Virus record (IMG/VR): IMGVR_UViG_3300025141_014484
Coordinates: 1-64,000 of that record
Direction: 5' to 3' (one strand)
Length of the DNA stretch: 64,000 bases
Origin: a virus
Shown here: piece by piece, positions 1 to 64,000 of the stretch
Layout: each line of letters opens with the position of its first letter
Position numbering within the stretch: the stretch's first letter is position 1
Translations under genes and position numbers: made by a program
The notes under the pieces: model-generated
What the model was told of the DNA's origin: nothing
The model's database searches: none
What the model saw: only the letters and a program-made list of their open reading frames with translations

Positions 1-10
1 ACGTAGTCAC

Positions 11-199
11 ATGTCGGAACAAGAGCCAAAGAAATTACCAGCGTTTTTAAAAACTGTATATCTCTCTAACCGAGAAATTCGTTTAATTCTGGCCGGCCTA
101 TACTCTTTAAATATGTCCAAAGAAGAAGTTGAAGGTACCTTATGGAAAAAGCTTCTTTTTGAAAAACTTCATAAAAAAACCCGCAGAAAGAAAAATTAA
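11..199 (+). CDS. Small basic hypothetical protein
   Basis: A 62-residue protein I do not recognise. It is rich in Lys, Arg and Leu, with a strongly basic C-terminal tail (HKKTRRKKN), so nucleic-acid binding is possible but only inferred. It has no membrane segment and no known motif. The ATG at 11 is the first available and the upstream sequence is too short to judge a ribosome-binding site. Its stop at 197-199 abuts the next gene, which suggests co-transcription. The gene is probably real because it is tightly packed with its neighbour. Confidence 0.6.
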   Translation: MSEQEPKKLPAFLKTVYLSNREIRLILAGLYSLNMSKEEVEGTLWKKLLFEKLHKKTRRKKN

Positions 200-445
200 T
201 TGAACCTTATTAAAAGAGACGATCTTATATTAGAAGCCGCCTTAGAATTTGGCGCCGATTACTACTATGAGATTAAAAATGGGACCATGGGAGTGACGTT
301 GTATATCCAAGCTCCCAATAAAGACGAAGCTTCTCGGATTCGTAAGCATGCACCAAGTTTTTGGAACAAGCTATACGTGGTGGTTCTTTACAGCACAGCT
401 CCGGATTTTGCAGAGGATGCGCTATATGACCCAAAGTTATCTTAA
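200..445 (+). CDS. Hypothetical protein, TTG start
   Basis: An 81-residue acidic, aromatic-rich protein of unknown function. The reading frame opens with TTG directly after the TAA of the upstream gene; no in-frame ATG appears until far inside. The N-terminal half (DDLILEAALEFGADYYYEI) looks like helix then strand, suggesting a small globular alpha/beta fold. It ends five bases before the tRNA gene. No motif gives a function. The start is inferred from packing, not from a strong ribosome-binding site. Confidence 0.55.
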   Translation: MNLIKRDDLILEAALEFGADYYYEIKNGTMGVTLYIQAPNKDEASRIRKHAPSFWNKLYVVVLYSTAPDFAEDALYDPKLS

Positions 446-449
446 TATT

Positions 450-525
450 GCCGGTATAGCTCAGCTGGAAGAGCAGCGGTTTTGTAACCCGCAGGCCCCT
501 CGTTCGAATCGTGGTGCCGGCACCA
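450..525 (+). tRNA. tRNA-Thr (anticodon TGT)
   Basis: A 76-base cloverleaf can be drawn. The acceptor stem GCCGGTA pairs with TGCCGGC (one G-T pair). The D stem is GCTC/GAGC. The anticodon stem-loop is GCGGT TTTGTAA CCCGC with anticodon TGT at 483-485. The T arm is CCTCG TTCGAAT CGTGG, followed by discriminator A and an encoded CCA at 523-525. The last anticodon-stem pair (T-C) and the middle T-stem pair (T-T) are mismatched, so the molecule is slightly degenerate but probably functional. It would read ACA codons, which are common in the AT-rich genes here. Confidence 0.9.
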
Positions 526-583
526 TAAACAGGAATCCGGGGATTATAATCGTTTTAAGATTAATTTTATAGCAACAGTATTT

Positions 584-611
584 TATACTAGTATAGGAAC
601 TTGGGAACTTG
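584..611. promoter_or_regulatory. Palindrome plus tandem octamer upstream of the cytidylyltransferase gene
   Basis: A perfect 12-base palindrome, TATACTAGTATA (584-595), is followed at once by two copies of GGAACTTG (596-611). This lies in the 133-base space between the tRNA and the gene at 659, the largest intergenic space in the window. TATACT resembles a bacterial -10 box, but I see no convincing -35. The arrangement looks like a promoter or operator; the function is inferred from position and symmetry only. The rest of the space (526-658) holds nothing else I can name. Confidence 0.4.
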
Positions 612-658
612 AGCCGTAACACGAAAAGGAATATTATGACAAATCGAGGTAGCAGAAG

Positions 659-1177
659 ATGATGGATAAGAAAAAAACTATATGTGTATCAGGAGGGTTT
701 GACCCGGTTCATATCGGCCACCTTAGAATGATGCAAGAGGCCGCTCAATATGGCGAAGTCGTTGCTATTGTTAACTCTGACCAGTGGTTGATGCGAAAGA
801 AGGGATATATTTTTATGCCCTTTGAAGAACGCTGTGAAATTATTAGAGGCTTTAAGTGTGTGACGGCAACCTCTTCTGTAGGTGATGATGACGGCACTGT
901 GTGTGAGGCCCTGCGGCGCCTTAAGCCAGATTATTTTGCCAATGGCGGTGATCGCAAAACTGATAATACACCGGAAATGGACGTTTGCGAAGAATTTCAA
1001 ATTGAATTATTATGGGCCGTCGGGGGCAACAAAATTCAAAGCTCTTCTACATTAGTTAATGACTCGGGGGTAGTCTCTCCTTCTATAACAGTCACGGAAA
1101 TCGATGGTGTAGATCTTACTCCCAGTAGGGTAGATATCATCGCATGCGGAGATATATCAAAGAATGGAGACTATTAA
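659..1177 (+). CDS. Cytidylyltransferase-like nucleotidyltransferase
   Basis: A 172-residue protein of the HxGH nucleotidyltransferase superfamily, which includes glycerol-3-phosphate cytidylyltransferase and the adenylyltransferase domain of HldE. The nucleotide-binding motif GGFDPVHIGH (residues 12-21) is intact. The expected second motif (ISSTxxR) is only partly kept as IQSSSTLV, without the arginine. The last 40 or so residues extend beyond the usual domain. The ATG at 659 sits 9 bases after GAGG; the next-codon ATG at 662 is an alternative. It could activate a phosphorylated sugar or polyol, which would fit the glycan island starting 3 kb downstream, but the substrate cannot be read from sequence. 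Confidence 0.75.
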   Translation: MMDKKKTICVSGGFDPVHIGHLRMMQEAAQYGEVVAIVNSDQWLMRKKGYIFMPFEERCEIIRGFKCVTATSSVGDDDGTVCEALRRLKPDYFANGGDRKTDNTPEMDVCEEFQIELLWAVGGNKIQSSSTLVNDSGVVSPSITVTEIDGVDLTPSRVDIIACGDISKNGDY

Positions 1178-1212
1178 AACAACGGCCTATTTAATAGTGA
1201 TAAAGAATCTAT

Positions 1213-2529
1213 ATGAGCCGTAAAAAAATCTATGTTTTAGATACTAGTGTTTATCTAACAAATGCAGAATGCATATACGCTTTTAAAAATAATGATATTC
1301 ATGTTCCTTTGAAAGTATTCGAGGAAATAGATAAACATAAAAAACGTCAAGATGCGGTCGGGGCCCAAGCGAGGAAGATTATTCGTATTTGGGACGGCCT
1401 ACGTGCACGTGGATCTCTAGCAAAGGGATCCCGAATCCGGAAGGGTTTAGGGTTAGTTCAGTCCATTAGTGCGGCTGGTATTACCCCCCAAGATCTTCCA
1501 TATGACCTTGATATGAAGGTCCCCGATCATTTGATTATTGCTACCGCCCTGAAAGCGCAACGAGAAACCGATCGTAAAGTTATTTTAGTATCGCGGGACA
1601 TCAACATGCGTGTTATTGCGGATGCAGTTGGTCTCACATCAGAAGACTTTCAAAATAATCAGGTTGTTGATAATAGCGAAAACATATATGAAGGCTGTGC
1701 AACCGTTTTAGTAGACGATCAAACAATTGATAGGTTTTACGAAAGGCAGAGCGTGTATTTAGAGAACAAAGGTCTCTATTCTAATCAATATGTTATGATG
1801 GTTTCTAGTGCCAATGAAAAGAAGACAGCTTTAGGCCGCTATACAAGTGATTCAATGCCCGTACGGCAACTACTAAAAAGTCAAAAGATTTGGGGAATTA
1901 AACCACGAAACAAGGAACAACAGTTTTTGATGGACTCTCTAATGGACCCTACAGTCCAAATTGTCACAGTCATTGGCAAAGCAGGTAGCGGTAAGACGAT
2001 CTGTGCGATCGCTGCAGGCCTTGAACAGACCATAGACGAGACCACACAAGACTACACGCGCGTAATCGTTTCTAGGCCCATACAGCCCCTCGGAAAAGAC
2101 ATCGGTTTTCTTCCCGGGAGCCTAGAAGAGAAGATGACCCCTTGGTTGATGCCCATCCAAGATAATTTGCAGTTTTTAATGGGAAATGATAAATTAACCC
2201 TTGACATTTATATACAAAAGGGTACAATAGAGATAGAAGCATTGACTTATATTCGTGGGCGCTCAATCTCAAACGCCTTTATCATAATAGATGAGGCACA
2301 AAACTTGACAACTCACGAATTAAAGACTATAATAACAAGAGTGGGAGAAGGAACCAAAATTGTGTTGACCGGGGACGTAGAACAGATCGATAATGTTTAT
2401 ATCGATGCGACGTCCAATGGTTTGACACATGCTGTGGAAAAGTTCAAAAAGTTTGAACTGGCGTCACACATAACCTTACACAAGGGCGAACGCTCTAAAG
2501 TTGCAACCTTCGCCGCTCAGAATTTGTGA
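1213..2529 (+). CDS. phoH: PhoH-like ATPase with N-terminal PIN domain
   Basis: A 438-residue protein. Residues about 5-150 form a PIN (RNase-like) domain, with VLDTSVY containing Asp10 near the start and VSRDINMRVIA near its end. Residues about 225-438 form the PhoH P-loop ATPase, with Walker A GKAGSGKT at 255-262 and Walker B IIIDEAQ with Asp360-Glu361. This PIN-PhoH architecture matches the PhoH2-type proteins of bacteria, described as RNA helicase/ribonucleases. PhoH genes are common in marine phages, but their role there is unsettled. A CTATTTAATAGTGA element lies 12 bases before the start and may be a promoter. Confidence 0.92.
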   Translation: MSRKKIYVLDTSVYLTNAECIYAFKNNDIHVPLKVFEEIDKHKKRQDAVGAQARKIIRIWDGLRARGSLAKGSRIRKGLGLVQSISAAGITPQDLPYDLDMKVPDHLIIATALKAQRETDRKVILVSRDINMRVIADAVGLTSEDFQNNQVVDNSENIYEGCATVLVDDQTIDRFYERQSVYLENKGLYSNQYVMMVSSANEKKTALGRYTSDSMPVRQLLKSQKIWGIKPRNKEQQFLMDSLMDPTVQIVTVIGKAGSGKTICAIAAGLEQTIDETTQDYTRVIVSRPIQPLGKDIGFLPGSLEEKMTPWLMPIQDNLQFLMGNDKLTLDIYIQKGTIEIEALTYIRGRSISNAFIIIDEAQNLTTHELKTIITRVGEGTKIVLTGDVEQIDNVYIDATSNGLTHAVEKFKKFELASHITLHKGERSKVATFAAQNL

Positions 2530-2536
2530 GAATAAA

Positions 2537-2776
2537 ATGGAAAATGAAAACCCTGATTTAGTGCTACCGGTCGCCGCTACGACACCCTTGAAAGATATGG
2601 TGGTTAATTATATTGGCGAGAGGCTTAACCCCAAAGATGGAAATATAACAGTGGAGATGGCAGTTGACGTTTTTGCAGCTGAATTTCCTGAATTTTTAAT
2701 GGCAATTGCTGAAGAAAACTTTTTACGAGGGTATCAGCAAGCAATTAATGATGTTGAAAATACTACAAAAGAGTAA
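2537..2776 (+). CDS. Hypothetical protein
   Basis: A 79-residue acidic protein of unknown function, lying between PhoH and the metallopeptidase. I chose the ATG at 2537 rather than the earlier start at 2501, which would run 29 bases into PhoH. The chosen start gives MENENPDL and lies 7 bases after the PhoH stop codon. The middle (ITVEMAVDVFAAEFPEF) and end (ENFLRGYQQAINDVE) look helical and amphipathic, as in small adaptor-like phage proteins. Its TAA overlaps the next ATG (TAATG), so the two are probably translated together. Confidence 0.6.
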   Translation: MENENPDLVLPVAATTPLKDMVVNYIGERLNPKDGNITVEMAVDVFAAEFPEFLMAIAEENFLRGYQQAINDVENTTKE

Positions 2777-3396
2777 TGGAATATTATATATACAACATCC
2801 CGGTCTTTGTCATTAACGAACCCGATGAGTCGGTTGACATACCTACATTTTGTGTAGAAGTAGAAGAACATATACCACAAAATATGCTTCACAATGTTGA
2901 AGTAGTATATATCGGACAATTTCGAGAATTAAAAGATCGTAATGCCATGTATAATAATGGTGGAATTTATATAAGCTCCATGGAACCAACTAATTTTGAT
3001 ATGTTAGAAAACTTTATTCATGAAGTAGCTCACTCATTAGAATCGAATTATGGAATGATGATTTATGACGAAGAATTAGTTCGAGAATTTAAAGGAAAAA
3101 GAAGTAGGCTCCATCACTTACTTAAAGCGGAGGGATATCATATAAATCCCATTTTATATTCTTTTACAGAGTATAACAAAAAATTTGATAACTTTTTGGC
3201 AAATGAGGTGGGGTATCCCATGCTTCTTTCCTTGACAATAGGATTATTTGCGTCCCCTTACGGGGCCACCTCTATTCAAGAGTATTTTGCAAACGGATTC
3301 GAGAAGTATTTTCTCGACAACCCACGAACGGTGAAAAATATATCACCAGTTCTGTATAGAAAGATTGAAGAAATAATTAATGACGACGAAGCGTGA
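2776..3396 (+). CDS. Putative zinc metallopeptidase (HEVAH motif)
   Basis: A 206-residue protein with the zincin motif HEVAH at residues 82-86, preceded by a predicted helix (FDMLENFIHEVAHSLE). Further on, SIQEYFANGFEKYF (167-179) has the look of the helix that supplies the glutamate third ligand in gluzincins such as the anthrax lethal-factor family; Glu169 is the likely residue. It has no signal peptide or membrane segment, so it would act in the cell or be packaged. I infer a protease or a protease-fold protein; the target is unknown. The 3' end overlaps the nuclease gene by 17 bases. Confidence 0.65.
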   Translation: MEYYIYNIPVFVINEPDESVDIPTFCVEVEEHIPQNMLHNVEVVYIGQFRELKDRNAMYNNGGIYISSMEPTNFDMLENFIHEVAHSLESNYGMMIYDEELVREFKGKRSRLHHLLKAEGYHINPILYSFTEYNKKFDNFLANEVGYPMLLSLTIGLFASPYGATSIQEYFANGFEKYFLDNPRTVKNISPVLYRKIEEIINDDEA

Positions 3397-4162
3397 ACAC
3401 ATATCATATTCTGAATTGAAAGACTGGGCACAATGCCCCCACTATCACAAGAAAGCCTGGATTGAAAGAGTTGCCCCGTTTGAGGGTAATGAATATACAG
3501 CCTTTGGAAGTGCCATACATGATGTATGTGAAAAGAAGCTCCTAAAAGAAGACATCAATGAAGGAGAAGTATTCCAGCTCGGCTTTGCTAAAAGGCTGCA
3601 GGAACTCCTAGAAAAAAATATTGAGTTTAATGGGTCCAATGTCCAACAAATGAAGACAGCCGGCCCTGCAATTTTAGCCGAGGTCGATGATGCACTGAAA
3701 GAATATTTTGGTGACTATGAAGTTTTTTCCTCTGAGGAAATGTTATATGTCCCAATTGAAGATTTCAACATTAATTTTAAAGGGTTTGTTGACGCAGTCG
3801 TAAAGGTGGGTGATACATATCATCTATTTGACTGGAAGACTTGCTCCTGGGGTTGGGACTCCCGAAAGAAAGCGGAAAAGTTGGTTACGTATCAGTTGAC
3901 TTTATACAAGCATTTTTTCTGTCAAAAGCATAAAATTGACCCAAAAAATGTGGAAACCCACTTTGCTTTATTGAAAAGAACAGCTAAAAAAGACCGTGTA
4001 GAGATATTTAGAGTAACGAGCGGCCAGCAAAAAACTGAAAATGCTCTTAAACTTCTCTATCAAGCAATCTATAATATCACTAAAAGATTTAGCATCAAGA
4101 ATCGACTGAATTGTCATAAGCCGTATCCCTGTAAGTTGCTGAACACTAAACATTGTACATAA
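3380..4162 (+). CDS. PD-(D/E)XK nuclease, RecB/Cas4-like, possible Fe-S protein
   Basis: A 260-residue protein with the RecB/Cas4-type nuclease pattern. SYSELKDWAQCP near the start and GSAIHD form the first helices. Asp138 lies in GFVDAV, Asp151-Trp-Lys153 gives the DxK motif, and Gln172xxxTyr176 matches the QxxxY motif. One cysteine near the N terminus (Cys19) and three at the C terminus (Cys245, Cys251, Cys259) match the one-plus-three layout that holds a 4Fe-4S cluster in Cas4 and AddB, although the spacing differs. It probably processes DNA ends during replication or recombination. Related nucleases occur in many large phages; no CRISPR array or cas gene is nearby. Confidence 0.8.
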   Translation: MTTKREHISYSELKDWAQCPHYHKKAWIERVAPFEGNEYTAFGSAIHDVCEKKLLKEDINEGEVFQLGFAKRLQELLEKNIEFNGSNVQQMKTAGPAILAEVDDALKEYFGDYEVFSSEEMLYVPIEDFNINFKGFVDAVVKVGDTYHLFDWKTCSWGWDSRKKAEKLVTYQLTLYKHFFCQKHKIDPKNVETHFALLKRTAKKDRVEIFRVTSGQQKTENALKLLYQAIYNITKRFSIKNRLNCHKPYPCKLLNTKHCT

Positions 4163-4171
4163 GGAATTCAT

Positions 4172-5422
4172 ATGTCTGAAAAAATTAAGATTTTTACAAT
4201 CAGTGACCATCCCCTATCCCCCTCGGGCGTTGGCACTCAAACAAAATATATTATTGAGGGGATGTTAAAAACGGGAAAATATGAGTTCGTCTCCTTTGGG
4301 GGGGCAGTAAACCACCCCCAACACCAGCCTCAAAAGACCGAACAATGGGGCGACGACTGGATCATCTGGCCCATCGATGGGTACGGGAACAAGGATCAAG
4401 TCCGGTCCATGATCCATCAGCAAAAACCAGATATTTTATGGTTTATGACAGATCCAAGATTTTTTACATGGCTTTGGGAAATAGAGCACGAAATTCGAGA
4501 GCACATTCCTATGGTTTATTATCATGTATGGGACAATTACCCGGCTCCAAAGTTTAATAGACCGCTCTATCTCTCTAATGACCACGTGGCGTGTATTTCA
4601 CGCTTAACACATGATATTGTTCAGACGGTCGCTCCGGAGGTAAAGAGTTCATATGTCCCGCATGCGGTTGATTCAGAAATATTTGCTCCCATTGGTCGCG
4701 AGGGAAAGGAACAGCTTAAGGAGACTCATGGCCTGAAAGACAAGTTCGTGTGTTTTTGGAATAACCGCAACGCGCGCCGAAAGCAGTCGGGAACTTTAAT
4801 TTGGTGGTTTAAGGACTTTTTAGATCGAGTGGGACATGACAAAGCAACACTTATTATGCACACAGATACAAAGGACCAACACGGTCAAGATTTGGATGCA
4901 ATTATAGCTGAGTTAGGTCTCACAGATGGCCAAGTTATGTTTTCAAGAGCTAAAGTGCAACCATCAGACATGGCCGGCCTTTATAATATGTCAGATGTGA
5001 CAATTAATATTTCCGATGCCGAAGGTTTTGGTTTGGCGACCTTAGAATCCTTATCTTGTGGGACCCCCATATTAGTCAATATGACCGGAGGCCTCCAAGA
5101 CCAAGTAACCGATGGGGAAAACTGGTTTGGTATCGGATTAGAACCGTCGTCGAAAGCCATAATCGGCTCCCAACAGGTGCCTTACATTTACGAAGATCGT
5201 CTTAATAAGGACGACTTTTTAGATGCATTAAATAAGTTATATGATATGAATTCAGTAGACAGAGATAAGCTGGGAAGTGCCGGCAGAGCTTGGGTAGAAA
5301 AAAAGTTTAATTTTGATGATTTTATTAACACATGGGATACTTTATTTACTGAGTTAAATGAATCAGCCGGCTCCTGGGACGATCGAGAAAATTATACACC
5401 ATACGAAATGAGGGTCTTTTAA
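4172..5422 (+). CDS. GT4-family glycosyltransferase
   Basis: A 416-residue GT-B glycosyltransferase and the first gene of the glycan island. The N-terminal acceptor domain begins with a glycine-rich loop (LSPSGVGTQT). The C-terminal nucleotide-sugar domain carries the family signature EGFGLATLE, with Glu284 and Glu292 as the E-x7-E pair, followed by CGTPILV. It would transfer a sugar from a nucleotide donor with retention of configuration; donor and acceptor cannot be assigned. The ATG lies shortly after AAGGAATT. The stop overlaps the next start (TAATG), so it is translationally linked with the 657-residue bifunctional enzyme downstream. Confidence 0.9.
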   Translation: MSEKIKIFTISDHPLSPSGVGTQTKYIIEGMLKTGKYEFVSFGGAVNHPQHQPQKTEQWGDDWIIWPIDGYGNKDQVRSMIHQQKPDILWFMTDPRFFTWLWEIEHEIREHIPMVYYHVWDNYPAPKFNRPLYLSNDHVACISRLTHDIVQTVAPEVKSSYVPHAVDSEIFAPIGREGKEQLKETHGLKDKFVCFWNNRNARRKQSGTLIWWFKDFLDRVGHDKATLIMHTDTKDQHGQDLDAIIAELGLTDGQVMFSRAKVQPSDMAGLYNMSDVTINISDAEGFGLATLESLSCGTPILVNMTGGLQDQVTDGENWFGIGLEPSSKAIIGSQQVPYIYEDRLNKDDFLDALNKLYDMNSVDRDKLGSAGRAWVEKKFNFDDFINTWDTLFTELNESAGSWDDRENYTPYEMRVF

Positions 5423-7395
5423 TGAGAAAAAAAATTATAGTCAAAGCCCCGGCGCTATCACGCTCTGGTTACGGGGAGCAGAGTCGTTTTGCTCTACGCG
5501 CGCTCCGAAGTCGAGATGATCTATTTGATATATATCTAGTTAATATTCCTTGGGGCCACACCGGGATGATAACAGAGAATGATGAGGAACGTCAGTGGAT
5601 TGATCAAACAATTTTGAAAACTGGCGCGCAAGCCCAGAACGACACTTCCTATGATATGTCTCTACAAATTACGGTACCGAACGAATTTGAACAAATGGCG
5701 CCAGTGAATATTGGATATACTGCCGGCATTGAAACAACTAAGGTCGCCCCCGAGTGGATTGCGAAATGTAACGAGGTTGTCGAGAGGTTGATCGTTGTTT
5801 CTAACCACTCGAAAAAAGTATTTGAAAGCACGAAATACAATGTAAAAGATGATCAGGGAAACGAACACCCGGGCTGGGGCCTTCACAAGCCTGTTTGTGC
5901 AGTGAACTATCCGGTAAGAAAAACAGACCCAGAGCCCTTAGAAATAGAATTTGAAACAACAAATAATTTTCTTGTTGTTTCCCAATGGGCAATCCGCAAG
6001 AATATAGAGAATACGGTAAAATGGTTTATCGAAGCTTTCCGTGACGATCCAGACGCCGGTCTTGTATTAAAGACAAATACGGCCGCCGATTCTATTACTG
6101 ACAGAGAATTTACAGCATTTAGATTAAAAGAGCTGTTGAAATCTTGCGGCGAATATAAATGTAAAATTTATTTTCTTCATGGCACAATATCTCCGGGTAA
6201 TTTAACATGGTTATATAAGCACCCTACTATGCGCGCCTTAATTAATATTGGCCACGGAGAAGGATTTGGCTTACCATTATTTGAGGCTGCTTATGCTGGG
6301 CTCCCGTTAATCACGGTTACATGGAGTGGCCATATGGATTTTATTTGTAAACCAAATAAAAAAGGAAAAGAAGTGCCTAAGGTAATGCGTGTTGATTATG
6401 ATTTAAAGACTGTCCAACCTGAGGCCGTTTGGAAGGGAGTAATCAACGACGATTCTATGTGGGCATATGCCAAAGAGGCCTCATTTAAACGCGCCTTAAA
6501 AGAGGCGATAAGCAAAAAAGCCCACTGGAAAAAAGAAGCAAAACTTCTTCAGAATCATATCCTTGAAAATTTCACTACAGAAAAAATGTATGATGAGTTT
6601 GTTAGGGGGGTTTATGGAGAAGAAATAACCGCACAAGTAGAAACAGAACAACTTCCAAAAATCTCGTTGATAACATCAGTTTATGATGCCGGTGACCATA
6701 TTGATCAGCTTATGGAAGACATAACCCAGCAAACTATTTTTGAGGACAAATGTGAGTGGATTATTCTTAATGCCAATAAGACTGGCAATGACGCCGAAGA
6801 AGAAACAATTCTAAAGTATGTTGATAAGTACCCTAATAATATCATATACAAACGTCTCGAAGAGGATCCGGGCGTATATGGGGTGTGGAACCAGGGTGTA
6901 CACATGTCCACAGGAGAATATATTACAAATGTAAATTGCGATGACCGGCGACATCCTAAATGTTTAGAAAATCAGTCAAAGCTTCTTTATTCGGACGACG
7001 AGACAGATCTTGTGTATATCGATTCGTATGTCGTCCAGGAGCCAAACAAACAGTGGAAAGATGTAGACTCACAGACACAACGCTATAATTTTGAAGAATT
7101 CAGTGTTGAAGCTATGTTGCGTGGGAATCTCCCACATAACAATCCCATGTGGAAGAAAACTCTTCATGACCGGTTCGGTTATTTTGATGAAAATTACCGT
7201 TCTGCAGCCGACTGGGATCTATGGTTGCGCTGCGCAATTGGTGGAGCAAAGTTCAAAAAGCACCCGCAAATTATGGGAGTGTATTATTTTAGTCCAACCG
7301 GGATTTCAACAAACCCAGAGAATAATGTCTGGAAGAGAAAAGAAGAAAGAGATGTCTTCCAAAAACACCTTGTGGAATATCAGAAAAGTCAGTAG
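5422..7395 (+). CDS. Bifunctional glycosyltransferase (GT4-GT2 fusion)
   Basis: A 657-residue protein with two glycosyltransferase domains in one frame. Residues 1 to about 400 are a GT4-like GT-B domain with EGFGLPLFE (Glu280 and Glu288) and preceding INIGHG. From about residue 412, PKISLITSVYDAG opens a GT-A domain of family GT2, with NVNCDDRRHP near 505 as the metal-binding Asp region and a tail that includes AADWDLWLRCA. Such fusions usually add two sugars in sequence. It overlaps the upstream GT4 gene by 3 bases and, with it, gives three transferase activities in a row. Specificities are unknown. Confidence 0.88.
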   Translation: MRKKIIVKAPALSRSGYGEQSRFALRALRSRDDLFDIYLVNIPWGHTGMITENDEERQWIDQTILKTGAQAQNDTSYDMSLQITVPNEFEQMAPVNIGYTAGIETTKVAPEWIAKCNEVVERLIVVSNHSKKVFESTKYNVKDDQGNEHPGWGLHKPVCAVNYPVRKTDPEPLEIEFETTNNFLVVSQWAIRKNIENTVKWFIEAFRDDPDAGLVLKTNTAADSITDREFTAFRLKELLKSCGEYKCKIYFLHGTISPGNLTWLYKHPTMRALINIGHGEGFGLPLFEAAYAGLPLITVTWSGHMDFICKPNKKGKEVPKVMRVDYDLKTVQPEAVWKGVINDDSMWAYAKEASFKRALKEAISKKAHWKKEAKLLQNHILENFTTEKMYDEFVRGVYGEEITAQVETEQLPKISLITSVYDAGDHIDQLMEDITQQTIFEDKCEWIILNANKTGNDAEEETILKYVDKYPNNIIYKRLEEDPGVYGVWNQGVHMSTGEYITNVNCDDRRHPKCLENQSKLLYSDDETDLVYIDSYVVQEPNKQWKDVDSQTQRYNFEEFSVEAMLRGNLPHNNPMWKKTLHDRFGYFDENYRSAADWDLWLRCAIGGAKFKKHPQIMGVYYFSPTGISTNPENNVWKRKEERDVFQKHLVEYQKSQ

Positions 7396-7407
7396 CGGAA
7401 CAGGCTG

Positions 7408-8412
7408 ATGGAACTGTCTCAAAATATTTTAATAACAGGCGGCGCGGGGTTTATAGGGCACCATATTGTTGAGTATTTACTTAAAAATACTGATCACAAC
7501 ATTATATCACTAGACCGAATAGACACATCTTGTACTCTTGGTCGCTTAAGCCAGATTTTATTAGAAAACCCGGAATATCGACCACGACTTAAAATTGTTT
7601 GGCATGATTTAAAATCTCCAATTAACACCCACGTGACTGAAGAAATTGGTTCCGTAGATTATATTTTACATTTAGCTGCTGGTTCACATGTTGATCGAAG
7701 TGTCAAGAACCCAATGGGTTTTGTGATGGATAATATTGTGGGCACCGTCAATTTATTGGAGTATGCTCGCCACGAATTAGCAGCAACCCTTAAGATTTTC
7801 TTAAATTTTAGTACAGACGAGGTTTACGGCCCTGCGATTGAAGGGATTAAATTCAAGGAGAACGATCGCCACAACCCATGCAACCCGTATTCGGCCTCGA
7901 AGTCCGCTGCGGAGCACATGTGCAACTCGTATTTCACTACGTATGGAGTACCAGTTATAACAACCCACACAATGAATGTTTATGGTATAAGGCAAAGCAA
8001 TGAAAAATTTATCCCTCTTATTATCAATAAGGTGTTGAACGGCGAAAAAATACAGATTCATACCGACGAAGAGGGGAATGTGGGCTCGCGAAAATATCTT
8101 AATGCGGCAGATGTAGCTTCGGCTATATTATTCTTATTAGAAAAAGGTATCGTCGGGGAGAAGTATAACATAGCGTCAGATGAAGAGATTTCAAACCTCC
8201 AACTTGCTGCCACAATTGCGGAGATTATGGGAGAGGCCCTGGATTATGAATTAAAATATCCTAAAGAAACCAGGGGGAAGAACGATACTCGATACTCAAT
8301 TTCTGGACAGAAACTTCGTGCCTTGGGCTGGCGGCAGAAAATTTTCTTGCAAGATGGTTTAAGAGAGGTGGTTAGGTGGCATACCGCCCACGCCATGGTC
8401 GGCGGTCGATGA
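7408..8412 (+). CDS. NAD-dependent sugar epimerase/dehydratase (RmlB-like)
   Basis: A 334-residue extended short-chain dehydrogenase. The NAD-binding motif GGAGFIG is at residues 11-17. FSTDEVYG and YSASK supply the Thr/Asp/Glu and the YxxxK catalytic elements, and the pattern STDEVYG with NPYSASKSAAEH is typical of dTDP-glucose 4,6-dehydratases. The usual RmlB is a little longer, and no RmlA, RmlC or RmlD gene is in the window, so the substrate may be another nucleotide-hexose. It makes a 4-keto-6-deoxy or epimerised sugar donor for the surrounding transferases. The gene starts 12 bases after the fusion transferase. Confidence 0.85.
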   Translation: MELSQNILITGGAGFIGHHIVEYLLKNTDHNIISLDRIDTSCTLGRLSQILLENPEYRPRLKIVWHDLKSPINTHVTEEIGSVDYILHLAAGSHVDRSVKNPMGFVMDNIVGTVNLLEYARHELAATLKIFLNFSTDEVYGPAIEGIKFKENDRHNPCNPYSASKSAAEHMCNSYFTTYGVPVITTHTMNVYGIRQSNEKFIPLIINKVLNGEKIQIHTDEEGNVGSRKYLNAADVASAILFLLEKGIVGEKYNIASDEEISNLQLAATIAEIMGEALDYELKYPKETRGKNDTRYSISGQKLRALGWRQKIFLQDGLREVVRWHTAHAMVGGR

Positions 8413-8413
8413 A

Positions 8414-9208
8414 GTGGACTTATGTACTGTAATAAGCGAGAGGTTTATCCCCCAGGCTCTTAATTTAATAAAGAGCTATAAGATACACTCATATGATGCA
8501 AAGGTGTATGTATATTATTTTAATACAGATGTTGAAAAACTAAAAATTTTTAATTACTTATTTGGTGACCAAGTGGTGCTCAAACCAGTTGAAGAAGTTT
8601 GTCCTCATGCATACAACCCCCGCGCGTTCTTCTATAAAACATACGCACTTTATGACGCGCTAGTAAATCAATCCGACGCTGTTGTTTATTCAGATTCAGC
8701 ATCTTGCTTTATTGGAGATGCCACCAATATTGGGGCTGACCTGATAGATGACTCACTGTTTATGGTATATACAAACCCCCAGCTCATTAACAAGAAATGG
8801 ACCACCACTGCGTGTTTGGAAGCACTCAACGCCCCCGGCGCAGAGTTTATGCCCCAGTATTGGGCCGGCTTTCAGGCATACAATCGCACAACAGAAAATT
8901 TATCTTTTGTAACGGAAATGTATGAAAACATGAAAAATCCAAAAGTTGCTTTACCTCCAGTGGGCATATCTTATCCGGATGGGCAAGACACAGCCTGTAT
9001 AGAACACCGATGCGATCAGTCAGTTTTGTCGATCCTGATCCACAAGCACAACAGACACCAATCGTACGATACTGTGAAAAATGCGAAATATGGTGATTGG
9101 CAAACTATTGTGAGCTTTGATGGATCTTATGTTATTCCAACAGAACAAATGGTATTATCTCCGCGCGAGTCTAAAACTGGCCAGTTTAGGTTTTTAAAAA
9201 ATGCTTGA
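8414..9208 (+). CDS. Putative glycosyltransferase-like protein, GTG start
   Basis: A 264-residue soluble protein. The order of elements resembles a GT-A nucleotide-sugar transferase: a first strand (LCTVISERFIPQALNLIKSY), an acidic loop after a strand (VVYSDSAS) where a DxD would sit, and a late HRCDQSVLSILI block seen in hypothetical proteins of polysaccharide loci. The DxD itself is not clear (DSA). The frame opens with GTG at 8414, two bases after the stop of the epimerase gene. The end overlaps the next gene by 8 bases. I infer a sugar-transfer role mainly from context. Confidence 0.6.
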   Translation: MDLCTVISERFIPQALNLIKSYKIHSYDAKVYVYYFNTDVEKLKIFNYLFGDQVVLKPVEEVCPHAYNPRAFFYKTYALYDALVNQSDAVVYSDSASCFIGDATNIGADLIDDSLFMVYTNPQLINKKWTTTACLEALNAPGAEFMPQYWAGFQAYNRTTENLSFVTEMYENMKNPKVALPPVGISYPDGQDTACIEHRCDQSVLSILIHKHNRHQSYDTVKNAKYGDWQTIVSFDGSYVIPTEQMVLSPRESKTGQFRFLKNA

Positions 9209-10052
9209 TATCTTGATATTAGGGGGAAATCGATTTTCTGGGAAGTTGGTCACAGAAAAATTATATAATCAAGGGCACAATATAACAGTTTTAAACAGGA
9301 CAGGTACAGCCCCTGTGCCATGTAAAATTATACAAGGTGATAGAAATGACGAGAGCTGGCTAAAATCTGCGCTTCAAGATAAATTTTTTGATTGCATTGT
9401 TGATATGTGTCTATATCGTTTGGAACAAGCGAAAAAATCTATACCAATATTTGAAAGCAGCACAAATAGATATGTTTTTATTAGTAGCATCGCCGCGTAT
9501 CAACAAAGTGAAGTGTTTCCCATTAACGAGAACCACCCGTCCGGTCCTTGGCCTATACACGGGGACTATGGAATAGAAAAATTAAAAATAGAGCGTTATT
9601 TGCCATCATTTAAAGGCCTTTCCTATGTCATCTTGCGTCCAACATATGTTATAGGAAAAAATAACCACCATAACAGGGAAGGCTATTATTTTGATAAAAT
9701 ATTAAATAATGAACCAATTGACATTGAGGGCGATGGAAAAGCAATATTATCATTTGTGTTTGTAGAAGATGTTGCTAATATCATTGTTATTCTTGCGACA
9801 TCAAGCAAGCTGCCTAAGGAGGTATATAACATCTGCAATGATGAGTTTATCACCATAAAAGGGTTCATTGAACTACTATCTGGTGTAATAGGAAAATCCG
9901 TCCCCCTTAATACTGTTGATGAAGTGGTGTCGTTTAAGAATGAGCACTGTTTTTTTTCGAACGAGAAAGTAAAAAAGTATTTGAATTATAAATTTAAATC
10001 ATTAAAACAAGGAATATCAGAATTATATGAGCACGCATATAAAATACCCTAG
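9201..10052 (+). CDS. NAD-dependent epimerase/dehydratase family protein
   Basis: A 283-residue extended short-chain dehydrogenase-like protein. The N-terminal strand and loop ILILGGNRFSGK is an atypical NAD-binding turn (GGNRFSG). ISSIAAY supplies the catalytic serine region and YGIEK the YxxxK pair. SFVFVEDVANII and YNICNDE are the usual C-terminal landmarks. It is closest in pattern to the atypical SDR group that includes CSP41-like proteins. It presumably reduces or epimerises a nucleotide sugar. It overlaps both neighbours (8 and 26 bases), which indicates an operon. From here to about 14.1 kb the DNA is visibly AT-richer than before. Confidence 0.78.
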   Translation: MLDILILGGNRFSGKLVTEKLYNQGHNITVLNRTGTAPVPCKIIQGDRNDESWLKSALQDKFFDCIVDMCLYRLEQAKKSIPIFESSTNRYVFISSIAAYQQSEVFPINENHPSGPWPIHGDYGIEKLKIERYLPSFKGLSYVILRPTYVIGKNNHHNREGYYFDKILNNEPIDIEGDGKAILSFVFVEDVANIIVILATSSKLPKEVYNICNDEFITIKGFIELLSGVIGKSVPLNTVDEVVSFKNEHCFFSNEKVKKYLNYKFKSLKQGISELYEHAYKIP

Positions 10053-11142
10053 AGCAAAACCTTATTTTTCAGATAAGTCGAAACAAAAAGCAGTTTTTTA
10101 TTTTAAGGAAATATTAGATACTGGTAATCTAATTCAAGGAAAATATGTCAAAGAATTAGAGGACAAGTTTGCGAATTTTATTGGTACGAAATATGCTATA
10201 GCCACCAATTCTTGTACATCTGCATTGGAGATAGTGATTAAGGCATCAGGAATAAAAGATAAAAAAATTCTTGTTCCATCACAAACATTTGTCGCGACGG
10301 GAAATGCAGTAATAACGTCTGGAAACACCCCGGTATTTGTCGATATGCATGAAGATACCTTGTGCATGTCTTTCGAATCAATTAAAAAGAATATGACCTC
10401 AGATGTCGCTGCTATTATATTAGTTCATATAGGCGGCCTGATAACTCCAGAATATTATGAAATTAAATCATATTGTGATGAGAATAACATATACTTATTT
10501 GAAGATTCAGCGCATGCGATAGGCTCGAGCATCGATGGAAGAAGGTCTGGCACCCTCGGAACCGCGTCATGTTTTTCTTTTTATCCCACAAAGATAATGA
10601 CTACCGGTGAGGGAGGAATGATAACAACTGATTCTGAAGAATTGTCCGATCTATGTCGAATTTACAGAAATCATGGTGGCGATGGAAGAAATTTCTATTA
10701 TAACGCGTCGAACCACAGAATGACAGAGATAAGCGCCGCCATAGGACTAACACAGATTAGTGAAGTTGGTATGTTCATAGAAGACAGGAACAGAATCGCC
10801 TCGTCATATATCAGCCATTTGTCTGGTGTTGAGAACATTAGACTATTACCCATTTATGAACACATATTTAATTGCTATTGGAATTTTTATTTTATTTTAG
10901 ATGACAGTATCGACCGAGAAGATTTTAGAATAAAATTGTTGAAACATGGCATACAAACAGGAGATGCATACTCTCCTCCTTGTCATCTACAAAAGGTATT
11001 CAATTCATACATAAGTTCGAATCAAGATTTTTCGGTCACAGAGAGAATTTTAAAAAACCATGTGTCCTTACCAATGTATACTGAACTGCAAGAGGACGAT
11101 GTTAAATATATTGTTACTAGGGTAAAGGAGGCCTTAAAATAA
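10027..11142 (+). CDS. DegT/DnrJ/EryC1/StrS aminotransferase
   Basis: A 371-residue, full-length PLP-dependent sugar aminotransferase. Asp160 in FEDSAHAIG should contact the pyridine nitrogen, and Lys189 in SFYPTKIMTTGEGG should form the Schiff base. ATNSCTSALE is the phosphate-binding segment. Members convert a 4-keto or 3-keto nucleotide sugar to an amino sugar, with glutamate as donor. The dehydratases at 7408 and 9201 are plausible suppliers of the keto substrate. The ATG at 10027 lies inside the end of the epimerase gene. Its TAA overlaps the ATG of the WbqC gene. Confidence 0.9.
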   Translation: MSTHIKYPRAKPYFSDKSKQKAVFYFKEILDTGNLIQGKYVKELEDKFANFIGTKYAIATNSCTSALEIVIKASGIKDKKILVPSQTFVATGNAVITSGNTPVFVDMHEDTLCMSFESIKKNMTSDVAAIILVHIGGLITPEYYEIKSYCDENNIYLFEDSAHAIGSSIDGRRSGTLGTASCFSFYPTKIMTTGEGGMITTDSEELSDLCRIYRNHGGDGRNFYYNASNHRMTEISAAIGLTQISEVGMFIEDRNRIASSYISHLSGVENIRLLPIYEHIFNCYWNFYFILDDSIDREDFRIKLLKHGIQTGDAYSPPCHLQKVFNSYISSNQDFSVTERILKNHVSLPMYTELQEDDVKYIVTRVKEALK

Positions 11143-11738
11143 TGAAAATAGCAATCCACCAGCCAGAACATTTTCCTTATATGGGATTTTTTCAAAAAAT
11201 GCAATCAGTTGACGTGTTTGTGGTATTGGATGATGTCCAATATACGAAGGGCGGCTGGCAAAACCGTAATAAATTTTTGAATAAGAACGATGTAGACGAA
11301 TTCTTTACAGTGCAGGTCGAGAAAGGCGCCAATAAAAAATTAATAAAAGATGTTGGTTTGGTGGACGGCCCCTGGAGAAAAAAAATAATAAAAAAAATAC
11401 AACAGAATTTTGGCTTTGATTTATCTTACATATACAATAAAGATAGTTTATTAGAAATGAATATGCTTTCTATTGAGTGGGGTAGGGACAAGCTTGGTAT
11501 TAACACTGAGATGATTATGAGCAGCGATTTAGGCATTAAATCCACAAAAACCGAAAGAATATTAGATATCTGTAAAGAACTAAATGCAGATGAATATGTT
11601 TGCGGACAAGGATGTCTAGATCAGAGATATGGCGCCTATCTGGACACCGCGATGTTTAGTGATATTGAGTTGACAGTCCACAAGCCATCGCTAAAAAATT
11701 ATTATTCCGTCATTTATAATGTATCGGAGACTAAGTGA
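11142..11738 (+). CDS. WbqC family protein
   Basis: A 198-residue protein with the WbqC-family N terminus: IAIHQPEHFPYMGFFQKM, then DVFVVLDDVQYTKGGWQNRN. Family members sit in O-antigen and capsule loci, often next to DegT aminotransferases, and are thought to help make modified sugars; the exact reaction is not settled. Here it lies between the aminotransferase and a PIG-L deacetylase, the same kind of neighbourhood. It ends in a 4-base GTGA overlap with the next gene. Family assignment is firm; function is inferred from family context. Confidence 0.88.
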   Translation: MKIAIHQPEHFPYMGFFQKMQSVDVFVVLDDVQYTKGGWQNRNKFLNKNDVDEFFTVQVEKGANKKLIKDVGLVDGPWRKKIIKKIQQNFGFDLSYIYNKDSLLEMNMLSIEWGRDKLGINTEMIMSSDLGIKSTKTERILDICKELNADEYVCGQGCLDQRYGAYLDTAMFSDIELTVHKPSLKNYYSVIYNVSETK

Positions 11739-12397
11739 AATTTTTAGGTTATGATAATGTACTGTGCTTATCTCCACATCCGGATGATATTGAATATAGT
11801 ATGATGGGCACCATTATGAAATATAGTGACACATCTTTTACGGTTTTGTGTCTAACTGGTGGAGGAACGAAGTTTTTAAAAGCAAAGTGTCTTAATTCTG
11901 GATATACAATAGATCGCCAAGCAGAAGTTAGAAATTCTTGGAAAGAGAATAATATAGATAATGTAAAAATACTTTTTTCTGATTGTGAATATCTGGAAGA
12001 AAAAGATAGAGACCCGGGTTGGATTAATTATTTAGAAAATGAATATACTAAAAGATATGATTATGATTGTATTTTAATGCCAACAAGAGATGATTCTATG
12101 TTCGAACACAGATTCGTTAATGGATTGGCCCCCGCGTTGACTAGACACCACCCTATATCAATCGTGGAATATCGTACCCCAAGCACATTAAATTCTTGGA
12201 GTGCAAATATGTTTGTGGATATTAGTGCCCTTTACGACAAAAAAACAAAAGCATTGAAATGTTTCGAGTCACAACAAGAAAAATCTTATTTTTCAAAATT
12301 AGCATTAGAAATGTTTCATACAAATTTTCAATGTGGAAAAAAAGGTATGATAAAAACAGAACAATTTAAAATTATAGAACTTTTTGTAAAGGAGTAG
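11735..12397 (+). CDS. PIG-L/LmbE-like deacetylase, GTG start
   Basis: A 220-residue zinc-dependent deacetylase of the PIG-L (LmbE) family. The signature SPHPDDIE places His15 and Asp18 as zinc ligands and Asp17 as general base. MPTRDDSMFEHR near the middle should hold the third histidine. These enzymes remove an N-acetyl group from GlcNAc-type sugars or carrier-linked sugars. In this island it could free an amine for formyl or other acylation, or prepare an amino sugar; this is inference. The start is the GTG that overlaps the WbqC stop by four bases. Confidence 0.87.
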   Translation: MKFLGYDNVLCLSPHPDDIEYSMMGTIMKYSDTSFTVLCLTGGGTKFLKAKCLNSGYTIDRQAEVRNSWKENNIDNVKILFSDCEYLEEKDRDPGWINYLENEYTKRYDYDCILMPTRDDSMFEHRFVNGLAPALTRHHPISIVEYRTPSTLNSWSANMFVDISALYDKKTKALKCFESQQEKSYFSKLALEMFHTNFQCGKKGMIKTEQFKIIELFVKE

Positions 12398-12405
12398 TAA
12401 AAAAT

Positions 12406-13278
12406 ATGAAAAAATACACAGTAATGTCGGCAGACTCAAATCCAGAATATTTGTTTTTTGTCCCATTGGCGTGCGCCTTTTGGAAAGATCTTGGTTATAA
12501 TCCATACGTGATCCTTGTAGACAATGATGATATTAATCACAATATTTTAGACCTAGTTTTGGAGACGTCTAAAAACGTAGGAGCACACGTAAATCATTTT
12601 AAACACATCAGCGGCTATAGAACTTCTACTGTTGCGCAAATTTCAAGATTATTTGCCGCCGCGGATCCTTTATTCAAAGATGATGATTATATTATAACAG
12701 ATGATATTGATAAGTTTGTTATATCTTATCCATGGTTTAATCAACAAAATTTTTCTAAAGATATTCATATCTTTGATATAGACGAAACAAATTATACGCG
12801 CCTCAAAATTGGGTATATAGGTATGCAGGCCCGGATCTGGAAAGAGGTTATGAATGTTTCGGATTCAAGTCTCGGAGAAAATGTTGAGAAATGTTTGGAA
12901 GAACATCTTTCAAAAGATTCTTATAAGAACGGACAAAGACTCTCTCAATTTGAAAAAGAAAGAGATGACGCGTGGAATCTAGATGAGTATTTATTAACAA
13001 AATCTGTCTTCAATAGTCAATATTATCCGGATAAATGTCAGATGATTGAAAGAGGTGGTAACCATTTGGGACTTAGAAATGGCAGAATTGACAGGACTTT
13101 CTGGAAAGAAACCATGTCTATGTACCTTAGAGCACAACTAATAGATGTTCATTTGCATCGAGATCCATATCAGGACTGGATGTGGAAAGACATAAAATTG
13201 ATTATGTCGACAGTATTTTCTCCAAAGGAAATAGAAACCTTTCAGGAATATAAAGATAAATTTGTGGAGTTATTATAA
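12406..13278 (+). CDS. Hypothetical protein, possible GT-A glycosyltransferase
   Basis: A 290-residue soluble protein I cannot place in a named family. It starts with a strand (YTVMSADSNPEY), and around residues 93-103 DYIITDDIDKF gives Asp99-Asp100-Ile-Asp102, like the DxD metal site of a GT-A transferase. A conserved-looking QMIERGGNHLGLRNGRIDR lies near the C terminus. The context, between a deacetylase and an exostosin-like gene, supports a sugar-transfer role, but this is inferred. AAGGAG lies shortly before the ATG, a good ribosome-binding site. Confidence 0.6.
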   Translation: MKKYTVMSADSNPEYLFFVPLACAFWKDLGYNPYVILVDNDDINHNILDLVLETSKNVGAHVNHFKHISGYRTSTVAQISRLFAAADPLFKDDDYIITDDIDKFVISYPWFNQQNFSKDIHIFDIDETNYTRLKIGYIGMQARIWKEVMNVSDSSLGENVEKCLEEHLSKDSYKNGQRLSQFEKERDDAWNLDEYLLTKSVFNSQYYPDKCQMIERGGNHLGLRNGRIDRTFWKETMSMYLRAQLIDVHLHRDPYQDWMWKDIKLIMSTVFSPKEIETFQEYKDKFVELL

Positions 13279-13279
13279 G

Positions 13280-14125
13280 ATGGAAAATTTTTTAGAGCAT
13301 AATATCGATATTCATGAATATATCACTGGTAATCGGTTTATAGATATATGCGAAACATTACAAATTACTTTTTGTAAAACTGATTATTTGAGCGACTATA
13401 CGAATACGGAACAAAGTATATTTGTAACACATAATAGCGATTACCACATAGAAAGAAATAGATATTCAATTAAACCAAGGAAAATAAAAAAATGGTTTGC
13501 ACTGAATAAGGACTATGATGACAATAATATAATCTCTATACCTATAGGAGTAGAGAGCATGAACTTTAGGATTAACCCCACAAGTCATATGGGGAAGTAT
13601 TCTTCTAGAGGAAACGGCAAGGACTCTTTTGGGAAGGCAATTTATTTAGACAAATTAGCAAAACAAAAAATAAAGCACGATAAACTGATATACTTGAATA
13701 TGAATCCCGACACATTCAGGCTGGAGAGACAGCATGTTTTAGACTTATTCGGTGAGGACCCACGCGTTACAAATAGAAAAAACCTCATATGGAAGGAATA
13801 TTACGAAGATCTGGCGTCACATAAATTTGTTATTTCGCCTCGCGGAAATGGCGTTGATTGTCATCGAACATGGGAAGCACTTTATTTGAGAACCATCCCA
13901 ATAGTTAGAAGAAGTGTGTGTATGAATGAATTTGAAGACCTTCCGATTTTATATATTGACAAATGGGAAGAATTATGTTATACTAATTTACAAGAGAAGT
14001 ATGAAGAGATGGTCTCTAAGAAATACGATCTAGGTAAAATGAAAATAAGTTACTGGGAAAAGAGGATCGCAGATGCAGCAGGCAGAGTTAATGAGTGCCA
14101 ACCTCTTCCTGGCGCGAGGCTATAA
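13280..14125 (+). CDS. Exostosin-like glycosyltransferase
   Basis: A 281-residue protein. I take the ATG at 13280, one base after the upstream stop, rather than the upstream TTG at 13262 inside the previous gene. The C-terminal half has the exostosin/GT47-like pattern: KFVISPRGNGVDCHRTWEAL, then RTIPIVRR and LPILYIDKWEEL. In that fold the Arg-Gly and His-Arg-x-Trp-Glu residues line the nucleotide-sugar site. The N-terminal half is not recognisable. The donor is unknown. It is transcribed in line with the gene before it and the methyltransferase after it. Confidence 0.72.
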   Translation: MENFLEHNIDIHEYITGNRFIDICETLQITFCKTDYLSDYTNTEQSIFVTHNSDYHIERNRYSIKPRKIKKWFALNKDYDDNNIISIPIGVESMNFRINPTSHMGKYSSRGNGKDSFGKAIYLDKLAKQKIKHDKLIYLNMNPDTFRLERQHVLDLFGEDPRVTNRKNLIWKEYYEDLASHKFVISPRGNGVDCHRTWEALYLRTIPIVRRSVCMNEFEDLPILYIDKWEELCYTNLQEKYEEMVSKKYDLGKMKISYWEKRIADAAGRVNECQPLPGARL

Positions 14126-14842
14126 ATGAAAGAGATTAAATATCTTGAAACGGATGATGTGTTTAAAATTTTTCACGAACACGTTCTTCCTAATTTAATA
14201 GATGAATGGAAATATTGTCCTCTCCCGATGGAGAGAAACGTTAAAAATTGGAAGTGGGAAGGGAAAGACTTGCCAAGAGTAATTTCACTTCTAGAATTCG
14301 ATGAGTTTATTCAAAACAATAATTTATCTTTCAAAAAAGCCTTATGTATAAATGGTCGCGACGACCCGGAGTATGAATATGTGTCATGTTCTGATGGTCT
14401 TATAGTTAATTTCGAGGATGATTGTATAAACCACGATGTTCAACGACTTGATATCGAAGAAAAGGGTTTTGATTTTTGTATGTTGAATCAAACCCTAGAA
14501 CACCTCTATGATCCACTGAGCGCTCTTTGCCACATTTGTGACCACATGTGCCCGGGCGGAATCTTATATTTTAATGTTCCGGTAATTAATTTACCACATG
14601 GAATTCCTTTTCACTTTTATAGCGGATTCACCCCCACGGGTATTGGCACACTTTTGGAGAGAGCCGGATTCGAGATACTAACAATAGGACAATGGGGCAA
14701 TAAAGAATATATAAAGATTTTATTCGAAGAATATGATTGGCCTGATTATAGAAAATTGATTAATCCCGGATTCAGTGATCGTGACCACCCTGTTATAGCT
14801 TGGGCATTTGCAAGAAAGCCCTGTACAAAAGGAGAAAAATGA
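14126..14842 (+). CDS. Methyltransferase-like protein with degenerate motif I
   Basis: A 238-residue protein with the second half of a class I methyltransferase: DFCMLNQTLEHLYDPLSAL (motif with acidic/aromatic loop), MCPGGILYFNVPVIN, and HFHFYSGFTPTG-like landmarks that end in a late strand. The expected glycine-rich SAM loop (GxGxG) is missing; the matching place reads CINGRDDPEYEY. It may bind SAM in a modified way or be inactive. Similar proteins occur in O-antigen clusters. It starts directly after the exostosin-like gene stop and its end overlaps the next start (ATGA). Confidence 0.65.
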   Translation: MKEIKYLETDDVFKIFHEHVLPNLIDEWKYCPLPMERNVKNWKWEGKDLPRVISLLEFDEFIQNNNLSFKKALCINGRDDPEYEYVSCSDGLIVNFEDDCINHDVQRLDIEEKGFDFCMLNQTLEHLYDPLSALCHICDHMCPGGILYFNVPVINLPHGIPFHFYSGFTPTGIGTLLERAGFEILTIGQWGNKEYIKILFEEYDWPDYRKLINPGFSDRDHPVIAWAFARKPCTKGEK

Positions 14843-15585
14843 GTAATTTATATGTGATATCGACCGGCAGAAATCCGAATCATTTCCTGTATCGTTGTGT
14901 TTATTCACTCCAGACTCAATTGGCCCACCCAACAGAGCATATTGTTATCGATGACGTCAGCGATGATGGTACTCCGGACCTTATAGCCAAATTGCCGGAG
15001 TATGAGAATGTGAGTATAATACAAAACAAAGAAAGAAAATATAGATTAAAAAATATATATGAACATGCAATTGATAAAGATCCTGAAGATATTATCTGCC
15101 TAGTAGATACAGATGATTATTTATCTGATGTTTATGTTTTAGATCTTATCAAAAAGGGCTATGAAGAAAACCCACATGTAGAATATATTTACAGCCAATA
15201 TGTTCTTTCTACCGGTGAGATCGGCTGCAGTAGAAGTATTCCAGATCCTACATGGGATCCCTACACGGGGCCCTGGATAACAAGTCATTTGTGTACTTTT
15301 AAGGCTAAAGCCATTCAGGGGATTTCGATTGAGAATTTTCTTGATTGGAACGGAGAATGGTTTAAAATTGCTACAGATCATGCTTTAATATTGCCGGTTA
15401 TACATCGTCTCAAGCAAAAAACAGGAGACTATTCAACAATAGGGTTTATTAATCGTCCCACTTATGTGCATACTTTTCATGGAAACCCTTCCAAGCCAAG
15501 GAGTGGCACTCCGGAGGCGGATGCGCGAGCAGCCTTGGCTGTTAAGTGTTCCACATATATTAAACAAAGAGGATACATAGAATAA
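14839..15585 (+). CDS. GT2-family glycosyltransferase
   Basis: A 248-residue GT-A transferase. I chose the ATG at 14839, which has AAAGGAG a few bases upstream and overlaps the previous stop as ATGA, over a start at 14800 inside the preceding gene. The fold shows LYVISTGRN, then the strand and DDVSDDGT loop that binds the nucleotide base. The metal-binding DTD is at residues 90-92 within LVDTDDYLSD. It is an inverting transferase of unknown donor. The next gene starts one base after its stop. Confidence 0.88.
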   Translation: MSNLYVISTGRNPNHFLYRCVYSLQTQLAHPTEHIVIDDVSDDGTPDLIAKLPEYENVSIIQNKERKYRLKNIYEHAIDKDPEDIICLVDTDDYLSDVYVLDLIKKGYEENPHVEYIYSQYVLSTGEIGCSRSIPDPTWDPYTGPWITSHLCTFKAKAIQGISIENFLDWNGEWFKIATDHALILPVIHRLKQKTGDYSTIGFINRPTYVHTFHGNPSKPRSGTPEADARAALAVKCSTYIKQRGYIE

Positions 15586-15586
15586 A

Positions 15587-16009
15587 ATGAAAAAAATATA
15601 TTCATTAGTAGATGAAGAAAGGTTGCTTCATATAATTTTAAGAGGTAAAGAAGTTACAACGGAGAGACTAAATGTTGTTGATGACGAACAGTTTTTACAA
15701 CTAGCAGCAATGAGGTTGCCTAAAGGAAAAACCTTTAAGCCCCATAAACACGTTATTTACCCAAAATTAACAAATATTGCTCAAGAATCTTGGGCTGTGA
15801 TGAGAGGTAGCGTAAAAGCTATTTTATATGATATCGATGATGAGATTATAGCAGAAGAAGTGTTGAATGCTGGTGATTGCAGTATTACGCTCTATGGTGG
15901 CCATACTTATGAAATTTTAGAAGATGATACCTTGGTATATGAATATAAGACGGGCCCCTATTTGGGCGTTGAAAGAGATAAAGAGTTTATAGAGAAATGT
16001 TTTAGATGA
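15587..16009 (+). CDS. Cupin-fold protein of glycan loci
   Basis: A 140-residue small protein with cupin features: KPHKH with two histidines near residues 45-50, a QESWAVMRGSVKAI strand pair, and GDCSITLYGGHTYEIL as the second cupin half. Related single-cupin proteins, including WbuC-like ones, are common in polysaccharide loci, where they may isomerise or stabilise nucleotide sugars. Which reaction this one performs cannot be told from sequence. Its stop overlaps the ATG of the following methyltransferase. Confidence 0.7.
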   Translation: MKKIYSLVDEERLLHIILRGKEVTTERLNVVDDEQFLQLAAMRLPKGKTFKPHKHVIYPKLTNIAQESWAVMRGSVKAILYDIDDEIIAEEVLNAGDCSITLYGGHTYEILEDDTLVYEYKTGPYLGVERDKEFIEKCFR

Positions 16010-16551
16010 TTAAAATAAATATGGGTTGCGGATGGCGTAACTTTGGCACTGATTGGGTCCATATTGATGGGGGCGACTATAAGCACTTGGATGCACACGA
16101 TATTACAAAGCTTTCATATGATAATGATTCGGTGGATTTGATTTATGCATCTCATGTGTTAGAGTATTTTGATTGTGAAGAAGCTTTAGAGGCATTGGCA
16201 GAATGGAACCGGGTATTAAAGCCTGGGAGCACCCTGAGGCTAGCGGTACCGGACTTCGCGTCAATGGCGCGCCTCTACACAACAGAGAACCATTCCTTAA
16301 GTTCGTTTCTAGGTCCGCTCTACGGAAAGATGAAGATGTCCGATACGATGATTTATCACAAAACAGCATATGATATGATAACCTTAAAATCACTTTTGGA
16401 ACGTACAGGATTCAAAAACATAGCGCGCTATGACTGGAGAGATACCGAACATAGCCACATCGATGATCACTCTCAGGCGTATCTTCCTCATATGGATAAA
16501 GAGACGGGGACTTTGATAAGCTTAAACGTAGAATGTAAGAAAAATCTTTAG
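16006..16551 (+). CDS. SAM-dependent methyltransferase
   Basis: A 181-residue class I methyltransferase. Motif I is INMGCGWRNFG (Gly7-Cys-Gly9), followed by DWVHIDGG with the acidic residue that binds the SAM ribose. DLIYASHVLEYFDCEEA and EWNRVLKPGSTLRLAVPDF match motifs II-III of the methyltransferase-11 type. RAVLKPG-like sequence and VPDF are typical of sugar-locus methyltransferases. It probably O-methylates a sugar or glycan end. It shares a 4-base ATGA overlap with the cupin gene. Confidence 0.88.
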   Translation: MIKINMGCGWRNFGTDWVHIDGGDYKHLDAHDITKLSYDNDSVDLIYASHVLEYFDCEEALEALAEWNRVLKPGSTLRLAVPDFASMARLYTTENHSLSSFLGPLYGKMKMSDTMIYHKTAYDMITLKSLLERTGFKNIARYDWRDTEHSHIDDHSQAYLPHMDKETGTLISLNVECKKNL

Positions 16552-16581
16552 AGCATTCAGTAAAAAGGAGGCAGCACTATA

Positions 16582-17187
16582 ATGAGAGAAGTAGATAGAT
16601 TTTTTGCAGATGGTGGAGATGATGCCCTATTGTTTAATTATGATTTGGACTCTGATAGCATAGTGTTTGATATAGGTGGCCATGAAGGGGCCCTTACTGC
16701 CGGTATGTACAAAAAGTTTGGTTGTAATGTATGTGTCTATGAGCCCATAGCAGAATTTTATAGAAACCTTAGTCTAAGATTTTTAGGAGTAGAAAAAATT
16801 AAAGTTTTTAATTATGGGGTGGGATGTAAAGATGAGCAAATTCGATTTAATATGTGGGGAGAATCAACTTCTGCATTCGATCGCTCCGATAAACACCAGG
16901 GTCCAATAGAAATAGCAGAAGTAAAATCTTTTGCTACTGTTTTTAGGGAATCGAATTTAAATATGATTGACGTTTGTTCTATAAACATAGAGGGAGGAGA
17001 ATATGGGCTGCTGTCTCATATCATAGATGAAAATTTATCTCCGCAAATAAGAAACTTTCAAATTCAATTCCACGATTTTATTCCAAACGCACCGAAGAAA
17101 AGAAAAGAAATTCAGAATATGCTCAGCGCCACTCACAAGATGACGTTTAGTTATGATTTTGTGTGGGAAAATTGGACACTAAAGTAA
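16582..17187 (+). CDS. FkbM family methyltransferase
   Basis: A 201-residue methyltransferase. VFDIGGHEGALT (Asp30 onwards) is the FkbM form of motif I, followed by VYEPIAEFYRNL where Glu binds SAM ribose. The middle has the family NYGVGCKDEQIRF block, and DVCSINIEGGEYGLL is the late motif with the acidic pair. FkbM enzymes O-methylate sugars or polyketides. A strong AAAGGAGG lies about 10 bases before the ATG, in one of the few true gaps of the island (16552-16581), so this start may set the pace for a new translational block. Confidence 0.88.
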   Translation: MREVDRFFADGGDDALLFNYDLDSDSIVFDIGGHEGALTAGMYKKFGCNVCVYEPIAEFYRNLSLRFLGVEKIKVFNYGVGCKDEQIRFNMWGESTSAFDRSDKHQGPIEIAEVKSFATVFRESNLNMIDVCSINIEGGEYGLLSHIIDENLSPQIRNFQIQFHDFIPNAPKKRKEIQNMLSATHKMTFSYDFVWENWTLK

Positions 17188-17197
17188 AAAGAGCCAC

Positions 17198-18067
17198 ATG
17201 ACAACGATAAATATTGTAGGGTATGATACTTGGTATTCGGAAAGACCTTGGTGCCGAGGTCTCTCTCAGAATCAAGAATTTAGTGTGGTTTTTAATGAGA
17301 AGAAAGAAAATGAGATAACATATTTTATACGAGACGGAATCCATGAGGTGGACAACGTTGAGTCAAAAATTAAGGTGGCTCTTCTAACCGAATGTCGGCC
17401 ATTTGATATACAAAATAGATGCGGCTTTATATCTAAAAATGCACATAAATTTGACCACATTGTCACATATGATGATAAATTAATTGGTGAATTGCCAGAT
17501 AAGGCATGCCCGACCCCAGAGGGCGGCACATGGGTATGGCCTCAAGAGCGACAACAACTGTACGAAAAGAATAAGCTATGTTCTTATATAGTGTCGGTTA
17601 AACAGTCGACTGAAGAGCAAAAAATGCGAGTAAAGTTACTTCAACTTTTTTATTCTCTCAAAAATCAATTCCCCACAATAGATCTCTATGGCCGCGGCCA
17701 CAACCCATTTCCAGAGGATCATGATAACGATTATGATGGGAAATCATTAATTTTGAAAGATTACGCTTTCTCTATTGCATTAGAAAACTGGATCCAGGAC
17801 AACTATTTTTCTGAAAAAATTATGGATTGTTTTATGGTTGGAACGGTTCCGATTTATATGGGAGCGCGAAAGATCGGAGATTATTTTAATAGTGATGGTA
17901 TAATCATTGTTAATTCAATCGAAGATGTTTTAAAAGAGGTTAATACTTTATCGTTTGAAAGGTATAATAAAATGATCGATGCAGTCAAAGAAAATTTTGA
18001 AATTGCTAAAAAACATTATGATACGGTAGCTTATTCATATAACAAATTTATAAAGGATAAAAAATGA
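17198..18067 (+). CDS. GT10-family (alpha-1,3/4-type) fucosyltransferase
   Basis: A 289-residue protein with the GT10 donor-binding signature: KDYAFSIALENWIQDNYFSEKI from residue 187, then GTVPIYMGARKI. In this family the Glu-Asn and the EK pair contact GDP-fucose. The N-terminal half is divergent, as usual for the acceptor-binding part. It would transfer L-fucose from GDP-L-fucose to a GlcNAc-like acceptor; the acceptor is not known. The same island encodes Gmd and Fcl at 22680 and 24462, which would make the donor. It overlaps the next gene by 4 bases. Confidence 0.88.
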   Translation: MTTINIVGYDTWYSERPWCRGLSQNQEFSVVFNEKKENEITYFIRDGIHEVDNVESKIKVALLTECRPFDIQNRCGFISKNAHKFDHIVTYDDKLIGELPDKACPTPEGGTWVWPQERQQLYEKNKLCSYIVSVKQSTEEQKMRVKLLQLFYSLKNQFPTIDLYGRGHNPFPEDHDNDYDGKSLILKDYAFSIALENWIQDNYFSEKIMDCFMVGTVPIYMGARKIGDYFNSDGIIIVNSIEDVLKEVNTLSFERYNKMIDAVKENFEIAKKHYDTVAYSYNKFIKDKK

Positions 18068-18885
18068 CAGATAAAGTATTGAGCAATTTTGTAGACAAAC
18101 ATTTGGGCAAGAGAATTTTTATTTTTGGGACCGGTCCAGGCTTAAATGATGTTACACCTGAGCAACTGGCCCATATAGAGGAAAATGAAATTTCCATAGG
18201 TGTTAACTTTACACCATTTCATGTTACGCCCACTTATTGGGTAGCAGGAGGTCATGCTACTTATACTGCCTTTGCGATCGAACACCTTAGTGATAAGACG
18301 ACTGGGATTTTTCATCATGATCCAGGTGCGCGCAGTATGTATCCGTCGTCTGAAAAAATAGTATATACGGACGACAGCATCGCGCCTGACCACGGAAATC
18401 CAATCCCCCCCGACAAGATACCCTCGACACTTATTGGGGGCCACAATATTTTACTCAGCGCGTCTCATTTGGCATATATACTGGGGGCGTTTGAAATTGT
18501 TTACATAGGATTCTCACAAGTTAATCGACTACACTTTTATAATTTGTGGAGCGAAGAACGACAAGAAGAATTAAAAAGTAAATTACGTAATTTAGCTGAA
18601 AAATATAAAGATAATGCTTCAATCGTGGAGTGTGTAAATGAAATGTTAAACATAGACGAGGATGATGAACAACGCTGGTGCCATTTCAAGCCTGTTGATG
18701 TTTGTAAGAACCTCTCATTCAAAAAAGAGGGGAAAGCCCATCACAACTATCCTATATTTAAAAATTACGTGGACCAATTCAAGGGAGAGGCGATTAGAGT
18801 GCTCACCACAGCCACAGAGGGAATATGCGTTGACGCCGGCGCAGGAATAGTGAAATTGGAAGATATTATTGGAGTAGGAAAATAA
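18064..18885 (+). CDS. DUF115/MptE-like protein, possible nonulosonate transferase
   Basis: A 273-residue protein with an N-terminal Rossmann-type loop IFIFGTGPGLNDV (Gly22 to Asp29), then IGVNFTPF and, later, GGHNILLSASHLAYILGAFEIVYIGF. This pattern is like DUF115/6-hydroxymethylpterin pyrophosphokinase MptE-like proteins, which are related to Maf glycosyltransferases and the sialyltransferase GT42 fold. The gene lies directly before the NeuB fusion and NeuA, so transfer of a CMP-activated nonulosonic acid is an attractive job, but this rests on context. The C-terminal third (about 190-273) is unfamiliar. Confidence 0.6.
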   Translation: MTDKVLSNFVDKHLGKRIFIFGTGPGLNDVTPEQLAHIEENEISIGVNFTPFHVTPTYWVAGGHATYTAFAIEHLSDKTTGIFHHDPGARSMYPSSEKIVYTDDSIAPDHGNPIPPDKIPSTLIGGHNILLSASHLAYILGAFEIVYIGFSQVNRLHFYNLWSEERQEELKSKLRNLAEKYKDNASIVECVNEMLNIDEDDEQRWCHFKPVDVCKNLSFKKEGKAHHNYPIFKNYVDQFKGEAIRVLTTATEGICVDAGAGIVKLEDIIGVGK

Positions 18886-18886
18886 A

Positions 18887-21265
18887 ATGAAAAAAGTTGT
18901 AATTATTGGGGCCGGCCCGACTGGTTTAGTAACCGCTCATTCTTTGAGTGAAAAAACAAATTATGATATTAAAATATTTGAAGCAAATTCATTTGTAGGC
19001 GGATTAGTCGGTAGTGGCGAAATAGATGGCATGACTTACGATTATGGTCCTCATATATTTCATTCTGCACATGATGACATCACAGATTTTTGGAAAAGTA
19101 ATTTTGGAGATTTATTGCTTGAAAAACCTTTTTATTATAAAAATTATAAAAATGGTATTTTATATGATTATCCTATATCTTGGGAATCTATTGAGAAATT
19201 TCCCAATGATATAAAAAAGAAGGTAAAATATGAAATAGAGAATTTAAAACCAGAAAATTTAAAACGCTCAAGAAACTTTAAGGAGTGTGTTGAAGAATTA
19301 GTCGGCCCCACGTTGCAAAGTATTTTTTTTGAAAAATACACCGAAAAATTGTGGGGTATTTCACCAGAAAAAATGTCTTCTAATTGGGCACCAAAGAGGA
19401 TTCATTTAAGAAAGAAGCACAAAGCATTTTGGTCAGGTCAGTATTCGGCATGTGGAAAATATGGTGCAGGAAAAATAATGGAAAGACTTTCCAAAATGTC
19501 AGAGGATAATGGAGTTAGTGTTCACCTCAATCATAGGGTTGTCGGTGCAAAGACAGATGGCTACACGATTACTGATCTAATATTTGATAATGGAACATCC
19601 TACGATGTTTCTGATTCAATTATTGTATCTACAATACCATTAAATGTAGTTTGTAAAACCTTAGATATCCCTTGCAGTTTGACTTTTAATTCAGTACGAC
19701 TCGTGTACATGGTATTTTCGAAAGAAATAGTTTTACCTAAAGACGTTCATAGCATTTATTATGCACAAGATGATTTTCACTTTCATAGAGTTACAGAACA
19801 AAAGCAATATTCAGATTATGGATATCCTAAAGACAAAACTCTTTTAATTTTTGAAATTTCTTATACTGCAAGAAAACACTTAGGAGAGATTTCAGATGAA
19901 CAAATAATCAGTGAAGTGCTTGAACAGTCTTGTGAACTTGGTCTCGTAGAGAAAAAAGATTTTGTGAAAGGTTTTAGTAAACGTTTACCATATGTTAATC
20001 CTGTAATGATTACAGGGTATGAGAAAGAATTATCAAAGATAAATTCAGAATTAAGTAGATATAACAATCTTCACGTTGCCGGCGGCTCCGGAGAATTTAT
20101 GTATGGTGATGTTCAGACAATGGTGGCACGAGGCTGGGATATGGCTGATTTGTTGTCATCTAAGCATTATGAAATTAATAAAAATCTTAAACGTGGCGCC
20201 AAATTCAAGTTTAATGATGAGGTTGAATTATTCGGTTATAAAATTGGTAAAAAACATCCCACTCTTATTATTGCGGAGATCGGGATTAATCATAGAGGAA
20301 ATCTTCAGTTTGCCAAAGATTTAATAAAAGAAGCTAAAGAGAGTGGTTGTGAGATTGCTAAATTACAAACATACAGTGCAAAAAATCGTGTATCAGATAA
20401 AACGATGGAATCTAAATATGCCGATAGAACACTTGGAATGGAAGAATCAACAAGCGAAATGTTTAGTAGATTTGAGCTAACTTATGATGAACATTTAGAG
20501 TTGATAAATTATGCCAAGGAGCTTGAAATACCTTTAATTTCAACACCGTTTGATGAGGAAAGCGTTGATATGCTTCTGGATCTGGGAGTACAAGCATTTA
20601 AAATAGCTTCATTTGACATTGTTAATTTACCGTTTATTAGGTATGTAGCGTCAAAAGGTTTGCCAATTATTCTATCAACTGGTATGAGTCAAATGAGTGA
20701 AATTGAAGATGCAATAGATGCTATTTCACAAGAACGAAATCCTAATCTTGTTTTGCTTCATTGTGTGAGTGCCTATCCGTGTGATATATCAGACGTAAAT
20801 TTGAAAGTAATTGATACCATGAGAAAATCATTTGGTGTGCCCGTAGGATACTCCGACCATACTGTTGGTACATTGGCAAGTAATATGACATTTACGTTAG
20901 GGGCGGATATGCTAGAAAAACACTTTACACTTGATAAATTGATGGAAGGACCAGACCACGTACTGTCTGCTGACCCAAAAGAAATGAAAACTATTGTATC
21001 AGATAGAAATAAAATATTTATTGCCCTAGGAGATGGAATTAAAAGACCGACACCAATTGAATATCGTCAAATAAATTCACAGAGAAAGTCCATTTTTGCA
21101 AAAATACAAATTAAAAAGGGGGAAATCTTGACACTTGAGAATATTACAGTTAAAGGTCCTGGTCTTGGCTTGCTCCCGAAATATTTATCAATTATTTTGG
21201 GCAAAAAGGTAACGAAGGATATTGATAGTGATTTACCAATAACCTGGGACGCAGTCTTAAGTTAG
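18887..21265 (+). CDS. FAD-dependent oxidoreductase fused to NeuB-type nonulosonate synthase
   Basis: One 792-residue open frame with two complete enzymes. Residues 1 to about 425 are a flavin amine-oxidase/UDP-galactopyranose-mutase-like domain: VVIIGAGPTGLVTAHSL, DYGPHIFHS, and a C-terminal FAD end GGSGEFMYGDVQTMV. From His457, TLIIAEIGINHRGN opens a NeuB domain with KLQTYSAKN, STPFDEESVD, KIASFDIVN, STGMS, HCVSAYP, GYSDHT, EKHFTL and GPDHVLS all in order, ending in a SAF (antifreeze-like) domain from about 730. NeuB condenses PEP with ManNAc-type sugars. No frameshift or internal start separates the parts. The DNA is markedly AT-rich. Confidence 0.9.
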   Translation: MKKVVIIGAGPTGLVTAHSLSEKTNYDIKIFEANSFVGGLVGSGEIDGMTYDYGPHIFHSAHDDITDFWKSNFGDLLLEKPFYYKNYKNGILYDYPISWESIEKFPNDIKKKVKYEIENLKPENLKRSRNFKECVEELVGPTLQSIFFEKYTEKLWGISPEKMSSNWAPKRIHLRKKHKAFWSGQYSACGKYGAGKIMERLSKMSEDNGVSVHLNHRVVGAKTDGYTITDLIFDNGTSYDVSDSIIVSTIPLNVVCKTLDIPCSLTFNSVRLVYMVFSKEIVLPKDVHSIYYAQDDFHFHRVTEQKQYSDYGYPKDKTLLIFEISYTARKHLGEISDEQIISEVLEQSCELGLVEKKDFVKGFSKRLPYVNPVMITGYEKELSKINSELSRYNNLHVAGGSGEFMYGDVQTMVARGWDMADLLSSKHYEINKNLKRGAKFKFNDEVELFGYKIGKKHPTLIIAEIGINHRGNLQFAKDLIKEAKESGCEIAKLQTYSAKNRVSDKTMESKYADRTLGMEESTSEMFSRFELTYDEHLELINYAKELEIPLISTPFDEESVDMLLDLGVQAFKIASFDIVNLPFIRYVASKGLPIILSTGMSQMSEIEDAIDAISQERNPNLVLLHCVSAYPCDISDVNLKVIDTMRKSFGVPVGYSDHTVGTLASNMTFTLGADMLEKHFTLDKLMEGPDHVLSADPKEMKTIVSDRNKIFIALGDGIKRPTPIEYRQINSQRKSIFAKIQIKKGEILTLENITVKGPGLGLLPKYLSIILGKKVTKDIDSDLPITWDAVLS

Positions 21266-21317
21266 GTCAACAGAAATATTTAAAAATACGAAAACAGTTA
21301 TGATCGGAGAAAAAACA

Positions 21318-21899
21318 ATGGAAGATTTAAAAGTTTTGGTCATCATTCCAGCAAAAGGAGATTCGACAAGATTACCTAAAAAGAATTTACAAGAAATTAA
21401 TGGCAAGTCTTTAGTTGAGTTAGCGATAGATTATGCAAAAGAGTGTCCATATGTTGATGAGATTATTGTTTCAACAGAAAATAATGATATTATGAGTGTG
21501 GCTATAGAAAATGGTGTAAGAGGTGTAATAAGAGATGAATTTTTGTGCGGAGATACTGAAGTTGTGGATGTTTATATTGATGTGATTAATAATATTAAAG
21601 AGAGATATGATTATGTAGTAGGATTGCAGCCAGACCACCCAGATAAGAGTCGATCTTTATCATATTGTTTGGAATATATGATTGAAAATTATTTTGATGA
21701 TTTAATCACAGTCACGCCAGAAGCTGAAAGAAATGGTAGTGTTAGAATATTTAAATATAATCATTTAGTAGCTGGTCACGTGAGTAAGAGAATAGGTTGT
21801 GTGAAGGATACAGCCACAGACATTCATTATGAAAGGGATTTAGAATTAGTTAGAAAAAAATATAAATTCTCGACTGAAAGTGTTAAAATAAATAAATGA
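21318..21899 (+). CDS. neuA: CMP-nonulosonic acid synthetase-like cytidylyltransferase (NeuA-like)
   Basis: A 193-residue acylneuraminate cytidylyltransferase-like protein. VLVIIPAKGDSTRLPKKNL is the CTP-binding signature, followed by NGKSLVELAI, then VVGLQPDHPDKS where the usual reading is LQPTSP. It activates a nonulosonic acid with CTP to give the CMP donor. I prefer the ATG at 21318, with GGAG eight bases upstream, over 21300. It is shorter than the usual 220-230 residues and its C-terminal dimer arm seems reduced. It follows the NeuB fusion and shares its AT-rich composition, so the two probably moved together. Confidence 0.82.
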   Translation: MEDLKVLVIIPAKGDSTRLPKKNLQEINGKSLVELAIDYAKECPYVDEIIVSTENNDIMSVAIENGVRGVIRDEFLCGDTEVVDVYIDVINNIKERYDYVVGLQPDHPDKSRSLSYCLEYMIENYFDDLITVTPEAERNGSVRIFKYNHLVAGHVSKRIGCVKDTATDIHYERDLELVRKKYKFSTESVKINK

Positions 21900-21953
21900 T
21901 ATGTATATCTGTGATAAGTCAATAAATTGCGATAGTTTTTTTAAGGAAGAGGG

Positions 21954-22679
21954 ATGACAGAAAAAGTAAATTATACATCTTGGCCACTAGGTCGCATACC
22001 CGAAGAGTGGCACCGACCTGAATTGGGCCAACTTAGGGACGCTGGCTATGAATGGGAGGACCCACGCGACGCAGTCGATCTATTTGAACAAAAGGTAGCA
22101 AAGTTTGCCGGCGCCCAATATGGGGTGGCCCTTGATTGTTGCTCTAACGGGTTGTTTTTGGCACTCAAATATCTTCAAGCTAAAAAAACAGTTACTATTC
22201 CGGCGCAGACATATGTGTCAGTGCCAATGCAGGTTATTCATGCGGGCTGTAAGATAAGATTTGAGGACATTGAATGGTCCGGGATATATCAGCTTAAGCC
22301 ATACCCGGTGTATGATGCCGCAACGCGGTTTACAAAAGGAATGTTTGTGGGAGGGGACGCCCTTCAGGTCCTGTCTTTCCAAATTAAGAAGCGACTTCCG
22401 ATCGGCCGCGGCGGCATGATTTTAACAAATAGCGAAAAAGCCTATAATTGGCTAAAAAAAGCCTCTTACGACGGCAGAGATCTAGAAAAGTATTACCCAG
22501 AGGACGAATTCGAGCTCCTAGGATGGCATATGTATATGACTCCGGAGGACGCAGCAAGAGGGATTTTGCTCATGGATCAGCTCCCAGAAGAAAATGAAGA
22601 CTCTGGAGGTAACGAAAACTACTCAGTTTTGTCAGATAAACGGGTATTTCAAAGATATATTGATGAACAGGAGAAGTAA
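21954..22679 (+). CDS. Short DegT-type aminotransferase-like protein
   Basis: A 241-residue protein that resembles the large PLP domain of DegT/DnrJ/EryC1/StrS enzymes but lacks the C-terminal small domain; normal members have 360-400 residues. ALDCCSNGLFLAL is the phosphate-binding segment, Asp121 lies in VYDAATRF, and Lys145 or Lys146 in SFQIKKRLPIGRGG is the likely Schiff-base lysine. The frame is intact and ends one base before gmd, so it is a compact form and not a recent truncation. It may be an aminotransferase with reduced activity or a dehydratase-like relative. It does not share the AT-richness of the preceding gene. Confidence 0.75.
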   Translation: MTEKVNYTSWPLGRIPEEWHRPELGQLRDAGYEWEDPRDAVDLFEQKVAKFAGAQYGVALDCCSNGLFLALKYLQAKKTVTIPAQTYVSVPMQVIHAGCKIRFEDIEWSGIYQLKPYPVYDAATRFTKGMFVGGDALQVLSFQIKKRLPIGRGGMILTNSEKAYNWLKKASYDGRDLEKYYPEDEFELLGWHMYMTPEDAARGILLMDQLPEENEDSGGNENYSVLSDKRVFQRYIDEQEK

Positions 22680-23648
22680 ATGACGAAAAGAGCACTGATT
22701 ACAGGTATTGCCGGCCAGGATGGTAGCTACCTGACGGAATATTTATTAGAGTTGGGGTATGAGGTATACGGTATTGTCCGGCGTAGCTCTGTTGCAGAAA
22801 ACCAAGACGCGCGCGTGGCCCACATTAGACATAAAATAAAAACATTTTATGGGGATTTAACTGATTATCCGTCACTCGTACGAATTGTGAGTGAGGTACA
22901 GCCACATGAAATCTATAACTTAGGGGCGATGAGCCATGTTCGTATCAGTTTTGATATGCCCTCTTTTACCATTCAGACCAATGCTATGGGTGTTTTAAAC
23001 TTGCTTGAAGTTTGTCGTACAATTGTCCCCCAGGCTAAATTTTATCAAGCAAGTTCCTCAGAAATGTTTGGAAATTCAGTAGACGATGACGGATCTCAAA
23101 GACTTACAACGCCAATGAATCCGGTGAGCCCCTATGGGTGTGCGAAAGTAATGGGATATAATTTGGTGCGACACTATAGAAATGCATACAAGATGCATGC
23201 CTGTAATGGAATCCTCTTTAATCATGAATCGCCCCGCCGAGGGTCTAATTTTGTTACCAACAAGGTTGTTAAAACCGCGGTACAGATTAAGAAGGGGCTT
23301 GTTGACCAGCTAGAGCTTGGCAATTTAGACTCCCAGCGTGATTGGGGCCATTCAAAAGATTACGTACGCGCGATGCACATGATCTTAAACCACCACACCC
23401 CAGATGAGTTTGTGGTGGCAACGGGACGTACACATTCGGTTAGGGATTTGTGCGAACATGTCTTTACAAGATTGGACATGGATTATCGAGATTACGTCGT
23501 TCAAAATCCAAAGTATATGAGGCCTGAAGAATTACGCTATCTTAAAGGGGACTCTTCTAAAATACGCGAAGTTTTAGGGTGGGAACCAGAATACACATTT
23601 GAAACTATGATGGACGAGATGGTAGATTACTGGATGGAAATTTTATAA
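22680..23648 (+). CDS. gmd: GDP-mannose 4,6-dehydratase
   Basis: A 322-residue extended SDR enzyme that converts GDP-D-mannose to GDP-4-keto-6-deoxy-D-mannose with NADP. Signatures are ITGIAGQDGSYLTEYLL for the cofactor loop, YGIVRRSS, NLGAMSHVRISFDMP, SSSEMFGN and SPYGCAK, which holds the YxxxK pair. FNHESPRRGSNFVTNKV and SQRDWGHSKDYV are diagnostic Gmd blocks. It is slightly shorter than cellular Gmd (about 345-370). Together with Fcl at 24462 it completes the route to GDP-L-fucose. The ATG follows the upstream TAA directly. Confidence 0.95.
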   Translation: MTKRALITGIAGQDGSYLTEYLLELGYEVYGIVRRSSVAENQDARVAHIRHKIKTFYGDLTDYPSLVRIVSEVQPHEIYNLGAMSHVRISFDMPSFTIQTNAMGVLNLLEVCRTIVPQAKFYQASSSEMFGNSVDDDGSQRLTTPMNPVSPYGCAKVMGYNLVRHYRNAYKMHACNGILFNHESPRRGSNFVTNKVVKTAVQIKKGLVDQLELGNLDSQRDWGHSKDYVRAMHMILNHHTPDEFVVATGRTHSVRDLCEHVFTRLDMDYRDYVVQNPKYMRPEELRYLKGDSSKIREVLGWEPEYTFETMMDEMVDYWMEIL

Positions 23649-23650
23649 AA

Positions 23651-24460
23651 ATGATCACATGCGATATCATAGGAGCGACCTCGTCTAATCCGGGCCTGGG
23701 AAACCAGCTCTTTATTATCGCGACCACGTTATCATTGGCGCTCGATAACAACACGACAGCCGTATTTCCAGACTTACTATATCCTCCCTATACTTTTTAT
23801 GGCAATACTATCTTTTCACAATTGGATCCTGGGGCCGACAAAGCCTTTGTTAGGCATGTGCATCAGGAAGAGCCGTATACGAGCACCATTTATAATAAGG
23901 TGCCATACAAAGAGGGCATGATACTTCGTGGACATTTCCAATCCTATAAATATTTCTATCACAATATCGACCACATTAGAAAATTATTTCGGTTGCCTCA
24001 ATTTATGACAGACTCTATCGATCAGAAGTATCGAGATATTTTGCAGCTGCCAAATACAGTATCACTTCATGTGCGCCGCGGCGATTATGTTGCCTTAACA
24101 GAGAATTATGCAACCTTGACAGATGAATATTATGAAGCAGCTCTAAGCAGGATTGAAAATTTTTCCAAAATTATTGTTTTTAGCGATGACATTTCGTGGT
24201 GCAAAGAGAATCTTCTACAAAATAGAAAAAAAGATCTTATTTTTATAGAAAACGAAATGGACGTTATGAGCATTTATCTGATGAGCAAGATGAAAAATAA
24301 TATAGTAGCAAATTCCACTTTTTCTTTGTGGGGAGCTTTTCTGAATGAAAATGAAAATGCGACAATAGTGGCCCCGCGACCATGGTTCGGCCCGGGCCGT
24401 ACTGCCGACAACGATAGAGAAACGGCCGACCTAATACCTCCCCACTGGATGAGAATATAA
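23651..24460 (+). CDS. GT11-family (alpha-1,2-type) fucosyltransferase
   Basis: A 269-residue protein with the GT11 hallmarks. GLGNQLFIIATTLSLAL opens the protein, LRGHFQSYKYF follows, and HVRRGDY (residues 140-146) is the GDP-fucose-binding motif. IVFSDDISWCKENL and NSTFSLWGAFL are the later family blocks. It would add L-fucose in alpha-1,2 linkage from GDP-L-fucose. It sits between gmd and fcl, the two genes that make its donor, so donor and transferase are co-expressed. Length is typical for bacterial members. Confidence 0.93.
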   Translation: MITCDIIGATSSNPGLGNQLFIIATTLSLALDNNTTAVFPDLLYPPYTFYGNTIFSQLDPGADKAFVRHVHQEEPYTSTIYNKVPYKEGMILRGHFQSYKYFYHNIDHIRKLFRLPQFMTDSIDQKYRDILQLPNTVSLHVRRGDYVALTENYATLTDEYYEAALSRIENFSKIIVFSDDISWCKENLLQNRKKDLIFIENEMDVMSIYLMSKMKNNIVANSTFSLWGAFLNENENATIVAPRPWFGPGRTADNDRETADLIPPHWMRI

Positions 24461-24461
24461 A

Positions 24462-25379
24462 ATGAAGCGCATACTGGTAACTGGTGGAACCGGCATGGTG
24501 GGTCACGCCCTTCAGGAGGCAATTCCCGGTGCAACGTTTGTGTCTTCAAAAGATGCAGATCTTAGAGTGTCCGACCAAGCCAACACTTTGATAGGAGAGG
24601 TCCAGCCTACCCATGTCATACATCTGGCAGCGCGCGTTGGAGGAGTTAAGGCTAATATGGATAATTTAGGCAGCTTTTATTATGATAATATCATGATAAA
24701 TACGAATGTCCTCGAAAGTTGCAGGATTCATCGGGTACAGAAAGTACTATCACTATTGAGCACATGCGTGTATCCAGATGGTGCACCCTATCCTCTTCAA
24801 GAAGAATCAATGCATATTGGAGCACCTCACACATCTAACTATGGATATGCTTATGCAAAGCGGATGGTTGATGTGCAGTCACGCGCCTATAGACAACAGT
24901 ATGGATCTAATTTTATAACCGTTATCCCAAATAATCTTTTCGGTGAAAATGATTATTTTCATTTACACAACTCGCACGTAATTCCTGCGATGATAAGAAA
25001 GATATATGAAGCCAGAGAAAATGATACGGATGCAGCCTTGTGGGGCACAGGGATGGTATATAGAGAATTTACGTATGCTAAAGATCTAGCAAAAATACTT
25101 TTTTTGTTATTGGATAATTATAATGAGGCCTCCCCCATTAATGTGGGGGCGCCCAAAGAGCACTTGATAAAAGATGTGGCAGAAAAAATTTGCTCAATTT
25201 TTGATTTTAAAAATGATATCATATGGAATGCCTCAATGCCCAAGGGGCAGTATAGAAAACCTTCGGACGACACAAAGCTAAGAACTATAGGGTACAGCGA
25301 CTATACAGAATTTGATGTTGCCTTACAGAATACGTGCGATTGGTTTGAGACAAATTACGAAAACGTGAGAGGACGATAA
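24462..25379 (+). CDS. fcl: GDP-L-fucose synthase
   Basis: A 305-residue SDR epimerase/reductase that turns GDP-4-keto-6-deoxy-D-mannose into GDP-L-fucose with NADPH. ILVTGGTGMVGHAL is the cofactor loop. HLAARVGGVKANM, LSTCVYPDGAPYP, YAYAKRMVDVQ (YxxxK) and NLFGENDYFHL are diagnostic Fcl/WcaG motifs. Length matches the family (about 310-320). It starts one base after the GT11 stop codon and two bases before the next epimerase gene. Partner enzyme is Gmd at 22680. Confidence 0.95.
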   Translation: MKRILVTGGTGMVGHALQEAIPGATFVSSKDADLRVSDQANTLIGEVQPTHVIHLAARVGGVKANMDNLGSFYYDNIMINTNVLESCRIHRVQKVLSLLSTCVYPDGAPYPLQEESMHIGAPHTSNYGYAYAKRMVDVQSRAYRQQYGSNFITVIPNNLFGENDYFHLHNSHVIPAMIRKIYEARENDTDAALWGTGMVYREFTYAKDLAKILFLLLDNYNEASPINVGAPKEHLIKDVAEKICSIFDFKNDIIWNASMPKGQYRKPSDDTKLRTIGYSDYTEFDVALQNTCDWFETNYENVRGR

Positions 25380-25381
25380 AT

Positions 25382-26236
25382 ATGCAAAAAGTTTTAGTAA
25401 CAGGGGGCCTAGGATTTATTGGGTCAAACTTGGTAGACTTACTGATGCTTACAGGAGAATATGATGTTACTGTAATAGATAATTTAATTTCCGAGTCGAG
25501 CAGCACCGACTATAAAAGAGAGAATGTTAAATATTGGGAAGCGGACATAAGAGACGTTAATCAAGCAAAATATATTCAAGACTTTGATGTTGTATTCCAC
25601 TTGGCTGCGCTGGCAAGAATCCAGCCCAGCTTCAAAAATCCACTAGAAACCATTAGTGTAGACACCTACGGTACCGCTACCGTTTGTGAGTTTGCAAGAA
25701 AATGTGGAGCAAAAATCGTGTATGCGGCCTCCAGCTCTTTTTACGCGGGCCCACATTTGAATCCCTATGCTTTTGCTAAATGGCAAGGAGAAGAAATTTG
25801 TACGCTCTACTCTGGTTGCTTTGGCATAAGTACGGCAATCGCCAGATTTTTTAATGTCTATGGGCCAAGACAACCGAAGACAGGAGATTATGCTACTGTA
25901 GTTGGGGTATTTGAAAGACAATATGCCGAGCACGCCCCTCTAACGATCACCGGGACAGGAGAGCAGAGAAGAGACTTTACTCATGTTTCAGATATTTGTT
26001 CGGGCCTCATCGCCATCTCAAAGGGAAGCTATGCGGGTGAAAAGTTTAATTTAGGATCAGCCAAAAATAATTCAATTAATGAGTTGGCGACGATGTTTAA
26101 TACGGAGATAAAATATATACCAAGTCGGCCTGGTGAAGCAGAAAACACATTAGCCGACATTACAAAAACCACAAAACTTACTGGGTGGTTACCAGAACAT
26201 AACTTACAACAATATGTGAAAGGAATTACAAAATGA
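25382..26236 (+). CDS. NAD-dependent epimerase, GalE-like
   Basis: A 284-residue extended SDR protein. VLVTGGLGFIGSNLVDLL is the NAD-binding loop, FHLAALARIQPS and YAASSSFYAG precede YAFAKWQGE with the YxxxK pair, and RFFNVYGPRQP and RRDFTHVSDI are typical of UDP-glucose/UDP-GlcNAc 4-epimerases. It is about 30 residues shorter than GalE. A likely task is to interconvert hexose nucleotides for one of the island's transferases. It is the last gene of the island; its stop overlaps the next ATG, which belongs to the phage core, so the island is inserted flush with the core genes. Confidence 0.85.
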   Translation: MQKVLVTGGLGFIGSNLVDLLMLTGEYDVTVIDNLISESSSTDYKRENVKYWEADIRDVNQAKYIQDFDVVFHLAALARIQPSFKNPLETISVDTYGTATVCEFARKCGAKIVYAASSSFYAGPHLNPYAFAKWQGEEICTLYSGCFGISTAIARFFNVYGPRQPKTGDYATVVGVFERQYAEHAPLTITGTGEQRRDFTHVSDICSGLIAISKGSYAGEKFNLGSAKNNSINELATMFNTEIKYIPSRPGEAENTLADITKTTKLTGWLPEHNLQQYVKGITK

Positions 26237-26445
26237 AGTTATCAAATCAAGCAGTTGGCGCCCTGATGATGGCGCTCCAAAAATCTCTAATGGAGCAGAG
26301 CGATATTGTCCCTCTTCTTCAGGAGATGAACCTTCAGATCGACCCGGAGGATCAATCACACACTGTTTTAGTAGTGACGAACCCACCGGTGGTTTCACTT
26401 GAAGGAGTCGAAGTTAACTTTGATGAGGAGGAAAATGATGTTTAA
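26233..26445 (+). CDS. Small conserved-type phage protein
   Basis: A 70-residue protein of unknown function. The N terminus (KLSNQAVGALMMALQKSLMEQSDIVPLLQEM) forms a hydrophobic helix-turn-helix-like pair, followed by a strand-rich segment (HTVLVVTNPP) and an acidic tail. I recall proteins with this kind of N terminus from T4-like marine phages next to late genes, but I cannot name the family. It overlaps the epimerase by four bases and the next gene by eight. Confidence 0.65.
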   Translation: MKLSNQAVGALMMALQKSLMEQSDIVPLLQEMNLQIDPEDQSHTVLVVTNPPVVSLEGVEVNFDEEENDV

Positions 26446-26602
26446 TAAAGAAAATACTAAATCAGGTCTTAGTCGCAGCGCTACGAAAGAACTTGTGGAG
26501 ACAATCGTAAGAAAAGCGATTAGTGAGCAAGCGCGCGCATTAGAAGAGCACCTTACAGCTATTCATAATAGACTAGTAGAACTTGAACGAAAACCGCGGT
26601 AA
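26438..26602 (+). CDS. Small coiled-coil hypothetical protein
   Basis: A 54-residue protein. I chose the ATG at 26438, six bases after GGAGG (26427-26431), over the adjacent ATG at 26435 and the earlier one at 26399. The second half (VETIVRKAISEQARALEEHLTAIHNRLVELERK) is a single long amphipathic helix with a heptad-like pattern, so it may form a coiled coil. It stops one base before the zinc-ribbon gene. Function unknown. Confidence 0.6.
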   Translation: MFNKENTKSGLSRSATKELVETIVRKAISEQARALEEHLTAIHNRLVELERKPR

Positions 26603-26603
26603 T

Positions 26604-26852
26604 ATGCCGCGATATAGGTATCGTTGCATTCAATGTAATCAAGAGACAGAAATATTTCATCTCTCAGATGAGGTTGTGTCGGAGTGCCCTAAATGTGAGA
26701 TACCTGAAACTTTGATAAAAATCTTAACAGGTTTTACAACCAGCAAGAAAACAACTCGAAAGCCTCGTACTGGGGAAATTACTGAGGATTTTATTAAAGA
26801 AGCTACACTAGACTTGAAACAACAGAAAAAAGATTCACTGGACAAAAGATGA
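26604..26852 (+). CDS. FmdB-like zinc-ribbon protein
   Basis: An 82-residue protein with a zinc ribbon formed by Cys8-x2-Cys11 and Cys28-x2-Cys31, in the FmdB/CxxC_CxxC_SSSS style (PRYRYRCIQCNQETEI). The rest is a basic linker and a charged helix. FmdB-type proteins are presumed regulators and are frequent in phages next to late transcription genes. Here it lies two genes before the gp55-like sigma factor, so a part in late gene control is possible but unproven. The ATG at 26604 follows the previous stop by one base. Confidence 0.78.
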   Translation: MPRYRYRCIQCNQETEIFHLSDEVVSECPKCEIPETLIKILTGFTTSKKTTRKPRTGEITEDFIKEATLDLKQQKKDSLDKR

Positions 26853-27202
26853 CAATAAACTTGCTCTTCTTTATGTCCGCATGCTTAAATGTGTTTTTGA
26901 TGTGGTATATCGCAAAATTGTTGAAAAAATTTATGTTCATGTCTAGCAATTTGACTGATTTATATTTTACAACCCGAGCTTTTGAAATTTTTATTAAAAC
27001 ACTTTATACTATGAATAGTTATCATGGAGACCCTATTCTGGAAGAGTTGGTGTTTAAAACAAAAATTGTTTTGGCTGAAGTTGAAAATTTTAGAGAAGTT
27101 TTTGAATATACACTTGATGAAGAATTGGAGGAAGAGTTTAATGCCGCGGAAGCCGAGGAACAAGAAGACAAAAAAGAACCATTATTTTACGATCGTCCAT
27201 GA
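26849..27202 (+). CDS. Small membrane-anchored hypothetical protein
   Basis: A 117-residue protein. Residues about 4-24 (LLFFMSACLNVFLMWYIAKLL) form a membrane helix, followed by basic KKF, so the rest should face the cytoplasm. The C terminus is strongly acidic (EELEEEFNAAEAEEQEDKKEP). No known family. It overlaps the zinc-ribbon gene by four bases and the sigma-factor gene by 62 bases, so the two 3'-5' regions share DNA in different frames. Confidence 0.6.
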   Translation: MTINLLFFMSACLNVFLMWYIAKLLKKFMFMSSNLTDLYFTTRAFEIFIKTLYTMNSYHGDPILEELVFKTKIVLAEVENFREVFEYTLDEELEEEFNAAEAEEQEDKKEPLFYDRP

Positions 27203-27839
27203 AGAGGCGATAATAAAATATTCTAACACTGAAGACAGAGAACTAAGATCAAAATTATACATTGAATATATCCAACCAGCCTTTGATCAGATGGTTGATA
27301 AAATAATTTATACTTATCGATTTACAACATTACCTAATATTGATTATTTAAAGGCCGACTGTAAGGTATGGCTCACAACTATTTTAAATAAATATGATCC
27401 CAGTAAGGGCTCCAAGGCCTTCTCGTATTTTTCCGTCGTTACTAAAAACTGGTTTATTCATAAAGTTAAAAAAACCCAAAAAAGAAATCGAACCGAAGTT
27501 TTTATGGAGGACGTTTTAAATGAACTCGAAGAAAACTTAATCTCCACTGTGCCCACATATGCTCAAAAAAGAGCAGAGATAGAATTTTGGGCCTCTCTAC
27601 ATCAGGAAATTGATACGTGGGATTCGTTTATGCTTAAGGAAAACGAGAAAAAGGTCCTAATGGCTGTGCGCATTCTGTTTGATTCGGCAGATCAAATAGA
27701 AATTTTTAATAAAAAAGCTATTTACTTATACCTTAGAGAGATTACTGGCCTCAACACAAAGCAGGTAGTAAACAATCTTAATAAGTTAAGGAAAAGGTAT
27801 AGGACTTTTAAAACGAAATGGCAAAACGGCGAAATTTAA
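27141..27839 (+). CDS. Late-transcription sigma factor, T4 gp55-like
   Basis: A 232-residue divergent sigma factor. The ATG at 27141, behind GAGGAAGAG, is preferred to an upstream start at 27024. A sigma-2-like core is visible: YLKADCKVWLTTILNKYDPSK, GSKAFSYFSVVTKNWFIHKVKK (residues about 90-115) matches the T4 gp55 block KNAFAYFT. The C-terminal part (TGLNTKQVVNNLNKLRKRY) looks like a winged or helix-turn-helix end. It would direct host RNA polymerase to late promoters of the structural genes that follow. It overlaps the gene before it by 62 bases and the one after by 22. Confidence 0.85.
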   Translation: MPRKPRNKKTKKNHYFTIVHEEAIIKYSNTEDRELRSKLYIEYIQPAFDQMVDKIIYTYRFTTLPNIDYLKADCKVWLTTILNKYDPSKGSKAFSYFSVVTKNWFIHKVKKTQKRNRTEVFMEDVLNELEENLISTVPTYAQKRAEIEFWASLHQEIDTWDSFMLKENEKKVLMAVRILFDSADQIEIFNKKAIYLYLREITGLNTKQVVNNLNKLRKRYRTFKTKWQNGEI

Positions 27840-28132
27840 ATCTTGATGAATATTTAGAGGAGACCACCAAAAATATTCGAGAGGACCGCGCGATGGCAAA
27901 GACTCTTCTTATGGATGTTATGTCTGACATGAAGTTATCCTCCGCGGAGCGCCGTGAGATGGGCCCAATAGCAGCAAAGTTTATCGAAGGACTACAGCGC
28001 TCAAACGAACAGATGGTAAAGTTAGCTTCCATTCTGCAGAGACAAAAAACAAATCAGTTGGGCCTTACTGGCGAAGATAAAGAACAAATATTTGATTTGC
28101 TAAATGGAGGAAGTGACGATGGCGAACACTGA
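27818..28132 (+). CDS. Small helical hypothetical protein
   Basis: A 104-residue protein with no recognised domain. It is almost wholly helical and charged (NLDEYLEETTKNIREDRAMAKTLLMDVM, then QRSNEQMVKLASILQRQ). Its start lies within the last 22 bases of the sigma-factor gene and its end overlaps the baseplate hub gene by 14 bases. The tight linkage suggests it belongs to late transcription or morphogenesis. It could be a chaperone or scaffold-like protein; this is guesswork from composition. Confidence 0.55.
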   Translation: MAKRRNLNLDEYLEETTKNIREDRAMAKTLLMDVMSDMKLSSAERREMGPIAAKFIEGLQRSNEQMVKLASILQRQKTNQLGLTGEDKEQIFDLLNGGSDDGEH

Positions 28133-29492
28133 AGGAGCAGCGGCCGCTGAAACCAACGGCCTTGAGGAACTCGTAGTTAAATATTCTGGTGAACGTGAAG
28201 CAGCTGCAAATGCTTCTTATGGCAAATCTATTGACACGAGGTTTGAAACTCCCTTTAATATTGTTTCTGAAGGAGTTAGAAGCTCTTTCGTGGATAGTAT
28301 ACTTGGTTCCAGTGATACAATAGAGGGCATCGTATTGAGGGTTGATGAACCCCTGCAAGTAGCACCTTCGGATCCTGCCTCTACTCCTGATGCTGGCCTT
28401 ATGGCCTCATTGATGAATCTCCTAGGACTAAAAGACAAAGTTACTATGGCCAATTGTCGTGTCTTGGTTCTCAAAACCAAGCACACAGAACTAATGCCCA
28501 TCCCCAAAACTTACGATGAGACGGTTGAGGATTTTGAGATTATTGGTAAATATCCTCTGTTTGCCTATAGTCCTGAAATTACCCCCATCCCAACACCGGG
28601 CACATGGATTCGTGGAGTCTTTAATCTAAAAACTTATAGGTCTGGAGTTATTACCGAAACCTTAAGTCGAGAGGCTCAAACACTTAAAGCACCAGCTTCG
28701 CCCCTCGCAGGTCTTTTTACTAACCCCTTTAATATAACTGACACTGGAGGCCTAGGAAGCTCCCCGTCATTCGGCGGAGAGACCCCCAACGCCAATCGTT
28801 TGAGGTTTATGATGAACCAATTGTCGAACGAAACCGGTACCGGCGCTATAATAAGAGAAAAGGTTAAAATAGCCGGCGTTGGAAGGGACGAGATAGCTTC
28901 AGCAGATGGAAAATACGGAGAAAGCCAAACCGTAGGAGAAATTTCAAACGGCGGGGATATAACTCGAGAGATGGAACGCGCAGCCTCTACACTGCTCCAG
29001 GCACTCGTCAAAAATATACCTGAACTTACGAAAATACGAGTTGTTGGGGGAAACGATATCTACCATTGGGATATTATTAAGAAGAAGGGCGGCTATAAGA
29101 GTCGCCACTGCTACGGCCGCGGAGTGGATATTACAGTCCACCCAAACACCCCTGCTATTATTGCTAAGACAGAAATGATCTGCAGAAGCCTGTGCGCCGG
29201 CTCAGCTCCTAATTTTAGATATTTAAACGAGTATACCAATCCTACGAAGTTTGCCTCCGGGGATCACTTTCATTTCTCGTGGGGTGTCGGGACGGAAGCA
29301 CAGAATAATCTAGATACATCTTTGGCCATGGCCGCGGCCGGCCAACTTAAAGCCATTTCCATAGACACCGGAGTGGAAATCGTAGATGTTCCTGACCCGT
29401 TCTCGCCAGAAGAGCCCTCTGAGGGCGGCTCTAGTTCTATCGACGACCCGGCCCCCGGCGCCGGCGGACCCCCGTGGGACCAACCAGGATGA
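28119..29492 (+). CDS. Baseplate hub protein with M15-type peptidase domain
   Basis: A 457-residue protein; the ATG at 28119 has GGAGG 8 bases upstream. The first 190 residues resemble an OB-fold hub domain of gp5 type (DTIEGIVLRVDEPL, then TPGTWIRGVFNLKT). The middle is a Gly/Asn linker. The C-terminal domain has the zinc peptidase M15 motif SRHCYGRGVD (His330, Asp337) and GDHFHFSWG (His383, His385), as in D-Ala-D-Ala or L-Ala-D-Glu peptidases. It would cut peptidoglycan cross-links as the tail tube enters. T4 uses a lysozyme domain here, so this is the same role with another enzyme. The C-terminal tail is Pro/Gly/Ser-rich. Confidence 0.82.
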   Translation: MANTEGAAAAETNGLEELVVKYSGEREAAANASYGKSIDTRFETPFNIVSEGVRSSFVDSILGSSDTIEGIVLRVDEPLQVAPSDPASTPDAGLMASLMNLLGLKDKVTMANCRVLVLKTKHTELMPIPKTYDETVEDFEIIGKYPLFAYSPEITPIPTPGTWIRGVFNLKTYRSGVITETLSREAQTLKAPASPLAGLFTNPFNITDTGGLGSSPSFGGETPNANRLRFMMNQLSNETGTGAIIREKVKIAGVGRDEIASADGKYGESQTVGEISNGGDITREMERAASTLLQALVKNIPELTKIRVVGGNDIYHWDIIKKKGGYKSRHCYGRGVDITVHPNTPAIIAKTEMICRSLCAGSAPNFRYLNEYTNPTKFASGDHFHFSWGVGTEAQNNLDTSLAMAAAGQLKAISIDTGVEIVDVPDPFSPEEPSEGGSSSIDDPAPGAGGPPWDQPG

Positions 29493-30472
29493 TAAAAACA
29501 AACAAATATTTTAAGCCGGAGACAATCCCTTCTACGGTGCCTCTTAAACGAGTTAGCTCAAAAGTGCGAAAAGAGTTCCGTTCCGAAGGAATTACCGGCT
29601 TTCCTGGACGTAGCGGCTTCGCTCATTCTCCCACTTTAGGCCCGGTGCCCACTTTGAACCTAGGGACTGGTGCTAAAGTATTTAAAAACGACTCTCTTAA
29701 TGCTTATATAAAATTTGATAATGATAGTATTACAGAAGAAGGCGAGTCTAGCCTTGCGAAAGGATACGGCGGCATCGGTATTTCATCTCCTACAATTGAT
29801 ATCGCAGTGGGCATCGGCGGTGCATATGCTCGTGAGGAAGATGATCAGGGCGAAAGACTACTAGCTAACGCAAACAACAAGATTGATGCAGCTAGACTCT
29901 ATATTACCGCAATGTCTGATTCTGACGCTGCTTTTAGTTTGCCGGAAGGAAAGGTCGGCGATATGCGCGCCATGTCGGCTGTTGCTATGGGAGCAGATGC
30001 CGTACGGCTCGCCTCGTGGGGCGAAGGCGGTGTTAAAATTGTCGCTAATCCCCGACCGCGTAGCAATAGACCAGGAAGTAACAGAAATATAGAGACACCC
30101 GGTATTGATCTTATTGTTGGAGACGGAGAAGACTTGCAGCCGGTCCCAAAAGGTACCAACTTGCTAGAGTGTCTTGCGGTGATGAGTAAAGAAATAGATG
30201 ATAATAGAGAACTTTTTAGTAAGTTCGTCAGATCGCAAGGGGAGTATAATGATAAAATTTTAATGCATAGTCATAATAGTGCCTTTTTTAATCTTCCGGG
30301 TGCACCGGCGTATAACGTTATGTTTGCTGGTTTTAAACAAATGTTTGATAGAGTTGCAGATGTCGAGGCTGGCTGCATTCAAAGTATCGTGAAAAAAGCA
30401 AGTAACAATAGCAACTACTTTAATCCACTTAATGAAAAATACATTTTGAGTGCATTGGTGCACTCATCGTAA
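29489..30472 (+). CDS. Putative virion (baseplate) structural protein
   Basis: A 327-residue protein with a Gly-rich middle (AKGYGGIGISSPTIDIAVGIGG) and many small residues, as in beta-rich tail proteins. I see no enzyme motif. It lies between the hub peptidase and a giant tail protein and is translationally coupled to the former (ATGA overlap at 29489), so a role in the baseplate hub or spike is likely. The earlier ATG at 29474 would run into the hub gene and is less likely. Not recognised by family. Confidence 0.65.
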   Translation: MIKTNKYFKPETIPSTVPLKRVSSKVRKEFRSEGITGFPGRSGFAHSPTLGPVPTLNLGTGAKVFKNDSLNAYIKFDNDSITEEGESSLAKGYGGIGISSPTIDIAVGIGGAYAREEDDQGERLLANANNKIDAARLYITAMSDSDAAFSLPEGKVGDMRAMSAVAMGADAVRLASWGEGGVKIVANPRPRSNRPGSNRNIETPGIDLIVGDGEDLQPVPKGTNLLECLAVMSKEIDDNRELFSKFVRSQGEYNDKILMHSHNSAFFNLPGAPAYNVMFAGFKQMFDRVADVEAGCIQSIVKKASNNSNYFNPLNEKYILSALVHSS

Positions 30473-30485
30473 GAGTAAAAAATCT

Positions 30486-33400
30486 ATGCCGTTAGAGAAC
30501 TTAAGAAACTGGTACAATCGTCGGGTTGAGAAGCCATATGAGCACACTCATGATATGGGCGACGTCTTCCATATTAATTTAGAGACAACACCGGCTACCC
30601 TATCTACGGCACAACAGTCGGCCGTCGACGAACAACTTAAAACACAAGGCGCCAATTTAATATTAAATTATTATGGAAAAGTTTCCCTCGCAGAATCTGG
30701 AACCCTTCAGCTTTCTGATGTCTCTATAGACGAGAGATACGTCCCTAAACGTGCCTATAGCAGCCCCATTGTTCAGGTGACAATAAGCAAACAATTGGTA
30801 GAGGACGAAGAAGATATACTTTTAGGCGACAATCTTTCAGGGGAGGAAGTATTAATAAATACCAAAGCTATTAAACCCTTTCTCACACATATTACGACAT
30901 CGTTTAAAATATATCAACAACAATTAAAATTTTTTAATGGTTCAATCCAGCCACATATAAATTTTTTGGACCTACTGGATAAAGTAAAAACCTTTTTTGA
31001 AAATCTTGAAAATTATGTTTCCTTTAATGGATATAAGCTGAGTGAGTATAAGTCTATAAGAATTGCTTTTACAAGTGCTTATAAAGTAAGTGGTATAATT
31101 TTAGTTGCTCCTGATCTCAGCCTCACCCCTCTTGCTAAAGGAAACGATTATTATTTTTCTACACTCAAGCAAGGAGGTAATTCGTTTGTAAACGAAATAG
31201 TATCTAATTTTGATTCAATATTTCTTAATAGAAAAAGCCAAATAAACTGGACGCAATTTTTGGGCAACTTCATGCCAAATTCTCAAATAGACGTAAACTA
31301 TTATGGGAAACCAAGAACAGAAACCCTCGCCGACGAAATGAGAAAACAAGATGAGGATAGCGATTTCGGACCAGCCGGCATCTCGCCGGCCCAGAAAAAA
31401 GCAAACGAAAGAATACAAAAAGATCACAACAATATTCTCCGAGCCTTTGACGAGGCGCAAAAGTCATTGGAGAAATCCTCCGAAACACTAGACAAGAGGC
31501 TTAGTAAAATTGTAGCCAAGATGGAAGAGATCACCGGCGAAGTCGACCGAGTTCTGCTGATAATGGAGAAATATAATATTACTACTCTTATTGAAGCAGC
31601 GCTGGAATGTATGCTGTATAAGAGTGGTTTTGATGGCGCGATGCCAGACTTCATGCCGGGAGTAAGCCCCTTTGATCCCAATCCTCCTAAATTTTCAATA
31701 AAGTTCCCGCCCCTACCAGAGATCAAGTTTCCCCCTATTATTAATATTAATAAGGAGCTTCAGATTCAAATTGAAGAAGGTCTTAAAAGGGCCGCGCTAT
31801 CCGCCGTGATGTCTGTTATCCAAACTATTGCAGAGCTGATAAAAGAGCTATGTCTTAAGGAGATAGAAGAGACCGGAACGGCCCCAATTCCTGATATTAT
31901 CGAGCAATTTTTAAATGATGGAGTCCCAACCGAAACAATGTATGATTGCTTTGCTGATTTTGGATTTTTAGGCACCCCATCAGATCCGGTTTATGAAACA
32001 CCGGCCGGAAGTTCTACCTATCAAACATTGTTTATTTTTTTGGAAGCGGTCTCACCGCTTATAACACCGAGAGAACTGTGCGATCTTTTTAATGGAACGG
32101 CATCTGATGATGTTTTGCAGGTGATCAGCAATTTAATTGATGTAGATTACCCCGATATGCGTATGCATTTTCCTGATAACGAAGCGGTAGAACAATTCTT
32201 TATATGTCTCGGCAGCCTGATGGGCCCACAGTACTGCGAAGAAGTATATAATAATCTTAGTCCAGAAATTCCGGATATAGATCCGTGTACTATAGAAGAT
32301 CTGCAACCATTTCAGGATATCGTTGATCTCTTGGAAAATATCGAGCTTTATGCAACTCCCGATATGTCCTGCGGCGCTGGCATTGTCCCCGCGCTAGCTG
32401 AGATTGAATCCTATAACAGCGCCGTCACCCGATTGATAGATTCGCTCACTGCCCCGGTCCAGCAAGCTTTTGTTAATGATTTGGGCAACTACAAGGCGAT
32501 CATAACTCAGCCAGATCCCTTGTCAGCAAAAGACCAGAAGAGGGTAAGAGATTACCAGGAACAATTAGGCAATTCGCAAAGCATGCAGGACGGCGATACG
32601 GCCGCGTCGCCGGCCGGCAAGGCCTTCTTAAAAGGACTGATTCCGGATACTTTACAAAACGAATTTGGATCAATGATGCAAATTGGACAAACCCTATCTA
32701 ATTTAGCCGACAACACAGCTACAACGAATTTAAATAATATTTTAAACAGTCGCACCTTCCGAGTCGCCCCAGAGACCAAAGAATTCTATGAAAATATAGA
32801 AGACAACTTTTTAACTTCCCGACTATTTGACGACGATTATGCGGCGATCGCTAACGATCCACAAAATGCCGCAAAATATTATTCATTTCTTACGTCGATA
32901 ATTCTTAAAGCAGACAATGCCTTCACAGACTATGGTCGCACTATATCATATATTATGATGGGACGCCCCTTCGACGATATCATAAAAATATATGATATGC
33001 CGTTGCCCTCAAGTGTCCCACAGCCTTCCGAGGACTTGGATTATGATTTCGCCGGCCTTGAGACAGGCATACAGCCTGCGTACTTGCGATCCGAGGAGGC
33101 CAAAGACTTCAGAGACGTGGTTACGAACTTCGCGACCGCCGTAACCGGGAACGACAAAACACCTCTTACGGCAGACTTCATTACCAAACTTTATCCCTTT
33201 GCATATTTTTCTTTGATTAATTCTTTTGCATATCAGATAGCAACCTCTGAACTGTTTGATACCGAAAAGATGAATAGTTTATCTTTATTCCCAAAATTAT
33301 GTCAGGATGGATCAATCAGTAATGCTGATTTGTTGGATATTGAGAAAATTAAACAAGAATCGTTGCAGGAATTTGTTGATAACTCTTGTGTTGATAGAGA

Positions 33401-36400
33401 ATTTGAATTAGGCCCCGTCCGAGATGCCGCTATCTTGGCACTAGTAAATGTTTATCTGCAGACCGCGATCGCAGATCTCATGTTAAAGAATATTTTTATA
33501 GTTGAAAAATTTGGTGTTTCTTACCTGGGCAATAATACAAATATTGTTAACGAACTCCTTAGGCAGATGACCAACGAATTTCTTGTTTATTATGGCGGCT
33601 CCTCACTCTCGTATGGTGAGTCTTATAGTTTCCCTGGTATAGTAAAAAAGGCCGCGGCAGTCACAGTTAAAAAGATAATAGATCGCGACCCTGCAGGCTT
33701 TAGATATCCAATAACGGGAGATCTCACAAATCAAAATCAGATTGATTTAATAGAAGCTAATACTAATTTCGCGAGTGTAGATATTACTAGTGTTACATTG
33801 CAAGATATAGCCGTAAGATATTTATTTGAAAAGAGATTGATGGAGACTCAAGAAATAGTAAAAGAATTTTTTAAGGTTAAAGGCTCCAATACAATTGAAA
33901 ACTATCTATTGGAGGGTATCCCTTATGGTAATATCCCCGATTTCGAGAACCTTAATCTCCCGACCGGCTGGAGTACAGTATCGGACAGCCTAGACAGCGT
34001 CGCCGATAAATCAACCAATCGTAGATATATCACAAAAAACAACAACCCCACGGGCCGCTGGAGTTTCGAGGCCTTCTTTACGGCCTTTGATTATCTAAGG
34101 GGCGGCGAAGAATTTTTTCAAAAATGGGCAGAAGACATTACCACGCTGCACCAAGCGGTCGACAAGTCTTCGCTCGCCAAAGAAATAGACTCTTATATGA
34201 AATATGGCGCCTTCTTGGCAGAGAAATATATTGAAGTAGATTATTCTCGCGACCGGTTGCAGGATTTAATAGATGAAGCGAACGCGTCCCCTATTACAGC
34301 TTTCGCTCCTATTTTGGAAGCAGTTAAAGACTTTTTTGATGATCAAACCCCGCTTAGTTCAACATCAACAACCGGGCAGGCTGAGGGCAATACATCCATG
34401 GATGTTGGCGTCAGCTTCGCTAGCCCCGACGGCCCTGCCGCAACGACCTCCCCCCAATCTACCGGATCTTCGAAAAGATATATTTTAAGCTTTGATGCTT
34501 TTTCAAATGCTATTGAAATAATCATGGAGCTTTTAACTGTTGCTGAATCTATGAAGAATGGCGGCTCTTTCCCGGTTCCTTTTGCGCTGCGAGGGCGCGA
34601 TGCTCAATGGTGGTCCAAGTACTATTGGCCCGCCGGCGATGGCAACTCTTCGAACCCGTGCAACGCCCTCGGGACTCACGACGTCCCACCCGGGTTCGAC
34701 ACCGCCCGTGGCTTATTCATTCAATTCTCATCAGAGGACGAGGATTGGGGGATAGGCGACAACGGCTCCGATCCCAGAAAACTTTCAGACTATGCCCTCA
34801 TTAGAAATTGGGTGAAAGATGTTCAGGGATCGAACCGGCCGCCTTATCTGTCGGATGTTCCCGTCGCCAACAAGTCCCGTTTCTCCTGCGAGGACATCCC
34901 CAGCAGAACATTCGAAACTCCGATTCGAGAAATACGTCATGTGGATAAGTTCGGCGAGTTTGACTTCGATTCACCGACGTCAGAATGGGGAGGTGAATTC
35001 ACGAAACTTAAAGTTAGAGCGCTTAAGGGAATGATCAGCAAAGGCCTGCTCGAGGATCCTGATGCGATGGTGGATAGGCTCACCGATGCCCATGGCAACG
35101 TCGCTCCGCACACTTTCAACGAGATCAACGCCTGGGGCCATGGCAGCGGCGAGAACGAGTGGGCTTATGAAGAGCTACTTGTATATAGTCTTAAGAAGCC
35201 GACGATGACGATGGAACACGGCGGCGCGCACAAGGGCGGTTCAACTTACGCAGGCTACGGCCGGGTCGTCTTTGAGTCAAAAAGTTTTTATGTACTTGTG
35301 CGCGCAGAGACCCCCTTTTGGGCTCAAAAGGGGGCCGGCTTCAGCGTGACCACCGAACATCACCTAGAAGAGATTGTTAACTTTTATGTTTATTTGGTTC
35401 TCAAGAAGAAGAGTCTCCTTAGCGAGACAAACTCCAACATAGCTCTTGCCAAGGGTTACAACGCCTATTCTCCGTTCATGGACTTTGAGAATGCCGTGGT
35501 GGCCAACGAATCAGAAGATTATCGCGAAAACTTTAATCTTATGAAAGCGATTTTTAATCAATTTCCAACAGAGGCCGACCTAATGGATGGCTTGAGTGAA
35601 CTGATAATGGGGGAATCACTTACTGAAAATACATCAACCTCTTTCGGTCGATTCGCAGCTGACGACGATGACGATACCACAGCCGATACCAGTGTGGGCT
35701 ACGCCGGGCCCGGTTCCGAAACCGCGGTCGACGACGACGACCCAGACCTCCTTGACCTTCCGGATGTCCCCGAGAATTCCTATTTGAAAGACTTTATGAA
35801 ATCTATTTTTCCAGGAGTCAGGATGATGACCAGATTAGCCTATATGACCCCGGCCTCTCCAACAGCTCATTTCCATACTTATGACGCCTCCGAAGACTCT
35901 GCAGCAGCCCCAATTAGTAATTTTATGCTAACATACGAAGAGAATGTTAAAAGATACAAATCCTTCTTTATCTATGGGGGAGGCGGCGCGGGAGCCGGCG
36001 CCGCTTTTGCTCATATAGCCACGGACAAAAAGGCCTCTGTCAATCTAACTGACATTTTGTTTGAACAAAATGAATTTCAAAAGTTTATTAACAGTGGTGG
36101 CGGTTCAAATAGCTTTCCTCACTTTATTGATGATCTGTTTAAGAAGAAGAAACTCACACTAGCCCGGGCCATGGCATCCCAAACAGAGGATATTTTCGGA
36201 CCGGGCAAGATGGTTGACCTAGATAGGATTCTACAATACCTTTATATTACTGGGGAGCTTAAAACTTATTATAGTTTGTTTATAGGGCAAGACAAGGATA
36301 TATTTGTTGACACTAAACAAACCATAATCTTGGCCCTTCAAGCCGCCTTTGGCGAAGAATCTTCTGACTGTGCCCCAGGAGACTTGGATAATGCTTTATT

Positions 36401-36950
36401 AAATGGCGCCATCTCGGCTGCCACTCCACTCGCGAATATAGGCACCTCTATGGCTAATAAGATGCTTAAAGAAACCCCTTACTATATTTTGAAGGGCATC
36501 GTGGAAATTTGCGAGCCTCATGTTATTATTAGTAAAAAGATAAAAGAAGTGTCGGCGTTTGTATTCGACCAGATGGCCAAAGGCCTCGACATGGCCCAGA
36601 TGGGCGCCACCGCGGGCACCGCCATGGCCGCCCTAGGTGCAGGTCAAATTCGAGAGGACTGCGGCGACGAGATAACAGACGATGGGGAGACCATAACACC
36701 AGTTGATTTACCAGATATGGATCAAATCATTCGACTCATAAATACAGGGATAAACGAAAAGTATCCAGCTCTCCTTCCACCAGAGTTCAAACCAAGTGTA
36801 GCCAGAACTGGTATAGACCTCGAAGGCACCCTCCCCTACTCATTTATTGTTCCTCCACTGACTCCTTTTGGAATTTTATACTTAATTCTTAAATTAGCCG
36901 ATTTTGGTACTACGCCGCTAGAAGTAGAAGCCTGTGTTGATAATGATTAA
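30486..36950 (+). CDS. Giant virion structural protein, 2154 residues
   Basis: Start taken at ATG 30486; the longer frame from 30450 would lie inside the previous gene. Residues about 300-370 are a charged coiled coil (NERIQKDHNNILRAFDEAQ, DKRLSKIVAKMEEITGEV). Next comes a Pro-rich segment (FPPLPEIKFPPI) and helices with Cys residues. A very acidic stretch (DDDDDTTAD, VDDDDPDLLDLPD) lies near 1720-1770. The C terminus has a hydrophobic Ala/Gly-rich region. No domain is recognised. The place between the hub and gp25-like genes suggests a hub, tape-measure or baseplate scaffold part. A perfect hairpin lies within it at 35311. Confidence 0.7.
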   Translation: MPLENLRNWYNRRVEKPYEHTHDMGDVFHINLETTPATLSTAQQSAVDEQLKTQGANLILNYYGKVSLAESGTLQLSDVSIDERYVPKRAYSSPIVQVTISKQLVEDEEDILLGDNLSGEEVLINTKAIKPFLTHITTSFKIYQQQLKFFNGSIQPHINFLDLLDKVKTFFENLENYVSFNGYKLSEYKSIRIAFTSAYKVSGIILVAPDLSLTPLAKGNDYYFSTLKQGGNSFVNEIVSNFDSIFLNRKSQINWTQFLGNFMPNSQIDVNYYGKPRTETLADEMRKQDEDSDFGPAGISPAQKKANERIQKDHNNILRAFDEAQKSLEKSSETLDKRLSKIVAKMEEITGEVDRVLLIMEKYNITTLIEAALECMLYKSGFDGAMPDFMPGVSPFDPNPPKFSIKFPPLPEIKFPPIININKELQIQIEEGLKRAALSAVMSVIQTIAELIKELCLKEIEETGTAPIPDIIEQFLNDGVPTETMYDCFADFGFLGTPSDPVYETPAGSSTYQTLFIFLEAVSPLITPRELCDLFNGTASDDVLQVISNLIDVDYPDMRMHFPDNEAVEQFFICLGSLMGPQYCEEVYNNLSPEIPDIDPCTIEDLQPFQDIVDLLENIELYATPDMSCGAGIVPALAEIESYNSAVTRLIDSLTAPVQQAFVNDLGNYKAIITQPDPLSAKDQKRVRDYQEQLGNSQSMQDGDTAASPAGKAFLKGLIPDTLQNEFGSMMQIGQTLSNLADNTATTNLNNILNSRTFRVAPETKEFYENIEDNFLTSRLFDDDYAAIANDPQNAAKYYSFLTSIILKADNAFTDYGRTISYIMMGRPFDDIIKIYDMPLPSSVPQPSEDLDYDFAGLETGIQPAYLRSEEAKDFRDVVTNFATAVTGNDKTPLTADFITKLYPFAYFSLINSFAYQIATSELFDTEKMNSLSLFPKLCQDGSISNADLLDIEKIKQESLQEFVDNSCVDREFELGPVRDAAILALVNVYLQTAIADLMLKNIFIVEKFGVSYLGNNTNIVNELLRQMTNEFLVYYGGSSLSYGESYSFPGIVKKAAAVTVKKIIDRDPAGFRYPITGDLTNQNQIDLIEANTNFASVDITSVTLQDIAVRYLFEKRLMETQEIVKEFFKVKGSNTIENYLLEGIPYGNIPDFENLNLPTGWSTVSDSLDSVADKSTNRRYITKNNNPTGRWSFEAFFTAFDYLRGGEEFFQKWAEDITTLHQAVDKSSLAKEIDSYMKYGAFLAEKYIEVDYSRDRLQDLIDEANASPITAFAPILEAVKDFFDDQTPLSSTSTTGQAEGNTSMDVGVSFASPDGPAATTSPQSTGSSKRYILSFDAFSNAIEIIMELLTVAESMKNGGSFPVPFALRGRDAQWWSKYYWPAGDGNSSNPCNALGTHDVPPGFDTARGLFIQFSSEDEDWGIGDNGSDPRKLSDYALIRNWVKDVQGSNRPPYLSDVPVANKSRFSCEDIPSRTFETPIREIRHVDKFGEFDFDSPTSEWGGEFTKLKVRALKGMISKGLLEDPDAMVDRLTDAHGNVAPHTFNEINAWGHGSGENEWAYEELLVYSLKKPTMTMEHGGAHKGGSTYAGYGRVVFESKSFYVLVRAETPFWAQKGAGFSVTTEHHLEEIVNFYVYLVLKKKSLLSETNSNIALAKGYNAYSPFMDFENAVVANESEDYRENFNLMKAIFNQFPTEADLMDGLSELIMGESLTENTSTSFGRFAADDDDDTTADTSVGYAGPGSETAVDDDDPDLLDLPDVPENSYLKDFMKSIFPGVRMMTRLAYMTPASPTAHFHTYDASEDSAAAPISNFMLTYEENVKRYKSFFIYGGGGAGAGAAFAHIATDKKASVNLTDILFEQNEFQKFINSGGGSNSFPHFIDDLFKKKKLTLARAMASQTEDIFGPGKMVDLDRILQYLYITGELKTYYSLFIGQDKDIFVDTKQTIILALQAAFGEESSDCAPGDLDNALLNGAISAATPLANIGTSMANKMLKETPYYILKGIVEICEPHVIISKKIKEVSAFVFDQMAKGLDMAQMGATAGTAMAALGAGQIREDCGDEITDDGETITPVDLPDMDQIIRLINTGINEKYPALLPPEFKPSVARTGIDLEGTLPYSFIVPPLTPFGILYLILKLADFGTTPLEVEACVDND

Positions 36951-36968
36951 TAAAGATAATTATTTCTT

Positions 36969-36982
36969 ACTATTTATAGTGA
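36969..36982 (+). promoter_or_regulatory. Candidate late promoter before the gp25-like gene
   Basis: The 14-base stretch ACTATTTATAGTGA lies in the 46-base space before the gp25-like gene, with the ATG 14 bases after it and GAGG overlapping its end. The same string, with one A for G, occurs at 58327-58340 ahead of another tail gene. TATTTATA is the reverse complement of the T4 late box TATAAATA, so the direction is uncertain; a gp55-like sigma may read either form. Inferred from repeat and position. Confidence 0.45.
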
Positions 36983-36996
36983 GGTAATAACTTATC

Positions 36997-37398
36997 ATGA
37001 TTGGATACTCACCAAAATTTCCTTTACAACTTGATAATTATGTAGGGGCTTATAGTTTAAACACTACTCTTTTAGCGGTAGCAAAGCAGAATTTTATGAA
37101 CGTATTGTTGACATCCCCCGGCGAAAGGTTGATGGATCAAGATTTTGGTGTTGGACTGCGTCAGTATTTATTTGAACCAAATACACCAAGCCTACATGCT
37201 TCTATCGCAACCAACATACAGAAACAAGTAGGCAAGTATACTCCGTATATTCAGTTAGGTACTATCCTATTTAATCAAAGTAAGTTACTTAATGGTTTCG
37301 AAGACCAAATTTTAGAGGTATCGCTCACTTTTTCTGTTCCTTCTACCGGAGCAGAGAGTGAAACAGTAATAATTGGCGAAGGCGCCTCTGCTTTATAG
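36997..37398 (+). CDS. Baseplate wedge protein, gp25/GPW family
   Basis: A 133-residue protein of the gp25-like (phage W/lysozyme-like) family. NTTLLAVAKQNFMNVLLTSPGERLMDQDFGVGLRQYLFEPN includes the hallmarks: the N-terminal helix, the SPGER loop and GVGLRxYLFE. The end has SLTFSVPS. The protein joins the sheath-initiating wedge of the baseplate with gp6-like and gp53-like partners. It is followed after 12 bases by the gp6-like gene, the usual order in T4-like phages. It begins after a possible late promoter. Confidence 0.93.
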   Translation: MIGYSPKFPLQLDNYVGAYSLNTTLLAVAKQNFMNVLLTSPGERLMDQDFGVGLRQYLFEPNTPSLHASIATNIQKQVGKYTPYIQLGTILFNQSKLLNGFEDQILEVSLTFSVPSTGAESETVIIGEGASAL

Positions 37399-37410
37399 GA
37401 ACACATCAAT

Positions 37411-39228
37411 ATGGCTGACGACAGAGCAAATAATAGTACAAAGACACAAAAGATAGTAAACTACTCTTCACGGGACTTCAATTCTATCAGAAATGGTCTT
37501 GTAGAATATGTAAAACGATATTACCCTGATTCATTTAAAGATTTTGCGACCGCTGGGTTCGGATCGTTGGTGCTTGATAGTGTTTCTTATGTAGGCGATG
37601 TATTATCGTTCTACATGGATTATCAGCTAAACGAGACCTTTTTAGACACCGCAAGTGAATATGATAATGTGGTCAAGATCGCGCGACAACTCGGTTATAA
37701 GTATGCTGATAAATTCTCATCAGTTGGAGCAGCCCAGTTCTTTATTGCAATTCCAGCCGGCGCAGGAGGTGCACCCGACGAAGACTATATGCCGATCCTT
37801 CAAGCTAATTCAACTTTTACCACCTTAGCTGGCCAGAATTTTACTTTAGTCGAAGACGTTAACTTTGCCACCACAACAAATCAGATTATTGTTAACAAAA
37901 TAAACGAAACCACTGGAATGGCATCAGAGTATGCTGTAAAGGCTACAGGAAAAGTTATTTCTGGTAGGGTGGAACGTCAGGAGATCTTGATCGGCCCGTT
38001 TGAAAGGTTTAGAAAAGTTCAATTGGCAGATCCAGATCCTATAGAAATTCTGAGTGTTAGAGATTCCGCCGGCCATAGATATTATCAAGTAGATCATCTG
38101 GCACAGGAAATTGTTTTCAAAGCAATTAGGAATAATAATTCGGATAAAAAAACTGTCCCCTCGATTTTGAAGGCTATTCCGGTAACCCGTAGGTTCGTAT
38201 TGGAACGAGATAGAACTACAGCGTATCTACAATTTGGATATGGTTCGGAGACAGAACTTACTAATGAATCAGTAGTGGATCCGAGTAAAATCACCCTGCA
38301 ATTGCACGGCCGTGATTATGTAACACAGCAAGAGTTCGACCCCACCAATTTAACTGAGACTGATAAGTTTGGTGTGGGCCCATCAAGCACCCGACTGACC
38401 GTAATTTATCGTGTGAATGATTCCACAGATGTTAATGTGGCAACAAGCACTCTTACTCAAGTCGGCCTCCCTTTATTAAAGTTTCCCAACAGGCAAAGCT
38501 TAAATGCAACGACGCGTCGCGTAACCGCGGCCTCCCTCGAAGTAACAAATGAGGACCCTATAGTGGGAGATATATCTGCGCCGACCACCGCTGAATTAAA
38601 ACAAAGAGTCTTTTCACATTACGCTGCCCAGAATCGGGCGGTTACAATTGAAGATTATAAAGCAATATCATATGCTATGCCACCTAGTTTCGGGGCCATA
38701 TCAAAGTGTAGTTTCGAAAGAGATTTCGACTCGTTTAAAAGAAATTTAAATATGTATGTGATGTCAACCGACGCGTCAGGGTTTTTAGTAGCTTCTTCAA
38801 AAACTATCAAGGAAAACTTAAAAACGTGGCTAACGCAATATAAAATGATTAACGATACAATTGATATTCGAGATGCCAAGGTAGTAAATTTTGGTATTAA
38901 TTTTTCAATTGTAGCGGATTACGAGGAAAACAAGTTTAACGTTGTGAACTTGGCAACCCAAAGATTGCAAAACTATTTTCAAAGACAAAAATATGATATA
39001 TCGGAGCCACTCTACATAGTGGATATCTATAAAGAGTTAAATCGCGTCCCGGGCGTCGTCGATACCGTAGATGTTCAGATATTGCACAAACAAGGCGGCC
39101 GCTATTCTCAGGCTGATTTTGATTTTGACACTGCTTTGTCGGTTGATGGTCGTTACCTTGGCGGTGAGATTGATACAATTTTTGAAATCAAGTATCCCTT
39201 TACAGACGTTCAGGGAAGCGTTACCTAA
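37411..39228 (+). CDS. Baseplate wedge protein, gp6/J-like
   Basis: A 605-residue baseplate J-like protein. The N terminus VNYSSRDFNSIRNGLVEYV, ATAGFGSLVLDSVSYVGDVLSFYMDYQLNETFLDTA and RQLGYKY are typical of T4 gp6 wedge proteins. The C-terminal half has TIEDYKAISYAMP and LYIVDIYKELNRVPGVVDTVDVQI, the gp6 core. It forms the ring of wedges around the hub that triggers sheath contraction. It lies in T4-like order after gp25-like. Its stop overlaps the next ATG (TAATG). Confidence 0.93.
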   Translation: MADDRANNSTKTQKIVNYSSRDFNSIRNGLVEYVKRYYPDSFKDFATAGFGSLVLDSVSYVGDVLSFYMDYQLNETFLDTASEYDNVVKIARQLGYKYADKFSSVGAAQFFIAIPAGAGGAPDEDYMPILQANSTFTTLAGQNFTLVEDVNFATTTNQIIVNKINETTGMASEYAVKATGKVISGRVERQEILIGPFERFRKVQLADPDPIEILSVRDSAGHRYYQVDHLAQEIVFKAIRNNNSDKKTVPSILKAIPVTRRFVLERDRTTAYLQFGYGSETELTNESVVDPSKITLQLHGRDYVTQQEFDPTNLTETDKFGVGPSSTRLTVIYRVNDSTDVNVATSTLTQVGLPLLKFPNRQSLNATTRRVTAASLEVTNEDPIVGDISAPTTAELKQRVFSHYAAQNRAVTIEDYKAISYAMPPSFGAISKCSFERDFDSFKRNLNMYVMSTDASGFLVASSKTIKENLKTWLTQYKMINDTIDIRDAKVVNFGINFSIVADYEENKFNVVNLATQRLQNYFQRQKYDISEPLYIVDIYKELNRVPGVVDTVDVQILHKQGGRYSQADFDFDTALSVDGRYLGGEIDTIFEIKYPFTDVQGSVT

Positions 39229-40796
39229 TGGCTATTCTAAGATATTCTGCTAGCGCAGACACCACCATAACAAATGCATTCAAAGCTGACCTGACCAATA
39301 GAGGTACTGGCTCGAATATGGGCTATGCTGATTCCTTAGAAATATTTTCTATATACGCTCAAACTTCTGGCTCAAGCACCGGCCGCTCGGCCGAATTGTC
39401 TAGGACCCTTGTTCAGTTCCCTGTTTCTAGGGTTATTTCTGATCGCGCCGCAGGCACCATACCTGCCTCCGGAAGTGTATCTTTCTATCTGAGAATGTTT
39501 AATGCAGAACACCCATTTACACTTCCTCAAGACTTTACTCTAACCGTTGCACCCGTCTCACAATCCTGGGTAGAAGGAAGCGGCCTTGATATGGATGAGT
39601 ATAAAGACCTGGGCTCCGCAAACTGGATGCAGGCAAGAGTATCGGCATCCACAGATGGTGGCGCCTGGAGCAAAGTAGGAGGCGATTATTTAACAGCTTC
39701 TAATCAACAGGTGTATTTCCAGCGGGGGTTTGAAGATTTAGAAGTTGATGTGTCAGATACTGTCGAGCTTTGGATTGCTGGAGTCGACCCTGCCTTCGCT
39801 ACCAACTATGGCTTCGGGGTTCACTTAACAGCAAGCCAGGAAGCCTATCACTCTAGTTCTACTGGGCTCGATGGTCCCGCAACCGGAGTTATTCAAAATA
39901 CGTCTGGTTCGACAGATTCCTACTATACAAAGAAATTCTTTGCTAGGTCTTCACAATACTTTTTTAAACGGCCGGCCCTAGAGGCCCGATGGGACTCTCG
40001 GGTTGAGGATGATAGAGAAAATTTCTTCTATTCTAGTTCTATAGCCCCCGCTGCAGATAATTTGAATACACTTTATTTGTATAACTATATTCGTGGCCAG
40101 CTTGTGAACATACCTGGCCTTTCGGGGGATAATTTGTCGGTATCGTTTTATTCCTCTTCTGCGGCTGCCGCCCCGGATGGGCCAAAGATTGTGCTCGCCG
40201 GAGGCGGTGATATTGTAGCAGATCTCGATTTGAACGCGACGGCAAGTTTGGTTAGCGGCAAGACGGGTATTTATTCTTGTGATTTGGCGATAACAGCCGC
40301 CGCCGGGACTGATATGCTCGAAGCAATACATGATGTTTGGCACTCAGGCGGCGTTGAATATTTCACTGGGTCTTTCTATCCGGAGAAGTTTCCTGTTTAT
40401 GATGTAGCTCCAACATTCACCAGGGTGACTAGTTGCAGAAATCTTAAGAAATCGTATTCTCCACTAGATAAGGCGCGCTTTAGATTTTTTGTGCGTTCTA
40501 GAGACTGGAGTCCTACAATATACACGGTCGCAACGGCTAATAATCCAACGGATATAATAACTAGCGCGTCATATAGTATAGTGAGAGTAACAGATAATTA
40601 TCAGGCCGTAGCTTATGGCACTGGTTCCGATCTTAGCACCTATATGTCTTATGACAAAGATGGAAGTTATTTTGATTTAGACATGTCGCTACTTGAGCCG
40701 GATTATATGTATGAAATTAAATTATCTTATTATAATGATAGTATAGGAGATTGGCAGGAGCAACCACAAACGTTTAAATTTAGGGTTGAAGAATAA
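39228..40796 (+). CDS. Virion structural protein with DNRLRE-like N terminus
   Basis: A 522-residue beta-rich protein. The N terminus (ILRYSASADTTITNAF, then LEIFSIYAQ) and VQFPVSRVI, SFYLRMFNAEH and LTVAPVSQSWVEGSG resemble the DNRLRE/CBM-like domain found in secreted and tail proteins. It is rich in Ser, Thr, Tyr and Gly. No catalytic motif. It probably lies on the baseplate wedge or a fibre and may bind a surface sugar. The C-terminal half has another beta domain (DNYQAVAYGTGSDLSTYM). It overlaps gp6-like by one base. Confidence 0.7.
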   Translation: MAILRYSASADTTITNAFKADLTNRGTGSNMGYADSLEIFSIYAQTSGSSTGRSAELSRTLVQFPVSRVISDRAAGTIPASGSVSFYLRMFNAEHPFTLPQDFTLTVAPVSQSWVEGSGLDMDEYKDLGSANWMQARVSASTDGGAWSKVGGDYLTASNQQVYFQRGFEDLEVDVSDTVELWIAGVDPAFATNYGFGVHLTASQEAYHSSSTGLDGPATGVIQNTSGSTDSYYTKKFFARSSQYFFKRPALEARWDSRVEDDRENFFYSSSIAPAADNLNTLYLYNYIRGQLVNIPGLSGDNLSVSFYSSSAAAAPDGPKIVLAGGGDIVADLDLNATASLVSGKTGIYSCDLAITAAAGTDMLEAIHDVWHSGGVEYFTGSFYPEKFPVYDVAPTFTRVTSCRNLKKSYSPLDKARFRFFVRSRDWSPTIYTVATANNPTDIITSASYSIVRVTDNYQAVAYGTGSDLSTYMSYDKDGSYFDLDMSLLEPDYMYEIKLSYYNDSIGDWQEQPQTFKFRVEE

Positions 40797-40803
40797 TTAA
40801 AAC

Positions 40804-43800
40804 ATGAGCCTCGCAGGACTTTTTAAAAACATCGCTGTAACAAAAATAGTCGATGATAAAACAGCAGAGGAAATAGGCCGGATTGTCGAATCGTCCGACT
40901 ATCATAAAGCTGACATAATCGACGAGAAGCGGTATGTTCCGCTTATTGATTTTTCTGAACCTAAAAACTTTGCTAAGTATGGTTCCGCGGAAAAATACTA
41001 TGAAGACTCCTTTACCTATGTTTCCTCCCTTTATCCTTATGATGGTTCGTTGGCTGAAAAGCTGCAGTGGAAGAACAGCGGCTCTTATCTAGACATTTAT
41101 ATATTTGATAGGGAATACCCCCGAACCAATGGTTATATAAATCTTTCGTATGATACCTGGGGGACACCCGCCTATGTACCAACTCTTGCAGCCTATGATG
41201 GGTATGGAATCCCCAATGCTAGCACAGATTATGAATATATTTCGGTTGACGGTGGCCCTGGTTTGGGAGGTGGGCCCCAGGCACAATCAGCCAACATTTA
41301 TGATCCTGCTAATAATCGCGAATCTAATCTAGAGTTCGACTTAACAAAGGGTGTCACTGTCGAATGCTGGTTAAAGAAGTCTGCGTTTAATACATCTAAT
41401 ACCGAAAAAGAAGTTTTAATTGATTTATGGAACAATGAGCTTAGTAGTTCTAATAGCTACGGGCGCTTTAGATTAGAGTTGACTGGCACCACAGCTTCCC
41501 CGGCATGGACGGCAACAGTTTTGTCCGGCTCGGACCCCACAGTTAATGGATTTCAGTGGCAAACGTTTGGTACAGGAAGTAGTTCAGATATTGCTGACGA
41601 TCTGTGGCACCATTATGCATTTAGTTTCTTGTCGGCTTCCGCCGGCGTAACAGCCAAATATTATATCGATGGCAGCCTGCAAACCACGGAAAATCTAGGA
41701 ACGGTAGGGATAAATAAGATCACCGGCTCGATGCAGGCGTATATTGGAGCTCTGATAACGAAACCATCTGGATCCACCGCGCCATCGTCAGCGATAGCGA
41801 AATCCGGCAAAATGTCAGCATCTCTAGACGAGTTCAGATATTGGAAGACACAACGCAGCTCTGAGAAAATAGGGAAATACTGGTTTACACAAGTAGGTGG
41901 CGGCACTAACACTGATTTAGCCAACACCGATCTAGGTGTTTATTATAAATTCAACGAAGGCATTACAACGACCGCTTCTGTTGATAGTGTGGTGTTGGAT
42001 TATTCTGGTCGTGTTTCTAATGGTACGTGGACTGGATACTCCTCCGGGGCGCGAAATACGGGTTCGGCCATAGTAGAGGCTAGCGCGTCTGCGACCGAGT
42101 TTAAAGATCCCATAATATATGAAGCTCACCCCGACGTACAATCAAAACTCGCCACTCTTAAACTAACGGGGTCGGTACATGATAACGACAACTCTTCGCT
42201 GCTATTTTCCTATTTTCCTTCCTGGATGCAATCGAGAGATGTTGAGGACGGCTCAGAACTTAAAAAACTAACTCAGATAATGTCAAGCTATTTTGACACC
42301 CTGTATCTTCAAGTAGAAGATTTTGCAAATATAAAGAATATTAGATATGTAACAGGGTCTGTTCTTAAAGAAAATACGTTAGGATCGCGCCTATTGGCTT
42401 CCAAGGGGCTGCTTGCACCGGAGTTGTTTTTAGACGCTGATATTTTAGAACAACTGGGTGATCGAAGCCTTGAGAGAGAATATAGAGATAGTCTAGCTAA
42501 CATTAAGAATTCAATATATCAAAACATTTATAACAACTTATCAAACATTTATAAGTCCAAAGGAACGAGGCAGTCATTTCGAAACTTATTGAGGTGCTTT
42601 GGGGTTGATGAAAAAATATTTAAACTCAATGTTTATGGCAACAACGTTCAATATGATATAAGAAACAACAGGGAACTGTATAGTTCTAAAAAAAGATATG
42701 TTGATTTTAGCGTTAACGCCAGGTTTGATGCTACTCTTTTTCAGCAGACATCTAGTCTAGATTCCAACACGGTTGGGTTTATAACTGGTTCGTCCCAGCT
42801 GACCGGTGGCTTTGCTACTACCCTGGAAACATATGTGCAATTTCCTCACAAACCGGATCCATTTGAAAAGAAATATTCTGATTATGAGTTTAATTATTTA
42901 ACATCCTCATTGTTCGGTGTTCACACAGTCGACCAGGCCCATCCTGAGCTATTAAGCTGGAATAGTCCAGATAATACCAATTTTCAAGTTTATGCTATTC
43001 GTGATGAAATGAATTCAACAGATGCTTGCTTCATTTTATCGAGCAGCGCCGGCGGCCTCATCCCGACTCTGTCTTCCTCCTATTATGACGATGTTTATTC
43101 AAATACAAATTGGGTTTTTGCTGTTACAGTGAAACCAGAAAAATATCCTCTGGTAAATTATATAACTGGATCCCATGAAGACATCGACAACAATGAGTTT
43201 TATATTGTGGAATTTAAGGGCACTCAAGTTGAAGCCGGCCTAGAAGTCAATTCATTTTTTGTTAGTGCTAGCGTAAACTGTTCGCTTGTACAGGGCGACG
43301 GTCCGGGCTTCGTAACCGGCTCTAAAAGAGCATATGTCGGCGCCCACCGTCAAAATTTCACCGGATCGGTCCTGCACAAGAGTGATGTCAGGGTTGGGTT
43401 CTGTAGGTATTGGCTTGATGATATAGTCCCCTCACAACTTGTTGCTCATGGTATGGATATCCATAATTATGGTACGGAAAATCCATCTCGAAGCCCATAT
43501 CTCTTTCAAAATAATTTAGAATTCAATATTGATTTTGTAGAAGAAGACACGCTAGCTCTTAATTGGGACTTCGAAACCCTGACAGGCTCGAACTCTACGG
43601 GCACCTTTACGACTATAGACTTTTCATCAGGGTCCACGATCATGCAATCAGAGCAGTTTGGGATATTGGGTGATATTCTGGGCGCCCAACATTCTGGATA
43701 TGGTTATGGTTTCCCAGTTAACACCACGAGCTCGATCTCTGTCGATTATGTTTTGGCGTCCGAAATACAAGATTTTGAAAAACTCAACGCGTCTGACATG

Positions 43801-46800
43801 ATCTCGGTTTTAAATACCCAGGATGACATTCAGTTCACCAGAGAGTCTCGGCCAATTAATTACTTATTTGCTATAGAAAAAAGCATGAACCAGACAATTT
43901 CGGAGAATATGATAAAGATGTTCTCGGTTATAAATGATTTCAATAATATTGTTGGGGAGCCTGTAAACAAATACCGAGACAACTACAAACAACTCCGTGT
44001 ATTAAGACAGAAATTTTTTGATAGAGTTGGCAACACGCCGGACCTAGATAAATATGTTGAATATTATAAGTGGTTTGATAGTGCACTTAGCAAGTTAATC
44101 GAGCAGCTTATACCCGCTTCTGCTGAATTTTCTAAAGATGTTCGGACTGTTGTAGAAAGCCATATTCTAGAAAGAAACAAATATCAATTTAGATTCCCCA
44201 CAATGGATCTTAAGGGCGGCGAATATTCCGGAGATGTTAGGTCACCCCTCCCGCTAAGCCCGGGCTGGCAATTTACGCACCATCCTGTTAATGACCAACA
44301 GGACACAAATTCCAATTATTGGAAGACATTGGCCTCCCGAGATAAGGGCCTTCTAAAAACAGACGATAATCTGCTTAATGCTAATAAACAAATAACATTT
44401 GATAACACTGCTGCTAGTACTAGAGCGAGGAAAGAAAAAAATATTTATCGTTTCGTTACGACGAAGTCGAGGGTCATTAAGGCCGGGAACAATTATAGTC
44501 CAAGAAAAGTTCAAAATTATGTTTTCCCGGCAACAGCGCCATGGGGCCCTAATATTCTACACTCTAACGTACCCGAGAACATAATGTTGAGTTTTGCAAG
44601 TGACGTTGAAGATTTTAAAGACACGGTTGACGTTTTGAATCCTTCTGAAAAGAAGAGAATGAAGTTTGGAATAGACCCAACAATTAACAAAAGCGTTAAT
44701 GTATCTGACAAAGCGGATGGCAATACTCTTGCTCCCTTTAGTTTATACAGTTCCTCTACGGCAACGGGATATAACGCGGAAGTTAGCACTTATTATTCCG
44801 CTAGCGTTGAATTAACAAATCTGCATGAAGATATAGTAGGAAACAGCGATACACGACCGCTTCAAGGCCCTTTCACTGAAAAGTTTGTTGGAGGCCGTTT
44901 TTATCGCCACACAGAACTAAATGATGGTAACGACACAAGATTCACACGCGCCGAAGGCTTTAGATTACAGCTGGGCGGCTTGGCTTTAGATGGGTATCCC
45001 GGGGCCCTAGGAATTGTTCCGCCTAACTATCCTTTTCTTGATTCCCCTCCGGGCTCTGCACCCGAAGGTTTCCTTCCGGAATTAAAGACAGCACACCGAC
45101 TTCGAGACGAGAACTCCAAGCGCCCAGTTAATATTAAGAACATATTGATGACAACAGCGTCAGCTGACACACGCCTAAGCGGAACGATACTTCATAGTAA
45201 GATCGGCAACTACAGCAAAAACTATCAAGTTGTTCAAACAGCCGGCCGCACAATCAATGATCCGTTTTTCCAAGACCAGTCATTTGATTTTGCGCTGAAT
45301 CCACAGAGCCCATACCCTCGGCTGCCGACTGTAGATCGTCACCCGGCCCAGAACATCAGAGTTAGAAATACTACGGCCATCTCAATTGATACGACCAGTA
45401 ATACATTTAGGTTTGATGCTGATGCAGTACCGGCGATGAATACAAACAAACAAGAAACGTGGTCTTTTTGGCTTAATTGCACCAACCCGGGATCCGTACA
45501 GTTCTTTATAGTCGGCGACAACTCAGACGATAGGGTCATGGGTCTCACTGCAGCCAATAAATTAATTTTTCAAGCATATTTCACCGGCGACAATGGCCAA
45601 TGGACTACGGACTTGGCTGTCACCACCGGCAACGAATGGATACACGTTGCGGTGGTTTATGATGGCTCTTCGGACGCCAACGACCCACAGATGTTTGTAA
45701 ATGGAGCTGAAGTTGCGCTTGACCCAGTCGCGACCATTAGGCCCACTAACACTCTTAACGATTATACTGGTTGGATTTCTCTGGGGCAGGCAAACCTCAC
45801 TAGATTTACAGGGTATATCTCAGACATTGCTTTCTACAATAAGACGCTTACGAATAAGGAGATAGCCGCTGTTTATGGCAATTCTACGTTAGATTTAAAG
45901 AATTATGGACCACCACGCGTCGAGTCAAACCTCCTGTTATGGTATCGTTGCGGCAACGGCCCGGGCGACAGCACCTCTGCTATTATTGATCAGATGGGTA
46001 ACACAAACTTGGTGGCTGTGAACTCGCCTTCTCTTATTGATATCTCTCCCGGTGACTGCCTGGTTACTGCTAACGACAACAACTTCGCTCTCCCCGATCG
46101 TTCTGGCGCCAACTCGAATAAGACGGTATTCGTTAACAGATTCAGCGCACCGGGCAGCTATGAAGCCCTATCGCGAGGCTACCTCGACCCAGCACACGAA
46201 GAGAAATCAGTTTACAACGTGCTTCCTTACCGCAATCTATCTGTGCTTAATTACGGGACGGAAGCGTCCACCAGCGCAGATCCAACGATTGCAAATGCCA
46301 TAGTTGTCAACGACTCTGTAGTTAGCCGCGCGCGAGGGCTGAGACAAAGACAAACCGTTCATAACGCACAATTTGGTTATGATGGTGTATATACAGACAG
46401 CCCAGCTGCCTATAAGGTTAACAGGAACCGTAAGCTCCGCGTCGAAGACCACTATAACAGCTCTTTTGTTACAGCCTCAGTTTATGATAACTGGTTCAGC
46501 CACCGACCGATCCCGCGGTCTGAACAACAGTATTCATGGATAACGGCCTCAATGGACCCAGAGAAAATTATATATGGATACAGCGAACTTAGCGGCGGCT
46601 ATTTTGTTCAGAGTTTGCCCTTAATCTCCTCATCGTATCTCTTGGATGCCACCACCCCCGGATTGACGGTCGGAGTTGCCGACTTTGTTGGCATGAATAG
46701 GTTTGTTTTTGAGCCTCTTACTGGGTCCACGAATACATTGGGATACCCCGTTTCGGCCCCCCTTTCTAGTTATAGAAATACGTTTAAACTGCAACCCGGG

Positions 46801-49800
46801 TCGATCAGTACCCCGGACATCTTCAATACAGTATTGTTAAGCCGCAACGGCCCCTATGGGTGGCCCACCTGGAAACAGATACGTGTGGGCGAAAACCCGG
46901 TTAGGAGATATCACGAAAGAAACAGCATCTTGTCTGTGCGCACAAAGACAGCAACTGATACCAGAGTCGGCTCGCAGAAAGGAAATACCATAACTCAGTT
47001 TACTGAGCCTCAAGTATATTCTAGTGAAATTCCAATTGTTCATAAGATGACTACTGGCATACCTGGCACAACGGTCACAGTTCCCTCTGTGTTTAAGAGT
47101 TCGTTTGGCAATAAGCTTATACATCTTGCTAACTATGAGGCCAACAATCTGCTTAATATCACAAAAGATTATCAATCTTCTGATCTTTATTTTAACAGAA
47201 TCAATTCCATGATTCTGAAAGACCAAAACAACGATGCCACTGTAGCAGGGTCTCTATCGCAAATTAGTGCCATTTATGCGCAGACGGTATACCCAGCAGG
47301 CTATAATGCTAACCTGAATCGAACCAGAGCTCGAGAGAACTATACAATAGCAGATATTTGGGATAATACAAGAACCTCACGCTCAACTTATAGCGGCACA
47401 ACCAACTCTCAAGGTACTACTATAGTGAGCGCCAGTATCTGGCCCCTTGATGGCCATAATCATTATGAGACCACTAGTTCGGTGGGGCAAACTGGCTCCG
47501 CGGGAGCCCTCATCTACGACAGCGACGGCGCGGGTGAACTACAGAATGGATATTCTCGATACTTCCAGAGTGGCTCCGGAGGAACAATGAATTACCTGGC
47601 GCCAGCGGCTACCTACGCTTCTAGACTGCCACTTGGATCAACTGGTTCCTTCGATGTATTTGGTGGCGACGTCGTTTGGCAAGCCGGCGCCCAATCCGGC
47701 CTAGGCCTAGTGCCATATAAAACATATGAACAATATGCAGAGTATCTGAGACTTGTCGGTAAAGACTATTCAATTGTTCCGGAGTTTAGAATTAGCAACC
47801 ATGTTGGCAGCTACATTCTCAATAATAACCCCACGTCTCTTACTTCTAGTGTTGGGCTCTTTGATTTAACGGGCTCCGCATACGAAAACTCCTCAGAAAC
47901 TGGATTTTATAAGACATATGCGAATTCTGATTTCATGAAGATGTTTGAGGTTGTTGAAGAGGCGTATGAAGGTCAGGAGCTTGTTGATGGGTCTAAGATG
48001 TCCATGGATACCATCGCCCTAAGGTGCAGCGCCCTATGCAAGTTCTTACCATACAAAGGTTTTTATCCGGCCGAAAGAACTTTAGAGCTAGCTACATTAT
48101 TATCACAATCGTATGGTGATTCTCTTGTGCTCAACAGCCTTAGCGCCTCCTCGGCGACTGGTCCCATCAATGGAGACACAGCAGTTTATCGCGCTTTGTT
48201 GGAGCCACTCTTTGCCCCGGGCATTATGTATAACACAATCAAGTCAGGCCTAGCTGTTAGTAATTTTGTAGTAACTTGCACTGCAAGTGCCCCGCTGGAA
48301 CCGTCCAGCCCCCCGAGCACCGGAAAGCCGGCGTCTGTATCGGCATCTTTCATGGGGGGGTCGCATTCTACTGTTGTTGATAACCTGCCAAACCCAACTG
48401 CATTACCAGAGGGGGATGTTTGGTTTGAGCAGATGCTGTATTTTCCAGTTGACGTTCTTAATGATGGTCCTCGGGGAACGCCCGGAACAACGATTGCTCA
48501 AGGCGCCAGTACCAATGGGTTTATATACCAGAAGGTGCCATTTGAGGCCATTAAAACTCCTTCAAATTATTTAAGCAATCGTAATTTGAGAACCGAACTG
48601 GGCGGATCTGGTAGAATTTATGATAATGGTCTCGGAAGCGCTAGTCTAGAAGACTATAATGAATCTAAATTTAATTATGTTGAATTTAGTGGCGCCGGGG
48701 ATAAGAGATATGAGTTTGCGGTGGATAATTTCCTTTGCGAAACTGTAAATTTCTTTGAAAATGGACTAACATCAATTTCTTCGAAACGTGAAGATGAATT
48801 TAAAGAAGTTCTTTCCGGCTCAACCTATTCCATGAGTTTAACTCTTCATCGACCAATATCCGGACCTTCTGATCTTTCTGGCACTTCTAATTCTGCAATG
48901 CAGCACCCTCCCAATCTGACCGGTCCGGCCAACCGAGATGCCTTTGAAATGTATCGTAGAGTTTCTGCATTCGGGCCGCCTCTAGCATCCATTGATATAG
49001 AAGACCCGGGTTCCGGCGAGTTTAGTGCGAGTTATTCTCACCTCACGCCGGCGTATTTTGCTGGCACAGGATCTGCTCACCTAGCTTTTACTGCTCCGTA
49101 CGATGGGATCCCAGCATTGGCCGATATTTTTGCCAATACCATTGTTACTTATACCCGCCATGAGACTACACCTCTTTACATAAAGAACAACGGATCCGGC
49201 GAAAATCAGTCAGCCCCAACTGAGTTTAGGGTGAATGTGGATGATTCGTTTGATCTGTTTGGTTCCGTCGATATTGTCTCCGAGGGAACAACAGCTGGTG
49301 TTAAACGCTGGTTACTACAATCAAAGTTTGAAACCCCGATCTTGAATTTTGCCAACTCCACATCTAGTATTTATCCTCCGTCTACGGACCCGCGGTATGT
49401 AGGAGGCACAGCCGTCGCCACCACCGATGCAGGAGGGCTCACGGGCTCCGGGATGTGGCACACATTCGGAGAACTTGCAACCGGCAGCAACGGGGTTTTT
49501 GCAACAGTGACGGCACCTCGACGAAACTCGCTCGCAGACATTGTTGGAATCCCGGTGGGATCCCCTCAGAGAATTGGCGAAATAAAACAGCGTGGCCAAT
49601 TACAGGAAGCAGTTGTAGCTGTCCCGTTTGTTATGGGAGAAGACGGGAGGAGAAAGTTTTATAAACTACAGGCTGACGACCTAGACGCGAAGAAAAGTAT
49701 AATGGGACATTTAGGAAAATATGTTTTCCCACCAAGATTTGATTTCATGCGCTATAAAGAGATGGATCCTGTAGCCATGTATGTATTTGAATTTGGAGTG

Positions 49801-50235
49801 AACATTACTCAAGAGGACCTCGCGAGAATGTGGCAGAACTTGCCGCCTTCGGTCGGAGAAACATTCACTAAAAAAGAAGCTACGGTCGAGCATAAATTAC
49901 TGAAAGAGCATATGCTAAATAAAACCAATAGAAAAATTACTGAGGACTTAAGGTGGCTCGTGTTCAAAGTAAAGATAAGAGCTCAGCAGGGATATGACAG
50001 ATTTAAAGTAAAGAATTTGGCTTCTGATCCTGATGGCATTCCAAGCTATATTGGGGACGCTCCCTATTCTTACAACTGGCCTTACGATTATTTCTCTCTC
50101 GTTGAGCTAGTTAAGATTGATGAAGCATTAGGGTTTGAGTCAACGGCGCCTCCCGACTCTACAACACAAATAATTGGGACCGTGAACGTTGACATACCAA
50201 ATCCTATTATAACAACGCCACTGAGTGACACATAA
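40804..50235 (+). CDS. Giant LamG-domain tail/baseplate protein, 3143 residues
   Basis: The largest gene of the window. Two laminin-G/concanavalin-like domains are visible: residues about 175-405 (VTVECWLKK, LWHHYAFSFLSASAGV, YYIDGSLQTTENLG, YIGAL) and about 1545-1740 (ETWSFWLNCTN, WIHVAVVYDGSS, MFVNGAEVALD, ISDIAFYNKTLT). These beta-sandwiches usually bind glycans or proteins. Long parts have recurring T-G-S tripeptides. The N terminus (MSLAGLFKNIAV) and the last 400 residues are unrecognised. It replaces gp7-like wedge genes in order and may be a long wedge and fibre fusion that contacts the host. Its start follows the previous stop by seven bases. Confidence 0.8.
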   Translation: MSLAGLFKNIAVTKIVDDKTAEEIGRIVESSDYHKADIIDEKRYVPLIDFSEPKNFAKYGSAEKYYEDSFTYVSSLYPYDGSLAEKLQWKNSGSYLDIYIFDREYPRTNGYINLSYDTWGTPAYVPTLAAYDGYGIPNASTDYEYISVDGGPGLGGGPQAQSANIYDPANNRESNLEFDLTKGVTVECWLKKSAFNTSNTEKEVLIDLWNNELSSSNSYGRFRLELTGTTASPAWTATVLSGSDPTVNGFQWQTFGTGSSSDIADDLWHHYAFSFLSASAGVTAKYYIDGSLQTTENLGTVGINKITGSMQAYIGALITKPSGSTAPSSAIAKSGKMSASLDEFRYWKTQRSSEKIGKYWFTQVGGGTNTDLANTDLGVYYKFNEGITTTASVDSVVLDYSGRVSNGTWTGYSSGARNTGSAIVEASASATEFKDPIIYEAHPDVQSKLATLKLTGSVHDNDNSSLLFSYFPSWMQSRDVEDGSELKKLTQIMSSYFDTLYLQVEDFANIKNIRYVTGSVLKENTLGSRLLASKGLLAPELFLDADILEQLGDRSLEREYRDSLANIKNSIYQNIYNNLSNIYKSKGTRQSFRNLLRCFGVDEKIFKLNVYGNNVQYDIRNNRELYSSKKRYVDFSVNARFDATLFQQTSSLDSNTVGFITGSSQLTGGFATTLETYVQFPHKPDPFEKKYSDYEFNYLTSSLFGVHTVDQAHPELLSWNSPDNTNFQVYAIRDEMNSTDACFILSSSAGGLIPTLSSSYYDDVYSNTNWVFAVTVKPEKYPLVNYITGSHEDIDNNEFYIVEFKGTQVEAGLEVNSFFVSASVNCSLVQGDGPGFVTGSKRAYVGAHRQNFTGSVLHKSDVRVGFCRYWLDDIVPSQLVAHGMDIHNYGTENPSRSPYLFQNNLEFNIDFVEEDTLALNWDFETLTGSNSTGTFTTIDFSSGSTIMQSEQFGILGDILGAQHSGYGYGFPVNTTSSISVDYVLASEIQDFEKLNASDMISVLNTQDDIQFTRESRPINYLFAIEKSMNQTISENMIKMFSVINDFNNIVGEPVNKYRDNYKQLRVLRQKFFDRVGNTPDLDKYVEYYKWFDSALSKLIEQLIPASAEFSKDVRTVVESHILERNKYQFRFPTMDLKGGEYSGDVRSPLPLSPGWQFTHHPVNDQQDTNSNYWKTLASRDKGLLKTDDNLLNANKQITFDNTAASTRARKEKNIYRFVTTKSRVIKAGNNYSPRKVQNYVFPATAPWGPNILHSNVPENIMLSFASDVEDFKDTVDVLNPSEKKRMKFGIDPTINKSVNVSDKADGNTLAPFSLYSSSTATGYNAEVSTYYSASVELTNLHEDIVGNSDTRPLQGPFTEKFVGGRFYRHTELNDGNDTRFTRAEGFRLQLGGLALDGYPGALGIVPPNYPFLDSPPGSAPEGFLPELKTAHRLRDENSKRPVNIKNILMTTASADTRLSGTILHSKIGNYSKNYQVVQTAGRTINDPFFQDQSFDFALNPQSPYPRLPTVDRHPAQNIRVRNTTAISIDTTSNTFRFDADAVPAMNTNKQETWSFWLNCTNPGSVQFFIVGDNSDDRVMGLTAANKLIFQAYFTGDNGQWTTDLAVTTGNEWIHVAVVYDGSSDANDPQMFVNGAEVALDPVATIRPTNTLNDYTGWISLGQANLTRFTGYISDIAFYNKTLTNKEIAAVYGNSTLDLKNYGPPRVESNLLLWYRCGNGPGDSTSAIIDQMGNTNLVAVNSPSLIDISPGDCLVTANDNNFALPDRSGANSNKTVFVNRFSAPGSYEALSRGYLDPAHEEKSVYNVLPYRNLSVLNYGTEASTSADPTIANAIVVNDSVVSRARGLRQRQTVHNAQFGYDGVYTDSPAAYKVNRNRKLRVEDHYNSSFVTASVYDNWFSHRPIPRSEQQYSWITASMDPEKIIYGYSELSGGYFVQSLPLISSSYLLDATTPGLTVGVADFVGMNRFVFEPLTGSTNTLGYPVSAPLSSYRNTFKLQPGSISTPDIFNTVLLSRNGPYGWPTWKQIRVGENPVRRYHERNSILSVRTKTATDTRVGSQKGNTITQFTEPQVYSSEIPIVHKMTTGIPGTTVTVPSVFKSSFGNKLIHLANYEANNLLNITKDYQSSDLYFNRINSMILKDQNNDATVAGSLSQISAIYAQTVYPAGYNANLNRTRARENYTIADIWDNTRTSRSTYSGTTNSQGTTIVSASIWPLDGHNHYETTSSVGQTGSAGALIYDSDGAGELQNGYSRYFQSGSGGTMNYLAPAATYASRLPLGSTGSFDVFGGDVVWQAGAQSGLGLVPYKTYEQYAEYLRLVGKDYSIVPEFRISNHVGSYILNNNPTSLTSSVGLFDLTGSAYENSSETGFYKTYANSDFMKMFEVVEEAYEGQELVDGSKMSMDTIALRCSALCKFLPYKGFYPAERTLELATLLSQSYGDSLVLNSLSASSATGPINGDTAVYRALLEPLFAPGIMYNTIKSGLAVSNFVVTCTASAPLEPSSPPSTGKPASVSASFMGGSHSTVVDNLPNPTALPEGDVWFEQMLYFPVDVLNDGPRGTPGTTIAQGASTNGFIYQKVPFEAIKTPSNYLSNRNLRTELGGSGRIYDNGLGSASLEDYNESKFNYVEFSGAGDKRYEFAVDNFLCETVNFFENGLTSISSKREDEFKEVLSGSTYSMSLTLHRPISGPSDLSGTSNSAMQHPPNLTGPANRDAFEMYRRVSAFGPPLASIDIEDPGSGEFSASYSHLTPAYFAGTGSAHLAFTAPYDGIPALADIFANTIVTYTRHETTPLYIKNNGSGENQSAPTEFRVNVDDSFDLFGSVDIVSEGTTAGVKRWLLQSKFETPILNFANSTSSIYPPSTDPRYVGGTAVATTDAGGLTGSGMWHTFGELATGSNGVFATVTAPRRNSLADIVGIPVGSPQRIGEIKQRGQLQEAVVAVPFVMGEDGRRKFYKLQADDLDAKKSIMGHLGKYVFPPRFDFMRYKEMDPVAMYVFEFGVNITQEDLARMWQNLPPSVGETFTKKEATVEHKLLKEHMLNKTNRKITEDLRWLVFKVKIRAQQGYDRFKVKNLASDPDGIPSYIGDAPYSYNWPYDYFSLVELVKIDEALGFESTAPPDSTTQIIGTVNVDIPNPIITTPLSDT

Positions 50236-51335
50236 TGCAGTTTTTTGATGATAAAGAAGAAGTAATGGATGTTATCCTTACCCCCTTTGGAAAGCACTTG
50301 CTTTCGCAAGGACGTCTGGATCCCACATATTATGCTTTTTATGATGATGGCATACTATATGATTCTGCTTGGGCTTCTGGGTCCAATGAAGTGCAAAACA
50401 ATATTGAGACAAGAATTCAAAATGATACACCAAGAACAAAACAACAATCTGTTTTTAGTGGGGTAGAAACGAATGTAAAGGTGAGGAATGAATTAATACG
50501 AAACGCACTGAGCGCCTCGGGGTGGTCTCCGATCGACGGCCTAGGCGACACCCAGAACACCCCATATGTTGCACAAGATACTGAGAACAATAAAATTTAT
50601 AATCAAGAAGCGCTCCAGCAAACCGGTGATAGGTTTGACTTTATGAATCTACCCCTCGGCCGTTCTGCGATCAATTCTAAAAAGTTGCCCGCGTGGAACC
50701 TGAGTATGCTTAAAGGGGAGATCTCCGGCAGCTCAGGCTCTGTCGCGACCACTTCTGGCTTTGAACAAATTCCACAAATGAATATTACCATGAAATATAA
50801 GATATATGTTGATGAAATGGGAAACAACCAACCGGCCCTGGCTTCCAATAGTACAACTGTAGCTTATAGTAACACTATCTTCCCCACTCCAGAAACAACG
50901 CCACCCTTAAACGTAAGCGGCGAAATAAGTCCAGATCAATTTACAGAAATAGCTTCTCTCATATTTGATGATCAAACGTATTTTTCGATTCAAAATGGTA
51001 AGATAATTATTGATCTTTTGGAAGAAAATGTTGATTTCAAAAAAGAGAACTTTGATATCCAAGTTTTCATAAGCGGTTCAACATTTGATGGTAGCGACGC
51101 CCAGCCTATGCAGTTGTATTATATAGCAGATGAGTTCGCCCCTCCTCAGGTTGATGATGTGGAAAAATATTTAACCATAAGAACCGATAAACAAATTTCA
51201 GATTCCCGAATCAGCTTCTCAAACCTTAAGACAACCACGGGCCTATTAACAGATAGCAGCACCACAAACGTGATCAGCACTCGGGAATTCTTAATTAAGG
51301 ATCTTTATGGGCCCGAAGAGGATATATGTGACTAA
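50235..51335 (+). CDS. Virion structural protein (shared N-terminal module A)
   Basis: A 366-residue protein. Its first 45 residues (MQFFDDKEEVMDVILTPFG, then KHLLSQGRLDPTYYAFYDDG) match in pattern the start of the protein at 58357, so the two share a module that may anchor them to the same baseplate or tail site. The middle has an SGSSGSVATTSG linker and the end a beta-rich domain. No enzyme motif. The TAATG overlaps at both ends show tight coupling with the giant gene before and the 1074-residue gene after. Confidence 0.72.
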   Translation: MQFFDDKEEVMDVILTPFGKHLLSQGRLDPTYYAFYDDGILYDSAWASGSNEVQNNIETRIQNDTPRTKQQSVFSGVETNVKVRNELIRNALSASGWSPIDGLGDTQNTPYVAQDTENNKIYNQEALQQTGDRFDFMNLPLGRSAINSKKLPAWNLSMLKGEISGSSGSVATTSGFEQIPQMNITMKYKIYVDEMGNNQPALASNSTTVAYSNTIFPTPETTPPLNVSGEISPDQFTEIASLIFDDQTYFSIQNGKIIIDLLEENVDFKKENFDIQVFISGSTFDGSDAQPMQLYYIADEFAPPQVDDVEKYLTIRTDKQISDSRISFSNLKTTTGLLTDSSTTNVISTREFLIKDLYGPEEDICD

Positions 51336-54300
51336 TGAACCTATTAATCGGCTCCAGCTCTGAAACACTGAATATTAACCAGACTATTGTTAATAAAGAT
51401 AGCACCGGATATACCCTGGATATAAAGGTTGGTGTTGTGTATTCTAACCCCGCAAACACATTTGCGGGCAAAAATTTGTTTATAATTGCTTCCACTAGTG
51501 ATGGGATGACAAACGAATTTATGACTAACCCGAACGCGGCCATACCGTATATGAAAGGACTAAAGCAAAGTCAAGAGATTATGGTGCAGTCTTATGGTAT
51601 GGGAAGCAGTGGTCAGTCTCTTCCGACTACTCAACCATCTATGGGTTATCTTATTAAGAGTTTTACAAAAAGAATAGAAATAAACAAAACAAATATTGAT
51701 GATCTAACAATCTTTGCCGGCATCTATAAAGTTACACACAAAAAAGTGGGCGATATATATTCTATTATTGCAAACGATACCCTAAGAATTTTTAAAGACG
51801 GAAATGTGCCCGAACAGAACTTGGTTTTATTTGAAAATGAGGCACGAACCAAGCTATGGATTGGCAACGCATTTCAGGCCACCTCGGGTCTCTGGTATAA
51901 GTCTGCATCTGGTCCCGTTAAAGAGTCCAATCAGCTCCATGTCAAAATGGTTCCTAACACAAAAGTCACGTATGAAAGTGACATAGCAGAAAAAGTACTA
52001 CAGCTCTCAAAAAGTAATTTATTTAACCTGAATAAACTTGTGAATTCAAAACAAGCAATAGTGAATAAACTAAAGTCCGAAACAAGAAACTATTTTTCAC
52101 CTCTTTACTATGCCAAAACACGAAGTTTATCTCTTCCGTTATCATTTTCGTTTAATCGACTAGCGTTCTATAGGAATAATGGAGCGTTTTCACATCTTAT
52201 AAAAAACGATGCATCACTTATAGAATCACTAGACATTGTTGCCACGAGGATCCTGCGTAAGAGGGTGACGGTAAATCGTCCCCAAAATCGGCTAACTGCA
52301 GTTGGGCCAACAAAGGACTTTGATGGTATTGAAAGTGTTGTAACCAACAGTCCGGATTATGTTAACTTTTTACAAAGTACAAATATCATTGATATAGTAG
52401 CCGACGACAAAGAGATGAACGATATTACTTATGGATTATATGCATACGGGGTAGAATTAACAATTCTCGACAATACTCATAATAAGTTACAAAGTGTTTT
52501 AAACCAAAATCAGATAGGCCTTCGTCCTCGTGTTTCCCAAATAGAAGATATTTATCTGGAGATGATACAACCTGGGCACTACAATGCATATAGTGATTGT
52601 TTAACAGAGGAATATAAGAGTCTTTATACTACATCTGACCGCGAAACAAACGTCATAGAATGTATAAAATCATATATAAGCGCCCTCTCTTTGTTCCACG
52701 CTAACTTCGCGTCCGGGTTTGGCTCCACGCCCGACCTTCTGGCTGTTCAAATTTATTCAATGATAAACCCCTTAACCAATGGCCCTGTGGCTCTCTCTGG
52801 TTTAATAAAGCTAGTTAAGGATTTAATAAGCCAAATTAGTAGAAAGATATATGCTGGAAATGTTCCTTCATCCACGGCACAAAATGTTACCACTAAAAGT
52901 TCCAAATTGGGTTCGGGAGCAAGACTTATCAAAGTAAAACACTATTTTGACAGTATTGTGGATGCCGATGACCTTACTAATAAGGGCTATGATTATTTTT
53001 CTACGAGCGAAGAAGACGTAACAAATCCTGTTTATGCACCATTTAGATATATCTCTTATGATAATTTCGCCAATATTATCACCCTAGAAGAGGAAAAATA
53101 TAATGATTTTACTTTTACAGCTGCTGATGTGATAGCTATTACACCCAATTATTTTAACCTGGGGGGTAGTGATATAAAAATAAATTCAAATGATGCGAAT
53201 CAAGATAGTCTTAATTCTCTTGTGGGAACTTCGATTCTAGCAGCCAACAAGTACATGAATTCGCCAATAGACTTCCAGCAATTCTCCATAAATAATAACT
53301 CTACGTCTAAGAGCACAACCTCTCTATCAATTTTAAATAATCAGTTAAAAGTCATGGAAAAACAAAATTGTGTGGTGTCGGTTGACACAGGGGGAGATAG
53401 TTTATTCTCCTCGCTATCGCCAGGAAGCTCTCTATCAGACAGCGCTCTGCTCGATATAGCAGAAAAATTTGATGAATCATCACCGCTTATAATCAATAAG
53501 GGAGGGTACGCCTCTTTCTCTAGTTTTTTTAATAGCGTAAACAACAACAACTCGGGGGAGAAATTCAATAAGTTTGTAGGTAATCTTAATGAGAATATTT
53601 TAACCTATTTAATTCAAACGGATTATTTCGCGGCCCCAGCAGGCCCAACAACTCCTAGAATGGCTATCAAAAATTTTACTGATAAGAAAGTTTTTACTTC
53701 TAAAAACTCCACTATTGCGACTTTTAAAGCGGACGCTGCAAAAAACACTAATATCGGAAGAAGCCGCGGCGCACAGATAGTTGCCACAGCTCTGATCGGC
53801 GGCCCCGTGACCACCGGGCCCGTGCTTCAAACTCTTAGTTATGGAAACTTATTTGATACGCCGGTTTCAGCGTCCCTAACGACAACAGCTGCCATTAAAT
53901 ATGGAAATGTTAAAAAAGTTCAATATTTTGCTGGTTATAGAAAACAAAATAATTCTATATTTATGAAGGATCCTGTTTGGATCGATTTAACTGGTACCAC
54001 GTTGGCCAACGCGCAGTCATCCGGGCGTCAACTTTTATGTAGGATTGCGGAATCATATTCTGAGTTTAGTAAATATGCTGGTATAGAATCACCAGTGTAT
54101 GATAGAATTTTTATTATAGGCCTCCAGCCGACTTTGCCCTCGTCGTCGCCCACTAGCGTTGCCGGCTTTACTACTTTGCCAGAAGGTAATTTTAGTTCTA
54201 TGGAAGATATGATTGAAATGGATCAAAGTATGTTACAATATTCGCAGGCGTCCAACGGTGACTACAATCCTGATCATCCTCAGGAAAATGGAAATGGCAA

Positions 54301-54559
54301 TGGAAATTCCAGCCTGTATACAAACGGGGGCGACTTCTTGCTTCCGAATGGTGACCAATATATTGGTTTCTATCATATTTATTATATGGCAAGCGAAAAT
54401 AAAAATATTGCAATGGTTGGGCCCACACATTCTTCTGCCCCACATGAAAAACTGGCGCCTGTGTCGAACAAAGCGCGGCGACTACTTCGAGATACCCCAC
54501 CTCCGGGCCAGACTTCAGACCAAGGAGGCACAGGCCCAACCGGAATGGGAGGGTACTAA
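51335..54559 (+). CDS. Large virion structural protein, 1074 residues
   Basis: Unrecognised as a family. The N-terminal 200 residues look beta-rich (LDIKVGVVYSNPANTF, LTIFAGIYKVTHKKVG). The middle, about 200-560, is mostly helical with hydrophobic repeats. The C terminus is a Gly/Asn/Pro-rich tail after GDQYIGFYHIYYMAS and AMVGPTHSSAPHEKL, a Y-x-G-x-YHI and MVGxxH pattern I recall from other marine phage tail proteins. Taken as a baseplate or tail-fibre protein. An 8-bp hairpin is at 51449. It ends seven bases before the next start. Confidence 0.65.
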   Translation: MNLLIGSSSETLNINQTIVNKDSTGYTLDIKVGVVYSNPANTFAGKNLFIIASTSDGMTNEFMTNPNAAIPYMKGLKQSQEIMVQSYGMGSSGQSLPTTQPSMGYLIKSFTKRIEINKTNIDDLTIFAGIYKVTHKKVGDIYSIIANDTLRIFKDGNVPEQNLVLFENEARTKLWIGNAFQATSGLWYKSASGPVKESNQLHVKMVPNTKVTYESDIAEKVLQLSKSNLFNLNKLVNSKQAIVNKLKSETRNYFSPLYYAKTRSLSLPLSFSFNRLAFYRNNGAFSHLIKNDASLIESLDIVATRILRKRVTVNRPQNRLTAVGPTKDFDGIESVVTNSPDYVNFLQSTNIIDIVADDKEMNDITYGLYAYGVELTILDNTHNKLQSVLNQNQIGLRPRVSQIEDIYLEMIQPGHYNAYSDCLTEEYKSLYTTSDRETNVIECIKSYISALSLFHANFASGFGSTPDLLAVQIYSMINPLTNGPVALSGLIKLVKDLISQISRKIYAGNVPSSTAQNVTTKSSKLGSGARLIKVKHYFDSIVDADDLTNKGYDYFSTSEEDVTNPVYAPFRYISYDNFANIITLEEEKYNDFTFTAADVIAITPNYFNLGGSDIKINSNDANQDSLNSLVGTSILAANKYMNSPIDFQQFSINNNSTSKSTTSLSILNNQLKVMEKQNCVVSVDTGGDSLFSSLSPGSSLSDSALLDIAEKFDESSPLIINKGGYASFSSFFNSVNNNNSGEKFNKFVGNLNENILTYLIQTDYFAAPAGPTTPRMAIKNFTDKKVFTSKNSTIATFKADAAKNTNIGRSRGAQIVATALIGGPVTTGPVLQTLSYGNLFDTPVSASLTTTAAIKYGNVKKVQYFAGYRKQNNSIFMKDPVWIDLTGTTLANAQSSGRQLLCRIAESYSEFSKYAGIESPVYDRIFIIGLQPTLPSSSPTSVAGFTTLPEGNFSSMEDMIEMDQSMLQYSQASNGDYNPDHPQENGNGNGNSSLYTNGGDFLLPNGDQYIGFYHIYYMASENKNIAMVGPTHSSAPHEKLAPVSNKARRLLRDTPPPGQTSDQGGTGPTGMGGY

Positions 54560-54565
54560 TAAATA

Positions 54566-57500
54566 ATGTCTCGCCATATTATACTTTTTGATCGTAATTC
54601 TCTCGTTGGGGTGGCTCGAAAAACCCGGCGTTCCGGCTGGGAACTCACCACAGATGCCGCCAGAGGCCATCCGATGATTAGTCGGCAATCCCCCGCGACC
54701 GCAGATTACTTTAGGAAATCTGCGGCACTATATTATAGTTGGGATGAGGGCACCAGGCCCGGGGACTATAGTAAATTACGTATTTTAAGTGGCCGAGCGC
54801 GCCGCGGCGAGCTTTGGCGGCTTGGCAGTGTCAACGAGACAGTTGGGCTTAATGTAACAAACCAAGTCGATTTTGAGTCGAATATACTTTTGCCGCCGCT
54901 CGCGACAGACTTACAGGAGGCCTTCGATTCCTTCGCTCAGAGCGCTTGGGCCACTTGGGGCAACGCAGGGGCGCAACTGGACATTCTTTTTCGAGCTGGC
55001 AACGGATCAGCATGGGGAGAAGACATAGTAGTAAAGATCCAAGGAGATAATAGTGCGTGGGTGCAGAGATCCAACTATGCCGGAGTTTCTGGGGTCTTAA
55101 GGGAGCTGTTTAATGAGCCTTATTGGTCTAATTGGCAAGCTTATGTGATGGGTGGCTTGGCCCTAGGGGACAATGATGAAACAGAACAGGATATAGAGGG
55201 CGGACATATTGATCGCTCCGGCATCCCGGGCGTCTTCGGCCCCGACATGGTCAATAGACCTTATCTTGATCACAATACTAAAATTAATTTAATGTTGCCC
55301 CAAGACATAAGCACGAGCGCCACTTATGGATATTATAGTGCATTTTTTGATCAATTGAAAAATAATCCAAACGTGAAGGAAGTTTACATTCCCAATTTTT
55401 ATTTGGTAAGTTCTATTCTATCAGCGGGAGGTAACTATTCCTACCCAACCTTATATAATAATTATAATCAGGATCAGTCACCCGTCGCCCCCTTGCCGGC
55501 GTCTGTTAGTAAAGTAAAAGAACTTCTATCTGAAGCCGTAGCATCGTCCCATCCCAGTGGCGATGATGTTCTAGACTCGTCTGTACCGCTCACGATTAAT
55601 AATATTCAGATATCCCCCCAGACACCAAATTCCTTACTATCCCGCTTCGCGCGCGCCGACTTCACCGCAACTAGTTCTCTTGTCGCGGTAGAAAATGCAA
55701 ATAAACATATTGGCCTGACAGCCCAGATGGTGAAATCGCAGGAGACCACACAGACGTCTATAGTATCGGATATGAATGTGCAGGATAATATTTACCCCTG
55801 TTCTATAAATATACAATTTTCATCGCCAACGGCCGGCACTGAGGAACCCGAGATAGTGCAGTCCTTAAGCTTAGATGGCAATGATTCGCGTGAGACCTTC
55901 TATAATTTTGTATTGTATGAGGTTATGAAAGCCAACATCTTGAACTATAAAAATGAGCCTGCGGACGCTGCTGTCCCGCTCTATGAAGAAATTCCTTTTT
56001 CTGCGAAGATCGTATACGACGCGGACATTCGCTATAGAGGCATTGATTGGACGGGCACCGGCCCATGGGAGCAACAATCGCCGGGGAACACAGCCCGGGA
56101 GGAGTATCCACTTCGAACTATCGATTTTGCAAATATGTTTAGAAATATATATCAACAACAAGATTATAATTTTTATGGTTCCGGATCAAACTATAATGGA
56201 TTTATAGGGCAAACAGAGGCATATAATGTTGTGGATGGAAAAGGAATTATTGTTGGCCAACGGTATAAGCCGATCGGCCCGACCGCGAACGGGAATTTCG
56301 CCGAACCGGGCGCCATCGATTTTCATAATGCCGCCTTCGGCCTTCTGGGCGCGGCCAACTCAATCGAATTCTACACGGATCTTGCAGGTTTTACTAACGA
56401 AAAGATGCGATCAGTTTATGATATTTTCAGTCATACATACGCGTTCGCTGAACCACTCGTTTTTAAATTAGATAAACACGAAGTCTTACCTAATGGCGAC
56501 GTAAAAGGGGAGCCGATCCAAAGTATTTATATACCAAAAACAGGCGATGTAGTAAAATACAAAGATACACAGGTTTTTGCTGGTAAACAATACAAGTATA
56601 AGTTCTACTCTTATAATTTAGTAGAAGGGAACAGCTATTTATATGATTCTCCACAGGTATACCCAACGATCCAGGGGGCATATCCAAGTCAACTTGGGCG
56701 ACGTTTGGGCTTCTATACGGACCAAAGCCCCGGCGGAGTCAATGTAGGCAGAATCTGGAATGATCTGGGTCAACAGGACCTTGTTAAAAATGTATATGTT
56801 GGGAAGCTACTAAATTTCACCGGTGAACACACCCACAGCGTTAAGCATTTGGATGACAGCGACGCGGCTTTATATTCAGACCTTCCCGCTTCCCCCTACT
56901 TTGTAGATGTCCAGCGCGACGATATCAGTACCAATATGGTGGGGGTCGAAGTCTCGGACCCCGGCCCCATGGAGTCGCAGAAGGTGCACATCCCCTTCGG
57001 CCCTCAGGACAATCCGACCTACCTCGGGTTCACCACCATTGATCGACAACCCGAAGGCCTTATCCTCTCCATCGAAAACGCCTTAAATGCCACCTCTACG
57101 GGCAATCCCTGGAAGGTAAGGTTCTTTGTCGATAAGGACAATTGGGGCCAAGGAAGATTCGTGATCGCCCACCGCAGCGCCCTCGTGCTCTCCACCGCCG
57201 ACCCCAACCTCTTCGCCCACCGCAGGGGTCTCTGGGAGGCCCTTAGCTGGTCCCAAGAGTATGAAGACTTAGCTCCTACCTCCGGCCAATTCCACCTGCC
57301 CGACGGTTACCTCTGGAGTAATTATTTGGATTTATTCGGCTTAGGCACAGCGCGACATTCGGTTTTGTCAGGCGGCCCTGGCCCTCGATACAACCTGATG
57401 TTTGGAACCGGCCCACATAGCCCCAATCCTACCATTCCATGGGATGAAAACGAAGCTCAAGAGAGGGGAACCGCCAAGGTTACCGTAAAAAATCGAAAGT

Positions 57501-58315
57501 CTCTAAAGATAATTGAATTAGAAATTGGCGAAACTAATCCCGTAGCAGTTACAGACTTGCCGCCCCAGTTCCCTAATGTGGATATTTTCCCGCTCAGAGG
57601 AGTCAACAACAAAATTAAAATACTCTTGAACGAATCCAATCATACAGATTCCTATGTTCCTATTATTATTAATGCTTCTGATGAACAAATTTTTGAAGAT
57701 GTCAGAATTGCTCAAGGGCGCAACATTGGCGAAGGCCTTCTTTTTGGGTCAGACGATAGCAAGATTCAATTTGAAATTTATCGAATCGAAACAGAACCAA
57801 CTTCTTATGCTGATTTTTCTGGTCATCGAAGCCATAATCTTGATACTGTGACACCGTCGGGTATAAGCGTCGAAAGCGCTAGCACTGTGGACATAATTCA
57901 ACCTAATACAGTATATTATTATTGCTTTAGGACTGTGGATAAAAATGGTTATATTTCCAACCCTAGTCCTGTTCTAAAGGTACAAATGATCGACGATAAT
58001 GGTCGTATTTACCCCATAATAGAGCCATATACTGTTGAGCCGAAAGAAATCAGAAAGACAGAAAAATCTTTTAAAAGATATCTAGAGATAGATGCCTCCC
58101 TAGAGGAGAAAAATATTAATTTAGGATCCCCGCCAGATCTTTCGTCGGCTGGCTCGTTGGTGTTCCCTCCAACCGTGGAAATGGGAGACGTAATATGGGG
58201 TAGCGCAACCACCTTTAAGGTAAGGATAATTAGCAAAGACACGGGAAGAAAATTGGACTTGAATATAGATTTTGATATAGAAGCAATACCTAATCCTAAA
58301 TTACAAGGAAATTAA
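54566..58315 (+). CDS. Large virion structural protein, 1249 residues, FN3-like C-terminal part
   Basis: Mostly unrecognised beta-rich protein with many Gly, Ser and Asn. Around residues 1065-1150, EIYRIETEPTSYADFSG, TPSGISVESAST and NTVYYYCFRTVDKNGYISNPSPV fit a fibronectin type III-like fold, often found in tail fibres and baseplate proteins as a spacer or glycan-contact domain. The N terminus (RHIILFDRNSLVGVA) is unfamiliar. It would be a long tail or fibre subunit. No catalytic motif seen. It ends 12 bases before a second copy of the candidate late promoter. Confidence 0.65.
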   Translation: MSRHIILFDRNSLVGVARKTRRSGWELTTDAARGHPMISRQSPATADYFRKSAALYYSWDEGTRPGDYSKLRILSGRARRGELWRLGSVNETVGLNVTNQVDFESNILLPPLATDLQEAFDSFAQSAWATWGNAGAQLDILFRAGNGSAWGEDIVVKIQGDNSAWVQRSNYAGVSGVLRELFNEPYWSNWQAYVMGGLALGDNDETEQDIEGGHIDRSGIPGVFGPDMVNRPYLDHNTKINLMLPQDISTSATYGYYSAFFDQLKNNPNVKEVYIPNFYLVSSILSAGGNYSYPTLYNNYNQDQSPVAPLPASVSKVKELLSEAVASSHPSGDDVLDSSVPLTINNIQISPQTPNSLLSRFARADFTATSSLVAVENANKHIGLTAQMVKSQETTQTSIVSDMNVQDNIYPCSINIQFSSPTAGTEEPEIVQSLSLDGNDSRETFYNFVLYEVMKANILNYKNEPADAAVPLYEEIPFSAKIVYDADIRYRGIDWTGTGPWEQQSPGNTAREEYPLRTIDFANMFRNIYQQQDYNFYGSGSNYNGFIGQTEAYNVVDGKGIIVGQRYKPIGPTANGNFAEPGAIDFHNAAFGLLGAANSIEFYTDLAGFTNEKMRSVYDIFSHTYAFAEPLVFKLDKHEVLPNGDVKGEPIQSIYIPKTGDVVKYKDTQVFAGKQYKYKFYSYNLVEGNSYLYDSPQVYPTIQGAYPSQLGRRLGFYTDQSPGGVNVGRIWNDLGQQDLVKNVYVGKLLNFTGEHTHSVKHLDDSDAALYSDLPASPYFVDVQRDDISTNMVGVEVSDPGPMESQKVHIPFGPQDNPTYLGFTTIDRQPEGLILSIENALNATSTGNPWKVRFFVDKDNWGQGRFVIAHRSALVLSTADPNLFAHRRGLWEALSWSQEYEDLAPTSGQFHLPDGYLWSNYLDLFGLGTARHSVLSGGPGPRYNLMFGTGPHSPNPTIPWDENEAQERGTAKVTVKNRKSLKIIELEIGETNPVAVTDLPPQFPNVDIFPLRGVNNKIKILLNESNHTDSYVPIIINASDEQIFEDVRIAQGRNIGEGLLFGSDDSKIQFEIYRIETEPTSYADFSGHRSHNLDTVTPSGISVESASTVDIIQPNTVYYYCFRTVDKNGYISNPSPVLKVQMIDDNGRIYPIIEPYTVEPKEIRKTEKSFKRYLEIDASLEEKNINLGSPPDLSSAGSLVFPPTVEMGDVIWGSATTFKVRIISKDTGRKLDLNIDFDIEAIPNPKLQGN

Positions 58316-58326
58316 AAGATAGAGAA

Positions 58327-58340
58327 ACTATTTATAATGA
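58327..58340 (+). promoter_or_regulatory. Candidate late promoter before the 58357 tail gene
   Basis: ACTATTTATAATGA lies in the 41-base gap between two tail genes, 16 bases before the ATG, and differs by one base from the element at 36969-36982. AAGG follows it as a ribosome-binding site. A shared motif at a like distance in two of the few real gaps suggests a late promoter for a gp55-type sigma. The direction of the element is not settled by sequence alone. Confidence 0.45.
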
Positions 58341-58356
58341 ACAAGGATATAATATT

Positions 58357-59295
58357 ATGGCTTTTTTAGATAACTCGGGCGACATTATTTTGGACGCTGT
58401 GCTAACAGATACTGGGCGATTGCGCCTGGCAAAGGGTAACGGCACCTTTAATATTGTGAAGTTTGCCTTAGGGGATGATGAAATAGACTATGGACTATAC
58501 GACAAGAATAACGCCGGCGGTCAGACATACTATTCTCTTACCATTTTACAAACACCTGTTTTGGAAGCTTTTGCTAATAACTCATCAAGCATGAAATATA
58601 AATTGCTCTCTTTAACAAGAAATGACTTTTTATATTTACCGATAATCAAGCTTTTTGATGATGGTAATAGCGCTCGCCATGGATCCGGCACCTCCGCTAA
58701 ATATATTGTAGCAGTTGACAAGAACACAGTTGACACAATAGTAGGAACCGATCAGGTGCTGACAGCCGGTGTACTAAATGGGTTTCAACCTGGCCAAAGC
58801 GATCATTTGATAATCACTGATCAGGGCCTAGATACAAGTGCAATTTCGCAAGATGTACCACTTGATTCAGATTTGATTGAGACACAGTATCTGGTTGAAA
58901 TGGATAATCGATTGGGTAGCCTCGTCTCCCCGGTGGGCTCATCACCTATAAATGCATCTCAAAGTTTTGTTGATGATGATAACATAGCGTCTTATATCAT
59001 GACCTTAAATACAGACAGCGATTATGTAACAGAGTTGCCTACGGTTATCGATTCCTCCACTGGTGGCACGAAGATCAGCGGCCCCGTGGGAACGCGATTG
59101 CGCTTAAGAATGGCTGCATCAACCGGACTACGAACAACAGACTACTTATTTACGGTCCTTGGCAACACTGGAACCGAAGCTATTGGAAATCTAGCTTCTG
59201 CGACCTATAAATACATTGATACAACAGTGTCTATTTCTGGTCAGACTACAGGGTACCGCCTTGATCTACCGGTTAGATATGTTAAGAAGATATAG
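58357..59295 (+). CDS. Virion structural protein (shared N-terminal module A)
   Basis: A 312-residue protein. Residues 1-50 (AFLDNSGDIILDAVLTDTG, RLRLAKGNGTFNIVKFALGDDEIDYG) match the N terminus of the 50235 protein. The rest is beta-rich with SQSFVDDDN and TDSDYVTELPTVIDSSTGG. A tail or baseplate subunit is the best guess. It starts behind the second candidate late promoter and ends 10 bases before the next gene. A TATAAATA box at 59206-59213 in its last codons could also drive the next gene. Confidence 0.7.
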   Translation: MAFLDNSGDIILDAVLTDTGRLRLAKGNGTFNIVKFALGDDEIDYGLYDKNNAGGQTYYSLTILQTPVLEAFANNSSSMKYKLLSLTRNDFLYLPIIKLFDDGNSARHGSGTSAKYIVAVDKNTVDTIVGTDQVLTAGVLNGFQPGQSDHLIITDQGLDTSAISQDVPLDSDLIETQYLVEMDNRLGSLVSPVGSSPINASQSFVDDDNIASYIMTLNTDSDYVTELPTVIDSSTGGTKISGPVGTRLRLRMAASTGLRTTDYLFTVLGNTGTEAIGNLASATYKYIDTTVSISGQTTGYRLDLPVRYVKKI

Positions 59296-59305
59296 GGAAT
59301 AAAAA

Positions 59306-60385
59306 ATGGCTAGTATATATAAATCTTTCACCTCCAACGATATTACAACTGTAAGGGACATGCTGCATGAAGCGGTGCCTTTGACGGGCACTATTGTATC
59401 TGGAACTTATAATGATGGGAATATTAAAGTATATTCTCATGATATGTTTGAGTCTGTTTTCGACTATCCGTATCTGAGTTCGTCGGCCAATCATATTTTT
59501 GATTTGACAAATGGCTATTCAAACAACTCCGCTCTCTCAGGAGCAACGACGGCTTATAATGAAAGTAAAAAAATCAACGTGTATAATGAAATGGCTCAAA
59601 TTCTTGCAGGATTTGATGAAACTGGTGCAGTTCGAGAGTTTGACCGCGATGGAGACCTGACTGGCGGGGACAAGATTCAGGATGCCTTCTTCGTTAACTT
59701 TGCGAGATTACTAACAAAAGACGAGATTAAAAAACAATCTTTCACGCTTCAGGTGCTTACAGGTAGCATGGTAACTTCCTCAATGGATGTGTTAACAATT
59801 TCCGATTATGGGGCCCTAACTTCATATAAAACCAACTCGCCAGCCGGCGAATATGGAATCCTGTATACTGGTTCTGCCGCGGCCGAAAATTCCGGCGTAG
59901 GACTTATTTACTATCAGGCCGGCATCGCGGTGCTAACTGCCAGCATATTTGATGGCGACAATTTAACTTCAGCGCGCGGCGCGACTGGATACAATATCGG
60001 CCCAAATATGGCCAATGATGCGACAGTTTCGGATAATTATGATAATGTTTCGCAACTGTTTGTTTCTGGCTCAATTTCCGGTTCAGCCGACGCCTTCAGA
60101 AATAGATTATATAATATTTCTTTCAATAACACAATTGAGATAAATTCAACCATCTACTTTGCCCGGGCAAACAATAATGAGTTTAACTATTCAAGTAACC
60201 CAACTTATTTATCGTCTAGCACAATAGTGGTAAAGAACAACGCTCAAGAGCTCCCTCTGTCGTTTGTGACGTCGGTCGGCCTTTATTCAGCCGACAATGA
60301 ACTATTGGCTAATGCAAAGTTGTCCGAACCTCTAGAGAAAAATCCCACAGATGAGTTTGTACTAAGAGTAAGATTAGATTATTAA
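59306..60385 (+). CDS. Virion structural protein, paralogue of the next gene
   Basis: A 359-residue beta-rich protein. Its second half matches the next protein in order: NFARLLTKDEIKKQSFTLQVLTGS, then GLIYYQAGIAVLTASIF, NPTYLSSST, and the end VGLYSADNELLANAKLSEPLEKNP. It ends in LRVRLDY, like LKIKLDI of the next. Tandem paralogues of this kind are usually parts of one tail or fibre complex. The ATG at 59306 lies shortly after GGGAAT. No catalytic motif or known domain. Confidence 0.72.
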   Translation: MASIYKSFTSNDITTVRDMLHEAVPLTGTIVSGTYNDGNIKVYSHDMFESVFDYPYLSSSANHIFDLTNGYSNNSALSGATTAYNESKKINVYNEMAQILAGFDETGAVREFDRDGDLTGGDKIQDAFFVNFARLLTKDEIKKQSFTLQVLTGSMVTSSMDVLTISDYGALTSYKTNSPAGEYGILYTGSAAAENSGVGLIYYQAGIAVLTASIFDGDNLTSARGATGYNIGPNMANDATVSDNYDNVSQLFVSGSISGSADAFRNRLYNISFNNTIEINSTIYFARANNNEFNYSSNPTYLSSSTIVVKNNAQELPLSFVTSVGLYSADNELLANAKLSEPLEKNPTDEFVLRVRLDY

Positions 60386-60394
60386 GACAATGCG

Positions 60395-61753
60395 ATGGCT
60401 TATATTTTTAAATTCAAAAGCAGTGATAAGGTCATCAACCTTGTAAAGACTTTTCCAAAAGCTTCTTTTGCATTTTACGGCGGTAACTCTTATTACAATA
60501 ATCAATATTCCCTAAGCGGAGCTTTTACTAGCTCAATTCTCGCTGCCCCTTCGGGATATATTTCTTTATACGAGCAAAGTGTTGACCGTGATGGAACGAT
60601 AAATTTTGACTCTTCTCTGCTCCTTAACGCTCAGGTCAGAGATCCTTTTGGGTATGCGGTTTCCGCGTCTGTCGATCCTACAACCTTTTATATTGGGAAT
60701 AACCCAACTTATGCTGTCTTTAAAGTAAAAGACGGAACGCGTATTAATTTTAAGACAGTTTCAAAAGCCGAGTTCAACACAACAGAGGGTGGAACGCCGC
60801 TATATAGTACCTATCCCCTAACGGCATCATTACAAAAGCATTATTATACTGCAGCAATGTCAAGGCATACAAGATCTTATTTGGACCTGGGGCCCAACAC
60901 CAACCCGCTCGTCATCGCCGATGACTTGCCTGTCACTGGTTCAGTTACTTATTTGTATGCTCTTAAAAACACGATGAATTATTACTCTGTTATGAGCAGA
61001 AATTATCAATTTTCCTCCTCGGTGAGGGACCTTGGCGCAAGCGGCTCATCCCCGGGCGCAACAGAGGTTGGCCTCGTTACAATTCCCTCTATTTTTTATG
61101 GTGATAATATTGACAAGGGAACTGTTAATCTTAAGTTTTATGTTACGGGGACACTCATCGGCGAACTTCAAGACACAAATCGAAATGGAGACCTAATCCA
61201 AATAGGACCACAATCTTCACAGGGTTCTGGCTCTGTTGCTGGAGTCGTTTTATATAAAGAAGGGTTTATAGTTTTAACCGGCTCCTGGGACCTGTCTAGT
61301 GGAGCACACACCGAGAACTATGGAACCACCACCAATGTTCCATCGTGGCTGACCTTTGCTCAAACCATTTCTTCCTCAGCGCCACTTGCGGTGAGTTCTA
61401 GTTGGGCACTAGATTTTAACGGGTCACATAAGGTTCCCACAATGACTTTATTTGCGCATGCTAAAAAGGGTGACCTGAACCACTCGAACAACCCGACCTA
61501 TGTGAGCAAGAATACTCAAATTTTATTAAGCTCAGGATCCGAAGGATATACACAAAACCCAGAAGCCGCTATAGCGAATGTGGTAAGTTCTTCTTTCCCC
61601 GATCCAACTGGATCATTCGTAAAGACAACTTACATATCAAAAATTGGTATTTACGATAAAAATAAAAATCTAATTGGAATTGCAAATTTGGCAAAACCAG
61701 TTAAAAAGATGCCGCACCGAGACTTTACTTTTAAGATTAAGCTGGATATCTGA
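60395..61753 (+). CDS. Virion structural protein, paralogue of the previous gene
   Basis: A 452-residue protein, larger than its tandem paralogue at 59306. Shared blocks include PSIFYGDNIDKGTVNLKFYVTGT, GVVLYKEGFIVLTGSW, NPTYVSKNT and IGIYDKNKNLIGIANLAKPVKK. The first 200 residues are extra or divergent (AYIFKFKSSDKVINLVKTF, SLYEQSVDRDGTINF). It probably joins the same tail structure as the former. It ends the structural block; the resolvase gene starts 12 bases later. Confidence 0.72.
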   Translation: MAYIFKFKSSDKVINLVKTFPKASFAFYGGNSYYNNQYSLSGAFTSSILAAPSGYISLYEQSVDRDGTINFDSSLLLNAQVRDPFGYAVSASVDPTTFYIGNNPTYAVFKVKDGTRINFKTVSKAEFNTTEGGTPLYSTYPLTASLQKHYYTAAMSRHTRSYLDLGPNTNPLVIADDLPVTGSVTYLYALKNTMNYYSVMSRNYQFSSSVRDLGASGSSPGATEVGLVTIPSIFYGDNIDKGTVNLKFYVTGTLIGELQDTNRNGDLIQIGPQSSQGSGSVAGVVLYKEGFIVLTGSWDLSSGAHTENYGTTTNVPSWLTFAQTISSSAPLAVSSSWALDFNGSHKVPTMTLFAHAKKGDLNHSNNPTYVSKNTQILLSSGSEGYTQNPEAAIANVVSSSFPDPTGSFVKTTYISKIGIYDKNKNLIGIANLAKPVKKMPHRDFTFKIKLDI

Positions 61754-61765
61754 TAAAATATCAAA

Positions 61766-62299
61766 ATGATATTAGGCTTAGACATTTCAACCAGCATTAC
61801 TGGTTATACAGTATTGGACCACGGAGGCAAGATCCTCGCATGCGATCATATTGACTTACGAAAAGAAAAGAACTTCTTCAAGAAAATACAAATTGTATGT
61901 GATCGTCTGGAATCGTTGGACGATACATATAGCATAGAACAGGTATATGTTGAACAATCTCTCCAATCCTTTCGCTCCGGCTTCTCATCAGCACAAACCT
62001 TATCGCTTTTGTCAAAAATAAATGGCATTGTTTCGTGGTTGTGTTATAATATGTTTTACGGCGAACCCAAGTATCTCGCCGCCACCTCTGCCCGCAAGTT
62101 ATGCGGCATCAAAGTTCCCAAGGGCCAGAAAGCAAAAAAGGTTTCTTTGCAGTTTGTTGTTGACAACGTGCCTGGTTTTGAGGTAGAATACACTAGACAT
62201 GGAAATCCCAAGGCTGGTTATGCTGACCGGTCCGATAGCTATGTGATCGCAAAGGCAGGCTGGATCCGTGAAAGAGAAGAAGCTAAAGATACTGACTAA
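61766..62299 (+). CDS. RuvC-like Holliday-junction resolvase
   Basis: A 177-residue RNase H-fold nuclease of the RuvC family. MILGLDISTSITGY holds Asp6, QVYVEQSLQ holds Glu63, and YADRSDSYVIA holds Asp154 and Asp157, the four-acid metal site. Length fits RuvC. Phage RuvC-like enzymes resolve branched DNA in replication and before packaging, the job of gp49 in T4. Its 3' end overlaps the primase gene by 32 bases, so resolvase and primase are co-expressed. Confidence 0.9.
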   Translation: MILGLDISTSITGYTVLDHGGKILACDHIDLRKEKNFFKKIQIVCDRLESLDDTYSIEQVYVEQSLQSFRSGFSSAQTLSLLSKINGIVSWLCYNMFYGEPKYLAATSARKLCGIKVPKGQKAKKVSLQFVVDNVPGFEVEYTRHGNPKAGYADRSDSYVIAKAGWIREREEAKDTD

Positions 62300-63203
62300 T
62301 GTGTTGGGTGCCGGCTACCGGACCAACAATGAGTATCTTTTTAAATGCCCCTACTGCGAGCACCACAAGCGCAAATTCTCCGTAAATCTAGATAAAGGTT
62401 ACTATAAGTGCTGGGTGTGTGACACTCGAGGCAAGAACCTATACCGTGTCGTTCGCCGTTTTGGCACGAACCACGACAAGTCGCAGTGGCGAGACTTCAC
62501 TTCCGAGATTGATTTTGGTCAACTCGAAGATTTATTCGGCGAGAAAATAGAAGAAAAACAGATACTTGAGATGCCCGAAGGGTTCATCTCTTTGGCAAAT
62601 AGGGGGATGCCTCCTACCGGATTTGCAGCCATGAACTACCTACGACAGCGCGGGATCACCAAGCAAGACATTGTTTGGTGGAAGATGGGCTACTGCACCA
62701 AGGGAGAATACGAAGGCAGAATCATAATTCCATCGTTTGATGACGAGGGAGACTTGAGCTATTTTGTATCCCGATCTTATGATAGATCCTATTATCCTAA
62801 GTATAAGAACCCTCCGGCAAGCCGTAATATTATATTCAACGATTTGTTTGTGGATTGGAGTTCGGACATTATCTTGGTCGAAGGAATATTTGATGCGATT
62901 AATGCAGGCCGTAACGCGGTCCCTATTCTCGGCTCTACACTAAATCAGAACTCTGTTCTGCTTCGTAGGATCGTCAAAGAGGATGCAGGGGTTTATGTGG
63001 CACTCGACCCGGACGCAACGAAGAAAGAGCTTGAGATTATCAAGACTTTACTGGATTTTGATATTGAGGTTTGGAAGGTAAATATCGGCGACAACGAGGA
63101 TGTTGGCTCGATGAAAAAGGAACAATTCCAGAAATGCTTGGAAAATGCGACGCTTATCACTCCAGACAACTATTTATTGTTGACGCTTGCGATGTCAATA
63201 TGA
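62268..63203 (+). CDS. DNA primase, DnaG/gp61-like, GTG start
   Basis: A 311-residue primase. The N terminus has a zinc ribbon, Cys27-x2-Cys30 and Cys48-x2-Cys51 (CPYCEHHKRKF, YYKCWVC), which recognises the priming site. The TOPRIM catalytic part has Glu205 in ILVEGIFDAIN and Asp247-Pro-Asp249 in ALDPDATKK. It makes RNA primers for the replisome. It is close in size to T4 gp61 (342). The frame starts with GTG at 62268 within the RuvC-like gene; no ATG stands between this and the zinc ribbon. Confidence 0.9.
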   Translation: MKEKKLKILTNVLGAGYRTNNEYLFKCPYCEHHKRKFSVNLDKGYYKCWVCDTRGKNLYRVVRRFGTNHDKSQWRDFTSEIDFGQLEDLFGEKIEEKQILEMPEGFISLANRGMPPTGFAAMNYLRQRGITKQDIVWWKMGYCTKGEYEGRIIIPSFDDEGDLSYFVSRSYDRSYYPKYKNPPASRNIIFNDLFVDWSSDIILVEGIFDAINAGRNAVPILGSTLNQNSVLLRRIVKEDAGVYVALDPDATKKELEIIKTLLDFDIEVWKVNIGDNEDVGSMKKEQFQKCLENATLITPDNYLLLTLAMSI

Positions 63204-63206
63204 AGA

Positions 63207-63350
63207 ATGAAAGAGAACTATTCAAATCTACTAGCTGAGTTCAAGTCACTGATCCAGCAAGAAATGTGGAAACGACAGCTCATTCACGAAGCTAAAGATA
63301 CGTTCGGAAAAAGGAAGAAGCCAAATGAAGATAAGCAAAACAAGACTTAA
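63207..63350 (+). CDS. Small charged hypothetical protein
   Basis: A 47-residue frame from ATG 63207 to TAA 63348-63350: MKENYSNLLAEFKSLIQQEM and then a basic end (KRKKPNEDKQNK). It starts three bases after the primase stop and its end overlaps the next gene by 26 bases. No family and a weak ribosome-binding site. The dense packing around it is the main reason to accept it; otherwise the 120 bases between primase and the next gene would be empty. Confidence 0.45.
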   Translation: MKENYSNLLAEFKSLIQQEMWKRQLIHEAKDTFGKRKKPNEDKQNKT

Positions 63351-63717
63351 AGAGATTATCAAGGAAGAACTAAGCGGCTTTGACGGCGAGTCAAACCAGG
63401 ACGCAGAAGTAAGACTACAGCAAGTAGTCACCTCCTTGGGTGCCGGCGAAGACTTTGTGCACAAGATCCGCGATGCTATCGCCGAGGCTGCAGCCACTCA
63501 AACTCGGGCTCGAGCCCTAGAACTTATGATAGAAGCTCTGGAGATGCTGTCTCCTATGCAAGAGGCAGATACCCCCGACGAAGAAGAATCCGAAGAGGAA
63601 GAAGCTTTGGTGCTCCCCGACTTGGGAGCAGCAGGGGTCAAGAAATCACGTGAGCGCATGAAGCATCGCGCGAACGAACTAGAGCGCCAGAAAAAACTAA
63701 GGTATAAAAACAAATGA
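63325..63717 (+). CDS. Hypothetical protein with KISKTRLKEIIKEEL tag
   Basis: A 130-residue acidic, helical protein. The first 16 residues (MKISKTRLKEIIKEEL) are nearly the same as those of the next gene, a basic-acidic amphipathic helix. The middle is helix-rich (HKIRDAIAEAAATQTRARALEL), then comes a Glu-rich linker (DEEESEEEEALVL) and a basic coiled end (RMKHRANELERQKKLRYKNK). I recall similar N-terminal tags on many proteins of large marine phages; their use is unknown to me. AGGAAG precedes the ATG. Confidence 0.65.
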   Translation: MKISKTRLKEIIKEELSGFDGESNQDAEVRLQQVVTSLGAGEDFVHKIRDAIAEAAATQTRARALELMIEALEMLSPMQEADTPDEEESEEEEALVLPDLGAAGVKKSRERMKHRANELERQKKLRYKNK

Positions 63718-64000
63718 AAATCACCAAAACAAGACTAAAAGAGATTATTAGGGAAGAGCTTTCTACTGTTCGCGAGAGCGAGCCCCCCGAACCCGGCTTG
63801 CCCGCGTGGGAAGGCGAACCCTTTGGAGAGTACGATCTAGAGGCAGAGAACGAGAAGGGCAGACTAGCTGCGGCAGAAGCGCTAGGAGTAGACCCCGCAG
63901 ATCCATCCCTCTGGCAAAAAATCCTAGCTGCAGTCGAGAAAGCTAACATATTCCCCCGAACGGAGGGACTGGGAGAACCCGGAGACACTCCCCCCCGCGA
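63714..64000 (+). CDS. Hypothetical protein with the same N-terminal tag, partial
   Basis: An open frame that starts at ATG 63714, overlapping the previous stop by four bases (ATGA), and runs off the window with no stop. At least 95 residues. The N terminus MKITKTRLKEIIREEL repeats the tag of the preceding gene; the rest (PEPGLPAWEGEPFGEY, then AALGVDPADPSLW-type text) is Pro/Glu-rich and unlike it. Function unknown. Incomplete at the 3' end. Confidence 0.65.
   Translation, partial: MKITKTRLKEIIREELSTVRESEPPEPGLPAWEGEPFGEYDLEAENEKGRLAAAEALGVDPADPSLWQKILAAVEKANIFPRTEGLGEPGDTPPR

Follow-up and report, generated by a model that had tools for sequence, protein, structure and literature searches.

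A gene of a T4-like phage encodes, in one uninterrupted frame, a flavin domain followed by a complete NeuB-type sugar-acid synthase, and the same fusion, joined at the same point, is present in seven bacterial genomes. This FAD-NeuB fusion combines known enzyme families in an arrangement that is apparently undescribed; few bacteria carry it and, to date, a single phage. From its sequence we read the protein as a bifunctional enzyme of a nonulosonic-acid-type pathway, a member of a rare FAD-NeuB family of single origin from bacterial glycan islands that was taken into a phage cassette, with a step resembling that of UDP-galactopyranose mutase (UGM) as the most likely flavin reaction; we give this reading about an even chance of being correct.

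The fused frame and its junction

The window (the whole stretch of DNA analysed, 64,000 nucleotides) belongs to a linear virus contig of 64.5 kb, and the fused gene is an ATG frame of 792 codons at 18887-21265 on the plus strand, giving one protein of 792 aa (Table 1). Pfam matches in the N-terminal part are to Amino_oxidase (PF01593, residues 12-353, 2.3e-19), NAD_binding_8 (6-70) and GLF/UGM (147-329, 6.2e-11), and those in the C-terminal part to NeuB (479-719, 5e-87) and SAF (735-790, 4.3e-07). The earlier note on this DNA had described one frame holding a flavin domain with a full NeuB and SAF domain, which is correct, and a linker at 425-457, which is too long: the alignment to full-length NeuB proteins of known structure starts at residue 443, so that the NeuB half is complete from about residue 441 and the linker spans only about 430-441. 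Structure prediction of the linker, which that note had proposed, gave low confidence (pLDDT below 50 at 429-439), within a model of the fused protein of moderate quality (mean pLDDT 72.4, pTM 0.53) that carries no information on the packing of the halves.

The junction contains no stop codon, no in-frame ATG, GTG or TTG after about 20155 from which a separate NeuB gene could well start and, in the printed sequence, no Shine-Dalgarno-like motif; neither of the other frames connects the two domains.

Table 1. Features of the fused gene, its cassette and a recurrent bacterial neighbour (window positions unless a bacterial locus is named)
Feature	Position	Strand	Basis
Two glycosyltransferases, left cassette border	4172..7395	+	Pfam; 31-33% to the immuto pair, same order after nuclease
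Cassette interior: NAD epimerases, DegT aminotransferase, WbqC, PIG-L, methyltransferases, GT2, GT10	7408..18885	+	Pfam
FAD domain, N-terminal (UGM/PPO/amine-oxidase fold), residues 1-430	18887..20176	+	Pfam, UGM profile match, fold comparison
Inter-domain linker, about residues 431-441	20177..20209	+	Low pLDDT; homologous segment alignable in every fused member
NeuB TIM barrel and SAF (antifreeze-like) domain, residues about 442-792; Arg314 equivalent is Gly757	20210..21265	+	Pfam, PDB NeuB/PseI/SpsE, residue mapping
CTP_transf_3 cytidylyltransferase (NeuA/KdsB/PseF-like), short, 199 aa	21300..21899	+	Pfam/NCBIfam; related gene near the fusion in 6/6 bacterial loci
Right cassette part: short DegT, GDP-mannose dehydratase, GT11, GDP-fucose-synthase-like epimerase, epimerase	21954..26236	+	Pfam
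Rossmann-fold protein of bacterial loci	L230:8363-9418, L231:8427-9578, L232:1095-2312, L234:11738-12805		

Bacterial relatives and origin of the fusion

A six-frame search of 398 sampled Pseudomonadota genomes with the FAD half as query returned strong matches in seven of them (E 5e-83 to 1e-91), and every matching frame also encoded NeuB. Six of these seven proteins are complete (about 790-800 aa), while the L212/L235 copy is cut by a contig end. In the alignment the junction point is identical in the bacterial proteins and the phage protein; identity to the latter is 38-41% from end to end, 33-36% over the FAD half and 43-51% over the NeuB half. Carriers are found in 5 of the 48 sampled species of one class and in two other orders (1/78 and 1/120), and the 296 Bacteroidota and 118 Nitrospirota genomes contained stand-alone FAD relatives only, with no fused protein. 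The domain pair had been put forward as one not known as a described enzyme, and the open-access literature searched contained neither a description of a flavin step joined to a sialic-acid-type synthase nor biochemistry for any member of the family; the pairing is, however, not unique to this contig. Many known fused homologues, which the earlier note had set against its own proposal, proved to be in part a reality, in the form of this rare bacterial family.

Phage, plasmid and viral collections yielded no second fused copy beside the one viral contig. No relative emerged from pattern-based searches of viral contigs, whether these used the whole protein, either half or profiles, and tblastn against phage and plasmid sequences found no place covering 80% of the query. 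A NeuB profile gave 554 matches in viral contigs, and none of the best 80 of these 554 is N-terminally fused. The pattern GPHIFH retrieved from viral contigs stand-alone UGMs of about 365 aa (24-29% identity), and the pattern KGPGxGLLP retrieved 10 stretches, 0 of which matched NeuB. At eight loci with an unfused FAD relative, NeuB genes occur within about 8 kb of it in one case only (L244), so that these loci show no strong pairing of FAD and NeuB genes outside the fusion.

The trees of the two domains place all fused rows in a single clade, both for NeuB (113 rows, 7 fused; support 100/98) and for the FAD domain (54 rows, 8 fused; 100/99 on the branch). The branching order is alike in both trees, the phage copy being the deepest branch of the fused clade, followed by L234, L230 and then the L231-L236 group. 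This agreement indicates that the fusion arose once and has been inherited as a unit. The exact place of the fused FAD clade among its relatives is unsure because of the long branches that surround it. Phage UGMs were considered as the source of the FAD half and rejected, because viral UGMs form a clade apart from the fused FAD domains. The GC content is 33.7% in the fused gene and 30.8% in the next gene against a window mean of 41.2%, and the low values of these two genes fit an import into the phage.

Active sites of the two halves

The NeuB half scores above the gathering score of the NeuB family PF03102 (291.8 against 22.1 bits) and compares with the Neisseria meningitidis (Nme) NeuB at a fold Z of 31.6. 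In Nme numbering, Glu25, Lys53, Gln55, Lys129, Ser132, Ser154, Tyr186, Ser213, His215, Glu234, His236 and Asp247 are kept in 7/7 complete fused proteins, and this set includes the PEP and metal ligands (Lys53, Lys129, Ser132, Ser154, His215, His236). Like the NeuB/LegI/PseI synthases, the half combines a TIM barrel and SAF domain with metal and PEP ligands and a cytidylyltransferase neighbour; unlike them, it follows an N-terminal FAD domain, has Gly or Ser in place of Arg314 and scores below the cut-offs of both NCBIfam models, TIGR03569 (N-acetylneuraminate synthase, 368.4 against 399.65) and TIGR03586 (pseudaminic acid synthase, 300.8 against 340.25). The labels legionaminate synthase and pseudaminate synthase were rejected on account of these scores and the lost Arg314.

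Arg314 is the sole residue of the SAF domain directly in the active site, where it positions the N-acetyl group of ManNAc (PMC6795526). Its position is occupied by Gly in six and by Ser in one of the 7 fused proteins; Arg is present in 77 of the 84 comparison NeuBs that have a residue there. Because the arginine that positions the N-acetyl group is gone throughout the clade, the acceptor sugar probably differs from ManNAc, and this loss offers a way to recognise from sequence a synthase that uses another substrate. The replacement also occurs outside the fusion, five unfused viral NeuBs (L100, L133-L135, L159) having Gly or Ser there. Further positions specific to the fused proteins include Nme 133, 136, 283 and 289. 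The viral NeuBs of L133, L134 and L135, with Ser at the Arg314 position, are also unusual in their length of 618 aa (e.g. L134:7995-9848), with a C-terminal extension of 300 residues.

As regards the FAD half, a profile alignment to the T. cruzi UGM (4dsg) spans residues 4-410 (1.9e-24), and the predicted fold matches UGM 4dsh (Z 30.6, rmsd 4.7, 394 aligned), protoporphyrinogen oxidase (PPO; Z 30.3) and amine oxidase (Z 26.9), so that on the model the UGM and PPO scores are tied. In the numbering of the Klebsiella (Kp) UGM, the equivalents of Pro59, His60, Tyr155 and Trp160 (P55, H56, Y151, W156) and of Arg174, Arg280, Tyr349 and Asp351 (R171, R301, Y406, D408) are invariant in the 8 fused rows; the roles of most UGM-site residues are taken from PMC3624792. 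The two phosphate-binding arginines (R171, R301) and the flavin-loop histidine (H56) are thus retained. The protein is like UGM (PF03275) in its whole-domain fold, its GPHIFH histidine loop and these residues, but it differs in forming a separate clade on a long branch, in the attached NeuB, in the replacement of Tyr185 by Phe and the loss of Arg343, in the absence of Tyr314 from the phage copy only (Asn371) and in a TIGR00031 (UGM) score far below the cut-off (53.2 against 303.75).

The PPO model TIGR00562 is likewise below its cut-off (44.8 against 97.85), and the closest NCBIfam models are NF005547 and NF005548 (PRK07208-like, 'hypothetical protein'). These proteins have several active-site residues in common with the fused FAD half, but they are stand-alone, about 450-520 aa long with inserts, and have a GGHRFF loop instead of GPHIFH. 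Because many UGM-site residues are common to such uncharacterised flavoproteins, they mark a UGM-like site and are no proof of mutase activity; they favour UGM-like chemistry in a fold to which oxidases with tied scores also belong.

Glycan cassette, proposed pathway and alternatives

The phage is placed among T4-like phages because it encodes a baseplate wedge protein, PhoH and a late sigma factor; its nearest named relatives are Flavobacterium phage immuto, with 30% in the baseplate protein, and Microcystis phage Mel-JY01. The fused gene lies inside a glycan cassette of 22 kb (window 3380-26236), whose left border keeps the order of Immutovirus, an exonuclease gene (annotated as PD-(D/E)XK in immuto) and then two glycosyltransferases, and whose right border has a short DegT and a last epimerase with Immutovirus counterparts of 47% and 40% identity. 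The fusion itself belongs to the interior, and nothing in Immutovirus corresponds to it there. With conserved borders and a variable interior, an arrangement shared with immuto, the cassette resembles a site at which sugar pathways are exchanged, and it is into this interior that the phage appears to have imported an unusual bacterial sugar-acid enzyme. The short DegT (21954-22679) has 241 aa, about 120 aa below the usual length, and with a likewise short counterpart in Immutovirus (645 bp) it is a conserved short form and not a truncation. The cassette proteins at 8414-9208, 12406-13278, 15587-16009 and 18064-18885 have no Pfam or PHROG match.

A cytidylyltransferase accompanies the fusion: in the phage it starts 34 bases downstream, and in bacteria it adjoins the fusion or lies within about 3 kb of it in 6/6 loci whose flanks could be used (in L230 it forms the C-terminal part of a second NeuB protein). 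The 199-aa phage protein likely activates the sugar acid; it weighs against the bifunctional reading that NeuB genes of every kind often have a CTP-transferase beside them. Aldo/keto reductase genes are near the fusion in L231, L232, L233 and L236 (L232 by Pfam, the others by sequence likeness); none was found in the phage cassette, which also counts against that reading, nor, on inspection of frames, in L230 and L234. An uncharacterised Rossmann-fold protein of 350-406 aa with weak F420_oxidored/Shikimate_DH matches is near the fusion in 4/6 bacterial loci.

This neighbourhood makes a pathway from a sugar to a keto-deoxy sugar acid and then to a CMP-sugar acid the most likely one, in which the flavin enzyme would act ahead of, together with or following the synthase. 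We infer the reactions and substrates from the observed fusion, family, residues and gene context. The C-terminal half would most likely condense PEP with a free sugar to a 3-deoxy-keto acid, as its intact catalytic residues suggest, and the adjacent cytidylyltransferase, to judge by its conserved position, would use CTP to activate the resulting acid. For the N-terminal half we predict FAD binding in a fold of the UGM type that keeps the flavin-loop and phosphate-binding residues of UGM; its substrate would most likely be the same sugar or a nucleotide derivative of it, and its reaction a UGM-like flavin-N5 isomerisation, redox chemistry being the main alternative. The resulting sugar presumably decorates phage or host glycans. 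The 'altered nonulosonic acid' proposed in the earlier note is supported by the intact NeuB catalytic residues, the replaced Arg314 and the CTP-dependent activator near the fusion at every checkable locus. A bolder version, in which a UGM-type flavin-N5 rearrangement (ring contraction or epimerisation) and PEP condensation on a non-N-acetylated acceptor define a new class of nonulosonic acid with which phages decorate their own or host glycans, seems to us rather improbable. The fusion predicts which two reactions share one pathway, so that expression of a single protein could reveal an unknown acidic sugar.

That the gene is an artefact of assembly or sequencing joining two genes has a negligible probability: the fusion is on one viral contig only, but the same in-frame junction in seven independent genomes refutes both this and the missing-stop error near 20180-20255 that the earlier note had envisaged. 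It is also very unlikely that the phage copy is a non-functional passenger in decay, as its single copy, the Asn in place of the Tyr314 equivalent and the low-GC insert might suggest, since 12/12 NeuB catalytic positions are intact over a long branch, the frame is not disrupted and the equivalents of His60, Tyr155, Trp160, Arg174, Arg280, Tyr349 and Asp351 in the UGM site are all in place.

Alternatives for the chemistry have more weight. The flavin half could be an oxidase or dehydrogenase that oxidises the acid sugar, or a precursor of it, at a hydroxyl or amine, with a partner reductase that resets the stereochemistry to give an epimerised nonulosonic acid; the Pfam Amino_oxidase match, the fold shared with protoporphyrinogen and amine oxidases and the aldo/keto reductase genes of four bacterial loci point in this direction, against which stand the retained UGM residues of the flavin loop and the diphosphate-binding site and the lack of such a reductase in the phage cassette, L230 and L234, and we consider this the less probable course. 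More doubtful still are two functionally independent halves, a mutase of UGM type that produces a furanose sugar and a synthase of a sugar acid, fused for stoichiometry only. Such independence would agree with the completeness of each half, the short low-confidence linker with no confident interface and the other sugars made by the cassette (GDP-fucose-type genes), but not with a pair that arose once and was inherited jointly, nor with the changes specific to the fused proteins near the NeuB acceptor site, and the two subfamilies were not found side by side as unfused genes. The bifunctional enzyme with a UGM-like step is the reading we prefer.

Some minor observations concern the cytidylyltransferases. 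BLAST aligns only the first 150 or so residues of the phage protein to its bacterial neighbours of about 230 aa, and the bacterial motif LRPTSP reads LQPDHP in the phage. Two proteins, L230:6542-8299 (586 aa) and L004:5203-7038 (612 aa), likewise join NeuB to a pathway partner, which is here CTP_transf_3 and not a flavoprotein, and they do so in opposite domain orders.
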